A DNA stretch of 64,000 nucleotides from Bryum argenteum (lineage: Eukaryota > Streptophyta > Bryopsida > Bryales > Bryaceae). The translations under genes and the position numbers were made by a program. The stretch covers positions 18,597,001 through 18,661,000 of the forward strand of contig CM073321.1 of NCBI GenBank assembly GCA_037043015.1. The letters are read 5' to 3'. Of this stretch, positions 1 through 64,000 are shown one piece after another (position 1 is the first letter of the stretch; each line of letters begins with the position of its first letter). Under the pieces are notes generated by a model. That model had not been told where the DNA came from. It did not search any database and was given only the letters and a program-made list of their open reading frames with translations.

Positions 1-775
1 TTTTGCACTTTGAGTCCCCATGGTGGAGCCCCAACACTAGCTCCACCCATTGGGACTCACCTTGGCTTGGGAGTCCCCATGGTGAGGCCCCAACACTAGC
101 CACACCACTCGGGACTCCCACCTTGGTCACCACCAAGGCACCATGGGAGTGGGGAGGAGACCAGCCCTCCCCATAGTATACTCTGTGGGATTCGGCAGCC
201 CCTGGTCCTAGGTGAAGGGCTGGACCCTCACACCTCTAAGGTTTGGAAGACCACCCAATCTCCCAATGCCTTAGCCGCTGGAAGGCCCCGGGAGACTTCC
301 CGAACCTTCCAGGGCTCGTATCTACCTCGTCCCGCATCCAAACGCGACGAGCGACCACTCTATCGACATCTACTCGTCAAGTAGATGCCGATAGACACCT
401 TACTTGCCTCATTCCGACAAGTATTGAGGGAGTTATGCCCCTCTGAAGATTCGGGAGTCCCGGGCCAGCTTCCCAGTCCAGCACTGTCCCTGGACAGCAC
501 TCACTTTAGTCCCACAATCTTCCAACTCCCATAACTTTTAGCTCACACCTCCAACTGAGGTGCTCCTTAGCATCCCGGAATCGTGGCAACATGAGCTTCC
601 ATAATCTCATGTCCATTCCGTCGTGGCTCCTAGTCTCCGTGGGTGAGAGGCGTCTCCAACGCCCGGGGTCCTCTCCCACACTAGGCCCACTTAGGTTCCC
701 TTCACCTTGGCACCCCAAGGCCCGGGCGTCACTCCGGTGTCCCCCTTGGGCCCTTGGTGTTGCGGGCACTCCTCA
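1..775 (-). repeat. Divergent Ty3/gypsy LTR fragment, inverted
   Basis: This stretch reads, on the minus strand, like a diverged copy of the LTR seen at 2850-4371 and 4372-5986. Shared landmarks include the segment with 'CTCATAGTA' near 170 (5245 in the better copy), the 'ATGCCCCTCTGAA' block near 433 (about 5487), and the last part (725-775), which parallels about 5925-5970. It stops just short of the expected LTR terminus. The first 125 bases contain an imperfect tandem duplication of about 60 bp (11-65 and 71-125). The assignment rests on visual alignment only. Confidence 0.55.
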
Positions 776-779
776 AGGA

Positions 780-1290
780 GAAATGCGCGACAATGATCAA
801 ATTAAAGCAAAATAGGGTGTGTGTTCTAAAGGGCATGTGGAGGTTGAGTGTGCTCAAGGAGGAGCACGACAACCGCTTGGCTGGGCATAAGGGGGAGAAG
901 TCCACCATATGTTTGGTTTCAAAGAGGGTCTATTGGCCCGAAATCAAGGAAGACATTGCCCATTATGTGAAGACTTGTATCACTTGAATGTGAAGCCAAC
1001 CGGGCGCCATATCAAAAGCACGTGGGTTTGTTACGGCCTTCGCCTATCCGGGATGGTCCATGGGAGTGTGTTTCCATGGATTTCATTACAAGCCTTCCGG
1101 AGTCACGAGGAAGTGACGCCATCTTTGTGGTGGTGGATAGCTTTTGTAAGTTGGCAAGAAAGGAGCCAACAAAAGGGATGGCGACCGCCTTTGACAAGGT
1201 GGTGCTCCTTTCTCAGTGTTTGGTGCCGGCACCATGGGTTGCCGAAGACCAAAGTGATCGAAGTGATTACTTGGGTTAGGCGGTTGGTAG
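780..1290 (+). pseudogene. Ty3/gypsy integrase remnant (zinc-binding and core start)
   Basis: This is a broken piece of a gypsy-type polyprotein. At 840-985 it encodes an integrase H2C2 zinc-binding module, recognisable by 'LKEEHDNRLAGHKG' followed by 'YWPEI...HYVKTC'. From about 1020 a different frame gives the start of the integrase catalytic core, with 'PWECVSMDFITSLP' and 'DAIFVVVDSF'. In intact elements this domain joins cDNA into the host genome. Here there is a stop after the zinc module (985-987), a frame change, and nothing recognisable of the remaining core between 1290 and 1560. Reverse transcriptase and RNase H are absent upstream, where an inverted LTR fragment sits instead. The gene is therefore inactive. 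It belongs with the chromodomain end at 1563-1988 and the LTR at 2850. Confidence 0.8.
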
Positions 1291-1562
1291 CCATAATGCA
1301 TTGAAGCATGGTGCTATGAGTCAATCGCCGCCCAAAGTCGCTTATGTGTGAAGCCACTTATGCCTAACAACCTAACTTTTGAATGGATTGCAATTAGAAG
1401 ATGGGACAAAGCCAAGGTGCAAAAGACTTGGTAGCCATGAGATAGCAACTTTTTGAAAAGGACCAAGAAAAACCTCGACAAGGCCCGAAGAGGTATGTGA
1501 AACAAGTTAACAAAGGGCGGCGCCATGAGGAGTATGAGGAAGGCTAAAAGGTGTGGTAGAAT

Positions 1563-1988
1563 GTGAAGAACTTCACCTTACCGGATGGCTTGACTCCCAT
1601 ATCCATGGCAAAGTATGTGAGTCCATTTTTCATTGCAAAACGGTTGTTTGAGGATGTGTATAAGTTGGACTTACCACCGGAGACCATGATTCATCCCACC
1701 TTCCATGTCTCATTGCTCAAGCCATATCACAAAGATAAGGTGAGGCCGGAACGCAAGCAAGTGTTGCGGCCTCCACCCGAACTACTTGGTGATCACTTGG
1801 AGTTTGGAGTAAAAGGCATTATGAACTGCCGGATCACCAAGAAAAAGGGCAAATAATACTTGGTGAATAGGCGGGGGTACCATGAGAAGGAAACAACATG
1901 GGTTGAGGCCAAGTCCATGGCCAATGCAAAGGAGATGGTGGAAAGGTATGAAAGCCAACGGAGATCCAAGACACCGAGAAAGCATTGA
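1563..1988 (+). pseudogene. Ty3/gypsy polyprotein C-terminus with chromodomain
   Basis: This is the C-terminal end of a chromovirus-type gypsy polyprotein. The segment 'HPTFHVSLLKPY' (about 1690-1730) is the conserved linker after the integrase core. It is followed by a chromodomain-like block, 'ITKKKGK' then 'YLVNRRGYHEKETTW', ending in 'NAKEMVERYE' and a TGA at 1986-1988. In the family the chromodomain directs integration to particular chromatin. A single in-frame TAA (1854-1856) splits the chromodomain, and the core upstream is deleted, so this is a relic. The PPT and LTR follow downstream in the same orientation. Confidence 0.8.
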
Positions 1989-2835
1989 TGAGGACATCAA
2001 CCTTTGAAGTGGGGGTGAATTACCACACTTGTGTACACTTGGCCTAAGTTTTGTCTAGCATTTGGTGCAAATGGTGCAAATGACACATGTTGTAATACTT
2101 GGTTGACAATTAAGTTGCTGGCAAGTTCCTTGATTGCATGTTGGAAGTGAGATGAGTCCTAATCTCATTTTGGATTGCTAGGTTGGTTAGAAGAAGTTGA
2201 AGGATACGCGAAGCCAATACTTGGAATGCTGCAAAACAGGGACCTTGGCTTGGGAGTTGTGAGTGGGTGAACCCCCACGACTCTTAAGCTTAGGACTTGC
2301 TCGGGCGGGAGCAAGGTAGTGGCACGGGCTCATAAAAGTGCCCTTTGCGGGTTGACCAACGTCAACGCATGGCTTGATCACCCATGTCTCGGTAGAGTGA
2401 AGCAAAGGCTAGGTCGGGCGGGACTTAGCATTACCCCTAGGCGAGCAAAGTTCACCACTTGAGAGCCTAAGTGTTTGAAAAGAGGGCTTGGTGTTGCGAC
2501 CAAGAAAGTGTTGGTTAGCCTTGAATTCAATCCTAAGTCATGTGAGTATGATGGGCTAGTTGAGCCTAACTTGGGGCCATTGGGGGCTTCCAAGTGAGTC
2601 CCAAAGTGGATAGGTCTAGTTTATGTGGGTCCTTCCAAGGAAAGTCCTTGGGTGGAAAGGACCTTAGACCTATCGGGTGCCACCTTTGAGACTTAGCCAT
2701 TTTTCAAGTAAAAGGATGCTTGGAGCATTGCGGGGCTAGCTACCCTGGAACGCAATGCAAGTGCCAAGGAGGCGGCTACCTCAAGAACTTGGTACTGCCG
2801 ACAAGAGAGATTGTCGATGAGGGCATCGAAGCTGT
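1989..2835 (+). other. Gypsy 3' noncoding region before the PPT
   Basis: This noncoding interval lies between the chromodomain stop and the polypurine tract. I see no conserved protein in any frame. The position and length are normal for the 3' leader of a gypsy element. Confidence 0.5.
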
Positions 2836-2849
2836 TTGGTGGGGGTGAG
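2836..2849 (+). promoter_or_regulatory. Polypurine tract (plus-strand primer)
   Basis: A G-rich tract, 'TGGTGGGGGTGAG', lies immediately before the TGTCAC start of the LTR. That is the expected place for the plus-strand priming site of an LTR retrotransposon. Confidence 0.7.
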
Positions 2850-4371
2850 TGTCACATCCCTTTCCGAAGGATGCCCGAACACCGTGGTGAGCCGAGAGGA
2901 CCCCGGGAGTGACGTCCCGGGCTTGGCAAGAGACAAGGTGAAGTGACCAAGGGGAGTCCCGAGCAAACAGCACGCAATGGCGTCGTGCTTGGGACGAATT
3001 GGGTGGTGTGCCTTACATGGTTGGAAACCTTGTTTGAGCACGCACCCACGGGTCCAAAGAACGCGCGATTTGGAGTTGTGAGTCATGAGATATGACTCTC
3101 CAAAGTTGGAGCGCGTTCCGGGACACTCCGGGACTCGGGAGTGTTGCCTTTCGGGACTCAAAATGTCGTCCTTCTTGGATGGCAGCATGTTGCATGTCTT
3201 TGGAAAGCTCTAGACAAGAGCTTTCCAAAATGCTAAGGCTCGTGAGGAGCAAAGCAATGCTTTGGGAGATATGGTTCTCCAAAGCATCGGGACTTCGGGA
3301 CTCCGGGACTGCTGCCTCCCGGGACTCCCGAATGTTCAGAGGAGCATAGCTCCCACATAGAAGCTTCAATTGGGACAAGTGAGGAGTCTATCGACATCTA
3401 CTCAAAGGGTAGATGTCGAAAATGGGCTCGCACGTCCCATTTGGATAACTGAGCTACAAGTTAGCCCGAGGAGAAGTTACGGCCTGTTTTTGAGATTAAG
3501 GCAAAAATGGGTGGTCTTCCAAAAAGAAAGTGTGTCACGGAAGGCCCCTCAACACAAGAGGGGGGGGCCTACGAAGACTTCAGAGAGTACTATGAGGAGG
3601 GGTGGTCTCCCTCCTCACTTGCACATGGTGCCTTGAGGAGCCGGGGTGGCTCCAAGGGGTGAGGCTTGGGATGGGGCCTCACTCCCGCACCTTGTGGAAA
3701 GTAGAGAGTGCTTTGGAGCATCTCTAAACATGGGGTTGGGAAGTGTCCCTCTCCAAGTTAGTCCCCGTGATAAGTAGTGCCGGTTCTCAGGAGTGACCGG
3801 GAATGGCTCAAGAAGGTGAGGCATGGAAAGGGAACCTCACTCCTACATCTTGGGCATTGTGGGATGCTCTTGAGCATCCCGCAACATTGGGTTGGAAAGA
3901 GTCCCGCTCCAAACTAGTCCCCGGGAAAACTAGTGTCGGATTCCGGGAGGATTTCCGGCAAAGTCCCGAATGGGGTGAGAAACAAGAGTGGAAGGGGACT
4001 AGTGGGAAGTTGGACAATGGATAAGGGCGGTTAGCTCCGGGGGTGATTAGTAGCACCCTTGGGAGCTTGGACATGTGTGGAAGGCCGCCCCGTGCCACCA
4101 AGTGGCATGCCCATGTGTTGGTGGGAGTTCTGGGTTGGCATACCCATGTGTTGGTGGGAGTTCCGGGTAATGAGTACCGGATAATGAGTTATGGAGTTAA
4201 GGTGGGTTGGATACCTTGACTTAGAATGGTGCTAACATTGTGTGTGTGGGGCACATGCAAGTGTTAGCAAAGTCGTGGCCGGTTGCTACCAACTAAGTGA
4301 GCCGGGATTCCGCTACCAAGTAAGGCTCACTAAGCAAAATAAAGTGTGTTGGAGTAATTAGGGTTGCGACA
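2850..4371 (+). repeat. Ty3/gypsy LTR, plus orientation
   Basis: The LTR starts with 'TGTCACATCC' next to a polypurine tract and ends with '...GGGTTGCGACA', giving TG...CA termini and a length of about 1.52 kb. It is the 3' LTR of the broken gypsy element at 780-2849. It contains two copies of a 33-bp internal repeat (about 4100-4165). It is joined directly at its 3' end to a second LTR in the opposite orientation, so the two form a long inverted repeat. Confidence 0.85.
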
Positions 4372-5986
4372 CTAATTACTCCAACTCATTTATTTTTCTT
4401 ATTAAGCCTTACTTGGTAGCGGAATCCCGGCTTACTTAGTTGGTAGCAACCGGCCACGACTTTTCTAACACTTGCATGTGCCCACACACACAATGTTAGC
4501 ACCATTCTAAGTCAAGGTGTCCAACCCACCTTGACTCCATAACTCATTACCGGATACTCATAACTCATGACCCGGAACTCCCACCAACACATGGGCATGC
4601 AAACCCGGAACTCTCACCAACACATGGGCATGCCAACCCGGAACTCCCACCAACACATGGGCATGCCAACCCGGAACTCCCACCAACACATGGGCATGCC
4701 AACCCGGAACTCCCACCAACACATGGGCATGCCACTTGGTGGCACGGGGCGGCCTTCCACAAATGTCCAAGCTCCCAAGGGTGCTACTAATCACCCCTGG
4801 AGCTAACCGCCCTTATCTATTGTCCAACTTCCCACTAGTCCCCTTGCACTCTTGTTTCTCACCTATTCGAGACTTTGCCGGAAATCCTCCCGGAATCCGG
4901 CACTAGTTTTCCCGGTGACTAGTTTGGAGAGGGACTCTTTCCAACCCAATGTTGCGGGATGCTTAAGAGCATCCCACAATGCCCAAGGTGTAGGAGTGAG
5001 CCTTCTTTTCCATGCCTCACCCTTTTGAGCCATTCCCGGTTACTCTCGGGAACCGGCACTACTTATCACGGGGACTAACTTGGGGAGGGACACTTCCCAA
5101 CCCCATGTTTAGAGATGCTCCAAAGCACTCTCCATTTTCCACAAGGTGCGGGAGTGAGGCTCCATTCTAAGCCTCACCCCTTGGAACCACCCCGGCTCCT
5201 CATGGCACCATGTGCAAGTGACGAGGGAGACCACCCCTCCTCATAGTACTCTCTGAAGTCTTCGGTAGGCCCCCCCCTCTTGTGTTGAGGGGCCTTCCGT
5301 GACACACTTTCTTTTTGGAAGACCACCCATTTTTGCCTAAATCTCAAAAACAGGCCGTAACTTTTCCTCGGGCTAGCTCCTAGCTTAGTTATCCAAATGG
5401 GACGTCGGAGCCCATTTTCGACATCTACTCTTTGAGTAGATATCGATGGAGTACCTACTTGCCTCAATTGGGTTTGTCCCAAGGGAGATATGCCCCTCTG
5501 AACATTCGGTGTCCCGGGAGGCAACATTCCCGAGTCCCCAAGTCCCGACCACTTTGAGGAGCCATATCTCCTAGGCTTTTGCTATGCTCATCATGAACCT
5601 TAGCATCCTGGAAAGCCCTTGTCATTAGCTTTCTAGCAACATGTAACATGCCGCCCGTCACGAAGGTCGACACATTGAGTCCCGAATGGCAACACTCCCG
5701 AGTCCCTGAGTGTCCGGGAACGCGCTCCAACTTTGGAGAGTCATATCTCATGACTCACAACTCCAAATCGCGCGTTCTTTGGACCCATGGATGCGTGCTT
5801 GAACAAGGTTTGCTACTATGTAAGGCACCTCACCAAGTTCGTCCCGAGAACGACGCTATTGCATGCTATTTGCTCGGAACTCCCCTTGGTCACCTCTCCT
5901 TGTCTCTTGCCAAGCCCGGGGCGTCACTCCCGGGGTCCTCTTGGCTCACCACAGTGTTCGGGCATCCTTTGGAAAGGGATGTGACA
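4372..5986 (-). repeat. Ty3/gypsy LTR, minus orientation (tail-to-tail partner)
   Basis: This is the reverse complement of the LTR at 2850-4371. It runs from 'CTAATTACTCC' (missing about nine terminal bases at the junction) to '...AAGGGATGTGACA' at 5986. The same landmarks recur in reverse order across the whole length. It differs by carrying five copies of the 33-bp internal repeat instead of two. No internal gypsy sequence follows, so this is a solo LTR or the product of a rearrangement. Confidence 0.85.
4567..4733. repeat. 33-bp minisatellite inside the LTR, five copies
   Basis: Five near-perfect 33-bp units contain 'GGAACTCCCACCAACACATG' and 'GGCATGCCAACCC'. Other LTR copies in this window have about two units (4100-4165 and 7996-8051) or one (about 14290-14325). 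The copy number is therefore variable. The unit length is a multiple of three, which creates a spurious repetitive reading frame. Confidence 0.9.
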
Positions 5987-6863
5987 TGTGTTATCTGAGG
6001 TTCTAATGACCTAAACAATATATGTTTGATTCAGGCATTCTGATGTGACAGTGTTTACAGTTGATGTTATGTGAGACGTCTGTAGATGACGGTTATGATG
6101 ACTATATAAACATCTAAAAATATCATTCTAGATGTCCTTTCATATGCTCAGAAAAAATCAATAGTAACATTGTTGCAAACATCATGTCTAACATAAAACG
6201 TTTCATTGATGTCCTACGAGATGTTGTTACAAACATCCGAGCAAACATCACAAATTTAGGAAGGACATCAACCTAAACATCATTCTACGCACTAGATACA
6301 TCTATCTTGACATCGTCCTAGGCACTGGAGACATCCATCTTGACATCGTCCAAGCCACTGGGGACATCAAGCAGGAGACATTGATGTCTAAAGTGATGTC
6401 TAACAACAACGTCATTTGACTCTAAAATCCCCCAAAACGTTGCTGACGTGGCATGCCACATCATTTTTCCAAGTGCCACGTCGAACTTTCTCGGGTCCGC
6501 GTAGGATTTTGGCACCACATCACATTCCACGTGAGCACCAAAAAGTCTACATCAGAGTGTAATTCATTGCCATGTGGCACTCTTCGTGCACATGGCGCTG
6601 ATGTGTCACCTACGTAACACACGTTTTACCCTCCCAAAGTTACCGTCTAATCCTGATGTCTTTAATAGATAATTTAGATGTCTAACTTGATGTCTTTCAT
6701 GTTTAACTTGATGTCTTTCATGTTTAACTTGATGTCTTTCATGTTTAACTTGATGTCTTGGATGTTAAAATGTCCGACATCCACTTGCTTAATGTCAACG
6801 AGTTAGATTTAGACATCACGGACATCAGATTTAGACATAAAAAAACAGGGTTTTCTTATAGTG
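5987..6863. mobile_element. Right end of a CACTA (En/Spm) element with subterminal motif array
   Basis: The segment ends with 'TTTTCTTATAGTG', the complement of a CACTATAAGAAAA-type terminal inverted repeat, which is diagnostic of CACTA elements. The 850 bp before it are packed with short motifs in both orientations built on GATGTC/GACATC and AAACATC. Subterminal motif arrays in this family bind the element's own TNPA/TNP1-type protein. The left part of the element is missing, and the array abuts an LTR at 5986. The three bases after the terminus (ATC, 6864-6866) would be one copy of the target duplication. No coding sequence remains here. Confidence 0.75.
6682..6770. repeat. 21-bp tandem repeat, about four copies
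   Basis: The unit 'TTTAACTTGATGTCTTTCAT' plus G is repeated about four times near the CACTA terminus. It is a local expansion of the GATGTC subterminal motif. Confidence 0.85.
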
Positions 6864-7780
6864 ATCGAACACCTCGGCCTGATTTTCCGGACACCGAATG
6901 TCGAGCACTACCACGAGTTTGTGGAGGACCTGAACAAGCAGGTATCAGAATTGCGAGCCAGAAAAGCAAAAGCCGAACAGAATGCGGAGCGGGAGATGGA
7001 AGCCTTGAGGAACACAGTCGGGGAGAAGGAAGGTGTAATTCGGAGATTGTAGGGCATCGGCTGGACGGTGTTGCAAACAGTGGAGAAGGTGCTCGAGGCG
7101 GATGGAGTTCCAGGTACTCTCAAGTAAGTTGCTATCTGCCATTCCTTTTTCAGGTCTGGGCGAGATCATTCCTCCGGTGTATGTCGTACCCAAACCTACG
7201 CCGGAGTACGTTGAGGCACCACCTCCAACTCCGGTTGATGTCCCGATGGCCGGATCCGTCAGCCTAGTAGGAGTGGCAAGGGCACACAGGGATACCGGAG
7301 TGGTCACCCCAGCCAATGGAGGGGCAAAATCCGCTCTATTGGTAGGAGACACCATTGTCGTATCTCGGGAGGAGCAACGAGAGCTGGTCGTTACCGCAAA
7401 TATATAAGCCAATCCACAGGCGGAGAGTGTCGAGATACCGGTAGCAGAGCCGATGGTCGAACCAATAGTACCATTGATAGTGGAACCGGTAGTAGATCCG
7501 CTAGAGGAATCAGTCATACAACCGGCAACAGAGATATTGGAGGACCCGTAAGAGATGCTCCCAACCCAGGAGCAGAGCAGAGTAATCTTAGAAGACGAAA
7601 GCACAAAGGACACTACCGTAGTACTACTGGAGGAGAGACGTACCGAAGAGGAGAAACCGGAGGACAAAGTGAAGCCACCCGAGCAGGTAGCCCCAGATTG
7701 CACTCCGGTTCCTGCGAATACCGAAGTAGTTTCCCCTCTTGTGGAGATTCGAGAGTCGGCTGACCTGTGCAAGATCGTCA
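6864..7780 (+). pseudogene. Degraded coding region, coiled-coil then Pro/Val-rich, unknown
   Basis: I do not recognise this protein. From the base after the CACTA terminus, one frame encodes about 60 residues with a charged heptad-like stretch ('DLNKQVSELRARKAKAEQ', 'EREMEALRNTVGEKEG') that should form a coiled coil, stopping near 7052. Another frame from about 7102 to 7407 is proline/valine-rich ('PPVYVVPKPTPEYVEAPPP'). A third (7555-7784) is acidic and runs into an inverted LTR fragment. Frame changes and stops separate the three. The codon texture looks once-coding rather than random. It could be a gag-like or TE-encoded structural protein into which the CACTA element and the LTR inserted. 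Function is unknown. Confidence 0.4.
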
Positions 7781-7785
7781 TTCGG

Positions 7786-8453
7786 TGTCGCGGCCCTAAT
7801 TACTCCAACTCTTTTTTTTTTTTTAGTGAACCTAACTTGGTAGCGGAATCCCGGCTCACTTAGTTGGTAGCAACCGGCCACGACTTTGCTAACACTTGCA
7901 TGTGCCCACACACACAATGTTAGCACCATTCTAAGTCAAGGTGACCAACCCACCTTGGCTCCATAACTCATTACCGAATACTCATTACCCGGAACTCCCA
8001 CCAACACATGGGCATGCCAACCCGGAACTCCCACCAACACATGGGCATGCCATTTGGTGGCACGGGGCGGCCATCCACAAATGTCCAACCTCCTAAGGAT
8101 GACAGTAATCATCCCCAGAGCTAACCGCCCTTATCCATTGTCCAACTTCCCACTAGTCCCCTTCCACTCTTGTTTCTCACCCCATTCGGGACTTTGCCGG
8201 AAACCGTCCCGAAATCTGGCACTTGTTTTTTCCCGAGGACTAGTTTGGAGCAGGACTCTTTCCAACCCAATGTTGCGGGATGCTCAAGTGCATCCCACAA
8301 TGCCCAAGGTGTGGAAGTGAGGCTTCCTTCCCATGCTTCACTCTTTTGAGCCATTCCCGGTCACTCCCGAGAACAGTCACTACTTATCACGGGGACTAAC
8401 TTGGAGAGTGACACTTCCCAACCCCATGTTTAGATATTCTCCAAAGCACTCTC
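7786..8453 (-). repeat. Truncated gypsy LTR, minus orientation
   Basis: It starts with 'TGTCGCGGCCCTAATTACTC', the complement of the LTR 3' end, and follows the same order as 4372-5140, with two copies of the 33-bp repeat at 7996-8051. It breaks off at 8453 in the block matching about 5135, where unrelated AT-rich DNA begins. Confidence 0.8.
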
Positions 8454-8865
8454 CATTTTTTTTGGACTATTTCATGCAGGTATTTTTCTATAGGTAACTA
8501 ACTTTCCAAATAACTCTCCTAATACTTATTCTATTCTAGTATTGTCTCCTAAACTGTATTAAATAGCTAATTTCATAAATTCATATCTCTTCTAAATTTG
8601 CTTCAATTTGTATAATATTGGTTGTTGATGACAGAGTAATGTATAATCTTGCCATTGGACTATAATACTTTGTTCAATAAGCAATCAATAATATTTTTCT
8701 TCTTCTTGAAGATAGCCAAAAAATATTGTTTATTGTTTTATTTTCTTTATATATTTTCTTTAAGTATTCGAGGATTGAGGCTTATCAGAGACAGCCTAAT
8801 CAGAGATCCACTCCAATGGAAGACAAGCAATAAGAGAAGAATTTGATGTTATTCTTAAGAGACCC
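8454..8865. other. AT-rich noncoding stretch
   Basis: I see no gene, repeat or structural signal here beyond general AT richness. Confidence 0.5.
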
Positions 8866-9610
8866 TTAAGTACTGTCGCTTTTTGGTAAATGACGTCTAA
8901 GAGGATGTCGTGCAAAACATCTTCATAGACATCCTAGTAAACGTCTACGACGACATTCATGCCTGACCGTAGTTATGGTAAGTTGGACATCGTGATAGAC
9001 ATTCGACTAGATGTTGTATGACTTGTCAAGTGGTCCGACGTGGAGTTTTCGTTGCCATGTAGATGAAGCGCTATAAATAACTTTTTTAATCTATGTCCAC
9101 CTTTTTTTGACGATTAAATATCCACAAAATTACTTTTACTTTGAAATTCTATTTTTTGGCACCATTGTTATTTTATAGATATTATATTTTATATATAATA
9201 TTTTTTAAATATTTAAATATTTTTAAATCATAAAAAATTACATAATTAAAAATATTCTAATTTATTTGAGTATAATAAAAATTTACAAAATTTATTTTTT
9301 ATTGGAATATAATTTTATTTTTTAATATTATGAAAAAAATAGACCAATGTAAAAATTGTGAGATTACCTTGAAATTAGTATTTTCAATATTGCCATGTCA
9401 CATAATGATACAATATAAAAAAATAATAATAATAAATCAAAAGTGTGATGTTTTTTTTTTTTTTACTTTTGAAAACCGTTGCCGATTCACCTACTTTTCT
9501 AACATTAGAAATGCTTTTTACCCTATCTACCGGTAACTTTTGGTCGTTTATATCTTGCTGGTTCGACATCCCTTGCTAGTGTGGCAACTTGATGTCTTCG
9601 GCGATGTCTA
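8866..9610. repeat. GATGTC-type CACTA motif array split by AT-rich DNA
   Basis: At 8885-9020 and again at 9565-9610 there are clustered copies of GATGTC/GACATC with AAACATC or AAACGTC arms, for example 'GGATGTCGTGCAAAACATC'. They match the motif of the CACTA end at 5987-6863. The interval 9030-9560 is AT-rich with no gene visible. This is probably another remnant of the same CACTA subfamily. No terminal CACTA sequence is seen. Confidence 0.5.
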
Positions 9611-9669
9611 GTCACACATTCATATTTTGATTCTGACGTGGCATTTTGGTTTTGAATGGTTCAGATGGT

Positions 9670-10225
9670 GACACGTGGCATGGTGATTGATTTTGCATTG
9701 TTGAATGGGACGTTTAAGTAAATGTGTAACGTTTCCAATGACGTTAGTTTGGAAGGTTTATGTTAACGTGTGCAAATGTTCATATTAAACGCGTATGACG
9801 TTTCTTTTAACGTATTCTTTATTTTTTGTAACATCTGTGCACATTTTTTGTATCATGTACGACGTTATGTTTAACACATAGGACTGATATTGTAACGTAG
9901 ACGACATTGATTTTAATGCGATGTTTGACGTCTGTATAGACGTTTAGGACGTTTATTGTAACGGTACCGTTGATTTTCCAAGTTTTCTAGAAACGCGAAG
10001 TGATGTTAATCCGAACGCAAACGTCATGGCCATTAAAGCGGAAACAAATAGCATGGAACGACAAGACATACGTTTAGTAACCCAAGAAGACGTCATGCAA
10101 AACGTTTAAAAAAAGTCAACTAAAACAGAAATATACGCGTTGTAACGTCTTCTACGACAAAAAAAACCTGTTGTATACATAAAGTTATATACATACGTGC
10201 ACGTCATGTTCAAAAATACTCTATT
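9670..10225. repeat. ACGT-type CACTA motif array
   Basis: This is a dense array of AACGT/ACGTT motifs in both orientations, for example 'TAACGTTTCCAATGACGTTA', which is the reverse form of an ACGTCATTGGAAACGT unit. The same motif fills introns and flanks of the TNP1/TNP2 genes at 35-37 kb and 52.6-52.9 kb. The stretch is therefore a terminal or intronic fragment of that CACTA family. Confidence 0.6.
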
Positions 10226-10259
10226 TAACATCAAAAAACTATGAAGCCGATTCTTGGAC

Positions 10260-11085
10260 ATGAGTTCAATGAGCGAGCTTTAGGGCTGCTTCGAGAAGCG
10301 GTTGGCATGTACAAGTGTCAGCAGGCCTAAGTCGTAGACGCTCACGTAGTCTTCTTTGTCTACACATAGACGTGATGAAGGCATCAGTGAGCTTATAGCA
10401 AAAAAGCAGGCAAACAACCCCATCTGAAGGGTTTAGTAGGAATGGAGTTCTTACCCGTCTCAAGGTTGTCTTGGACGCTACCGCTTTTTGATCCGAAAAA
10501 TTTTCCAAAGCCCCAACTTCTTCCCGTATACACAATTGAGTCATCATCAGGGTAGAGGAATTTATTGGCCTATGCCACCGCCTTGATATGGAATCTATTA
10601 TTCTGTTCGATGCGTGCTTGGCGAAGGAGAGACCTCGAACTCAAAAGCCGCCCCTGCGTATTAGAATACACCGCCCTTGATTTTGTAACGCCCTCAATAT
10701 ACAATCTCTTTGAAGGTGGCATATATGTTCAACCGCATGAAACCACATCAAATCACATGAATCGTACAAAAGAAATGTAGTGACAGTGTTTACCTCTGCT
10801 GCAAGGTTGAATGCCACTTTCTTCGACTTCTTGGTATTCTCCTTTGTCTTCTTCTTAAAAGGAGATTTGGCCTTCTGCTTCTCTGGAGATTTGCCTTTCT
10901 TCGCACCAGCTCATGTTGTTGCTCTGCCCTCACCTGTTGTCGCAGCAGCAGCGTTGGTGCCACGAGCGGCAGCTGTTTCATTAATAGTGGCCCCCACTGG
11001 CCCTGGTGCTCACTGGACCTTCCAAGACAGACGTCTCAAGTTTGTAGCAAGCCATCGAATGATCCAACAACACAATATTCATTAA
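10260..11085 (-). pseudogene. CACTA-associated coding remnant, minus strand
   Basis: On the minus strand, 11040-10790 encodes an alanine- then lysine-rich segment ('KKGKSPEKQKAKSPFKKKTK'), which looks like a basic DNA-binding or nuclear tail. The stretch 10547-10266 contains short coding pieces ('DDSIVYTGRSWGFGKFF') ending at a GGTAAGAAC donor-like site. Neither is a domain I can name. The neighbouring ACGT motif array suggests that they belong to the accessory (TNP1-like) gene of that CACTA family. Stops occur in every frame over the whole interval, so this is exonic debris or a pseudogene. Confidence 0.35.
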
Positions 11086-11290
11086 TTTGAGAGTTAATAA
11101 TCCCCTCAAAAATGAAATTGAGAGGTTTTAGAATGATGTTTTGTTGTACACAAATAACTTAGAAAGTTATGAATCTTAAAGTTTCCATTCAAATTATAGG
11201 ATAATATGGGGGAAAGTTTGTGCATCGTGGACTTTCCAAGCCGGACTTCCAGTTGATTAATATAAAGACCGGAGTAATTTTGAAATGGAC
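11086..11290. other. AT-rich noncoding stretch
   Basis: No gene or repeat structure is visible. Confidence 0.4.
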
Positions 11291-11294
11291 ACCA

Positions 11295-11460
11295 AGTCAT
11301 GAGCTCAGTGGTTGGATGAGAAGGAGTCTCTGTATAACGCAGGTGGTCCGAGTTCGATTCCGATCGGACTCGTTTGAGCAGCTAAAATGTACACATGACT
11401 TGGTACTGCTAAGTGAGCTTCGGCGGGCAGGAAAATATTTGCTACCAACCAGCCACATAC
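11295..11460 (+). mobile_element. SINE-like, tRNA-derived repeat
   Basis: The sequence contains a good pol III A-box ('TGAGCTCAGTGGTTGG', about 11299) and B-box ('GAGTTCGATTCC', about 11350) at the spacing expected of a tRNA-derived SINE head, followed by a body without cloverleaf potential. It is not a functional tRNA, because the acceptor stem and anticodon arm do not pair. The 3' boundary is uncertain. Confidence 0.5.
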
Positions 11461-11915
11461 CCTTAACAGTGACATGTATGACACACATAAATATCAGTGG
11501 TGCTTACCACTACTACCTTTTATAACAAATTAAATACATGTTATCATTTTTAATCACATAAATCAATCGACAAAAGTACTAAATGGAAAGAACAAATCAA
11601 TACTATAACATAGTATAGAAATATATTTTCATAAATGCGTACAATGTATTTTTAATTTCTAATGAAACCCAGTACCACAAACAAAGTGGTGCTCGAAGCA
11701 AGCTAAGTAACTTGAAAATATTCCATATTCCATCGATACTACCAACATCCTACACCACACATCCTCGTAGATCATTTGGTCTAACATATCTTCTATATTT
11801 ATAAATGCCTATAATCTTTTGAGTTTGAAACAAAAGATTATTATTTCTAAGTCGTAAGACAAAGCCATGACTATGTAGTTGTTACGATACACGAATACGA
11901 TTTCAATACATATAA
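11461..11915. other. AT-rich noncoding stretch
   Basis: This is probably the downstream flank of the minus-strand gene that follows. Nothing else is seen. Confidence 0.4.
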
Positions 11916-11920
11916 GACCT

Positions 11921-12246
11921 TCAAGCATTAGAAAATTCATCTATAGTATTGTGAATGACTTTAATTTGATCCACCGGAATTTTTAAAGTGCACTCGGTTG
12001 TATCCTTCTTCACTTTTGACTTCCATGAAGTCATCAATGAAGTTGTATTCTCCCACAAAGGAGGTTGAGTATCGTCAACCTTCCAACGCAATCCTTTGAC
12101 CGAATCCCATCCATTGTAGGTCTCTTGCACATCTTGATCCCTTGATGTAGGCCGAAAGAATTGAATAAGGATGCAATTTGGCTGCTCGGGGTTTATGTTC
12201 AGATCTGACAACGCTCGAGCAATCCACACCGGTCGTGAGTCACTGT
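11921..12246 (-). pseudogene. Transposase-like (DUF7869-type) gene, last exon
   Basis: This is the C-terminal exon of a multi-exon minus-strand gene. It encodes 'VWIARALSDLNINPEQPN' followed by 'NGWDSVKGLRWKVDD' and ends with a stop at 11921. It follows a good splice acceptor (minus strand, '...CCACATTACAG' at about 12247-12257). From memory, this C-terminal block occurs in large uncharacterised plant proteins that also carry a DUF7869-type, RNase H-like transposase region. Its reading frame is intact over about 100 residues. It continues the protein from the exon at 13760-13914 across a 1.5-kb intron. Family naming is recollection, not a search. Confidence 0.55.
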
Positions 12247-13759
12247 AATGTGGAGAAAGCTTTTTTTCAACTTGAAAGCTTAATAGAATGTGAAAAGACT
12301 TTAGTTAAATAAATAGAATAGAAACGTTTTCAAATGAGTAGACAAATGAACTTAGAGAATGGAAAGGTAGATCTAGAAAGACATACTAAGAAACCTTTTC
12401 ATGTGAAAGAGATAAAAGGTGAGAATGACAGAGTTCATTCTTGTATACACCTTTCTCTCCGTGTATTCCATTTTGTTATGAAACTATTGAATTGCAATAT
12501 AAATTCTCATATTTCAAAATCCATAAACTTGTACTCTTAATGCCAAGTGAGTTGTATAATCTTATTACTCCGGGAGTAATAAGATTATGAGTGAGAGAAA
12601 CCTAAGCTAAAGAGAAGCAAGTAAAGCCCGGGAGCTTCGAGGAATCCAAGTTGACATCGAAACAAGAGATGTGCAATAAAGGATAACATAGTTATTATAA
12701 ATGCATGACAATTTAACATAATAATTTATGTGCGTGTGTAAGATATTGTCTGAGTAATTCATGCTGCGAGAATTGCAAAGTTAAAACATTCATATGATTG
12801 AATGTCGAATTGACATGCATAGGTGGACATGAACAGATAGTAAAAAAAGTTGTGAAAGGAAAGTTAAACGGAAGTCAATTGTATTGGAGAGAACAACTCA
12901 AAGTGAAAGGATTCACTGTAGTTGCCAAGAGTCAAATTACTTGATGTGAATTGAAGTGAAAGTATTTAAATAAGAATCTTTCACTATCAAATTGACATTT
13001 AAGATTATATAAAGATATAATCTTAAGAAGGAATTGCTGGGCAATTTCCTAAGTAATATCTTCTAGAAAGAGAAGATAAGGTTGGCCAACATGTGAGAGA
13101 AGTGAAAGGAGTCTAGCTAGCTCCAAGTCAAACGAGACATATACATACGCATACATATTCTTAAGAAAGTCAATAAGTATAATAGAGTTAGGCTTGATGA
13201 TCCTAGCAATATTAATTACAATTATTTGACTTAAACTAATAAGCATTGTTATTATAAGAATGTCTTGCAGATGAAGTTAAGGTGTTGAAGAGCAATTACG
13301 AAAGCTAAAGAAGGAACAAATAGGGAAGGACTAATGCAGAATGAGATAAGTTTTTCTACCTTAAGCCTTGTTGGATGGTCATGATAAGAGGGAACGGGAA
13401 CCCGTCTATTTGACCAATTCCCAAGAAATAAATGGTTGATAACTTGGTTACATTACTTTGTCTATTTGACCAATTGGAGAATAAAGGATACAACTGGAAC
13501 CCATGTCTATTTGACCAACCCAAAGTTTACACTATACTGGTCTATTTGGCTCACGGGACTGCTTTCGATTTAGGAGAGACAAGTAGCTAAAACAAGTTAT
13601 AGAAAGTGGTGTTAAGTCTAAAGTATCCTGGATTGGGTTTGAGGACTATTATACAATTTTCCGAACATATGACTTTAGTTGCATATAAATGTTAGACGCA
13701 TATTATAACCTTCCCCTAGAAGATCCCCCACTAGGTGTTTATTTAAGAATTAAATCCTC
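12247..13759 (-). other. Long intron of the DUF7869-type gene
   Basis: This AT-rich noncoding interval lies between two coding blocks that would be contiguous in the protein. The donor is minus-strand 'GAG|GTTTTT' near 13767 and the acceptor 'TTACAG' near 12247. It contains a 33-bp snap-back palindrome (12556-12588) and four copies of a GTCTATTTGACCAA-like motif (13403-13550). No 23-bp dyads occur here, unlike upstream of the gene. Confidence 0.45.
12556..12588. repeat. Perfect 33-bp snap-back palindrome
   Basis: Arms of 16 bases ('ATAATCTTATTACTCC' and its complement) flank one central G. It would form a strong hairpin. It is not part of the 23-bp dyad family. Confidence 0.85.
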
Positions 13760-13914
13760 ATAGATAAAAAAACCTCTCCACAGTCACCATCAGCAGGCCG
13801 AATAGCAAGAAAGTATCCTTCATAAACATCACGAGCTACACGAAAAGATGGTTGAGGACGATCTTGGATCTCTCCAACATATGCCTCATCCTCTCCAAAC
13901 TCCTCACGCAGTTC
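13760..13914 (-). pseudogene. DUF7869-type gene, internal exon
   Basis: It encodes 'GELREEFGEDEAYVGEIQ' followed by 'PSFRVARDVYEGYFLAIRPA', which in the family directly precedes the last exon at 12246-11921. The upstream side of this exon is cut at 13914/13915, where a gypsy LTR fragment begins. The core that should lie between this exon and the block at 14534-14590 is missing. Some hydrophobic and acidic residues remain well conserved, so the decay looks recent. The donor is 'GAG|GTTTTTTT'. Confidence 0.55.
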
Positions 13915-14531
13915 GCCAAATATGGGGTTGAGAAGTGTCCCTCTCCAAGTTAGTCCTCGTGATAAGTACTGCCGGTTCCCGGGAGTAACCGGGAATGGCT
14001 CAAAAGGGTGAGGCATGGAAAGGAAGCCTCACTCCTACACATTGGGCATTATGGGATGCTCTTGAGCATCCCGCAACATTGGGTTGGAAAGAGTCCCGCT
14101 CCAAACTAGTCCCCGGGAAAACTAGTGCCGGATTCCGGGTGGATTTCCGTCAAAGTCCTGAATGGGATGAGAAACAAGAGTGGAAGGGGACTAGTGGGAA
14201 GTTGGACAATGGATAAGGGCGGTTAGCTCTGGGGGTGATTACTGTCATCTTTGGGAGCTTGGACATTTGTGGAAGGCCGCCCCGTGCCACCAAGTAACAT
14301 GCCCATGTGTTGGTGGAAGTTCCGGATAATGAGTATCCGGTAATGAGTTATGGAGTCAAGGTGGGTTGGACACCTTGACTTAGGATGGTGCTAACATTGT
14401 GTGTGTGCGCACATGCAAGTTTGAGCAATGTCGTGGCCGGTTGCTACCAACTAAGTGAGCCGGGATTTCGCTACCAAGTAAGGTTCGCTTAGAAGAAAAA
14501 AATTGAGTTGGAGTAATTAGGGTCGCGACAG
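13915..14531 (+). repeat. Truncated gypsy LTR inside the transposase-like gene
   Basis: It matches about 3730-4371 of the plus LTR (shared 'GGGGTTG' block, 'TTGGACAATGGATAAGGGCG' landmark, one 33-bp unit) and ends in 'TTAGGGTCGCGACA' at 14531, the LTR 3' terminus. The left part of the LTR is missing, so its insertion was followed or accompanied by a deletion that also removed the host gene's core. Confidence 0.8.
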
Positions 14532-14533
14532 GG

Positions 14534-14590
14534 GAAGCGGTCTTCGCATGATCCATTTTGTCATGCATAATGGTCAAACACTCATTGTAA
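14534..14590 (-). pseudogene. DUF7869-type gene, truncated core exon
   Basis: This short coding block, 'LTIMHDKMDHAKTASP', is in my recollection a highly conserved motif just upstream of the RNase H-like core in this family. It begins after a plausible intron (15518-14591) and is cut at its 3' side by the LTR end at 14531. What should follow (the catalytic Asp/Glu region) is gone. Confidence 0.5.
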
Positions 14591-15518
14591 AGTGTTTTTT
14601 AGTGGGTTAAAAGAAAACCAAGGAATGTAGATAGGGGAGTTATTTGTCGGAAGAGTCTAAGTCGGTCAAAGTTATGCAATTTTGGTCACGAATAGAAGAT
14701 AAATCAACAATGATGTAGAAATAATTACAAGAACTCATTCTATATTCACTACCACTTTCTTTCAACTCAATGTATATTTCCGGTTTTGAGTATTAATGTG
14801 TTCTATTTAATTATTCAAAGTTCATTGTCTTCACAATTTATGTATTCCAACATAAATCAAAGCATACACACAAGTATACTCCAATTCTCGTGTAAAGAAT
14901 GAGATTTACAATTTATCCGCAAGGCTTTCGACTTCTTTTCTTACAATATTTATACTTCCAATTTCAAAGACAAGCGAGTGGTTTGGAATTTCTTATTATT
15001 CTCAACAATGTTTACAATTTCCAAACTTATTCTCCAATTCATTCAACATTCATGATTCCAATTTTATATTTTAATATTAATTGATTATTCATCAAGTATC
15101 ATTTATATATTTCTTACTTTGTTGTTAAAACAACAATTTGTTTTACAAACTCTTCCACAACTCTAAACTCAATCTTCACAATTTACAAATTCACACCTCT
15201 TCTGAGTGCGAGATACACATTTCACTCTTATGTGTTCAAAAAACAAATGAGCTTCTATCTCCTACTTGTATCTCTCAATTTTGTAATCACAACGTTTCAT
15301 TTGCTCATGCCTTTCCATTATCTATCTTTTGGCTTAGTTTCCATTATCTATCTTTTGGCTTAGTTTCCATTCTAATCTTATTTGTACTCCCATTCACACT
15401 TAGAAAAGGAACTGAAAGGTAAATTAGGCTTTTACTCATGTGAAAAGCCAAAAAGTACACTCAAAATGACAAAGAAGTGTATCACACTCATGCGAGTAGG
15501 TTTTTGACCTATACCTGT
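14591..15518 (-). other. Intron of the DUF7869-type gene
   Basis: This AT-rich interval runs between a minus-strand donor ('CAG|GTATAG' near 15518) and the core block at 14590. It contains a 26-bp direct duplication ('TTATCTATCTTTTGGCTTAG' twice at 15318-15366). No coding sequence is seen. Confidence 0.45.
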
Positions 15519-16722
15519 TTGCATAATATAACTCCCGATGAGCACGGGCTGCAGCCAAGTGTACCTCGAGCTTCTTTGCCCAAAGTAGCGCTTGTTGCGA
15601 CCCAGAAATAGAGCCACGACGGAGTGTGTGCAATTGATCACATTTGGAGCACCGCGCGAAGTTATCCCCGAGTTTCTTGGCATCAAATTCAGGAAAATGT
15701 AACTTCGGAATTCTACTTAGAGAAGATGGTGAGACCATCTTCAAACCGAAGCCTTCGTTTGCGGCGTTTATCTCCGGGATGGCACTCTTCCATTTCCATG
15801 TAGCGGAAAGAATCATGGATTCAACCTTCTCTCCAGATTTTAATGTCCTCGTTTGGTGCGGCATGTCATCCGCAGAGTTCTCCAGGATGCAACGCAGGGT
15901 TGCAGTTGCCTGCGACGTGTGCTTGAGCGGTTTAAGCAAAGACAAATTTCCATGGGGATGCGCCATGACGCCATCGGCCACGTACGTTTGAAACCAATGA
16001 AAGGTTGCCTCGGACACTCCAGCAATATGTCTCCATGCAGGCAAGCAAACATCGATTCCCTCAACCGTGACCACCTTCTTCCCGTCAGCATTTTGATGAA
16101 CTTGCCTGTGAATGTCAAACTTAATGTGAAACCTGAATTGGTAGGTCGTTCCACTATACATCGGCTCTCGGAAACATCGGATCTTGTCCCTTGGGAAGGG
16201 CTGAACGCAGTTCCTCGTGCAACATACTTTGCTTGAGACAGAATTGATAGATTCCTGATTTAGTAATCCTTTGGATTTGATGGATGTTTCAAGAGGCAGG
16301 TTCCTAGATGTATTGTTGTAACTTCGGCTACGCCATGACTGAGGTCTCGCAAGACGTGCAACACGAGAGTCATGATCGTGTCGTATCTCATGGTCTCTGA
16401 GACTAGCCCCATTATAGAAGACTTTATCGGACGGCCACGCCCTGATAGAATATCTCCACTCATCTGGCACCGCTGTAGCATCAAGGGTCTTCGAGATTTG
16501 AACTGCGACTCGGGAGTGCCCAAGTGGACCGTTACTTCCGAGAACGAGATTGTAACTGATGCTGTGACATAGGCCCTCCGCTACAAGGCGACCCTCGTCA
16601 CCGTAAAGGGTAACAAACTTTGTAGCCCAAAGACGCCGAGAAATACCTTCACACATTGGAACGTTTTCTGGCACCTCGGGTTGCTCGACAACCTCCTCAT
16701 CAAAGGAGAAATCACCAAGCAT
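15519..16722 (-). pseudogene. DUF7869-type transposase-like gene, N-terminal exon
   Basis: This uninterrupted reading frame of about 400 residues starts with an ATG at 16722. Residues 25-100 ('KFVTLYGDEGRLVAEG...SHSRVAV') resemble the DUF8039-like module found in En/Spm-associated plant proteins, recalled from memory. The second half includes 'CTRNCVQPFPRDKIRCFREP', 'VTVEGIDVCLPAWRHIAGVS', a tract rich in small residues, and a Cys pair 'CSKCDQL' that could bind metal. It ends at 'HRELYYANR' at a donor near 15518. The protein should continue in the exons at 14590, 13914 and 12246, but its core is deleted. Upstream, at 16800-17814, lies an array of twelve 23-bp dyads, and an acceptor-like 'AATTTGCAG' at about 16752 suggests that the array lies in a 5' intron. 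The gene is non-functional as it stands, though this exon is well preserved. Confidence 0.6.
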
Positions 16723-16801
16723 TTGAACATCTTAAGCAGCCATGGTAGAGTCTGCAAATTCATCACAAACGCAACGTGAGGAACACAAGAATATGTGGCG
16801 G

Positions 16802-17814
16802 TTCAACTTGACTCGAGTTGAATACAATAATGACAAAAATCGAATAGAATTATTTACACGTAGAGAAGATGTTGGAATAAATTTTCTGTCAGCTAATATG
16901 TCCATGAATTCAACTCTAGTAGAGTTGAATGCCCACATATAATTAATGCGAATCAACATCACGGAAGAGTATATTTATAACTATATGCTAATTCGGATTT
17001 AACTCGACTCGAGTTAAATATTAATGGGGAGGTCACGGTATCACGTGCCTTTGCCGGAGAATTGAACTGACAATTTCGACACGACTCTAGTAAAACATCG
17101 GAATGCATAAAGATAATATACATCCACGAAAAAACAAGAGAACATTGGGTGATGACTAAATCAACTCGACTCGAGTTGAATGTCAAGTCCCACGACTATA
17201 GCATTTCAGATTCCAGGAGTTATATTGATACATATAGATTACATCACATAATATGTGGAAATTCACATTTAACTCGATTCGAGTTAAATATTGTTTGGCT
17301 GATATAATGCCTGGAAGGCTGCCGGATATCAACACCGGGATTCAACTCGACTCGAGTTGAATATCCTCACCATAAAGGGAACACTCCCTTATGACATTGG
17401 GTGATAACTAATTCAACTCGACTCGAGTTGAATTTCAAGACCCATGACTATAGCATTTAGGATTTCTTGAGATTTATTGATACATATGGATTATATCACA
17501 TAATATATTGAAATTCACATTTAACTCGAATCGAGTTAAATACAATTTGGCTGATGTAATGTCAGGAACGCTGCCGGATATCCACACCGGGATTCAAATC
17601 GACTCGAGTTGAATATCCGCACGATAAAGGGAACATCCCCTTATGACATTGGATGATTTCCAATTAAACTCGATTCGAGTTGAATATCACCACCTATTAC
17701 TATAACATCCTAATTATGAAATCATGACTCATTTATAATTTAACTCGACTCGAGTTGAAATTGAACAGACATACATACTATGGCAATATAAATTCAACTC
17801 GACTCGAGTTGAAT
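16802..17814. repeat. Array of twelve 23-bp dyad elements (family A)
   Basis: Twelve copies of a dyad with 11-base arms (ATTCAACTCGA, central base, TCGAGTTGAAT) start at about 16802, 16908, 16997, 17159, 17267, 17340, 17411, 17519, 17592, 17663, 17738 and 17792. Several variants change both arms together: 16908 has CTCTA/TAGAG, while 16997, 17267 and 17519 have TTTAA/TTAAA. The central base is C, T, A or G. They lie upstream of, or in a 5' intron of, the minus-strand transposase-like gene. Confidence 0.95.
17142..17645. repeat. 252-bp tandem duplication carrying three dyads per unit
   Basis: Two consecutive units with period 252 share 'ATTGGGTGAT', 'GATACATATGGATTATATCA'-like and 'CACCGGGATTCAA' landmarks. 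Each carries dyads at the same offsets (17159/17411, 17267/17519, 17340/17592). A partial third unit starts at about 17646. Confidence 0.85.
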
Positions 17815-18815
17815 TTTTTTAGTATGGACCATTGTGCTTAACACATTCACCCTGAAATAACGGCGGAATGCACGGAACTCATAACCAGCTAAAACTCAAT
17901 AGTATACAGTAACTGTTGAAACACTGAGGAATTCCGAAACACGCTCACCTGCGAGTTGCAGATTTCAAGATGAATAGTAGGGCTCGCAACTGAAAAAACC
18001 ACGCACAAGAATTAGTAGCTAATACAGAAGTCAAACAATACATGACTAGCAACTGTGATAACTTAAAACACAATCAAAGTATAAGAGCATGGGCCTCTTC
18101 TACAATACTGAAACCTCTAAATCAGAAACTACATTAAGCGCAGTCAGCATCAACTCACATACAATCTAAACACACACGCAACCTTGAAGACGTACAGCGG
18201 AACGAAATCAAACTAAGCGCACCTTGAAAACACGGACGAGAGTGAGAGAAAATGAAAGGAAACATGAGAGACTGAGTTAGCACCCCAACCCGACCTTAAC
18301 GGCTGAATCGCGAGAGTATCCTCAACGCTCAATATCGTGCAAAAAGCCGACACTTTTTGTCGCAACCTGCATTTTTTCTTGATTGCGCTTCTAAATAAGG
18401 TTCTACTTTTTAATTCTGAATTTTGAAAATATTCGGCGGCAAAGATGTTTCGGCGGGAAACTGATTTTGGAGGGAAACCCATTCGTAAATATGGATTTTT
18501 TATTTTTTACAAACAAATGTGTCTTCATGTTTTCTCCATAAAATTAAACATTGAATACATATCTGTGAGCTAAGGATAAAAAATAAAAATTCGTACTCAT
18601 ATATTTATTGAATAAAATATAATAATTACAAAATTAGAGTAACTAGAGCAATTGAGAACATTCCATTGACAATACTTTACTTAGTAACGCAGAATCAATG
18701 AAATCAAATATATGGTACATTACTAATAAAAAATACCATAAAAAACATAGAATACTAACATAGAATAAAAACAATACAAATAAATGGGCATATGAATACA
18801 TATAAATATACATCA
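17815..18815. other. Upstream flank of the dyad array, AT-rich
   Basis: No coding sequence is recognised. The part around 18200-18300 is less AT-rich and could include the transcription start of the minus-strand gene. I see no clear TATA box. Confidence 0.35.
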
Positions 18816-18819
18816 ATAT

Positions 18820-19544
18820 ATATATAATATGTTAAATACATAATATTTTAATTCATTTATATACGAGTACAAATGTATATGAATAGATAAATAAGAACGT
18901 ATTATACATAAATATGGGTATAGATGTTAAATACATAATATTTCAACTCAATTATAATTGATTATAAGATAAATTTGACTATGTATTGAGAATTTATTGT
19001 GCTATCTTAGAATAGAACAAGGAAAGCGCAATTATATGACCATACAAGTTAAAATATGTATATATAGATATATACCCAAGTACAAATGAATACTAACATA
19101 GATAAATAAGTACGTATATATACATAGATACGAGTATAGATGTTAAATACATAATATTTCAAGATCAATGATAATTGATTATAAGATATATTGAACTACG
19201 TATTGGGCAATTATTGTACTATCTAAATATAGAACACGGAAAGCACAATTATATGACCATACGAGTTCAAATATGTCCGTATGTGAATAAATAAATAAAT
19301 ATATAATATAAGTATATATAGATATATACACGAGTACGAATGTATATGAATAGATAAATAAGTACGTATATATATAGATACGGGTATAGATGTTAAATAT
19401 ATAATATATAAACTCAGTCAGCTGATAGGTTATAAGATAAAGTTGACTATGTATTGAGCCTTTACTGTGCTATTTTAAAATAGAACAAGGAAAGGTCAAT
19501 TATATGACCATACAAATTAAAATATGTATATATAGATATATACC
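18820..19544. repeat. AT-rich satellite, left part
   Basis: Tandem units of roughly 210-250 bp are marked by 'GATGTTAAATACATAATATT' (about 18922, 19138, 19389) followed by 'TATTGAG...TTATTGT' and 'GATATATAC' blocks. The array is interrupted at 19544 by the hAT-like insertion and resumes at 23406. Confidence 0.85.
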
Positions 19545-20335
19545 TGGGGCGGGGCCAAGGCGGAGGAGGGAGGGCAAGGCGGGGGGTCGGGGGCTAGGGC
19601 GGGGTGGGGGGCTAGGGCGGGGGCGAGGAGGGGGGTGGGGGTGGCTAGGGCAAGAGCGGGCGGGCCGGGCATGGCGAGATGGGAGGCGGCGGAGGCGGGG
19701 GGGGGTAGGGGCGGAGGCGGGGAGAGCCAAGCGGGCGGGGAAGGCCATGGCAAGGGCGGGGGAGGCCAAGGCGGGGGCGGGGGGGCCAGGGCGTAGGTGG
19801 GTGGCGGGCGAGGGCGTGGGTGGGTGGTGGGCCAGGGTGTGGGCGAGGGGGGCAGGGGGGGCCAGGGCGTGGGCGGGTGGCGGACCAGGGTGTGGGCAGG
19901 GGGGGGCCAAGGCTTGGGTGGGGGGAGAGGGGGAGAATCGCTCTCTACATACCACAAAAAAAAAATTTAAAAATTAAAACAAAAACTAAAAAATAAATAA
20001 AATAAATGAAGAACGCCGCTCCCTCCCTTACCCCCCCCCCTATCCCTTAATCCCTCTCCTAAGCCCACTACCCCGCCCCTACCCCCTCCACTCCGGCCCC
20101 TAACCTCCCCCTCCCCTCCCCTGCTCCTAAAAAAAACTTAAAAAACTTTTTTGAAAAAATTTTAAAGAAAAAATTTAAAAATTTAAAAAAATTAAAAAAA
20201 AATTAAAAAAAATTAAAAATATATACCAACCCCCCCCCCTTATCCCCCTACCCCCTCTACCCCCTCTAACCCCCCTTAACCTCCCCCCTACCACCTCTAA
20301 CCTGCCCCTAACCCCCCCCCTACCCCCTCTATCGA
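19545..20335. repeat. G-rich then C-rich minisatellite, copy 1 left
   Basis: GGGGCGGGGC-like runs on the plus strand (19545-19940) switch to CCCCCTA-like runs (20020-20330) across an A/T-rich stretch. Long open frames here encode only Gly/Arg or Pro/Ala repeats and are not genes. Confidence 0.9.
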
Positions 20336-20338
20336 AGC

Positions 20339-20563
20339 ATTGATTTTCTGATGGAACAACATAGTCCCCAAATCGGACGCATGCTTCGAGCCATGCATCA
20401 ATCGCAATTCCTGAGGGATATTCTTGAAGAAGACGGGCCTACGAGGAGGACTCGATCAGTTGTTCGTAGACTTCGATTGGGCGGGGGTGAAGATTTGCCG
20501 GAGGGTACGAATGATGCCGAGGCCGGCACAAGCGGTACAGCGATGGATGAGAACTACTTGTAG
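20339..20563 (+). pseudogene. C-terminal fragment of the RING/coiled-coil TE gene
   Basis: The last 70 or so residues ('MEQHSPQIGRMLRAMHQSQF', 'RDILEEDGP', 'GGGEDLPEGTNDAEAG') are nearly identical to the end of the minus-strand gene at 45646-46254, including the stop region and about 80 bp of 3' flank. Only this tail survives, fused to the C-rich array. It shows that copy 1 derives from the same element as 38.96-51.12 kb. Confidence 0.9.
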
Positions 20564-20829
20564 ATTTTCGTAGTTGTGTTGCAACCAAGATATACTTCTC
20601 TTTTTCTATATCGTTAAACACTACTGAAATACATATGCTTTTCTTTTGCAAACTTGTTAGCACACTTTATGCATGTGTTTATAATCATATTATCATGGTG
20701 TCATTGTATGGTTAGCTTGATAAATAGTTAAGTGTGAGAAAAAATTATTTTAAATCTTGTAACAACTAAAAAATATCTTATGAACATGATAGGACAATAA
20801 AAAAATAAACATACCGGTAGCGGATGTCA
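20564..20829 (+). other. 3' flank of the RING-gene tail
   Basis: This is the reverse complement of about 45360-45640 in the larger element (shared 'CATACCGGTAGCGGATGTCA' at its right end). Noncoding. Confidence 0.7.
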
Positions 20830-21840
20830 ATCCAGAGTGAGGGGGGAGAGAGGGGAAGTGATGGGGTGAGAGGGAGGTGAGGATGAGGGGGGGGTGAGGA
20901 TGAGGGGGCGGGTGAGGGGGGAGTATAAGAAAAGAAAGGGAGGAGTGGAGAGAGAATGTGAGGGAAGAGGAGAGAAGGGGAGGAAGTGGAGTGGAATGAT
21001 GGTCAATCCGATCATTGGAAATCCAAACATTACCCCACTATATCCGGAATACTCCAAATCCCGGCTTTAATGAGGAAATGTTTGGATTTGCTTATCCCAT
21101 TAATGATGCTTGTTTGCAAAACATAAGATTGATGAGAGTGATGACAAAAACCTTTGCAAAAAATTTCAAAAAACTACGTGGGGTGGGTGAGATGGGGATG
21201 GGTGGGGTACGGGGAGGAGGGGCGGGTAACATGGGGGGTAGGGCGGGTACCGGGGAAGGTAGGGGCGGGTGCACCGGGGGTAGGGCGGGTGCCGTGGGGT
21301 AGAGCAAAGGAGGTAAGGTGGAGTGAGGGAAGTAAGTGTGAGGGGGTGAGGGGGGTAAGGATGAGAGTGGGGTGAGGGGGGGGGTGAGGGTGAGAGAGGA
21401 GGGTGAGGGTGAGAGGAGGGTGAGGGTGAGAGGAGGGTGTGAGGGTGAGAGGAGGGGTGGGGGGGGTAGGGGCGGGTGCCGATGGGGGTAGGGCGGGTAC
21501 CGATGGGGGTAGGGCGGGTACCGGGGGGTAGGGCGGGTACCGATGGGGGTAGGGCGGGTACCGGGGGGTAGGGCGGATAACGGGGGGGTAGGGCGGATAC
21601 CGGGACGGTAGGGTGGGTACCGGGGAGGTAGGGTGGAGGATGTAAGGTGGAGTGAGAAGAGTGAGGGTGAGGGGGCTAAGGGGGGTGAGGATGAGGGTGG
21701 GGTGAGGGGGTGGGGTGAGGGGGTGGAGTGAGGGTGAGGGTGGGGGGGTGAGGATGAGGAGGCGGGTGAGGGGGGAGGAGAAGAAAAGAAAGGGAGGAGT
21801 GGGGAGAGAAGGGGAGAGAAGAGGAGAGAAGGAGAGGAAG
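20830..21840. repeat. G-rich minisatellite, copy 1 centre
   Basis: Repeats such as 'GGGGGTAGGGCGGGTACCG' (period about 20) and GTGAGGGTGAGA-type units, all purine-rich on the plus strand, match the C-rich block at 44710-45345 in reverse. They include a short unique spacer at 21000-21170 that is duplicated, imperfectly, at 21850-21950 ('GGAAATCCAAACATT', 'CTCCAAATCCCGGCTTTAAT'). Runs of four or more G tracts could form quadruplexes. The long proline-rich minus-strand frame is not a gene. Confidence 0.9.
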
Positions 21841-22162
21841 TGGAAGAGGAGTGGAATGATGGTCAATCCAATCATTGGAAATCCAAACATTCCCCGACTA
21901 TATTCGGGATACTCCAAATCCCGGCTTTAATGAGGGAATTTTTGGACTTCATTACATTAAAAATACTCGGTATAAGGAAGAAGGAGCCAAGGGGGGATCC
22001 AAGAAAAGAGAGAATTGAAGTTTCTATACTTCCCCCTCTTATTCAAATTTGCCCCACTATAAACCAATTCTCCCTTCTATATCAAAGTCTAGCTACGACA
22101 TCCCCAAAAAAATGATCTTCTTAAAATGTGTGCTATTTCTCTCCAATCCCACCTTCTATTAA

Positions 22163-22560
22163 GTTTATTTCATTTTTCTTCCCAATACTATATTACAAAT
22201 AAATTTATCATCCTAATTGTTTAACCATATATTTGATTTTACGCTTACTATTTATATTAAGACTAAAGAATATAGTGGTGGGTAGTATTATGTTTATTTC
22301 ATTCTTCTTCCCAATACTATATTACAAATAAATTTATCATCCTCATTGTTTAACCATATATTTGATTTTACGCTTACTATTTATATTAAGACTAAAGAAT
22401 ATAGTGGTGGGTAGTATTATGTTTATTTCATTCTTCTTCCCAATACTATATAGTACAAAAAAAAAATTATCATTCTAATGCTTTAACCATATATTTGATT
22501 TTAGGATCAGAATTTATAGTGAGACTAGAGAATATACTCGTGGTTAGTGTTATGTTTATT
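22163..22560. repeat. Tandem repeat of about 130 bp, three units
   Basis: Units start at about 22163, 22293 and 22422, marked by 'TTTATTTCATTCTTCTTCCC' and 'CCATATATTTGATTTTA'. A fourth start at 22555 breaks off. The larger element has two such units at 44160-44415 in reverse orientation. Confidence 0.9.
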
Positions 22561-22629
22561 TCATTCTTCTTCAAATAACATTTTATTTAAAAAAATTCTT
22601 AAAATTTAAATAAAATTTAAAAAACGCAG

Positions 22630-23200
22630 CAACCCTCCTTACTCCCTCTCCCCTCTCTCCTATCCCACCTCCCTCACCCTTATCCCTCCTCCTACCTCCC
22701 CCTTATCCCTCCTTCTCCCTCCTACTCCCCCCTTATCCCTCTCTCTACCCCCCCCCTTCCCCCCCCCTACCCCCTCCCCTGCACCCCCTAATCCACCTTA
22801 TCCCCTCCCCCCGCCCTACCCCCCCTCCCCCGTCCTACCCCCCCCTCCCCCGTCCTACCCCCCCTCCCCCGTCCTACCCCCCCTCCCCTGCCCAACCCCC
22901 CCTCTCCCGCCTCCCTACCCCCTCTCCCGCCCTACTCCCCCCCCGCCCTAACCCCCCCTCCCTCGCCCTAACCCCCCCCCCGCCCCTAACCCCCCCCCCG
23001 CCTCCTTCCCCTCACCCGCCCCGCCACCACAAGCCACCCGCCTCTTGCCCACTCTCACCCGCCCCGCCACCAAAGTTCACCCGCCTCAAAAGTTCACCCG
23101 CCCCCTCTCAAGTTCACCCGTCCCCTAAAAAGTTCACCCGTCCCCTAAAAAGTTCACCCGTCCCCTAAAAAGTTCACCCGCCCTAACAAAAGTTTACCCG
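22630..23200. repeat. C-rich minisatellite, copy 1 right
   Basis: Pyrimidine-rich units (CCCCTACCCC, CCGTCCTACCCC) pass into spaced 'AGTTCACCCGCC' repeats near 23080-23220. It corresponds to the G-rich block at 43470-44085 in reverse. Confidence 0.9.
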
Positions 23201-23405
23201 CCATGGCACAATTTCACCCGCCCCGACGTCACGATGGACTTACACGTCACATCCTACGTGGCTTTTTACAGAAAATTTTCTTACCCATGAAAAAATTACA
23301 CGCCTCCTACTATCAAGTTGGGCGGGCACGCCCGTCCGTCCGGGACAACTCGTACGTCCGTTTTGTTGGCCCGATTGCCTCAACACGCCCAATATGACAA
23401 CCTTG

Positions 23406-24115
23406 ACCCAAGTACAAATGAATACTAACATAGATAAATAAGTATATATACATAGATACGAGTATAAATGTTAAATACATAATATTTCAACTCAATGATA
23501 ATTGATTATAAGATAAATTTGACTACGTATTGAGCATTTATTGTACTATCTTAATATAGTACAAGGAAAGCGCAATTATATGACCATAGGAGTTCAAATA
23601 TGTATATATAGATATATACCCGAGTACAAACATAGATAAGTAAGTACGTATATATACATAGATACGAGTATAGATGTTAAATACATAATATTTCAACTCA
23701 GTCAGCTAATATGTTATAAGATAAATTTGACTACGTATTGAGCATTTATTGTGCCATCTTAATATAGAATAAGGAAAGCGCAAATATATGCGCATACAAG
23801 TGCAATATATGTATATACTTGAATATATGAATAAATAAACATACGTATATAGAGATATATATACAAGTAAAATTGTATATGAATACCTAAATAAGTACGT
23901 ATGTATATGCATAGATACTGGTACAGAAGTTAACTTTATAGAATCTTAATTCAATTATATTCGATATTAACATAAATTTGAATATATGTTGAGCATTTAT
24001 TGTGCTATCTTAATTTAGAACAACGAAGGCGCAACTATATGCGCATACAAGTTCAAATATGTATATACATGAATATATAAATAAATAAATATACGTATAT
24101 AAAGATATATATACG
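23406..24115. repeat. AT-rich satellite, right part
   Basis: This continues the satellite interrupted at 19544, with units at about 23466, 23672 and a more diverged one at about 23930. It starts with the target-site half 'ACCCAAGTACAAATGAATAC'. Confidence 0.85.
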
Positions 24116-24895
24116 GTTTGTAGTCAGTAATCTACTTCTAAAACATAATACTGTTGGACGATCTTTTGGTATGAATGATGTATGGCTATGGTATGAATGA
24201 TGCACGCCGATGATATGTGTGATGTATGGCCATGATATGTGTGATGCATGTCTATAGTATACATGATGTTTCTGAAAGATATCTTCTATCTATATACTCT
24301 CACTATCTTATTTATATTGTCCAATTCGTTCTCTCAAACCTTCCTACCTGATTATATATCTATCCAATAATATTTTTCATATGTAGCTATTTATATTATT
24401 AATAAAAGCTTATGTTGTAATAATATTAAAAAAAAAAACCAACAACAAAATAAGATGGTCACGAATAAAAATAATGAGCATGACAACATCTTAGAAATCG
24501 GTAGAGAGGGGATAATTTTTTTAGCTTCCTTTTCGAGTGAATGATGACCTTATTGGATTGGAGAACGTTAACTAATGGGAAGTTGGATATGAGCATAATC
24601 AAAGTTGAATTAGTGCTTGGGTATTGCCAATTAAATAACGTTTTTTTTTTTTTTGAGTTTGTATCTTATTTCAATATAAAACTACACACAACCTTTTAGT
24701 AATTAAAACATGGTATTTTTGCTGACACGTTTTATCTAATACTACACATATTATTGTAAAGTGTTGTGGAGTCTAAAATTTTACGATACAATACATATAA
24801 TGTTAGAATAGGCATTTATTGAACTTATCTTTTTTTCAAAAAAATTAACTAGAAAAATTAGTTAGAAATAATTGAAAAATATAATGGAATTTAGT
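24116..24895. other. AT-rich noncoding stretch with a degenerate 26-bp repeat
   Basis: At 24165-24270 a degenerate repeat of about 25 bp ('GATGTATGGCTATGGTATGA'-like) occurs about four times. Otherwise there are only A/T runs and no gene. Confidence 0.5.
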
Positions 24896-25079
24896 GCAGT
24901 GTAGAGACGGGCAAACATGAAAAGGGCAAGAAATTGCTGCCCGAAGCAATATACGGCGGGGGCAGCGTGTAAGGCGGCCCGGGTAGGCAAGGGCAGTCCA
25001 AAAGGCGGCCCGGGCAAGATTACGGGCAGCCCGCTCGAATTATGGTCGGGAACGGAGAGCGGGGGGGGGGGGGCTAGGG

Positions 25080-26148
25080 TTTGGCCCCCATTGTATTCCT
25101 CTTCTTCCTTGCTCCTGCGCTGCGCTTGCTGAATTTGGCTGTCAGCGTTCTTGCATTCTTGCGTTAGTTGGTGTTTTCTTGCATTCTCGCTCGTGTAGTT
25201 CTCGCCTCGACAGTCGCTAGCTCGTGGCCTCGAAATCAGCTATCTCCTGGCCTCGAAGGTCGTGTTCGTTCATGTTTATAGAGTCTCTTTTGTATGTAAT
25301 CACTCTTTTTCCTCTGCTTCTTGCTTCTTGGTCTGCTCCCCGACGCTTTTTGCTTCTCTTAGCTCTGCGCCTCGACCTTGTTAGCTTAGACTCTGCTTTT
25401 CGAGATAATCGCGGCATCAAGTGGGTGGCTGGTTTGACGGCGCTTTTGCAGCTTTCGCAGCGATCATCGAAGTTCCAGGACTTCACAACCTTCACTGTAA
25501 GTTAATCGATATTGTTTGTTACTGGTTTGCAATTTCATTTTGTGGTGGTGCAAGTTTAGGTCATTTCTGTTAGTTTTCCAAACTTTGGGAGTTGAATTTT
25601 ACTAGCTTTTAGGAGCCTTCAAAATTCGAGTGATTACATTGGAAAAGATGAGGAGGAAGTTTGAGTGTAGATGTCTGATTTAGGAAAGGAGAGGAAACTG
25701 GCCTACTGCAGCTGGTTCATAAAATTTCTGAACCCTAATTTTTAAGAGCAGATCTGGAATTTGAATGTTGAAACAGAAGAGGTGGCTATGTTTGAAGTGT
25801 TTAGGGTTGATTCGGGGAAGTTAATAAACTTGTTGAATTGCGAATTGGTGAGAGTTGTCAATGAGGTTTTTCCTAGTGATTTTAGATAATTAGAATGCTT
25901 ATGTTCACTTCCAGAGCATCGGTTTGTGAATCAATTGCAATTGAATTGATCTACTATGTGATTCTTGCATACTTGAATCTGCGTTAGTGTTGAGAATTTT
26001 ACTCTGAATCAGTCATTGTAATTTTTTTTGTTCTAATCATTCATTGTTTACAATCATTTATTGTTTGCTTCAGGAGTAGGACAAAGCCGAGGCTTGTCCA
26101 ATCAATTTCTGTATCCACAGTCTAGCAGGGAAGCACACAACAGAATGG
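25080..26148 (+). other. 5' exons and first intron of the dyad-intron gene
   Basis: A probable untranslated 5' exon, pyrimidine- and GC-richer than its surroundings, ends at 25496 at a donor 'ACT|GTAAGTTAAT'. An intron runs to 'TTTGCTTCAG' at 26073, followed by a short exon 26074-26148 that ends ATGG|GTGAGTATT. The ATG at 26145-26147 is a good start because joining ATGG to the acceptor at 27483 opens the long frame downstream. The small open frame at 25224-25505 has no protein-like features. The transcription start is not visible. Confidence 0.5.
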
Positions 26149-26338
26149 GTGAGTATTCAATACTTAACTCTTGCTCAATGTGACTAAGTTTCCGCTGAAT
26201 AGTTTGGCATTGGATATCTGTGCTCCCATGTTCTTCAAAATACTAGTTTTGCACATACTTAGCGTAGAGAACAGTTCAGATCGATTGAACTGTAGCCGAG
26301 TTGTGTTGATGTTCTAAAGATTCAATAAAGATAAGCAG

Positions 26339-27424
26339 TTCAACTCGATCGGAGTTGAATTGGATACACATTTTTTTACCTTTGCATGCCACCGACATTA
26401 TAGACTACAGTCAGATTCAACCCCGGCGGAGTTGAATTCTCCATCCATTCATTTTTGCCGAGTTGAACTGTCCATCCAATTCGTTTCTTAGAGTTAAAAC
26501 GCGAGTTCACAGACAAGGGGGAATTCAACTCGACCCGGGTTGAATCTCTGTCCTAGAATCCCTTTAACAGTGAATGATAGATTAGGCTTGAACAATTCAA
26601 CTCAATTCGAGTTGAATCCAGACAACACGAGATATAAGGGTACTGATATTCTTCCCCTATGCTACTTACTCGCCGCAGCCCGAACAATTTAACTCGACTC
26701 GAGTTAAATCGATGAATTACCACTATAGTGTCAGTAAACATATTCAACTCGATACGAGTTGAATCACTGATGCGCATGTGCTAAACAAGACAATCATTCA
26801 ACTCGACTCGAGTTGAATCGATAAAATACGATAAGTGTTATCAGTGTACATTTTCAACTCGACTTGAGTTGAATAACTGTAGTGCATAATAAAGCAGAAA
26901 CATAATCCAACTCAAATCGAGTTGAAATAGGAAGGATTTTTTCATAATTTCATGCAGTTGCAAGAGAACCATAATATTCAACTCGAGTCGAGTTGAATTA
27001 TTCGATGATAGAAATTACTAAAAACAGACAGAGTATCCATAGGGCTGAAAACCGACATGTCAAATTCAACGAGAGTAATGCACAATCCTCTGACTAAATT
27101 TGACAAAATACATGGGTCGATACGATCACCTTGATTAGAGTTGAAATGAAGAACATTTAGTCTCACGATTAATTCAACTCGAGTCGAGTTGAAAGTATCT
27201 AAGCTCTGTATTTAGAAACCACAAAACGTCATGAAGGATACATTTAACTCGAATCGAGTTGAATCCCACTTCCTTGCTAAAGATAATCGTAGACTAACAG
27301 AGAGAGATAGAATGCTATTTCAACTCGACTCGAGTTGAATAAAACTTACTTGGATAGTTGCTAACGATAATCGTAGACTAACAGAGACAATTAGATAGCT
27401 ATTTCAACTCAACTCGAGTTGAAT
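26339..27424. repeat. Array of fourteen 23-bp dyads (family A) in intron 2
   Basis: Copies start at about 26339, 26415, 26523, 26595, 26687, 26742, 26796, 26852, 26904, 26976, 27172, 27242, 27318 and 27402. The spacing is mostly 50-110 bp, with unrelated spacers. The whole array lies between donor 26149 and acceptor 27483. The consensus matches the array at 16.8-17.8 kb. Confidence 0.95.
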
Positions 27425-27483
27425 ACTAATCCTTGCAATACATACGGATAAATACTCATTTGTCTCCTCTGTCTCATCAAGAG

Positions 27484-28913
27484 AAACCAATCCGAAGGAG
27501 AGGCTCTCAACATTCTTCAATCAATATGTTCTCGAAGGGGACAACGAAGTCGCAGATCCCGAAATATTTGGCGACATGTGGGTCCACACAGAGCCTAACG
27601 ATGTCGAATGGTGGAGTATGCTCTTTACACCGTACACGGACAAGCTGGCTGTCGTCACCAAGTACAGGGGAGCAGACTGCAACCTTCTTGTCAATTTGGA
27701 GGAGAACATCATCAATGTCGTCGTCCACAACACGCACTAGATTCGCGTGACGTGCATCGTGGACGACCCCAATGAGGACACGGCTGTGGACCAAGACTAC
27801 AGGTTCACTTACATGATCGACACAACAAAGATTGATTCGGCATTTGGGCTCATGTCGAGAGTATAAGAAATACTCCTTACAAACCCTTGGCGAAGAATGT
27901 CGAGCAACACATTCGCGAGTTTTGATTCACAACGGAACTCGGTAACCAGCAGCCCCCAAGTATTCTCGCCCCTCGTCTCCGATCACTCGTCACTGCCATG
28001 GTGAACTTCAAGGCGAAGCTGCAACGCAAGAAGATCCAAATGACGCCCCTTCGTCTGACGCAGGAAGTAAGCATGCACAGCAGCAGCCACGAGTCCATCC
28101 TATATCAGACTCCTGAGGCGACGGGATCAAAGAGGCGCAAGGCAAATCCGTCCACAACTCAGCGGGGGCCGACACAAAAGAAACTCAAATCAGTCACGAC
28201 GAAGAAGTCCACCCTGGCCGATCCCACTGAGATTGAACAGACAAGCTTAGTGTCGGCCTTGACGGAAGTACCCATCGACAATGTAGACAAAGTTGTCGAT
28301 TACAAGGAGTCCATGAATGCGTTCAAGAACTACTGGGCACTTTGCCAAGACTCATACATCTTCGGCTCAGATGTCACTTACGAGATTCCAATCAAGCGTC
28401 TCTTTATCCCCCCCCCCCCCGCGGACCTGAACATCTGAAACCTCGAGCAGGAGAAAGTCAAGCACACGATGCATTTCCTGATTGAGATGTGCGATAAGGA
28501 GAAGAAGAACACCCTCTGCATCTTCCCAAAGAATACGCTTGTAAAACCCCAATCTTGGGAGGAGATAAAAGACGGGGAGTTCTATATGGTGAATGGACAA
28601 CACTGCATGGAGGCCTCCAAGCAGTTGCAAAACATGCTCGATGTAGACGCTAGCATCAGGGACGCTTTCAAGACTTGGGACTGCTTCGTAGTATGGAACG
28701 AAGATAAGTCCATCATTCGGAGAATCTCCGCGTTCTACAACAGGGTCAACCACTTCATGAATACAAATCCAACGTGGGCGACAAACATCATTGGGGCGCG
28801 GGAGCTGTGGGAAGCCTCGGTAGACCGGAGAATCCAAAAGAGGCTACTGAGGTTGGCAGGACCGTCACACAGAGGGCCTACAAGGGCAAGAAACCTGCAA
28901 AGGACAATTTCAA
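27484..28913 (+). pseudogene. Dyad-intron gene, exon 3 (unknown N-terminal region)
   Basis: After the acceptor 'CATCAAGAG' the frame reads 'ETNPKERLSTFFNQYVLEGD' and 'DMWVHTEPNDVEWWSM', then meets TAG (27738), with more in-frame protein after it ('RVTCIVDDPNEDTAVD'). Further stops lie at about 27867 and 27924. From 27998 a basic, Ser/Thr-rich stretch follows, then 'YKESMNAFKNYWALCQDSY'. A run of 13 C's at 28408-28420 sits next to a stop. The frame 28469-28840 ('FPKNTLVKPQSWEEIKDGEF', 'YMVNGQHCMEASKQLQNML') is clean and then shifts frame near 28840, before the donor 'AATTTCAAC|GTATGTG'. 'NGQH...AS' hints at a ParB/DGQHR-like fold, but I cannot assign it. Several lesions make this a pseudogene. 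Confidence 0.5.
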
Positions 28914-29059
28914 CGTATGTGTACATCCATTCAACTCGATTCGAGTTGAATATCGTCCTACACTACTAACGATAATAATTCGATTTTATTCCTGCTGTAA
29001 CCTATTTCAACTCGACTTGAGTTAAATATCTAACTCAATATCGTACTTAGTTGATACAG
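28914..29059 (+). other. Intron with two family A dyads
   Basis: GT at 28914 ('GTATGTGTAC') and AG at 29058 ('TTGATACAG') enclose two dyads (28929 and 29004). At about 146 bp this is the clearest case of dyads inside a small intron. Confidence 0.65.
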
Positions 29060-30423
29060 GAGTTCATGGAAGCTGTCAAGATTAGATTTGCTCTCATCGT
29101 CGTCAAGAACGCCCAGAAAGTAGTGACAACTAGTAAGGCCGCCAGAGAGAAGCTCAACATCCAAAATGAGCTTAAAATCATCTGTGCTCCAAATGATGTC
29201 TACAACGTCTGGCTAGAGCTTATCTCATCCGCATCCCAAGGGGAGCTCATCGACCCCGACACAGGAAGGAAGATGAAGGAGTTGGGGAAGTGGAAGCCTG
29301 AGTATGGACACCTCACTAGGGAGTTCTTCAAATGGATCGGCAACACAAGCTACGCCCAGATCAAGCGATTGGCCGAGCATATGCTAAACAGACCGAACCC
29401 AAAACGGCGACACTCATACCCCAAAGTCACATTGAAGCAGATGAAGGGTGTGTTTGTAGATTGCTACAGCTCTTACGACTGGCTGGAGCGCTGCAAGAGG
29501 AAGACCATTGTGAAGCGCGTGATTCACAGCATGCGCCCTGACTTAATGTTGTTCAACACGAGTGGGGACTTCAGGAAGGAGAGCTGGAAGAAATTCAAGA
29601 CCGATTTCAAGATCATGCCACTACATCAAACGTCCCGATCACGAATCCCGGGAGTCCTTCTTCACGCTGGCAAAATTCTCCAAAGAACAAGAAGAAGTCC
29701 GTTGAGCAACTCTCGCCGTATGCAGCAGAGTTCTTCAGATGCTTCCTCGCCAACAAGGGGAAGTTCCAGGTTCCAAGGGGTGAAACAAACTTCTGGGCCT
29801 ACAGCCTGCAGGACGATGTTCTAGGGGAATGGCACGATGACTCTTGGAACAAATTGTCATCTAAGAGAATCAAGGTCGGAATAATGGACTTCCGTAATCT
29901 CCCCGGAGCACAGGAGGTATCAGCTTCATCGAGCTCGTCATCAGGCTCGTACTTCTACAACGTCCTCCAAGTCCTAAAGTCTATCACGGACCCGGTGGTA
30001 ACTGAAATCCCCGCTCGGGTTTCCTTCTGCGAAAGTAAGGATGCTGAGGCGAAGATCAAGAATCACCTCGATAGTTGCGAGTTTGGAACCAACTACAAGA
30101 TAGAGTATGCGGAATATGTTCCGGCTCCTTACGAGCGACTCGAGGATCAAACCTCGTCGACCAAGAAGGCCAAGGATCATGTCCAGATCCTGTTCTTGTT
30201 TCGAAAATCTCAGAAGTTGAGGATTTCGAATCTCCCAAAGTTCTTACAGGCCCCCGACACTCCACAGTTCAAGATCTGCGGGAGATACAACGAACTCGAG
30301 TACCGTATTTAGAATACGGAATTGAGGATGGAGTTCTACCTGAAGCTGCTTCATCTCTTCTGCAAGGAAGGGGATGCGATCCTCAGTGTTTTTGGAGGCG
30401 GGAAGCTCTACTGTGCGGCCTGG
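29060..30423 (+). pseudogene. Dyad-intron gene, exon 4 (possible methyltransferase-like end)
   Basis: The frame opens with 'EFMEAVKIRFALIVVKNAQK' and runs about 190 residues, including 'PNDVYNVWLELISSASQGEL' and 'YGHLTREFFKWIGNTSYAQI'. A one-base frame change near 29620 moves it to 'KKSVEQLSPYAAEFFRCFLA' and 'WAYSLQDDVLGEWHDDSW'. That frame continues to a TAG at 30310-30312, after which 'MEFYLKLLHLFCKEGDAILS' followed by 'VFGGGKLYCAAW' leads to the donor 'GG|GTAAGGAC' at 30423. The last motif resembles the glycine-rich loop after 'D-P-F' in N4/N6 DNA methyltransferases ('vLDpFaGsGt..AA'), but the Asp/Pro are not conserved, so the assignment is tentative. Overall the protein is unknown. Confidence 0.45.
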
Positions 30424-30833
30424 GTAAGGACATCCCATGTATTTCAACTCGATTCGAGTTGAATAGTTCGTCATGACTCTGTTGCTTTCTAAGCTCGTTG
30501 TATTTAAGTCGAGTTGAGTTCAGTGCGCACCTTAGTGTCCAGGGATCACTTTTCACAAACTTGGATTCAATTCAACTCGACTCAAGTTGAATGGATTACT
30601 AAGTAGGCTACGAAGTCTTGTTCTTACATGCGTTCTTGTATTTAACTTGAGTCGAGTTGAATTTGTTGTTTGAAGGCGCTTAGAGTTCATATTTGGTATT
30701 CAACTCGACTCGAGTTGAATGCACACAGCAGATTAGTCTTGTAGTGCTTTCACACGCCAACTCCATTTCAACTTGATTCGAGCTAAAATTTCAAATGATT
30801 GACGTTGTCATCTCTTGATGTGTCTACACGCAG
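30424..30833 (+). other. Intron with five family A dyads
   Basis: The donor is 'GTAAGGACATC' and the acceptor 'CTACACGCAG' (ending at 30833). Dyads begin at 30442, 30570, 30640, 30698 and 30766, with a decayed one near 30507. A CTTGTAGTG at about 30738 resembles a CACTA end but stands alone. Confidence 0.65.
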
Positions 30834-31788
30834 ATGTGTTCGCTGATCAATTACACGATCAGCTTCAGCAACGAGCACGACGAAGTTGTTTGACTTTCCA
30901 TGGATGTCTTCAACTTGGATTGTCGAGATTTCGAAGGTGGGTACCCGATTGATGAGGCTTCTGGATCCAGGGAGAGACTGGAAGCACCACCACCTCCCAC
31001 GAAGACGGAGAAGGGAAGGGGAAGAAGAAGGTCAGGGGAGTAGAGTTACCACTTGACTTGAATGACCCAAAACCGATAGTAATCGGGTCAAGTGACGACG
31101 ATGACGATCCTAACCAGGATGTTGAGGCTTACGGTTCCCAAATCCCCACAACGCCCCAAACTGGACGAGGCTCATCTTCTCATCTTCCTCATCTCCAGGA
31201 ACAAGGCTATTTTGATAGCTCTCTTCCGGCTTCCACGCCATCGCCTCAGAAGAAGAAAAGGGAGTCACTATCCGTTGACGCTCTAATGGAGAAGCTCGTC
31301 AGAATGCAGGAGGAAGCGAGGCGCGACAAAGGGCGGAAGTTGAAGCAATGCTTGCTCGAGAGCGCGAGGAACGAAGAGCCCAGAGAGATGGGGATGAGCA
31401 ACGATGGAAGTTTATGATGACTGAGGCCTTCGCGAGAATACCTAGGGTAGTAGTCCAAGCAATTACGAACCTGAATGCAAAGCCGCTCCTCTCCCTTGAT
31501 TCAAGTCATAGTGAACCTCTGCTCCTGACTCACGGGCCTCACTGAGTCTTCCGACAGCGGTGCAGCTTGACATGCATCTCCTCGACGTTCCCTCCAAGGC
31601 ACGCCTTCTTAGTCGACTGCAGCTCCCTCACCTGCGGGCAACATCGCTCAAGTTGTTTCTAGAGATCAAGGCCCATCAAGTCGCTCCATACCATCGGACC
31701 CAGTCAATTCGGAAAGGAAGACCGTCGATGAGGAAGAGGAGATAGGGACACAAGATGAGACTCTGGATCGGAACGTTACCGAATCAGG
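30834..31788 (+). pseudogene. Dyad-intron gene, exon 5 (acidic, SIM-like, coiled coil)
   Basis: The region encodes a disordered linker. 'PPPPTKTEKGRGRRR' is a basic NLS-like stretch, then in the next frame 'DLNDPKPIVIGSSDDDDDPN' is a textbook SUMO-interaction-like pattern (hydrophobic IVI followed by Ser-Asp acidic residues). A low-complexity part and a charged helix ('MLAREREERRAQRDGDEQRW', 'KFMMTEAFARIPRVVVQAI') follow. At least two frame changes (near 31020 and 31320) and a stop at 31545 break it. It ends near 31788 at a donor-like AG|GTTGAAC. The intron that follows (to 32042) contains a dyad at 31813. Confidence 0.45.
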
Positions 31789-32042
31789 TTGAACCCCACG
31801 ATCTAGTCTTTCATTTAACTTGACTCGAGTTGAATTTCTCCTTCGATTAAAGGAAGTTCGCCTGTAGAAGCCTTCGACAGTTGTTGATAGCCTAGTATAT
31901 ATATTCCCCTAGGACAGTTTTGTTAGATTGGACTTGGTGTTCATCGTGTAAATACTTTTTGTAATTGACGCTCATTTTTGAACGCAAAGTTTGAAATACA
32001 ATCATATTTTCTTACACATTTTCTCCCTCTTATTTCTACGCA

Positions 32043-32272
32043 GGCTCTACTGATTTGCGAAGTGTTCCGAATGTTTGTATGTCTCATGACGTCCCCCCTA
32101 TGGAAGACACTAGTCCTATGAGTCCGTTTCATGGTGAGCCAAGTAACACGGCGCAAGATGATCACAATGAAGGTCACATTCCGGATTCAATCTTGCTCAA
32201 GGTTCACATTCCTCTTCCATCCTCGACCGCTATACAAGATTCACAAACAGCTGAAACTCAATTAGAGACGCC
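32043..32272 (+). CDS. Dyad-intron gene, exon 6 (linker)
   Basis: This short clean frame ('MEDTSPMSPFHGEPSNTAQD', 'PDSILLKVHIPLPSS') lies between the acceptor 'TTTCTACGCAG' (32042) and the donor 'GACGCCG|GTAAGCTG' (32273). It is rich in Ser/Thr/Pro and probably unstructured, linking the SIM-like region to the FCP1 domain. It has no known domain. Confidence 0.5.
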
Positions 32273-32467
32273 GGTAAGCTGCTCCTATTCCAAAATCTCA
32301 TTTTCATTCAATCCTTTCTTTATTAGTTTGGTGTGATCACATTGTTTGGATTTGGGATTTCATAGTGTTATCAAAATGGTCAGTCTTGAAATGTGGCAGT
32401 GCAGTACTTAACTGTTTACACATTTGTCTGCCCCCCTTCTGAACAACGGATGAGTCATTCGCAGAGT

Positions 32468-33241
32468 CCGGTAGTTGCAGTCGAGGAGGATATTCCTCGT
32501 TCTATTCCTTCAAGGGTGCCATGCAAGTGGCTCAATGTCATCCTGGACTTGAACGGTATCCTTTGTGTCTGCAAGGAGAAGAGATTTATGCCAAAGGACC
32601 AAGTTTACAACATGGTCGCAAGTGCACATTCCTCTATCCTACCCGCTCCGATTGGTCCCAAGGCTGTTTTCGTTCAGCCCTTCTGCCTTGATTTTCTTCG
32701 TGAGTTGACTAAAGTTGCATACATCTCCGTATGGAGTTTGATGGTTCATGCGACCACGAAGTCCATATGTGACTACTTGTTTCGGGGTGTGCCATCCCCG
32801 TGCCTTGTTTGGGGGCAGAACTCATGTGAGGTTGTCAAGGTTCGTGGACCACGGAATAAGCTGTCCAACTTCAAGTTGAAGGGGACTAATAAGGATCTCT
32901 TCCTTAAACCACTCGATATGCTTTTCAATGGTCTAAACTCAAAGTTTAATAAGCATGACACGACCATCATTGACGATAGCCGTGAAAAGCACGTTGTGAA
33001 TGAACCAGAGAATGACGTACTGCTAGGCTCGTGGTCAGAGCATGATGTATACGACAGATTCTTGGTGGACGAGCTCCTCCCTTGGATTCAACGTCTACAT
33101 CAAAGCCGCGGTGAGTGCTTGTTGTCTTTCCGTAGGGAAGACAACATTGGGCGTAGAATGCTCTCTGAAGAGCTCGATACTTCAGAATACAATGAGCTTA
33201 TTAATGCCGTAGAGGCTTCTAGGAAGCTAGTGCTTGATTAG
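32468..33241 (+). CDS. FCP1/NIF-like HAD phosphatase domain exon
   Basis: The exon starts after 'CATTCGCAG' and encodes a complete FCP1 homology domain. Motif I is 'WLNVILDLNGILCVC'. Strand 2 gives 'YISVWSLMVHATTK', matching the family's V-V-x-[WY]-[TS]-[AS] position. A lysine lies in 'NKDLFLKPLDMLF', and motif III is 'TTIIDDSREKHVVNEPEN' with the expected DDS. The domain dephosphorylates Ser/Thr in proteins such as the RNA polymerase II C-terminal tail. The second Asp of the canonical DxDx(T/V) is Asn here (DLN), so catalysis may be weak or lost. The frame is free of stops, ends with TAG at 33239-33241, and has AATAAA at 33308. It is the best preserved exon of this gene. Whether it is a host gene fragment captured by an element or part of a TE gene is not settled. 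Confidence 0.75.
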   Translation, partial: PVVAVEEDIPRSIPSRVPCKWLNVILDLNGILCVCKEKRFMPKDQVYNMVASAHSSILPAPIGPKAVFVQPFCLDFLRELTKVAYISVWSLMVHATTKSICDYLFRGVPSPCLVWGQNSCEVVKVRGPRNKLSNFKLKGTNKDLFLKPLDMLFNGLNSKFNKHDTTIIDDSREKHVVNEPENDVLLGSWSEHDVYDRFLVDELLPWIQRLHQSRGECLLSFRREDNIGRRMLSEELDTSEYNELINAVEASRKLVLD

Positions 33242-33307
33242 GCTAGTTAACCAAGATTGGTCTCACCAGACAAGATTCAAATTTGCCATGTACATTGTGT
33301 AGATTAT

Positions 33308-33313
33308 AATAAA
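33308..33313 (+). terminator. Polyadenylation signal AATAAA
   Basis: It lies 67 bp after the FCP1 stop codon, a sensible place for 3' end formation of that transcript. Confidence 0.5.
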
Positions 33314-33422
33314 TGATTTCAATATTAATGTCTTCTCTCGGACTGATTTCATTTCAGAGCGGGCTTGTGTCAGGCCCTTTATTTTATCGTAGTATTTGAT
33401 GGTGCTAGTTCCCTCAGCATTG

Positions 33423-33445
33423 GTTTAACTCGAGTCGAGTTGATT
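33423..33445. repeat. Single family A dyad downstream of FCP1
   Basis: A copy with TTTAACTCGA / TCGAGTTGA arms precedes an acceptor-like 'TTCGTATCCAG' (33507). It therefore probably sits in an intron before the next coding block. Confidence 0.8.
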
Positions 33446-33507
33446 TGGCTATATCATATTGCATATCATCCTTGTTGATGATTCCTCTAAAATGAATTCG
33501 TATCCAG

Positions 33508-34421
33508 GTGTCCAATTCCGTCTCGGTTTTGGACAATGATTTTGATTTCCGTTGCGCTGCTTCTGCTGATTCGATTTTGGACTACGGACAATACTCAATT
33601 TCGCAGAGTGGAATGGGCGATATGATGTACTCAGCAGCTACCGCACAATCAACTATGAACTACTCGACAATGGCAATTGATGATGGTGGTGTGGATAGTC
33701 CTCCTTTTGGCGGTAAGCGACCACACTCTGCATGTTCTCCTTCCTTGCTGAAGAACCGTACCATAATAGACGAATCAAGTCAAGGTGGTGTTCCGCAAAG
33801 AAAGCTTTACGATGATTCTGAGTTAGTTGAGGATGCACTTCCGGTACAGGTATGACATACTTGAAGCAGTTCATTTATGAGTTTTTTTTAGTTTTTAACT
33901 TCAATCGTAGTTTGATTTACTTACATTTCTCTATGTCTTTTCATGCACTTAGGCGACAAGTGCAGCAGTCGTGCCCATACCGGTCATTCTTGAGTCTCGG
34001 CTCTTCGTGTATCACCTCATAAGGCATCGTCGCTAAAAATATCTCGTGGTGCGTCGACACATTCTCTCTCTACGTCTTGTCCATTGAAGTCTTTGGAGCC
34101 GGCAGCAGAACTTGGAGACTGTATGACTGAACTAATGGGGCCACCTAATCCGTCTGTTGCCCACGCTGTTGATACCTCGCGTTTGCGCTTCCGGACTATG
34201 CGCCTGCTATTACACAAGGGTCACCGCCAGACTCAATCACACGATGGATTTCAGCCCAGAGTTAGTTGTCCTCCAGTTCGCGATGCATTGGAGCAACGGA
34301 TTTTGAAGCTTCAAAGACGTGAAAATTCAAGTTCGCGTTCGTCACCATACACAGGCTACAGTCGTGGACCAGAAGTGTGGAAGGTACTAGCTGAAATTCG
34401 AAGCCGTTCGCACATGTGATA
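33508..34421 (+). pseudogene. Ser-rich unknown coding block, two exons
   Basis: I do not recognise the protein. Exon one (33508-33848) encodes a Ser/Gln/Met-rich stretch ('SADSILDYGQYSISQSGMGD', 'SPPFGGKRPHSACSPSLLKN') up to the donor 'CAG|GTATGACA'. After the acceptor 'TGCACTTAG' (33952), exon two in a shifted frame encodes 'HAVDTSRLRFRTMRLLLHKG' and ends 'VWKVLAEIRSRSHM' with TGA at 34419-34421. It looks disordered and basic. It may be the 3' continuation of the FCP1 gene or a separate gene of the same element. There is a stop near the start of exon two. Confidence 0.4.
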
Positions 34422-35094
34422 CGGCAACAGTCTTGATTTGATTTAGAGGACATTGAATAATATGGTTCTCCATGGATAGCCCACATTCAACACGATACTG
34501 TATTGTTCTATTGGTATATAGAAATATCGTAATTACCATCGTACATTCAGATCATTCATATGTAACTAGAGCTCACATATATATCTGGATGAGCATATAT
34601 TTCCTTTGACGTAATCAATTGGTGTATACATTGTCTATAAATAAACATACATTCATGCATATTCTATTCTGGGATACAATTATTCATCCATCTATATCTA
34701 CTTTATACCATTTTTAACAGACTATTAGTATTTTTATGATTACTTCAGGGACTCAACAATACTCTCATTATTGAGGGATACTCTCTAAATAATGAATATA
34801 GTGTTCAACCTATGGCCTGGCTCAAAGTGAACAAATTTTCATCAGATACTGGAAAGTGAAGTTCGTGCTCGTCTATGAAACTATCCTTCACCTGGATTGA
34901 GAATTCATCATCTTCTTATAGAACGTAGTGGTGTAAGTCTCCGGGCATTCCATGTAGCAATGCAGTTCCAACAACTTTGGTGGAGGCGTCGTCACGAGGT
35001 TTACTGAGCAATTGGACCTCCATTTCTTTTGCAAACTCACCTTGCAATACAAGAAACACATGATGCAAAATTGGCGCAAATCAATACATGACAG
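34422..35094. other. AT-rich noncoding stretch
   Basis: This is probably a boundary zone between the dyad-bearing gene and the next CACTA element. I looked for a CACTA terminus here and saw none. Confidence 0.4.
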
Positions 35095-35290
35095 AAGGAA
35101 ACACGTCACATGAAACGTGAGGTTACGTTATGTAGCGTCATTCGAAACGTCAACTATTGTTATTGCAAACGTTAATAGAAGTCAATTTAAACACGACGTC
35201 ATGTCAATGTAAACAGTACGTCACGTCATTGGAAACGCGATGGGACGTGACATGAAACGTGCTGTAACGTCTTCAACAACGTGTTGTTAA
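35095..35290. repeat. ACGT-type motif array downstream of the TNP1-like gene
   Basis: About nine copies of an ACGTCATNNNAAACGTG-like unit occur, such as 'AGCGTCATTCGAAACGTC' and 'CACGTCATTGGAAACGCG'. They match arrays at 9.67-10.2, 36.13-36.25, 37.16-37.27 and 52.6-52.9 kb. Confidence 0.75.
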
Positions 35291-35330
35291 TAAACTGTGG
35301 CAACAAATCCGTCTTTTTCACACCAAGTTA

Positions 35331-36110
35331 GTGACAATGCTAACTCAATCAATGAAGAGTAACGTGAAAGAAGAATGCATCCCATACATCTGTTCGCCTG
35401 TCGCGTCGACTACTTGTACATGCTCGGCTTCCTCATCATTCTCCTCATTTGCTCCAACCTCTGTCTCCATGGCTGCAATTGAGGCGTCTTTGCGTGCCGT
35501 GGCATCTTCCGCCTCTTCCGCTCCGTTCGCAGGCTCCATGCCTGCTTCTTCTAAAGCCTCATCCGCCTCCATGTCATCTTTTGTTGCCTCGTTGGGCTCC
35601 TTTGCTAGTGGTAATCACTCCTCAGTCTCCATGGCTACATTTGTTGTGTCTTCCTTCTCAGTGTCTACTGTGGTGAATTGTTGTTTTGCTTCCCGAGCGT
35701 CACGCTTTGGCTTCGCTCTGGATGAGGACTTCTTCATGACCTTCTGTTCAAGATCCTGTGGCATTACAGATGTGAAGGGCCCAAACCTCGCGTTGAATCG
35801 TTTACATAAGTTGGTGACAAGGTCCTCCACCTTCTTCAACCTCGTGTCTTGCGATGCAACCAGCGCTTCAATCGTGTCTAGCCTCTCTCGATCCGCACCT
35901 TCGGCTGCATTGGGCTTGGATGCTGCAATGCGTTCTTCTCTCTCACGTCTCCTCATAGCCTTAACCTTAGCTGCAATTTCATCTTCAGTTGGCTTCCTTC
36001 CAAGCTTTATACTCTGCGTGCGAGTCCAACATTGCATCCATTTAGCACACATTGGCATTTCTTTAGAAACAAACATAATTCGACCGTTCATTATTTGGCG
36101 TCAATGCTAA
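35331..36110 (-). pseudogene. TNP1-like CACTA protein, C-terminal exon
   Basis: The minus strand encodes 'MNGRIMFVSKEMPMCAKWMQ', 'SIKLGRKPTEDEIAAKVKAM', a helical charged stretch 'RRREREERIAASKPN' and 'RLDTIEALVASQDTRLKKVE', then Lys/Arg-rich and acidic alanine-rich tails. This layout matches the C-terminal half of plant transposase-24/PTTA (En/Spm) proteins, DNA-binding accessory factors recognising subterminal repeats. It ends near the ACGT array. The frame is largely open. Upstream exons lie at 36305-36800 and beyond, separated by an intron with the same ACGT motifs. Confidence 0.65.
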
Positions 36111-36119
36111 CGTTCAGCT

Positions 36120-36300
36120 GTTCATGTGCGTTTATATTAACAAAAGACCATGTTCATTAAAACGTCAAGGAACACATATTTTTGTCATAGTAAACGTGTC
36201 GAAACACGATCATACGTCTTCCGAAATGTAGGAGCAACGTTAAAGGTAACATGTATAACTTTCCGTCAATGAACTTACTAGCGTTGACACCGCGTCTATT
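36120..36300 (-). other. Intron with ACGT-type motifs
   Basis: It includes 'TGTCATAGTAAACGTGTC' and 'ACGTCTTCCGAAATGT' units between two TNP1-like exons. Confidence 0.55.
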
Positions 36301-36304
36301 AATT

Positions 36305-36850
36305 GTGTCTAGGCTTTACCACTCTTGGCCGGCCTCCCAAGCAAAATACTGGACATCATTCTAGATTTCTTTAGCACTACTGGGTCGTCTTTGAGTTCCA
36401 ACAATTTATTCCAATGATCCACAGCAATGTCCGCACGCTTTGCACCTACCTCCTTGATTAACTTATTCAGCTGGTACTTCACCCGCGTAACGCACCTCGA
36501 CATCTTAGTTTTGAACCAACTCTCACTTAGTTCGGTCGTATCACCATAGAACTGAAATTCTGACCTTACCTTTTTAATGAAGGCCCTTTTGGCTGCGTCC
36601 GTCTGCCCGATCCAGCACGGATCAGTTGTCGGATCTAATTGGCTTGAAATTTTGTGAAGCTCCTTGCTGAGTAGTGGGTCGTGACTGCCCACAGGCAGGC
36701 CCCGTCGGTCCAGCCGTATGCACATCGGCTCCTTGTATGGATCTTTGACTTAGACATCCACTTCGTCTGATTCTCCTATATCATCTTCCTCGTCTATGTA
36801 TTCATATTTGAATTCTTCTTCATCTGCATCTTCTGCATGTTCGAAAGAGG
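36305..36850 (-). pseudogene. TNP1-like CACTA protein, central exon (transposase-24-like)
   Basis: It encodes 'MCIRLDRRGLPVGSHDPLLS', 'QLDPTTDPCWIGQTD', 'FIKKVRSEFQFYGDTTELSE', 'VTRVKYQLNKLIKEVGAKRA' and 'HWNKLLELKDDPVVLKKS'. The succession 'LPVG' / 'W...K..F..KV...F' / 'K..+..W..+.+......P......W..l' is the hallmark of the plant transposase-24 region. Upstream, 36750-36850 encodes an acidic Glu/Asp stretch. An in-frame stop (36751-36753) lies between the acidic stretch and the rest. The protein would be the TNPA-like partner of the TNP2 at 51.1-53.8 kb. Confidence 0.7.
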
Positions 36851-37159
36851 AAAAAAACGGGTTAGCCCCTATGATGCAGACCCCAAGCCGCGCTTTGTAG
36901 TCATAGGCCTAGTCCTTGCTGGTCCCTTTCCTTTACAGGACTGAATGGCCTTCCCCGAAGAGGTGTCAGTGTCACTGGCGCGAGATGATGGCGTAAGGTC
37001 TTTGTTGTTCTCAAATGAACGTCTCGCAGATAGAGTCGGTATCCTCTTCACAACCCCTGCAGGTTATCATAGAATACAAGTTAACTTCTACAAAGTTTGC
37101 AGTATCATGGTACATGCACAACCAACAGTGTACAATAAATCTCGTGTACTAAACTTCCT

Positions 37160-37270
37160 GGATCACACGACACATTAGAATTGACGTTGAGTCACGTTTC
37201 ATTTAACGTTATGAATCGTTTTGAATATCGCGACTTTGCGTGAAGTTTACGTTAAACGACGTCTAAATAA
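37160..37270 (-). repeat. ACGT-type motifs in an upstream intron
   Basis: Units such as 'CACGTTTCATTTAACGTTA' occur between TNP1-like exons (36869-37055 and 37440-37620). Confidence 0.55.
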
Positions 37271-37439
37271 CTGTAATTCTCTCTTCAAATGAGGATACAT
37301 GTTCTTCAGTAATAACTTATCAGCATGTCACTTTTCTTTGTGTTCAGATTATTAATTGGGGCCTAGTTAGAAAGGTATTAACAAAGTAAGCAGCGAATAC
37401 ATTATTTTTAATTCTAAATGATTAGGGATTGCAAAACTT

Positions 37440-38600
37440 ACGTGCAGGTTTACGACGTTGAGATGGTGGTGAAGCCGTGCCTGTGGGAGTGTTTCCGATG
37501 TTTAGGGCTTGGTGGCGCCTATAGGTCCATCCAGTTTGTGTCCACTCGGCGCTCTATATTCTTTCGCCTCTTCCGGGACATGTTCCCGTCATCATCCTAG
37601 TCCTCCATCTCAAAATTGGTAAAGCCTTCTTCTGGCAGTGCTGCTTGAAGCGCTCGCAATGATGTCGAGTTTCTTCTAACATGTAACTTTGAAATTTGTT
37701 GCGGCCAGTCGTGAAATAATTCCTTTCTTAGACCGGAGTTTCTGTTACCACGAAGCAACAAGTGCGTCTAGTGTTATGAACCTCCTCTATCAGTGTAAGG
37801 ACGGCGCAGGCACAATCACAGACTTTCGTCCTAACTCTAAACTAATCTCTAGAAAGTGAAAATACCGAAATTGAAAGCACAATGACCATCACGGTTAGAC
37901 TTGCGTGGAAATGAAATAGAAGAAGACTAGAAATTCGTCAAATCCAAATACGGTGAAGGTAATTGAATAGGTAGTCGCTAGTTTGGACGTCGATGCTACG
38001 TCACAACAGTTCAAGGTTGACAGCGAAAATAAACCCTAAAGCAAAGAAAAGCTAGTTTGAGTGAAAAAGTTCACAAGAACTGAGGCCATGTGACAGAAAA
38101 GCAAATCTAATCGATACCCTAGATGTGGAGAAGTACTAATTAGTTTGAGAGTTGTTGCATGGTTTAGGTTTACCTCTACACGCAACCTCAATACATCTGG
38201 AAGTTTTTTTCTAAAAAAAACGACTTAAATAGCGGCCAGAATTGCTTACGTAAACTTTGGTGTTTCCAGTAGGTTGGGAAGCTTCTTCGGGCTCGTAATA
38301 CGCTCGCCTTTGTGGCTGCCATGTGCTTCGCCTTGGCACAAAGTCTAATTCGTGTGACGGCGATCGCCGTCTCTTCCAATCTCTGTTCACCGCTGCAGCA
38401 GTGGAGAATTTTATCGATGAAGCCGCACGCGATGTTACAAACAACAAATTGTTAAAGTCCTCCTCAAATCCTGCCTCTTTCGAACGTTGCGCAATCTCAA
38501 TTCTATTTCTCTCGACCATGTCATCACGAAGAAGCTCATACTGAGGTTTAACCGCCGCCGCGTCCATATCTCCCATGATCCGAGTAATGAATAGGAAAAT
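37440..38600 (-). pseudogene. TNP1-like gene, 5' exons
   Basis: Two coding blocks are seen on the minus strand. The first, 38576-38235, encodes 'MGDMDAAAVKPQYELLRDDM' then 'VERNRIEIAQRSKEAGFEED', a 'YE..R...+..N...' motif common in TNP1-like and SAP-type plant proteins. It is followed by an Arg-rich stretch. The second, 37620-37440, encodes 'DDDGNMSRKRRKNIERRVDT' and 'PPSPKHRKHSHRHG', which is strongly basic. Between them (37630-38200) nothing coding is clear. Stops interrupt both. These would be the N-terminal exons of the CACTA accessory gene. Confidence 0.5.
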
Positions 38601-38956
38601 TTGGCAGCCATCAGTGCGGTAGAGTAGTGACCTCTAAACGCGTGGCTACTCCATCTTGCGGCGGTGACCAGGTACGTCTGACCCGTTACCGTGACTTTTC
38701 TCAATCCCCCTTGCAATACTACAATAAAGAAAATGATGTCATGTACTCTCTCTTATTTGTATGATTTCATGTCCTTTTTGCTGTAGTAAAAGTCAATGTC
38801 AAATATTAAAAAGCGTTGTTGGTACCTTAATACGTTCTTTCGGAACCTGTACTGAATTTGGTCCAACGCTATTTCTAAGAAGCTAAGTGTGATTAGTGTT
38901 ATTTGATGTCTTCCAAATCGACTTGAACCATAAAATGAAACGCGATTATTGTCATT
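38601..38956 (-). other. Upstream flank of the TNP1-like gene, cut by the composite element
   Basis: Noncoding. It ends where the G-rich block of the hAT-like element begins, at the sequence 'TTGTCATTTATGGGGG', which is a possible decayed terminus. Confidence 0.4.
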
Positions 38957-39145
38957 TATGGGGGGGTAGGGCAAGGGAGGGGGGGTAGGGCGGGGGAAGG
39001 GGGGTACGGGCGGGGGAAGGGGGGTACGGGCGGGGGAGGGGGGGGAGGGGGGGGAGTAGGGCGGGGGAGGAGAAGGGGGTTAGGGGTTGGGAACGGGGGG
39101 TAAGGGGGTAAGGTGGTTTAGGGGGGGGGGTAAGTAGGGAGTAAG
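38957..39145. repeat. G-rich minisatellite at the element's left edge
   Basis: GGGGTAGGGCGGGGGA-type repeats occur, all G-rich on the plus strand. Confidence 0.9.
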
Positions 39146-39671
39146 GGGGGTTGATGCGTTTTCATTTATTTTTTTTAAAATTTTTTCTTGAATTTTTTTT
39201 TCGAGAATTTTTTAAAATAGAAATATCGTAGTATTTACAAATTGATTCATGCATAGGTTGAGTGGTATTTGGCAAGGTATGCATATGAGCGGTTGGAAGA
39301 GTGAGGAGGGGTGGGAATAAGTAAATATGTGCACCCAAATCAAAACAATGCAATTAAATATGTCATAGGACTAAGTACACATGCATCGAATAAGAGAAAT
39401 TGCCTTATTTTTCATACATAAGGCGAATGTAATATAGTAAAAAGTAGAAAGCATGCATAATAATATGATATAATATAATTCATAGTGAATAACGATACAA
39501 CGTAGATATAAGGAAATTATATATATTACCACAACACATAATCTAAACTTCTCTATTTTATTTTTTTTCAATAAACTTATGCACTATAATAGACTAATAA
39601 TAGTGTCTAATAAAGGACTACAATAATGATGAGAAGTTCTAAAATACCCAAATAGATAATATAAGTCCGTT
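39146..39671 (-). other. AT-rich 3' flank of the hAT gene
   Basis: It contains a block shared with 48610-48735: 'GATTCATGCATAGGTTGAGT' and 'AACAATGCAATTAAATATGT' occur in both. The 3' ends of the hAT and kinase genes are therefore homologous. No gene is seen. Confidence 0.65.
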
Positions 39672-42600
39672 CTACTTATTAAAACAATTTGATCGCCGCA
39701 CCCTTTCAGTGGATGTACCCTCCATGTTGGGATCTCGGATAAGGTCTTGGATAACAACGTCATCATCATCGGGCGCCTCATCGCACTGTGGGTCACCATC
39801 ATCGTCGTCGTTGTCGTTGTTGCCACGTTCAATATCATCGTCGTCGTCGCTACCACTTGAAGAACAAGTAGACTCATTGCGAAGAAGGGCTATTTTTTCG
39901 CCGTATAGGTTTTCCTCAAGTCTAATAATCTTGAGTCTCTTTGCTCTGGGACACTCCCCATCCGAATTCACCAGCGGTCCTCTAAGAACAACAAAAGCTG
40001 GTGTTGATGAAGTGCGACTAGGAACATATGTGTCCACGAATGGTTCAATTACCGTGTTTGGGTTCCTCCCCCCTATTCCTAATGAAGAACGTCTGCTTGG
40101 CCTGGAAGACAAGACATCGCCAACATTCTGTCCCCCTCCATCTACAGTGTCTGCAATGCCTTTAGGCCGTATCCGTTTTGTAGTGGATGTTGAGCCTCCA
40201 AACCCTCCGCGGTCTATGTTTCCGCTAGGAGTGTTAGTTCCCCCACGTCCTCTAGCTCCGTTTCTTCCACGTGCTTGGTGGTATTGTCCCATTGGATGAT
40301 GGATAGCGGGCCTAGGGATAATAGGAGGCCTCCTACGGGACCCATCAGATTGGGAAGCTCTTCCACTAGCATTTGTTGCTCCTCCACTAGTATTTGGTGT
40401 AGGTGTATTTAGCCCAGAGACTGTTCTGGCGACCGGAATATCCGCGTGCATAGGGTCAACATCATCGGTGAATTCGAATGCATCGTGAATCCTACTGATA
40501 TTCGGATCAAGACATTGGGGCGCAACAACGGGTGTAATAGTTCTCCCAATCCCTCCCAATCTTGATGCATTTGGGCTATTTCCCACTTCTTGCGGGGCCC
40601 CATTTTCAAAACGATCCACAATTGTTGTATAGGTATTGGGAGTTCCAATAGTACCAATTGTGCCATCTTCTCCCTCGTTCTGCTCATTGTCCTCATTGTT
40701 TCCGAAAGAGGGGTGGTTGTAGTTAACATCATGAGCGGGTATGGTTTGATTTGCTTCACGATCTAGCCCATGATCTGAATCTTCGTTTTCCGAATCCGAT
40801 ACTGTAATCCGCGCTTGATTGATGCCGACATCAAGGCCATTGTCTGGCGATGGAATGCGACGAGTAGGACTTGTACTCCATGCTCCAGCACCCCAACGGA
40901 TTGGCTCTTGGTCATCGTCCATTCCATCGTCTTCACCGTAATACTCCCTACTCTCCCCTAGAAGGTCCGCACCTTCAACCCAGAGATCTGGATTTTGTCG
41001 GTACTCTCTACCTTCCCAATTGGCTTCCATGTCACTATCGTCCTCCTCTTCTAGGAACTCTCGGTTGGCCTTATCTACCGGAACTGGGCCGAGGGCATCT
41101 GGGTCTGAATCCTCTGAGTTGGCATTGTCTTCATACCAGCAAAGTGGTTCGGGCCCTGGTCTTTTCTGTAATACACGGCCATTGGTATAGATATACACTA
41201 ATGTCTCTGCCTTTTCTGAGCCTAACTGATTTCGGCTCTTATTGTGCACAAATGAGTAAGCACTCCAATTACGCTCACATGAACTAGCTGAACATGTGAG
41301 AGACAATATGCAATCCGCTATTTTGGAAATGTACTGATCTCCAATCCTATACCACCATTGATGGGGGAGCATGTTCATTGCACGGATGTTGAAGGCAATG
41401 TCGGGGCTATATGGCCCTTTACCTTCGTCATACTCTTGTAATTCGGATATGACGTCTTCATACTTCACACCCACCACGTCTTTTAATTTCTGAATTACAC
41501 GATATAGCGCACGGAGGGCTACGCCATCTTGCTTTAGCGCTGCATTGTCCTTGAGATATGGATTCAAGAGGGCAGCTGCGTAGTGAAGATCCGTAAAACA
41601 CATGGCCCTCCTCGCTCTGAATGAATCCTCCAATATTGTTGCAATATCTGGTCGGACGCTAAATGGTGGATCCCTGAATGAAGTCACATGTTGATGCAAT
41701 CCTTGTGGTATGAGCCATGCCTTACCCATTGCGGGTTCTCGGCCATCAAACACGCGTAATGCTTTCAAAACCTCCTGCGTCATGTAAATGAAATTCTTAC
41801 ACCGCTGCCAGAAGGCCCCATCCTCAATGGTGCGCACGATATTGCGCTAGGCGGTGGCTGCCCGCTCCCCTCCCATTCTGTCCCTCAAGGTATTGGTATA
41901 GTTCTGAACTCGGGGATGGTCTTTCAGTGCCTCTAGGACAAGCTTGAGTTTGACGAGTCGGTCCATTATCAACATATTGCATGCAAAGCGCGTCTCCCCC
42001 GGCACCAGGATTGAGAGTTTAGGACTCAATTCACAAAATGTTGCCATTGTTGCATGATGGTTCCTAATATAATGGCACAACTTTCTTGCCCTCTCGAAAG
42101 GTCCTTGAAGATGTCGATTTTTGCCCAATCTTCCAATAGGAGATCCAAAGCATGAGCCATGCATCCTTGCAAGAAAATCCATGGATACTCCTCGATGATA
42201 CATTTCATTGCTCCAAGCATGTTTGCAGTGTTATCCGTACACACTGCACTCACATTCTTAGGTCCCACCTTCTCAATGAATACTTTGAGTTTGTCTGCTA
42301 TATACGTTGCAGATTTTGTTTGCCTAGTGGTGTCAATGCTTCCTAGAAATACATCTCCAGGTGGGCACGTCATCATCACATTCATGAGGGGCCTACGATT
42401 AACATCGTCCCAACCATCGGTGCATATGGACACCCCATACGCGGATTTTGCAAATCTAGTTCTTCACTCAATCTCCTTCTCGACTCGCAATCTGCTGGGT
42501 TCTATGAGATTAGTCCTGAATGGGTGATAAGATGGAGGAACATAGTCAGACCTCGCCTTGGAAGTTGCTAAAACCGCTTCAATAAAAAACGGGTTCCTGG

Positions 42601-43168
42601 CCACGTTGAATGGGATATTTGCGTTATAGAAACAATCTGCCCACTTTTCATCCAATTTTCTTCTCTTCGCGGTGTTCAAAGATTCCTCCATGCTACGTTG
42701 GCAAACTGCTACAGACCTCGTAGAATTTGATGCGCCTCGGGTAGCTGACATGGAGTGTGGATTCTCACGTCCCTCTACCACCCACGCATCCCGGCCTCCT
42801 CTGTGAGGACTTCCACCCCTCTCTCCAACCCTTGTGTTTGTATCAACACCTACATGGCATGAAGAACCACTAGGAATTCCCTTGGAGGGACCATCTGTAG
42901 TAGAATCTCCACCGTGCATGTCTTCATCACTCATTCTGGCGGGAACTATGCCCCCACATTTTGCAAACCTGCTGCGAATACGATGGGGTACAAGGGAACA
43001 CACACTCTTCTCGGATTTCGGCATGTAGCCTAGGTGCATGAATGCTCGAATTTTTTTGTAGGTGAATGTTGTGTTGCAAAAAACACAAGTAATGTTCCCA
43101 TCATCATGAAATTCATACCACAAATTCCACTCTCTTGTTGTCCTCCGTTGGCTTCCCATCGCATTCAA
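39672..43168 (-). pseudogene. hAT transposase gene with long acidic tail
   Basis: The gene encodes a hAT-type transposase, the DDE enzyme that excises and inserts the element. In order: a BED-type zinc finger (43100-42960; 'NITCVFCNTTF', then His and Cys); 'KLDEKWADCFYNANIPFNVA' (pre-core); a DUF659-like start of the catalytic core ('YGVSICTDGWDDVNRRPLMN', 'VCTDNTANMLGAMK', 'WIFLQGCMAHALDLLLEDWA', about 42430-42100); the middle region; then the C-terminal dimerisation domain ('SLTCSASSCERNWSAYSFVH', 'KSRNQLGSEKAETLVYIYTN', about 41290-41160). An unusual acidic, low-complexity tail of about 490 residues follows to 39672. Lesions are one TGA (42464-42466), one frame change near 42100 and one TAG near 41847. 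The enzyme is inactive as it stands but young. A TATA box lies at 43433. Confidence 0.85.
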
Positions 43169-43179
43169 GCCTAAAGGAT

Positions 43180-43460
43180 GAAGGCTCTAGTGGCCAATTT
43201 GGTATATCATGTAAACCCTCTTAATAATTCTTTGCTCTATTCTCTTGCGTGAACCAATTTTGACATTACCTCCGCTGTCAGCTAGCGCTGGTTGCCATCG
43301 TTGTAGAAAAAAAAATTGAAAACCTCCTCCCAATGTGCTGAAACGCCCTTCCCCAATCCCCAATCCAACCCTCACGCAGAGAAGTGGATCTTGAGAGCTA
43401 GGAGGGGCGGATTACAAATGAGAAGTTCGCCCCTTATATAGTGGTTGGACCCCCATGGTA
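43180..43460 (-). promoter_or_regulatory. hAT gene promoter and 5' leader (TATA at 43433-43441)
   Basis: On the minus strand, 'CTATATAAG' precedes a leader with 'TCAAGATCCACTTCTC' and a short intron-like interval before the ATG. The 170 bp from the TATA box down is clearly homologous to the RING-gene promoter at 47905-48070. Confidence 0.75.
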
Positions 43461-43469
43461 CATGGATGG

Positions 43470-44090
43470 GAACATGGGGATTTCAATGGGGGTAGGGGCG
43501 GGTTACGGGGGGAGGGGCGGGTTACGGGGGGGGAGGGGCGGGTTACGGAGGGAAAGGGGCGGGTTACGGGGGGAACGGCGGTTTACGGGGAGAGGGGCGG
43601 GTTACGGGTTGGGGGCGGGTTATGGGGGGGTAGGGGCGGGTTACGGGGAGAGGGGGGGGTTACGAGGGAGGAGGGGCGGGTTACAGGGGGCGGGGAAGAA
43701 GAGGGTACGGGAGTAGGGGGGGTAGAGGGAGGGGAAAGGGGCGGGGGAAGGGCGGGGGAAAGGGGGGCGGGGGAAGGGGGGATAGGGAGAAGGGGGGGTA
43801 GGGGGAGGGATAGAGGGGGGGTAGAGGGAGGGATAGAGGAGGGGTAGAGGGAGGGATAGAGGAGGGGTAGAGGGAGGGTAGTGGGAGGGATAGGGGAGGT
43901 AGAGGGAGGGATAGGAGAGGTAGAGGGAGGGATAAGCGGGGGTAGGGGGAGGGATAAGGGGGGGTAGGGGGAGGGATAAGGGGGAGGGGGTAGAGGGAGG
44001 GATAAGGGGGGGTAGGGGGAGGGGGGAAAGGGGGGGTAGGGGAGGGGGAAAGGGGGTGGGAGGTGGGATAGAAGAGGGAGTAAGGACACG
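43470..44090. repeat. G-rich minisatellite upstream of the hAT gene
   Basis: Units such as 'GGGGCGGGTTACGGGG' (period about 20) pass into 'GGTAGAGGGAGGGATA' units. It corresponds in reverse to 22630-23200. Confidence 0.9.
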
Positions 44091-44159
44091 TGTTGCGTTT
44101 TTTAAATGTTGTTTTAATTTTTTTAATTTTTTTGAACAAAATGTTATTTGAAGAAGGAT

Positions 44160-44420
44160 GAAATAAACATAACACTACCTAGTATATTTTCTAGTCTTAA
44201 TATAAATTGTGATCGTAAAATCAAATATATGATTGAACCATTAAGATGATAAATTTATTTGTAATATAATATTGGGAAGAAGAATCAAATAAACATAATA
44301 CCACCCACGAATACATTCTTAACTCTTAATATAAATTGTGAGCGTAAAATCAAATATATGATTAAACCATTAGGATGATAAATTTATTTGTAATTTAGCA
44401 TTGGGAAGAAAAATGAATTA
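44160..44420. repeat. Tandem repeat of about 127 bp, two units
   Basis: Units are marked by 'AATCAAATATATGATT' and 'GATAAATTTATTTGTAAT', reverse homologues of the three units at 22163-22555. Confidence 0.85.
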
Positions 44421-44709
44421 AACATAATAGAAGGTGGGATTGGAGAAAAATAGCACACATTTTAAGAATATCATTTTTTTTGGGACGTCGTAGCTCGACT
44501 TTGAAATAGAGGAGGGAATTGGTTTGTAGTAAGGCAATTTTGAATAAGAGAGGGAAATACGGGAACTTCATTTCTCTCTTTCCTTGGATCCCCCCTTCAC
44601 TCCTTCCACCTACCGGGTACCTTTAAGGTAATGAAGTCCAAACATTCCTTACTAAAGCCGAGATTTGGACTTTCTCGGATATAGTGGGGGGAATGTTTGA
44701 CTTTTCTAC

Positions 44710-45345
44710 GATTGTATTGAGTATGCCTTCCCTTCCCTCCTCTTCTATCCCCTCACCGCCCTCATCCTCACCCCCCCCCTCATCCTTACTCCTCCCCTCA
44801 TCATCACCCCCCCCTCATCCTCACCCCCCCTCATCTTCACCCCCCCCTCATCTTCACCCCCCCCCCTCATCTTCACCCCCCCCCTCACACCACTCACCCT
44901 CACTTCCCTCACCCCCTCACCCTCACTCCCTTCATTCCCCCTTACCATCTCCGCCCTACCCCCCCCCCGGTACCCGCACTACCCCCCATGCTACCCGCCC
45001 CTCCCCCCCGTAATCCGCCCCTTCCCTCTCACCCACCCCACGTAGTTTTTTGAAAACAATTTGCCATCTCTCTCACCAATCTTGTGTTTTGCAAACAAGC
45101 ATCATTAATGGGACAAACAAATCCAAATTCCCGGATATAGTGAGGGAATGTTTGGATTTCCAATGATTGGATTGACCATCATTCCACTCGTCTTCCACTT
45201 CCTCCCCTTCTCTCCTCTTCTCTCCCCTTCTCTCCCCACTCTTCCCTTTCTTCTCTTCTCCTCCCCTCTCCACCCCCCTTACCCGCCCCCCCCTAACCCT
45301 CACCTTCCCCTCACCCCCCTCACTTCACCTCTCCTCCCCCCTCAC
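44710..45345. repeat. C-rich minisatellite downstream of the RING gene
   Basis: CCTCATCCTCACCCCCC-type units flank a unique block (45040-45200) that matches 21000-21170 in reverse. Confidence 0.9.
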
Positions 45346-45645
45346 TTTGGATTGACATCCGCTACCGGTATGTTTATTTTTTTTTGTCCTATCATGTTCA
45401 TAAGAAATTTATTAGATATGGATTCAAGATTTAAAATAATTTTTTTCTCCCACTTAACTATTTATCAAGCTAACCATACAATGACACCATCATAATTAGC
45501 ATTCACATGATCATATGATTATAAACACATGCATAGAGTGTGCCAACAAGTTTGCAAAAGAAAAGCATATGTATTTCAGTAGTGTTTAACGATATAGAAA
45601 AAGAGAAGTATATCTTGGTTGCTTCACAACTACGATAATCGACAA
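45346..45645 (-). other. 3' flank of the RING gene
   Basis: Noncoding, and homologous in reverse to 20564-20829 of copy 1. Confidence 0.7.
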
Positions 45646-47909
45646 TTAGTTCTCGTCCATTGCTGCACCGCTTGGGCCGGCCTCGGCATCATTCGTACCC
45701 TCCGGCAAATCTTCACCCCCGCCCAATCGAAGTCTACGAACAACTAATCGAGTCCTCCTCGCAGGCCCGTCTTCTTCAAGAATATCCCTCAGGAATTGCG
45801 ATTGTTGCATGGCTCGAAGCATGCGTCCGGTTTGGAGACTATGTTGTTCCATCAGAAAATCAATGCTTCGGTGGTGTAAAAAGTCCGTCCAGTCGGATTC
45901 ATCCGTTGCCCAATTCATCTCGTAATCGCGGTCGGAACGCTCTTCCGACGAATACATCATTCCATCGGACTTCCATTTTAGCCCTCCTGGATGAATCCCA
46001 AATCGAAACTCCTTGTGCGCTTCGTCCCAATACCCTCTGTAAACCTGGTAGAAGAAGTTTTGCTTGCCATTGGCATTTGAGACATTTGATGGAATTAAAT
46101 GATGGCAGGCCCTCTTAATTGCCTCCGGATCCCTTTCCCAGCCGAATTCCAGGGCGCCCAATTGCTTTACTATAGAAGTGAAAGACAATTTCCAACTCCA
46201 TACCAAGTCTTCTCCCCATTTCCCTTTGTGTTTAGGGGCATCGTCGTCGAACAACCATAAAGCCTATCACGCAAATCGGATGAAACACGTGGCGGCAAGT
46301 GCCTACGCAAAATCCTCCTTCAGGTCCAAATGGGTTGCAACACATGGCACAATTTTCACCATCCGTCACGAACGTTGCTGGTGTTGGCCACAATTTGGCT
46401 GCTTTCTTGATGTTCATCGTGTTTTCAAAATCCCACTCGCACTGGGCCCAGTCAATTGTTCCATCCTTTTTTTTTTGGCAATTCGTCCGGAAACATCTCA
46501 TCTACAATTGCCCATGATGTCAAACCAAATACCCGCTCTTGATTATGATCCTTCCATGTCCTATCGATCTTCCTCAACTCCTCAGCTATTTGGTCACCCT
46601 TGGCGACGGATAAAATGCATGTCAACTTCCACTGGTAGTATTGCTCAGCCATCTGATTCATTCGACTCTTCAAGACCTCATTATCTCGTCGAACATCTAC
46701 CAAATCAACTTCAAGGGGTGTTGCAGACAAGCCTAATACCTCAGTATCTGGTCGAACATCTACCAAATCAACTTCAAGGGGTGTTGCAGGCGAGCCTAAT
46801 CGTTCGTTGAAATCTGCAGTATCGAATGTCAAGGAGTCAAGCACACTTCCTATGACCAATCCGTTCGGACTAGTTGACGTACTAGGTCGTGTATGTGATG
46901 TAGAAGCCCCCTTCCCCTTTGCCATGGCCCCCTCAAGCTCCATGATACGTCTTTGCTTGGATGAGATCTCGTCGCTAGCTCTCCGCATGTTCTCTTTCAG
47001 CCGCTGATTCTCTTCCTTCAAGCGTTGATTTTCTGCCATCAATTGCTGAATCTGACCTTCTCTTGTATCAAAATGCTCTATCTCGACAGACAAATCTACC
47101 GGTGGAATTTCATCCGGCACGCCCCCAGCCACAACAACCTCCACTTTTTGGGGCTCAATGTTTCCCCCAACTGTATGAACCATCTCCACATCTACTATGT
47201 TGGGAAGTAGCTGCACCGGAACTGGTTGTCTTACTTGAGCCAATGAAGCCATGCGCATAGGCTCTAATGATCCAGCCAGCCTCTTCCGCTTATTCCTTTC
47301 CATCGTTTTGCGTCGAGGTAAAACTATCTCGTGGGAGCCATCGCAGTCGGAATCAGGCGGAGAGTCAGACATATGGTTATGGGGGTCTATTTCCGTAGGT
47401 CTGTCGGCCAAGGGAAACCACCCAGAATCCTCTACTGCCCAAGTTCCAAAGCCAGGGAAACCATTTTGTACTCGTGGTGCTCGAGCCTTGCCTTCTAAAC
47501 CCTTCACAGTAGACCAATCGAACCTCTTCTTTAAAATGATCTCCACATGAACGCCGCGCACTAAATATAACCCGACCTGGTTTTTGTTTGGTAACTTCGT
47601 AGCGTAAAGGAGTTGATAAATTTGAAGACATCGGGAAAGGAACTCCGGGTTGGTGCAGTAGCGCAAATTGGCCTTGTTGCTTCTCAAGTGTAAAACATGG
47701 CGTTCAGGCTGGAACGATTTGTCGATGTGGCACCACTCAATGTATTGCTTTGCATGGTCAAAAGCCCATGGGTCAGCTACATCTTCCCAGCCTCTGAATG
47801 CCAATTTTAACGGATTATTTAACACATGAAGACGGGCCGGCTGCTGTTTTCCTTGTCGCACTCGTTCTTTGTCTTTTTCTTCCTTGCGGATCGCACCTAG
47901 TGTCGCCAT
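45646..47909 (-). pseudogene. RING-type/coiled-coil protein gene of the hAT-like element
   Basis: The gene starts with ATG at 47909 (TATA at 48044). Residues 1-160 form an unfamiliar domain ('PLKLAFRGWEDVADPWAFDH', 'PEFLSRCLQIYQLLYATKLP'). Basic and acidic linkers follow, then a heptad coiled coil ('GQIQQLMAENQRLKEENQRL', about residues 285-330) and a duplicated block ('SATPLEVDLVDVR' twice). After a 10-T homopolymer (46470-46479) the frame shifts by one. It then continues 'KDGTIDWAQCEWDFENTMNI' and a zinc-binding module 'CAMCCNPFGPEGGFCVGTCR' plus 'HVFHPICVIGFMVVRRRC', a RING-like C-C-C-H-H-C pattern whose last Cys pair is lost at a stop. A further frame gives the C-terminal 200 residues ending at 45646. 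The role is unknown; a ubiquitin-ligase-like or zinc-binding scaffold is possible. Copy 1 preserves the same tail. Confidence 0.75.
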
Positions 47910-48070
47910 CGTTGCAGAAAAAAAGTTCGAAAATCTCCTTCAAATGTGTTCAAACGCCCTTCCCCAATCCTCAATCCAATCCTCACAAAGAGAAGTGGAT
48001 CTTGAGAGCTAGGAAGGGCGGGTTACAATGGGGGAGTCCGCTTCTTATATAGTGGTTGGACCCCCCCCCC
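47905..48070 (-). promoter_or_regulatory. RING-gene promoter (TATA at 48044-48052), duplicate of the hAT promoter
   Basis: The minus-strand TATA box 'CTATATAAG' is followed by 'TCAAGATCCACTTCTC' and 'GGGGAAGGGCGTTTG'. The same elements appear in the same order at 43290-43441, so two genes of one element share a duplicated promoter. Confidence 0.75.
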
Positions 48071-48109
48071 AACCGACCCTAGCACCAAGCCAGGGCGGAT
48101 TCCTCAAGG

Positions 48110-48500
48110 TGGGGCGGGTGACTCGGCCGAGGGGGGGGAGGGGGTAGGGGGGGGAGGGGAGGGGGTAGGGGTTGGAGGGGGGGGGGAGGGGATAGGGGGG
48201 GGGGGTAGGGGTTGGAGGGGGTTTGGGGGTTAGAGGGGGGGTTGGGGGGTTAGAGGGGGGTTGGGGGTTAGAGGGGGTTGGGGTTAGATGGGGGGTTAGG
48301 GGTTGGAGGGGAATTAGAGGGGAAAGGGGGTTGCTTTTTTTTTTTTTTTTTTTTTTTTATTTTTTTAATTTTTTTTTAAAATTTTTAAATTTTTTTAAAA
48401 CAGATTTTTTAAAATTTTTTTAGGGGCGGGGGAGGGGGGGAGGTTAGGGGCGGGAGTAGAGGGGGTAGGGGCAATGTAGAGGGGTTAGGAGAGGGGTTAA
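48110..48500. repeat. G-rich minisatellite upstream of the RING gene, with T/A core
   Basis: GGGGTTGGGGGTTAGA-type runs occur, then a T24-like tract and A/T stretch (48334-48420), then more G-rich sequence. Confidence 0.9.
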
Positions 48501-48868
48501 GGAGTAAGGGGGTTAGCGGCGTTCTTTATTTATTTTGTATTATGTTTTTACTCTTTTTTACTTTTTGTTTAATTTTTAAAAAAAATATTTTTTGATTTTC
48601 TAAAAAAAAAAAAATTCGTGGTATTTACAAACCGATTCATGCATAGGTTGAGTGGTATTTGGCAAGGTATGGAACCAATAAATATGTGCACCCAACTCAA
48701 AACAATGCAATTAAATATGTCATACGAAGATGTACAAATGCACCGAATAAGAGAAGTTGCTGCGTATATTATATGTATGTGCACAATTGGAAGTACATAT
48801 AGTATTGTAATTATCCATGCAATCCTTCTACATACAATAGGCACACGCTAACTTTGGGGACCGCTAAA
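48501..48868 (-). other. 3' flank of the kinase-like gene
   Basis: Noncoding. 48618-48735 repeats the block found after the hAT gene (39245-39365). Confidence 0.6.
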
Positions 48869-50596
48869 CTAAATAGCTGAAGTACGGAAACAACACATGG
48901 GCATGGTCCAATTAAATGGATACTTTTCCAAGGCCTCTTTAACATCGGACACGGTCAACCTTTTGGACACATCCGGGTCCTGGAGGCCTTTTAATTTGAA
49001 CTTGAGGTACTCATGATTCATGGCGCGGTCTGTGCGGTGTGGCAAAAAGTACTTCATATCGTACTCTTCTTGCCAAATGTGTTGTGCTAACCACCCGGCG
49101 GAGAATGCATCGGCTGCCTTGGAATATATGTGTTTGCATTCCATAAACTCAAGGGGATTGTTAGACCCGCGTGGACCATACAAAAACCATAATTCCGGTG
49201 CCACAAATTTTCGCCATTTGCGTTCTTCATCCAACTTCTCTTGCTTCGCAAATCCATACTTGGATGGCGCTTGTTCCACCACTTGACTTGAAATCCCTCA
49301 ATCACAAAGCCCGATGTAAACCGTATCTGGTTTCCAATCATCGAAATGCAATAGAACATTGGTTGGAGTAATGTCATTGTGTAGATAATTGTGTTCATGA
49401 CACTTTTCTACAATGACAAGCAACGACAATGCCAAGTCAAGTCGTCGTTTATAGAATGTTACAACCCAAAGTAGTTGTATATCGGATAGCCCTGAGTTTC
49501 GCTCTTTTGGAATGTCGTCGTATTCCAAGTGATTTGGGATTTTTTGATTGATATGGATGTCAAAATTCTTGAAGCTACGTCCATTCCACCATAGCAAAAA
49601 TCCATCCATTGTTTTAGGATGCAAGTACGATAGTCTGATGATTCCAGGGTGCTTTACTGGACATGCACCCGCCTCATTTACGATTGCCATCCGCTTCTCC
49701 CTCTCATTGTTCACGTTCGTCAATTGTTTACGCGCAAATGGAATCCAACTAGGAATATGTTGAAGTTTCGTAAGAACCACCTTATTTACCTTTCCATATC
49801 CACCTTGGATACGTTGTCCTGGCATAGATACCACGGTAACGGTTGATTCTAGCCACTTGAAAGTTCCACTGTGGCAATGAGACATAACAACATCCTCGGC
49901 TTTTAATTTCCATCTCTCATTCCTCTTCTCACGAGCTTTCGAAAAGGATTGACCACAACTTTTCACTAAATCTAGCTTTGAAACTAGTTCGTCATCTTCA
50001 TTTGTCCATTTGCTCTTGTCTGTCAATTTCTTCCCCGAAATATACGTCCAAGCGTCTACGGTGTTGGTAGTCAACTGTACGACTCTGAGGTCCAACCATG
50101 CACCGTGGTCGTAGAAGTTAGTCCAATCACAAAGTTCGTAATTGTTTTCAAAACAACGCTCCAAGTATTGGTGAAGATCGTGACACAAATTGTTAAATCC
50201 TTCCTCATTCGCCCCAAGGTAAGACCTATGCAAATCTGCCATAGTTCGTATCTCATAGAAATGTATACCACTCCGTCGAGCAAATTCGAGATACTCCTCG
50301 GTTGGCATAAGTGGTGACTCTTCCTCCTGTGGCAAGATCGAATTGTTCTTTTTTGACCCTTTACCTTTTTTCTTTTTTCCCTTTCTTTTCCGTGTTCTCG
50401 ATGAAGAAGGGTTTGTAGATTCTGTCTCCTTTGGAATTTCCTCTGTTTCTTCACGACGGTCAAGGGGGGTTTCCAAATCTTGATTTCCGTGTCGCATACT
50501 CGAACCTTGGCTCCCTTCACCCTCCATTTCGAATCTGAGAAAAAAACAACAAAAACTCCTCCTTCGTGTTGAAAAATCACCCCACCAAGTGCCCAC
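48869..50596 (-). pseudogene. Protein-kinase-fold gene carried by the hAT-like element
   Basis: The N-terminus is basic ('RTRKRKGKKKKGKGSKK', nuclear-signal-like), followed by about 130 unfamiliar residues. A kinase fold follows: Gly-rich loop 'IQGGYGKVNKVVL' (about 49810), VAIK-type lysine in 'IPFARKQL', 'KHPGIIRL' before strand 4, a catalytic loop 'HNYLHNDITPTNVLLHF' with the HxD...N pattern, 'YIGLCD-stop-G' at the DFG position, 'FVAPELW' as APE motif, and 'KAADAFSAGWLAQHIW' matching the D-x-W-S-x-G helix. The frame is open except for one TGA (49298-49300) exactly in the DxG triplet, where family logic expects Trp (DWG). The intact form would phosphorylate an unknown protein. Such a gene in a DNA transposon is unusual. 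The TATA box is at 50662-50670. Alternative starts near 50530 ('MEGEGSQGSSM') are possible. Confidence 0.8.
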
Positions 50597-50654
50597 ACTA
50601 ACTCAATGAAGAAGTAGTGCTTGGCAACTAGTGGAGTGAGGTGAAGAATGAATC

Positions 50655-50675
50655 AACTTGGCTTTTATAGGGGAG
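50655..50675 (-). promoter_or_regulatory. TATA box of the kinase-like gene
   Basis: 'CTATAAAAG' on the minus strand lies 66 bp upstream of the first possible start and next to a G/C-rich block, as for the other two genes. Confidence 0.6.
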
Positions 50676-50729
50676 GGGAGTGGAGGCACTTGGAGTTCGG
50701 AAAAGGAAAAGAAGGGTGGGCCCAACCCG

Positions 50730-50935
50730 GCCTCCCCCCTCTCCCTCCCCCTCCCCCTACCCCTCCCCCTGCCCCTACTCCTCCCCCTGCCCCTGCCCCT
50801 ACCCCTCCCCCTCCCCCTGCCCCTCCCCCTCCCCTCCCCTGCCCTGCCCCCCCCTCCCCCACCTTGGCCCCCCCCCTCCCCCGCCCTAGCCCCCCCTCAC
50901 CCGCCCCTAACCCCTTTCACCCGCCCTGTCCTAAG
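50730..50935. repeat. C-rich minisatellite near the element's right edge
   Basis: CCCCTCCCCCTGCCCCTA-type units occur. The proline- and glycine-rich open frames here are low-complexity artefacts. Confidence 0.9.
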
Positions 50936-51083
50936 CCTACGTGGCGCATACGTGGCGGCCAAGTGGCTTGGTTTTTATCCAAATCCTTGCCACGTCCTCG
51001 TTTTTTTACCTAAATTAAAAGTCAATAGAGGTTTGACCGTATCGGGCGAGCGAGAGCTCTATCGGACGGACAAGGCGGACGGA

Positions 51084-51120
51084 CGGGCGGGCAGGGTGCC
51101 CGCCCGGTATGACAACCTTG
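51084..51120. repeat. Right terminus with 10-bp hairpin and 13-bp TIR
   Basis: A perfect hairpin (arms CGGGCGGGCA / TGCCCGCCCG, 3-base loop) at 51084-51106 abuts 'TATGACAACCTTG'. The right end of copy 1 has a similar, weaker G/C hairpin (GGGCGGGCACGCCC, about 23328) and the same 13-bp end. Confidence 0.75.
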
Positions 51121-53770
51121 ACTGTGAAGCAGAAAGACACCACAACGTTCAGAAATAGATTAAGGACGCCCTTCGAACCGCGGAAGAGTTACAACAGATG
51201 AGAGCGGATTATGGGAATATACAAGAAGTTGATGTACAGGACTTCGAGTTATCAGATTGTACAATTCCCACTTTGGAGTTACTGTAAGCGAAGGCCTCAC
51301 ACCCAGTCTATCTAGGTAGTTCAACTAGCCTCATTTCAGCAGTGGTTGTATTGATGACATTGTGCACCACGCATGGTGAGCAATGACTGCGTAAATGAGC
51401 TACTTGAGTATCTGTCCGTCGAGCTGCTACCAAAAGTAAATGTATTGCCAACAACGTTGTACAGAGCAAAGACGATGCTGCAAGCACTTGGATTAGCATA
51501 CAATGTGATACATGCGTGTCCATCAGGATGTGTCCTATTTTGAAGAGACCATGCAAATCTAAAATCGTGTCCCATCTGTGGCAAAAGAAGATACAAAGAA
51601 GGTACAAAAACTGCGCCTATGAAGGTCGTAAGACACTTTCCTCTCATTCCAAGATTGAGGCGCATGTACAGCTGGCCTAAAATTGCTAAGCTTATGAAAT
51701 GACATTCGGAAGAGGAGGTTAGCGTGAATGACAATGGGGAAAGCGTCATGAAGACTGTCATGGACAGTCCAGCTTGGAAACATGTCAATGTTATAGACCC
51801 CACATTCGAGGCAGAAAATCAGAACAGGCCCATGGCATTGTCACTGGATGGCCTTAATCCTTTCCCGGTTCGTAGTACCTTACACTCAACGTGGCCTATC
51901 TTATTGCTTATGTACAACCTCCCACCATGGCAGGTTACAAAACGCTTTTTCATAGTGATGGGCATTTTAATTTGTGGGAAGGAGTCACCAACAGACAAGA
52001 ACATAGATGTTTACATTGCGCCATTGGTGGAAGAATTACAGGAGCTATGGGTTGGAGTTGAAGCTGTAGATGCTTCAGTTGAAGGCGTAGAAAGAAGATT
52101 TACTCTTCGTGGAATCCTTTTGTGGACGATTTCTGATTTTCCAGCTTATGGTTTGATTTCAAGACAACAAACAAAGGGATACAAAGCTTGCCCCGTATGA
52201 GATCCAAACATAGTTTCTAGAAGCGCCAGAGGCCCGAAGAAGGACAAAGTTGTATATGTAGGTGCACGGCAACGTCTTCTACGGAACCACCCTTTTTGTC
52301 AAGACCTACTCATCAACGGGCTTCCAGAGTTAGAGGCTTCCATTTCCAGGATGAGTGGTGAAGATGTTTGTCAGTTTGCACAAGATAGGGAGTCATACCT
52401 TGCATCCGGAGGAAGGGCAGAGGAACCAAACGATCCTGTGAGGACGCACGGAGTGAGAGGCTTTCAATACTTTTTGGTCTTCCGTATTGGAAGGTAACTG
52501 CTCTCCATTGCTGTAATTAACCTTTCATTGGGGTTTTTTCTTACCTTCTTCATCCCAACAAACATCTAGAACATAGCGGTAAACATGTATAAGAGACCGC
52601 TAAAGAGAATCATGTTCAGGTGGGTAGAACTGATAATATTTATTATATAAACGTTAATTATAAACATGTAGCGCAATTCAGCTTCAACTGAAACGCTAAC
52701 TAACGTACCACAATGTCTTCGGACCGTGATCTAACGTCATCAAAAACATGATAAATGCAATAGAACATGATATATCGTCATCACAAACGTGTTGTGAAGT
52801 CATGTACCGTAATGGAAAACGTGATTGCACGTGATTCTGTACTCTTTTTATAGACAATAAACATACAATAACCGATGTATGTTCGCAAACGTTCATGCTT
52901 GTTCATTAATGTTTTGGAACTGTAATTAATCCCCAAGTGGGTATACATTTCACCTTATCTTTGGATATATGGAAGAGAAGAATTCAGACCTGCTCGTTGA
53001 TTGTGGTGCAGGACTTGCTTATCAGACATACACTTGACGTCATGTACTGTGAGAAAAACCTTTGTGAAAATATCATAAAGATGTTGTTTGGGGAGATAGA
53101 TTTTCCACGAGGACGGTTGGACTACAAAGATATGGAAGTGAAGTCTGATCTATGGCTGAGAGAGACAAAAGGAAGAAACGGGCGGCTGTTCATGCCGCAT
53201 GCGCCTTATGTCCTTCCTCAAGCAAAGACGGACATGCTTGCTGTCATAGGATCTACGAAGTTTCCCATGCATCTAAAGAGAAAGAGTATGTCGAAGACGC
53301 TTCCGTGACACTTTGCATGATTGAGAGAGAGTTCCCTCTAAGATCCATGGTCATCATGACGCACTTGCTTGTGCATCTCATGGAGGAGCTATTTCTATGC
53401 GGCCCAGTTTAAAGCCGCTGGATGTACCCAATGGAGCGTTATATGAAGAGACTTAAGGATTACGTGCGTAATGTTGCTAAGCCAGAAAGTTCCATGGCAG
53501 AGGCATATTCTATAGAAGAAATACTTGGATACTGTTCTCAGTATATGGAACGATATGACGGTACATTGCAAAGAGTGTGGGATGCAAACAAAGACCAAGC
53601 ACTACACAACAAAATGGTGGAGGGAAAGTAAGTTAAGCGCCCCATGTCCCACACTCTTTGTGATTGGATTCACAACTTTGTGGTCAAAAACGCTGCCACA
53701 CTTGAGCACTATAGAAGGTATGTACATTCCCATGGCCATGATCAACGCATTTTCTGAATTTTATTCAGTA
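51121..53770 (+). pseudogene. CACTA TNP2-type transposase (element 1), broken
   Basis: TNP2 is the CACTA transposase. The N-terminal piece 'DALRTAEELQQMRADYGNIQ' directly follows the hAT-like terminus. The core runs from about 51370 ('NDCVNELLEYLSVELLPKVN', 'LKSCPICGKRRYKEG', 'YSWPKIAKLMK', 'MALSLDGLNPF', 'LPPWQVTKRFFIVMGILICG', 'RRFTLRGILLWTISDFPAYG'), the Transposase_21 signature. Stops at about 51156, 51541, 51708 and 52198 interrupt it. An intron (52494-53011) full of ACGT motifs precedes 'DLLIRHTLDVMYCEKNLCEN' and the DUF4218-like part 'MYPMERYMKRLKDYVRNVAK'. More stops and frame changes follow, and the gene is cut at 53802 by a second CACTA element. Its accessory partner is the TNP1-like gene at 35.3-38.6 kb. 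Confidence 0.85.
52494..53011 (+). other. TNP2 intron with ACGT-type motifs
   Basis: The donor is 'TATTGGAAG|GTAACTG' and the acceptor 'TTGTGGTGCAG'. Between about 52640 and 52910 lie units such as 'CTAACGTCATCAAAAACATG' and 'TCGTCATCACAAACGTG'. Confidence 0.75.
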
Positions 53771-53802
53771 TAGTATAATGTCTTGAAACAAGGGCAAACA
53801 TG

Positions 53803-54185
53803 CACTACAAGAAATTCAGCAGCCAACCAACTAAAAATTAAGAGAAATCTCTTGTGATCAAGAGGTTTGGTTTGATAATGGAGTTTCCAAGAATTGATGG
53901 GAGTGGAATCAACTGCAAGCCGGTGAAAACAACTGAAGACTGTTGCTTCACGTAATTGTAAACAACTCAATTTGTAAACAACTGAAATTGCACCATAAGA
54001 AAAACACTCGTGGTGAAAAGTCAAATTTGAAATTTAAAATAAAAAGGAGTTCTGATTGCACCATAAGAAAAACAGTAGTGGTAAAAAGTCAAATTTGAAA
54101 TTAAAATTTAAAAAAAAGTTTGGTACATTCTCTTCACAGAAGAGGCAAATAAACTTAAACATCCGCACATGTCAAAAATTGTCAT
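53803..54185. repeat. CACTA left end with a 68-bp direct duplication
   Basis: The block 'TTGCACCATAAGAAAAACA' plus 'AAAAGTCAAATTTGAAATT' occurs twice, at about 53986 and 54056. The rest is noncoding subterminal DNA. Confidence 0.7.
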
Positions 54186-54189
54186 GTGC

Positions 54190-54516
54190 TCATCGTGTGC
54201 ACTTGATCATGATTACCAGAATCTCCACAGTCGTGAGCCTAGAAAGCTCCAGAGCTCTCTCAAGGGGTGGTGCCTTTACTACTACGAGCTCCTTTATCCC
54301 TTGGAACCCTGTCACATACGGTACCCCAGTGCTACCTTCGAATCTCAAGACTTGTAGGTCACGCAAGAATGGCATGTCGATGTCAAGACACTTGTTGCAC
54401 TGCAGCCAAACGAGATCTCGCAACTTTTTTCCGGCCATGGATACTCTCGAGCTCCCAACACGTTCCACCACGAGATACCGCAACTCTGTCATGTACCCGA
54501 GGTCAAGTGTCTTCAC
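54190..54516 (-). pseudogene. Leucine-rich-repeat-like fragment, probably captured
   Basis: An open minus-strand frame reads 'KTLDLGYMTELRYLVVERVG', 'KKLRDLVWLQCNKCLDIDMP', 'LRDLQVLRFEGSTGVPYVTG' and 'FQGIKELVVVKAPPLERALE', a regular L-x-x-L-x-x-L succession at about 23-25 residues. It resembles the LRR region of plant NLR immune receptors ('L.WL.c.....P.L.dL.vL.l'). No NB-ARC domain is seen nearby. It sits inside a CACTA element between the terminus and TNP2, so it is best explained as a captured host gene piece. Further minus-strand coding-like scraps at 54540-55020 may be its continuation. Confidence 0.5.
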
Positions 54517-55029
54517 TTCTATGCAGTTTTCAGAACTTTGATCTCAAAGAAGTAGGATTTCTGGATTGGACTTGTTTTGAGTTCGTGAGGAATGTTCCTG
54601 TCTTCTTTCCAGAGAAGGTGAGTAGATTTGAACCGTCCCTGTTGATGCTCACATTCGGCAAACTCTTTGAACGAGTCGAAAATGGTTGGACATGTCTTGC
54701 CATGGCTAGAGTACATTCTTCGCCTTCATCATGTGCAAGTGCATCGGATCACTGACATTAGTGTGGAGAATGTGCATACTTGTAAGAAAGCATCAAAGGT
54801 GAAAGTGCTTACAAAAGTGAGACCTCGGGATTCGTCCATGTTGTGCACAATGGCTAAACCATTTGCTAATACTCTTCACGGTATGGACCGACACACTTGG
54901 TTTGATTGAAACAAAGTCTTTGCTAGGTGCGAACAGAAGGAGGCTCACAAAAGTTGGCCGGTAGGTCGGAGGAAGTGATTCGTAGGTCAGTGACTTGCTT
55001 GAAGTTGAGGATGCCATCAGTCCACTCCA

Positions 55030-55560
55030 AAGGTCTTTGACCTATGGCCACGTATGAATCGGACATGATGTACAGGATATGAACGATCAGCTACTACACC
55101 ATATAAGCAAGAAGAATGTTGATTTCAAGCGTATCCTTGAGAATGTTAGAAGGAGCTCACTGACCACGAGGAGTAATCCAGTGCTTGTTTTTTGAGTAGA
55201 AGACGATGCCGAGCACCGACTGAAGATGTAAGTGAGATGGGGGTACACCCTCCCCACCAAATCGCCATTCTGCTGTCCCTTAGAACACAGGTGATGCAAA
55301 TTGTTTAGCTCATCAACACAAAGCTTAAAAATCAGCAATTTGAACCCTACTTAAGCAGCCAAACCCTAAAATTCAGCCACGAGAACATCTCTCAAATCTG
55401 ACCCAAAAAATCTCAAATCTCACCCGAAAAACACAAGATGTATGTGCACAATCGCAATTCGGAGATGTATAGTAACTGGCCGTATCTCTAACCCCACCAC
55501 GGGAGGCGATCATTTTCGCAAAAAATGGTTGGTAACCAGCAATGTATGGAAACGTATAGA
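55030..55560. other. Noncoding interval within CACTA element 2
   Basis: No protein domain was recognised in any frame. It lies between the captured fragment and the TNP2 3' end. Confidence 0.4.
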
Positions 55561-55817
55561 AGCTTCACATTGGGGAGCCTACCGCTTTCAGCACGGTGGT
55601 GTCGTCGGTGGAGGTTAAAGAGCGGATGATACGAACAATGGTGACAAAGAAAAACCCATTTCTTGATCGTGGTTTCGTCCTGCTCGTCTTTCGTCTAACA
55701 ATTTCAGATGTGAAAGAAAGCTCCATAGCTTCCTGTTCTGTCAAATCAGGCATTGCTTCGCACCATGAGACTGGAAGTCCAATGTTTTGCAGCAAGACTT
55801 GTGAATTGCAGCAAATG

Positions 55818-58800
55818 TTATTCCTCATCCGAAGATGCACCAACGTCTCGATCAAAAACTTCTGCGTTCTCTACCTCCAAACCTGAAAATAAATCTTCCA
55901 CACGTAGAAATCGCCCCTCCGCCACCGGGTCTAGCGAGTCCTCCAGAACCTCCTCCGGCATTCTGAGACCCTCAAATTCGTCGTCCCTTCCGTGCCGGAA
56001 TAAAAAGCCGTCCTCCACCTCGTCTTCTGATGCTACCACCCGCTTTCCTCGTGGCTCAATGCGGATTATCACCTTCCACCCTGGAGCTTCGGGACAGTCT
56101 GAGAAAAATACTTGCTCGACATGACTTGGAAGTGCAAAGGAGTCTTTCCCGTACTCAATCATCCTGTTAAAATTAGCAATGGTAAAGCCCCAACGATCTT
56201 TCTTAACCGTAGCATTAGGGCCTCTATAGTTTGCCTCCACCCAGCTAGCCACAAGTATTGTTTGCCGAAAGCATCCGTAATCTAATTCCAGGATTTCTTC
56301 AAGGTGGCCCACGTACTCAATGGCTGCAAGTACTTGGTTTGGGTCTCCGACACCTGATCGACATGTTCGCGTGAATGTGCCAGCGACTCCAGAGTTGCAT
56401 GTTTTGAGGGGCAATTCTACGCTACGAACTCGTAAATGGTAACCATGACAGTAAATACTTCGAAATTTTCTGGCAAACTTTGAAGGTAACTTCGAGGTCG
56501 CTTGGAGGATGGCATCTACATGCACTCCAGCATCAATCTCTGCTTAGACGGTCTCCATTAGCCACAGATAGAATTCTGGGTGCTCCGCTAATTGAGCAGG
56601 GTAGTTTGTTCGTCGATAAGTACCACGACCTCTATGACGAGCTCTCCAATGCTGTCGGGCAACACGGCGGTCCTCCACCAAAAATGCATACCGCCTGAAC
56701 ACATTTGCAATGTAATGAGCAAAGTTTGGAAGTAGGCGTGGCAACATCTAAAATCACACATCTTTTATTTTGGTACAATTCCATATGGTGAATTTAAACG
56801 ACAAATATATGGAATTGAGGACTTACAAGCAGTACGGTTCAACTATGTCGGCGTTTTCGAGTATGAAGTTGTGAATTTGTGTCTGTAGCAAAGTATCCAA
56901 CACTCTGACCTTTCCATTCCCTTCATGGACTATGTCATGCATCACTAGGTCTTCTTCGCTATCCCAAACTCTTCTGAAAGATAATGGCATTCGAGAGAGG
57001 TATTCGGACACAAAGCTACAGGCCTCTTCTACCTGGTATCCCTTGGCTATGCAACCTTCAGGTTTTGAAAGGTTTCTCACAAATCCTTTAAGGTTTTTGA
57101 AGTATCTTTCAAAAGGATACATCCATCACACATGAACTGGCCCACATAAAAAAAGCTCCTCCTCTAAATGTATTGTGAGGTGGACCATAATATCAAATAA
57201 CGAAGGTGGCATCTCCTTTTCCATGAGGCAGAGCGTCTCCGCGCAGTCCTTGAAGAGAGTTTCTTGGTCAGAGAGGTTTACCGTTTTCGAACATATTTTT
57301 TTGAATATCCTGCTCAATCGAATGATAGCGGATGCAATGCCCGCACCTCTACGATTTCGAAGGCAAACTGGCATGATGTCCTCCATAAGAACGTGATAAT
57401 CATGCGACTTCAATCCTAACAACCTGCCCTTTGCGATTTTTGAATGCAAATTGCTACAGTAATGCATGGGCATTTTGATTGCCTTCAAGGTCTGTAAGAA
57501 TATTTCTCTATCTTCTTTAGAGAGGAAGTACGTGGTGTTGGGCATAAACGCCCGGTTATCCTCGCCACTTAACCTCTGCAACCACAAATGCCGTCTAATA
57601 TCACGATTCTGCATGTCCAATCTGACCTTGGCGTTGTCTTTCTCACCAAACAAAGTTTTGATGATATTCTCGGCCACATTCTTCTCCGTATGCATAACGT
57701 CAAGGGTATGACGCACAGGTAGATCCTACACAACATCATTGCATAACCACCATCAGAACATATCCATAATTAGGATGCATGACACCCACGTAAATGGTAA
57801 ACCCATATTTTGAAGTGCCAAAGAGCCGTACCTTCCAATATGGCAGCGCATAGAGAATAGAGGCTCTCTTAACGCCATGGCGCTTGACAGGGTCAGCGTC
57901 GTTGTCTTCTATGCCGCCGTCGCGCAGCCACTGGGCGCGTTCCCGCCTCTACTCTAAAATCTGAGTGTCGCTTCGTCGAGAAGGGCTTTCACCGTACTCA
58001 GGTTTATTAATAAAAGCCGCACGAGCTCTACGGAACCTGTGGTCACGAGGGAGATATCGTCGGCTACCTAAATAAATTATCTTGTTTAGCACCCTTGAGT
58101 GCTCGGAGCATGTTCCCTCTCCACAAATCGGGCACGCAATATATCCTTTCACCGTTTGACGTGATAGGAGACCAAAAGCAGGAAAATCATTAATTGTCCA
58201 CATTAAAATGGCACGGAGAGTGAAGTTCCGTTGCGGAATAGGCTTGGACATATTCACCGCAGGAACCCCCTGCCATAATTTCAGAAGGTCCATAACAAGA
58301 GGCTTAAGGTATACGTCAATGGTGTCGGAAGTGGGTGCCTTTGGGCCAGGGATCAGTAGAGATAGATTAAGGAAAAATTTCTTCGTAGCTAACCAGCCTG
58401 GAAAGTTGTAGATTGCTGTCAGCACCACCCAAGTTGAGTGCTTTGACGACTGATGCCCATGTGGGCAGACACCGTCTGCAATAAGTGCAAGACGTAAATG
58501 TGTACCCACATTTTTGAAATCTGGATACATACGGGAAATTTCCTGCCACTGAAAGCTGTCTGTAACAGACCTCATAACTGTACGATTTGCCTCCAAACCA
58601 GTGAAATGTTCTAATAGCTGTGCGATTTTCGGGCATTTGTACAGGCGTTGCAACTTTGGTATTAAAGAGAAATATCGTGTAACAGCGAAGGGAATCGTAC
58701 TTGATCCAGGGATGAACCTGCTTTGACCGCACGTAGGACAAGCCTGAAGCGCTCCATTGACAGCTCCTTCGAATAATATGTGTCCCTGAGGACAACAGTG

Positions 58801-59602
58801 GATCCGTTCGTGATCAAGTCCTAGTTTTTTTATCATACTCTTCAATTCATACGCCGTGCGAGGAAGAGAGTTGGACCGAGGTAAGAGGGTGCCTGCTAGA
58901 TAGTTCAACAATGCAGTGACAAAGTTATCGGACACGCCATACACCGATGCCAATGTCATCAACACTATCCCACATTGCATCCTGTTCTCGGAGCAACCCT
59001 CATATACTGGCTGGACACAGTCCTGCATCAAATTCTCTATGTCTACGGTTTCGCCATCATGTTCGGCCCCTGGTCCGGGACCTCCCAAATTATTTCCGTT
59101 CTCAAGTGGCTTCGTCAATTCTCAGTGTATAGAATCCGCTCTTCCGTATGCTTCGTATGCCATCCGCCGCACTTCAATTTCAGGAACGCTTGGCCACCGG
59201 TAACCGCGTTGTTCGCTCCCTGATAAAGAGTCGTCCCCCGAATCTTCGTTGTAGTCTGGGTGTCGAACCGGTCCCCTGAGGTTCTTCCCATCCACTGTCT
59301 ACATTCAGAAATTCAATCTGTTATTGTAAAAAGCCACGAATGCAAGTCTTGTAACACTGAAAGGTAAGTAAAATTGTGGCGTATCTTACCAAAATAGGAT
59401 GCGGTAGGTGGGGATCACGTCCAAACTGACAGTGATGTTGTGTTACAGAATTGGCTAGACGGATTCGTGCACCCCGGCATCGTCGACATGCGCATGGGTA
59501 CTCCAGTAATTCCAGCCGCGTAGCAATCGATTGCTCAATGTGATATGTAGGACACATGCGTCGTCGCTTCATCCTTCCGAAGTTGTGACCACCTCTATTC
59601 AA
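55818..59602 (-). pseudogene. CACTA TNP2-type transposase (element 2), nearly complete
   Basis: The exons on the minus strand are as follows. 59602-59390 holds the N-terminal 'YPCACRRCRGARIRLANSVT' zinc-like motif. 59298-57838 holds the Transposase_21 core with 'CPTCGQSRFIPGS', 'LYKCPKIAQLLEHF', 'LALIADGVCPHGHQSSKHST' and 'RNFTLRAILMWTINDFPAFG'. 57728-56823 holds 'RHTLDVMHTEKNVAENIIKT' and the DUF4218 part 'PPSLFDIMVHLTIHLEEELF' and 'MYPFERYFKNLKGFVRN'. 56750-55818 holds the DUF4216 part 'GHLEEILELDYGCFRQTILV' and an acidic tail. Introns have GT-AG ends (59389-59299, 57837-57729, 56822-56751). Four in-frame stops break it (59122-59124, 57949-57951, 57123-57125, 56544-56546) without frame changes. 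It is more intact than the TNP2 of element 1. Confidence 0.88.
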
Positions 59603-59610
59603 GTCTCAGC

Positions 59611-60120
59611 AACTAATTCGCAATAGTCGCAGACCTTCTTTGAGTAGTGGATTTTGAGCAAAGTTCGCAGATGGATCGTTTGCCTCTTGGATACCCTAAC
59701 CTGCGATCCAATACTAGATTCAAGTAATATACTTCTCATAGCAGCACCCGAATTTCAACTCTCTAGGAGTCTAATTGCAGTTTGAGAGAAGTGGATGCCA
59801 TAATCAGGCTTACAAAAATATCAATTTGGAAGTAATACGGCGATGCGTCTCTATAAAATGGAAATTATAAAACAAGCGATGAGGATTCTAGGGTTTTTAC
59901 TTACATGAGCGCTTTGTGGTACTGGACAATCGGTTATTACGGTTCCTCAGCATAATACAATCACAGCTGCAGCACCGCCGAGTGCCATCAAGCTCTTGTC
60001 GGGGACAGTATTTTAGGGATGCAATTGATACTCTATCGATCCTTGCGCATCTGCGAACCCTACCGTGGGGGTGAGGGCTACCAAGAGGATGAGAAAGTGC
60101 CACCCCATCCTCCCTCCCAT
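59611..60120. other. Upstream flank of TNP2 (element 2)
   Basis: Noncoding. A short GC-richer part at 59930-60120 may include 5' leader sequence. Confidence 0.4.
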
Positions 60121-61489
60121 CCCTGGAATTTTCAATTTAGACTCTCCCAAGGCCACTTTTGATGATTTTAAATTCAGAAATGGCCTGCAACCCCAAATTA
60201 CTTTGGAAGCCTATTCCTTGGCAATTTAAACCAACACATTAAAAACTAGGGGGCTCCTTTACCCCTCCCCCATCCAACGCTCATCCTCATCTTCATGCTC
60301 TTGGTAGCTGGTACAAACCCTTAGGCACCGTCAACTTGGGTTGTCTCACAAGACCCGTCCGTTAAGGAGACAACCCAAGCTCTATGTGCTCAACGGCACG
60401 AGATCCACTAGTTTAACTTTAAAATTTGAAATTCCTTGTTTCTAATTGATTTTTGAATCTATGATTTTTGCTTCAAGTCCTAATTAACTTCAATCTAACT
60501 TCGTTTTTTATAACTTTTAAATGAACTTCAAGCCATCTTCACACAAACTTCATGATAATTCATGATGACTTCAAAATAATCACATGTTTGCTTCATGTTT
60601 ACAACGCAAAATTTCAAAAGTTAAAGTAAAGAAGGTAACAAAATTGATTTCACTTTGTGGAAAATTGAGTAGCTTCTAAGCTTAATGTATGATGCATTGT
60701 AATTTGATTGACTAAAGCTTTGTTTACCCCAAAGTGCCAAAGGGTTGTCTAGAGCTCCAACACCAAAAGATGAGATTTTCTACCACCTTGTTCTAATTGA
60801 TGTATGATGTATGATACATGATTTTACTCTACATTAATACTTTCAATTGTAAAATCTCTAACCTTGCAACTATTAGTACCACCATGTAGAATTTGATCTG
60901 TTGGATCTTCACCATCCGTGAGATCATAACGTTCAAAAACTCAAGGAAAACTTTTCTTGAGCATTGTTTAAAAGACAGTCTACTTTGTGCATAGGGGGAA
61001 TTGAAGAATGTTACCCCAAACATTTTGTTCGAATTTTTTTCCATTGAATTAACTAAGTTGAGTATGCTCATGCAAAATTTAAAAGACTCATTTCAATTCT
61101 TTGGCCTTCATGCAAATTAATTTAAGAAGAAGGTACAAAAACAACAATATGGTAAAACTTGAATGAGTTAAAGAAAATTAGTTTTGAGAAAAAGTGAACG
61201 GTGAATATTAACCTTTATGAGTTTATGAGTTTTTGAAAAATATTGTAAAAATTCTTGAAATAAAATTTGGAAGATTTACAAAAGAATTCAAAGTTTGATG
61301 TTGTAAAATTTGAACGTTGCCCTTTTTTAATCCATTTCAGTTTAAATTTCGGTTTTTTTTTATATTTGAGTGTTAATACTATTATTTATAAACATTTCTC
61401 CAAAAAGAAACTTGAAAAAACACCAAAGAAAATTTTAAAAATTGTTGCCTTGTTTGGGCTTTAACCCCTAAACGTCCCTAGTGTCGAAA
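60121..61489. other. AT-rich noncoding stretch
   Basis: No gene, terminus or clear repeat was recognised. Confidence 0.4.
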
Positions 61490-62245
61490 AACGACATTTT
61501 GGATGAAGGGCAGAAACTTTGAAGAGCCATAACTTCTTCATCCAGACTCTGTTTTTGACGAAATCACTTGAGTTGGGTCCCAAATTAAGTCTAGTTTGTG
61601 TGGTACAAATTGCAGACCCATACAATAAAGTATGAATTAATGGCATGCATTTTAGTGACAACAGCTTTTGGTTTTGAGATTTCAAACATTGGGCATGTTT
61701 CACCATTGCAAGCCAATTATGCAAAACCAAAAATAGTTTTTCATGAATTTTTTTACATAAGTATGATCTTTAGATGTATTCTAACAACTTTCTAGTTGCA
61801 AGTTTTTCGATCCAAATAACTTTGCTAGTGGATTTGCAATGATGTTTCTACAATGAAAAAAGTGAAAAAATGGATGATTTTTGAGGAGCTAGATCTCCTT
61901 CATCCACCGTTAGATTTTGACTTTATTCTTTGGGATAGATTCCAATCATAGTCTATTTTAAGTGGTAGAAACCTTAACCTAATTGAAGATGTATTGAAGA
62001 TAGGGTATGGATTTGAGTGCAAAGGGTCTAGTTTTGGACTATTTTTCCTTTGTAAATTTTGAGGCAGTTTTCACCATTGGAAGGCTACTATTTGAGCCAA
62101 GATATTTTTTTGATGAATTTTTTTGGTACAAAAGTGTTTTTGAGATGAAGATGGACAACTTTCTAGTTGGTGATTTTTTGATAGCAAATTTCATGTTGGT
62201 AGTATTTTCACTTCAAAGTGGAAATGATGGTATTTTGTAGCCTGT
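61490..62245. repeat. Imperfect direct duplication of about 365 bp
   Basis: Two consecutive blocks (about 61500-61860 and 61865-62245) share an order of landmarks: 'CTTCATCCA', 'TTAAGT.TAGT', a 'TTTCACCATTG.AAG' block, 'ATGAATTTTTTT' and 'AACTTTCTAGTTG'. This style is typical of LTR or 3' regions of plant retrotransposons, but no coding sequence supports it. Confidence 0.6.
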
Positions 62246-63960
62246 TTTGCGCACTAATACGTTACGATCTCCCAATCTATGAGGTCCCATGAGTCAAGTT
62301 TTGGCCCACATGATCTACTACAAGTCTATTATAAGTTTGTACGGTTAAGATCTGAATAGCTTATCTTTATTTTCATCTATATCACTTTTTTTGAAAATGA
62401 GTTTTTGGCTAAAAATACCCCAAGAACGTTTAGAAGTTAAATAAAAAATCATAATAAAATTTAAAATTTGGAATTTGGATTTTCAGATTTTACTACATAT
62501 GTTATGTTTGCATTACCACATCCACTCCAAATTATAGTCCAAAATATTAAATTTAAACCATTTAATTGAGTTGCATGAAAGAGCAAAATCCCACTTTGGC
62601 TTGCTTTCATTGGCACTTCGGGGTTAAATCGAAGTTGAATATAAATCAAACTAAAAACTATGAAACCAACTTCAACTACAATGTAAGGAACCTTAATTAT
62701 AATTTTCTTATAAACCAATGGGTTGTAAAAGGGTGATAGGGCAACCACTCAAAGTTGTTCCATAAGTCCTCAAACGTTTCACATATTCTGTAAAGGAAAC
62801 AAGAAATATTATCACTAGCTTGAATTATATAACAACATACTACCATTATAACAAACTTTATATGATTTGAAAATTACCTAAATTACACTTTGAGTCTTTG
62901 ATAACAAATACCTCTTCGTAGGATTCTATAGAATCATTATTGTTTCAAGTGGCCTTGTTGTATGGGTACCTCAAAGCCCTTTGGGAGGATACCATGTCCG
63001 ACATCTTCAGGGCTTTAATAACTAGCTAGATAGTATCGTAGTTACTGTGTCCATTCTCGAAAGGGGAGACTAGTATTGTCCCAAATTTCCCCTTGTCCAG
63101 TGGGCACCAAGTCATTAGCATTACGAAGTTTCAAAGATTCATAGATTCAGCACATGCTAAGAGGGACTTGTTATGTGGTATGGTAATTATATATATCTAA
63201 TTTTATTCAATACTTATATATTGAAAATAAATTAAAGTTAGTTTCAAAATGATACTTCAAAGTGATATTTGTTCATAGTTTTCACAAATGCCTATGATAC
63301 ATAGTTTTTTATACAAATGACATACATATTAGGATAGAAGTAATCAAAACTTTCCAAACCCTCAATTCCTACACATTGCACTCTATATTTAATTTACAAG
63401 CACATTATCTTCAAAGTGTTGCAAATGTATATGAAGGTAAGATATTCTTATTAAAAACTTGATATAGACGTATTAAAAATGATGTGGATTAAATTTGGAG
63501 TCAATAGCCCCCATAGATTGCATTATCTTAATTTGTAAATACTCAAGGGGGGGTTTCACTATGCTCGAAGTAAGTATTACTAATGAAATTGAGAGTGAGA
63601 TAATTATGTAGATCCCAACTATACAATCTTGTAATAAACTTATTGTAAGTTATGTGAACCGAATCTGGAGCCTTGAGCCTCATAGATTGGGATATCATAA
63701 TATAGATGTACTAAAGAGAAAATTTTGGAAATCTATCATTTTGACTTTGAAGTGGTAATGCTACCAACAAAACTATTGCAATTAAAAAATCTTCAATTAG
63801 AAAGATGTTCACGTTCATCTCAGTAACATCTTTTTACTAAAAATATTCTTTAAGGTTTTCCTGCCTAAAATAATAGCCTTTCCATGCGAAAACTGCCACA
63901 AATTTTACTATAGAAAAATAGTCCAAAGCTAAACCGAATGCATAAAAATGCATGCCATGT
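61990..63960. repeat. Long imperfect inverted repeat, arms about 370 bp
   Basis: The left arm 61990-62360 matches the reverse complement of 63590-63960. Shared blocks are 'TTTGGACTATTTTTC', 'TCCCAATCTATGAGG', 'GCAGTTTTC' and 'ACTTTGAAGTG'/'CACTTCAAAGT'. The spacer of about 1.2 kb is AT-rich with no gene. Confidence 0.6.
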
Positions 63961-64000
63961 TTTCAAAATATCCTACATTGAAATGAGCTTTTTACTACAA

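Follow-up and report, generated by a model that had tools for sequence, protein, structure and literature searches.

The window, a 64-kb stretch of the genome of the moss Bryum argenteum, contains a whole copy of a family-1 DNA transposon with two divergent genes, a DUF7869 transposase (gene 1) and a multi-domain gene 2, together with many copies of a 23-bp dyad-symmetric sequence, here called the dyad (Table 1). The TIRs of the element read AACAC[CA]ATATTCATT..., and the window copy is flanked by the TSD CAAC (11065-11068 and 34806-34809); 4-bp TSDs and ends were found in 6/6 copies with both ends in hand, the window copy included. The alignment with six other copies includes one, C2, that matches the central and right part only. 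A 4-bp TSD is a feature of Sola elements, and Sola was considered as the superfamily on that ground. Elsewhere in the window, at 57949-59121, there is a CACTA transposase.

The window copy of gene 1 is without most of the DUF7869 domain, and its pieces gave no Pfam match. The domain was identified above the cut-off (E 9.5e-33) in the sister copy at C1:38.16 Mb, where it is the sole Pfam match of gene 1; no paper mentioning DUF7869 was found in the literature searched, nor was there anything about this element. Gene 2 open frames are present in the family-1 copies read and in sampled family-2 and family-3 elements. Relatives also occur among the proteins of Physcomitrium. In the window copy exon 3 of this gene is frameshifted, and the NIF domain carries DLNG at motif I.

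All introns are predictions from sequence. The start of intron 2, placed one base off in the initial annotation, is 28915. For the 5'-UTR intron of gene 1, the donor GT is kept in 6/6 of the other copies recovered and the acceptor AG in 5/5; introns 2 and 3 of gene 2 have the donor in 18/20 and 19/20 loci and the acceptor in 18/20 and 15/20, respectively, and intron 4 has both in 6/6 other copies. Short BLAST queries for intron 1 against the six other copies detected the donor in none but copy B, besides the window itself, whereas the acceptor region was recovered from four of them (B, C1_38, C10, and C2).

Table 1 Features of the family-1 element in the window (strand and basis as far as assigned).
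Feature	Coordinates	Strand	Basis or remark
Whole family-1 DNA transposon copy	11069..34805	.	ends and alignment with 6 other copies
Left TIR	11069..11094	+	ends read in copies
Gene 1, C-terminal part	11921..12243	-	comparison with other copies
Gene 1, surviving internal piece	13782..13918	-	
Gene 1, N-terminal part of DUF7869 transposase	15517..16751	-	109 genome matches to 15517..16751
Gene 1 5'-UTR intron, 12 dyads	16752..17948	-	GT-AG kept in other copies
Dyad array A	16801..17814	.	12 sites, in gene 1 5'-UTR intron
Inserted other repeat	19543..23405	.	unaligned in other copies; resembles 43529-45870
Gene 2 proposed coding start, ATGG	26145..26148	+	inferred from sequence
Gene 2 intron 1, 13 dyads	26149..27483	+	
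Gene 2 exon 2, ends in predicted ParB-like domain (YMVNGQHC motif)	27484..28914	+	
Gene 2 intron 2, 2 dyads (28929, 29005)	28915..29059	+	
Gene 2 exon 3, helical middle and predicted beta-class methyltransferase fold	29060..30423	+	
Gene 2 intron 3, 4 dyads (30442, 30570, 30640, 30698)	30424..30833	+	
Gene 2 exon 4, acidic and coiled-coil-like linker	30834..31788	+	
Gene 2 intron 4, 1 dyad (31813)	31789..32042	+	
Gene 2 exon 5	32043..32275	+	
Gene 2 exon 6, NIF/FCP1-like phosphatase domain	32464..33241	+	Pfam NIF 7.9e-10
Single dyad	33423..33445	.	between NIF exon and next open frames
Two further open frames	33511..34419 (33511-33849, 33958-34419)	+	last exons or third gene
Right TIR	34780..34805	-	ends read in copies

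At up to 3 mismatches the window contains 33 dyad sites, as against none in 100 dinucleotide shuffles, and at up to 5 mismatches it contains 36. These counts agree with the roughly 34 copies reported initially, as do the two clusters, given then as twelve and about 22 and found here to hold 12 and 21 sites, the latter within 26338-33445. The dyads had been assigned to the introns and 5' flanks of two genes. Predicted introns hold 32 of the 33, and the left-hand twelve lie not merely in a flank but inside the 5'-UTR intron of gene 1; the confinement to two genes is true within the window, but family-1 sites number 2,022 genome-wide (up to 2 mismatches). As stated before, none of the 33 sites falls in coding sequence (7,277 coding bases counted), for which P is ~3e-8 under random placement over 17.7 kb of the element, a value that assumes independent sites, which tandem-duplicated dyads are not, and a length that still includes one further insertion of ~0.9 kb.

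The spacers, described as unrelated, are mostly so; the exceptions are two tandem duplications, at 17142-17708 (period 252) and 26691-26926 (period 109), that copy dyads along. Such local duplications would be expected of functionless passengers that tandem duplication and gene conversion had multiplied, as would the differing number of intron 2 dyads between copies of sister family 2 (about 7 in L045, 2 in L046, and 4 in L044). Against passengers stand the absence of dyads from coding sequence, the recurrence of dyad-like run-on frames in relatives, and the comparison of six dyads in 20 copies, in which the sites were more conserved than both their spacers and exon 3 (only columns with at least 12/20 copies were used, and misaligned spacers could lower spacer identity). 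We judge this the least probable of the readings weighed here. A simple tandem satellite was rejected, since the dyads are better conserved than the spacers.

Within the dyad, a constant core surrounds a free central base, with bases 11 and 13 conserved at 95% and 89% and base 12 free. The initial annotation had offered intronic RNA hairpins as one explanation, and dyads working in RNA, by affecting splicing or yielding small RNAs, would fit the location of nearly all of them in predicted introns and some of their symmetric changes. Joint changes at positions 4 and 20 occur in 43 of 302 family-1 sites (22.5 expected), in 57 of 320 when third-family sites are included (29.7 expected), and in 4 of the 33 window sites (Fisher P 0.013). 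The set of 302, which also served for the pairing count given below, was obtained from 320 sites (up to 5 mismatches) by dropping those that had G at position 6 or C at 18; of the 18 sites dropped, 12 came from copy B's third-family neighbour and 6 from within family-1 elements. However, the DNA site of a dimer predicts symmetric change equally well. Among one-sided transitions, those that preserve pairing as G.U do not outnumber those that disrupt it, either at gene 2 sites (66 vs 85) or at gene 1 sites (20 vs 27), and the conserved bases 11 and 13 would necessarily lie in the loop. We regard action as RNA as very unlikely.

Two sister families each have their own symmetric dyad variant. The second variant has 7,962 genome matches at up to 2 mismatches, a count that takes in exact third-variant sites because the second and third variants differ at two bases, and the third has 3,950 at up to 1 mismatch. 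Among the sites listed, 70 of 87 family-1 dyads lie near a family-1 gene 2 and 41 of 100 family-2 dyads near a family-2 gene 2, none of either family lies near a gene 2 of the other, and 17 and 59, respectively, are near no listed gene 2. Judged by the same sites, seven of the 10 family-2 genes and five of the 21 family-1 genes lack a dyad of their own family within 12 kb. L045 and L046, which belong to the seven, nevertheless contain exact family-2 dyads beyond the sites listed. The introns of the family-1-type genes L047 and L048 (C2 and C3) contain family-1 dyads, and a few sites (6 rows) in some family-1 copies carry, at position 6 or 18, the base of the second or third family. A host transcription factor that binds the dyads as intronic enhancers would account for their position in introns close to the 5' ends of both genes, but a single genome's factor should not need a different symmetric site for each sister family, and we find this explanation quite improbable.

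The transposase sorts into the same two families as gene 2, and co-occurrence therefore gives no ground for preferring gene 2 as the binder. This sorting, and the 12 dyads in gene 1's own 5' intron, would also suit dyads that are internal sites of the DUF7869 transposase, used for transposition or for TNPA-like self-repression. Transposases are expected to act at the ends, yet the TIRs in the ends of the copies read are without a dyad. In six copies, dyads at up to 4 mismatches lie internally, at least 3.4 kb from the left end (3.4-3.7 kb or more). Their distance to the right end is 1.4 kb in the window copy and in copy B, and 2.9-3.0 kb in the other four, which are near-complete. We rate transposase sites as unlikely. 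CACTA (En/Spm) elements have TNPA with arrays of subterminal motifs and a 3-bp TSD. The parallel with TNPA drawn initially, arrays of short motifs for an element protein, proved weak: the dyads are internal and intronic, the TSD is 4 bp in 6/6 copies, and the transposase is of another family, DUF7869 and not tnp2 (Transposase_21). CACTA membership was rejected on these grounds.

The reading best supported is the one first suggested, sites of a homodimeric element-encoded protein, because the variants are symmetric and family-specific, the sites exceed their spacers in conservation, and the core surrounds a free centre. We consider it likely that the dyads are DNA sites for some element-encoded dimer.

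Predicted structures of gene 2 contain a ParB-like domain and a beta-class DNA-methyltransferase fold, with the NIF phosphatase-like domain after them. The best match among predicted viral structures was a phage ParB/Sulfiredoxin protein (E 2.4e-5), and two-domain ParB/Noc chains align over residues 235-564 with an rmsd of 8.9-14.5. In ParB-parS systems an HTH domain reads the palindrome. Only the predicted structure points to a putative kinship with ParB: no ParB was returned by profile searches of gene 2, gene 2 profiles compared with solved structures found neither ParB nor methyltransferase, and Pfam scans gave no family above the cut-off besides NIF. Weak Pfam matches taken as noise include DUF6551 (E 0.06 in 2 members, below the cut-off) and CTD11 (0.001), Tugs (0.0034), and others in one member each; searches of PHROGs and NCBIfam yielded no convincing match, with E values of 0.028 for the best PHROG (residues 257-358 of P0014) and 0.017 for NCBIfam.

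In ParB-fold proteins the Box II arginine is needed for nucleotide binding. Gene 2 alignments have NGQH followed by S, C, N, or H at Box II as placed by eye, and the arginine appears to be replaced. Canonical beta-class N6/N4 methyltransferases carry the motifs DPPY and FxGxG. By eye, both are absent from gene 2, which has near-invariant D-F-R and G-x-K columns instead (D-F-R-x-x-P-G; G-x-K). Inspection of the element's open frames by eye revealed no ParA, and a literature search for ParB together with Physcomitri found nothing relevant. Both predicted folds, ParB and methyltransferase, hint at a reader protein that came from a prokaryote or a phage.

The account that we favour, with a probability of roughly 55%, is that the dyads dock a dimeric element protein, most likely that of gene 2, which controls expression or silencing. 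On this view, a sequence-specific protein encoded by the transposon would recognise the dyads in double-stranded DNA as a dimer. Dimers of the gene 2 product would build up along the introns, and the element would thereby stay accessible to transcription (anti-silencing) or be regulated in a VANC-like manner. That gene 2 encodes the binder seems to us slightly better than an even bet; anti-silencing as the outcome, rather than repression or another use, we rate at less than even odds.

VANDAL elements are Mutator-like. The moss element, with its DUF7869 transposase and 4-bp TSD, is unlike them and is no VANDAL, because its transposase is DUF7869 and not Mutator-like; by analogy, it may nevertheless work like one. 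According to two papers on VANC/VANDAL in Arabidopsis (PMC5735166, PMC10398659), those elements likewise have a second protein besides the transposase, short motifs crowding non-coding parts including introns, different motifs in sister families, and motifs that multiply via tandem repetition. The VANC motifs given there are short, YAGTATTAY and AGTTGTCC (Hosaka et al. 2017, PMC5735166; PMC10398659), whereas the moss dyad has 23 bp and a constant core; the word palindrome is absent from both papers.

We also considered, as a doubtful possibility, a eukaryotic ParB-parS-like system in which a phage-type ParB-methyltransferase fusion was taken up, an FCP1-like phosphatase joined it, and thousands of intronic palindromes became loading sites. 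Such a protein would load at or spread from the dyads over the transcribed element and protect it from silencing or act on passing polymerase, and the protein and dyad of each family would change together. ParB-parS, Noc, and KorB are bacterial CTPase clamps on palindromic sites; the element shares with them a predicted ParB-like domain and arrays of palindromic sites, and differs from ParB-parS as a eukaryotic transposon with an odd-spaced dyad, a Box II arginine apparently missing, and no ParA by eye. KorB silences genes at long range, as described in the abstract of PMC11790492. PMC12704722 reports phage proteins in which a ParB fold is fused to an N6_N4 DNA methyltransferase, both folds in one protein as predicted for gene 2, and names Sulfiredoxin as the commonest eukaryotic ParB-fold protein. 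Unlike the phage fusions, gene 2 has a helical middle between the folds, a NIF domain after them, and non-canonical methyltransferase motifs.

In the literature searched, we found no plant transposon system other than VANC that combines anti-silencing with family-specific motifs. If our account is true, the moss element would be a second, unrelated system, in another transposase class and in a moss, and sequence-specific self-protection would evolve repeatedly. Three families with dyads that vary at known symmetric positions allow a direct test of which bases each protein reads.

The dyad ATTCAACTCGA N TCGAGTTGAAT was found at 33 sites in the window with no more than three mismatches and was absent from 100 shuffles, in agreement with the roughly 34 copies counted in the initial annotation. 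Its exclusion from coding blocks was likewise borne out: none of the 33 sites overlaps the sequence that we counted as coding, and 32 lie in predicted introns. The dyad element, a copy of the DNA transposon family 1, was compared with six other copies picked through a search with a gene 2 exon. In the six copies having both ends (the window copy and five others), the element terminates in inverted repeats beginning AACAC[CA]ATATTCATT with 4-bp duplications on both sides (CAAC, CCGC, ACAT, GTAG, CTGT, and AAAA). Near-complete copies measure 17.2 kb (contig C1, 38.16 Mb), 17.1 kb (C3), and 17.8 kb (C9), and the C10 copy 21.3 kb; in each of these four, one gene or more is interrupted by stops or frameshifts. 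Inserts and a replacement disrupt the window copy, whose gene 2 also carries frameshifts. A CACTA-type tnp2 fragment lies apart from the dyad element.

Features in and around the dyad element (window coordinates)
Feature	Position	Strand	Remark
Unaligned insert	12244-13781		relative to other copies
Repeat	13919-14527		replaces ~1.1 kb of gene 1
Unaligned insert	about 14586-15483		relative to other copies
Unaligned insert	19543-23405		relative to other copies; GC-rich repeat with G-runs, 129-bp tandem units, inserted inside the element
Gene 2 exon 6, NIF domain	32464-33241	plus	motif I DLNG
hAT transposase-like open frames	39672-43186	minus	judged by eye
GC-rich repeat, 129-bp units	43529-45870
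GC-rich repeat, 129-bp units	48226-48580
CACTA-type tnp2 transposase fragment	57949-59121	minus	Pfam Transposase_21, 7.6e-59

Gene 1, on the minus strand, is a transposase gene of the DUF7869 type; in the copy at C1:38.16 Mb the match has E 9.5e-33. Gene 2, on the plus strand, has about six coding exons, their joining predicted from splice sites, and ends in a NIF domain (7.9e-10 in the window, 1.2e-14 in family 2). NIF-type phosphatases usually have D-x-D as HAD motif I; in gene 2 of families 1 and 2 the motif is DLNG, and the domain is possibly an altered or inactive phosphatase.

Sister families carry their own dyads. The family-2 copy L044, whose gene 2 exon 3 is 45% identical to that of the window, has CAGTTTAGCTCGA N TCGAGCTAAACTG in its gene 2 introns, and a third element adjoining another family-1 copy has ATTTAGCTCGA N TCGAGCTAAAT; open frames in it were assigned by eye as DUF7869-like and NIF-like. 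Genome-wide, there are 2,022 matches to the family-1 dyad and 7,962 to the family-2 dyad (at most two mismatches, exact third-family sites being included in the latter), and 3,950 to the third (at most one mismatch). The core CTCGANTCGAG occurs 9,262 times, compared with 100 for a control; since 7,790 of these occurrences (84%) match TTNANCTCGANTCGAGNTNAA, with 0 for the control, this genomic 11-mer is largely the dyad site family.

In the listed part of C1, a family-1 gene 2 was present at a distance of 12 kb or less from 70 of 87 family-1 sites and a family-2 gene 2 from none of them; for family-2 sites, a family-2 gene 2 was that close in 41 of 100 cases and a family-1 gene 2 in none. These fractions, which are not rates, cover listed sites and genes only, and such surroundings make up 3.0% (family 1) and 2.5% (family 2) of that part. 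The expected dyad was present in all four further introns, from two family-2 and two family-1-type genes. Intron 2 of the family-2 locus L045 holds about seven intact or degenerate dyads spaced 33-35 bp apart and L046 two, which is a change in copy number. At C1:511444-511676, family-2 dyads are mostly spaced at 35-bp intervals and every listed gene 2 is more than 12 kb away; these are perhaps non-autonomous arrays. Among the listed family-1-type gene 2 matches, about 78 of 94 fall on C1 (44.1 Mb, 17% of the genome), the 16 others being hand-counted and some copies giving two matches; our guess is that C1 is a repeat-rich, possibly sex, chromosome.

Across 20 aligned copies, in a region holding six of the 33 window sites, column identity was 97.3% in dyads (86.4% at their centre), 87.3% in spacers, 94.9% in exon 3, and 93.0% in exon 2, and CpG retention was 91.1% in dyads, 71.3% in spacers, and 85.9% in exon 3. 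Within 302 family-1 sites (all 320 sites give a similar picture), T3, A5, T8 and their mirrors A16, T19, A21 are 98-100% fixed, and positions 4 and 20 just 76% and 70%. These two positions change jointly more often than expected (43 versus 22.5 in the 302 sites; 24 versus 14.9 in 115 distinct sites; Fisher P 0.013 in the window), as they would if the dyads acted as intronic RNA hairpins; related sites are not independent in these statistics, and joint change is also what templated repair or a symmetric dimer site would produce. Pairing constraint also predicts an excess of one-sided transitions that keep G.U, yet the counts go the other way, with 66 keeping versus 85 not keeping it in gene 2 sites and 20 versus 27 in gene 1 sites. 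Bases 11-13 would sit in the loop, yet on either side of the free base 12, A11 is 95% fixed and T13 89%. The hairpins suggested in the initial annotation thus find little favour beside a DNA site.

The searches found 92 proteins related to gene 2, most from metagenome contigs and some from Physcomitrium patens and Ceratodon purpureus. Peptides such as a dyad core would encode occur in the frames of 29 of them (mean 5.4, maximum 11 in 200 shuffles), mostly close to one protein end. By pattern, 10 were observed versus 4.2 expected, 11 versus 0.7, and 11 versus 0.11; the first is not significant by itself among the 92 relatives (shuffle maximum 10).

The arrangement resembles that of the Arabidopsis anti-silencing proteins VANC and their VANDAL transposons, as described in PMC5735166 and PMC10398659: family-specific sites, here symmetric, in non-coding DNA adjoining a second element protein. 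Unlike in VANDAL, the transposase is a different one, which is no argument against a VANDAL-like way of working. From this resemblance we therefore propose gene 2 as the dyad reader; its product would bind the dyads and may thereby counter silencing of the element or regulate it.
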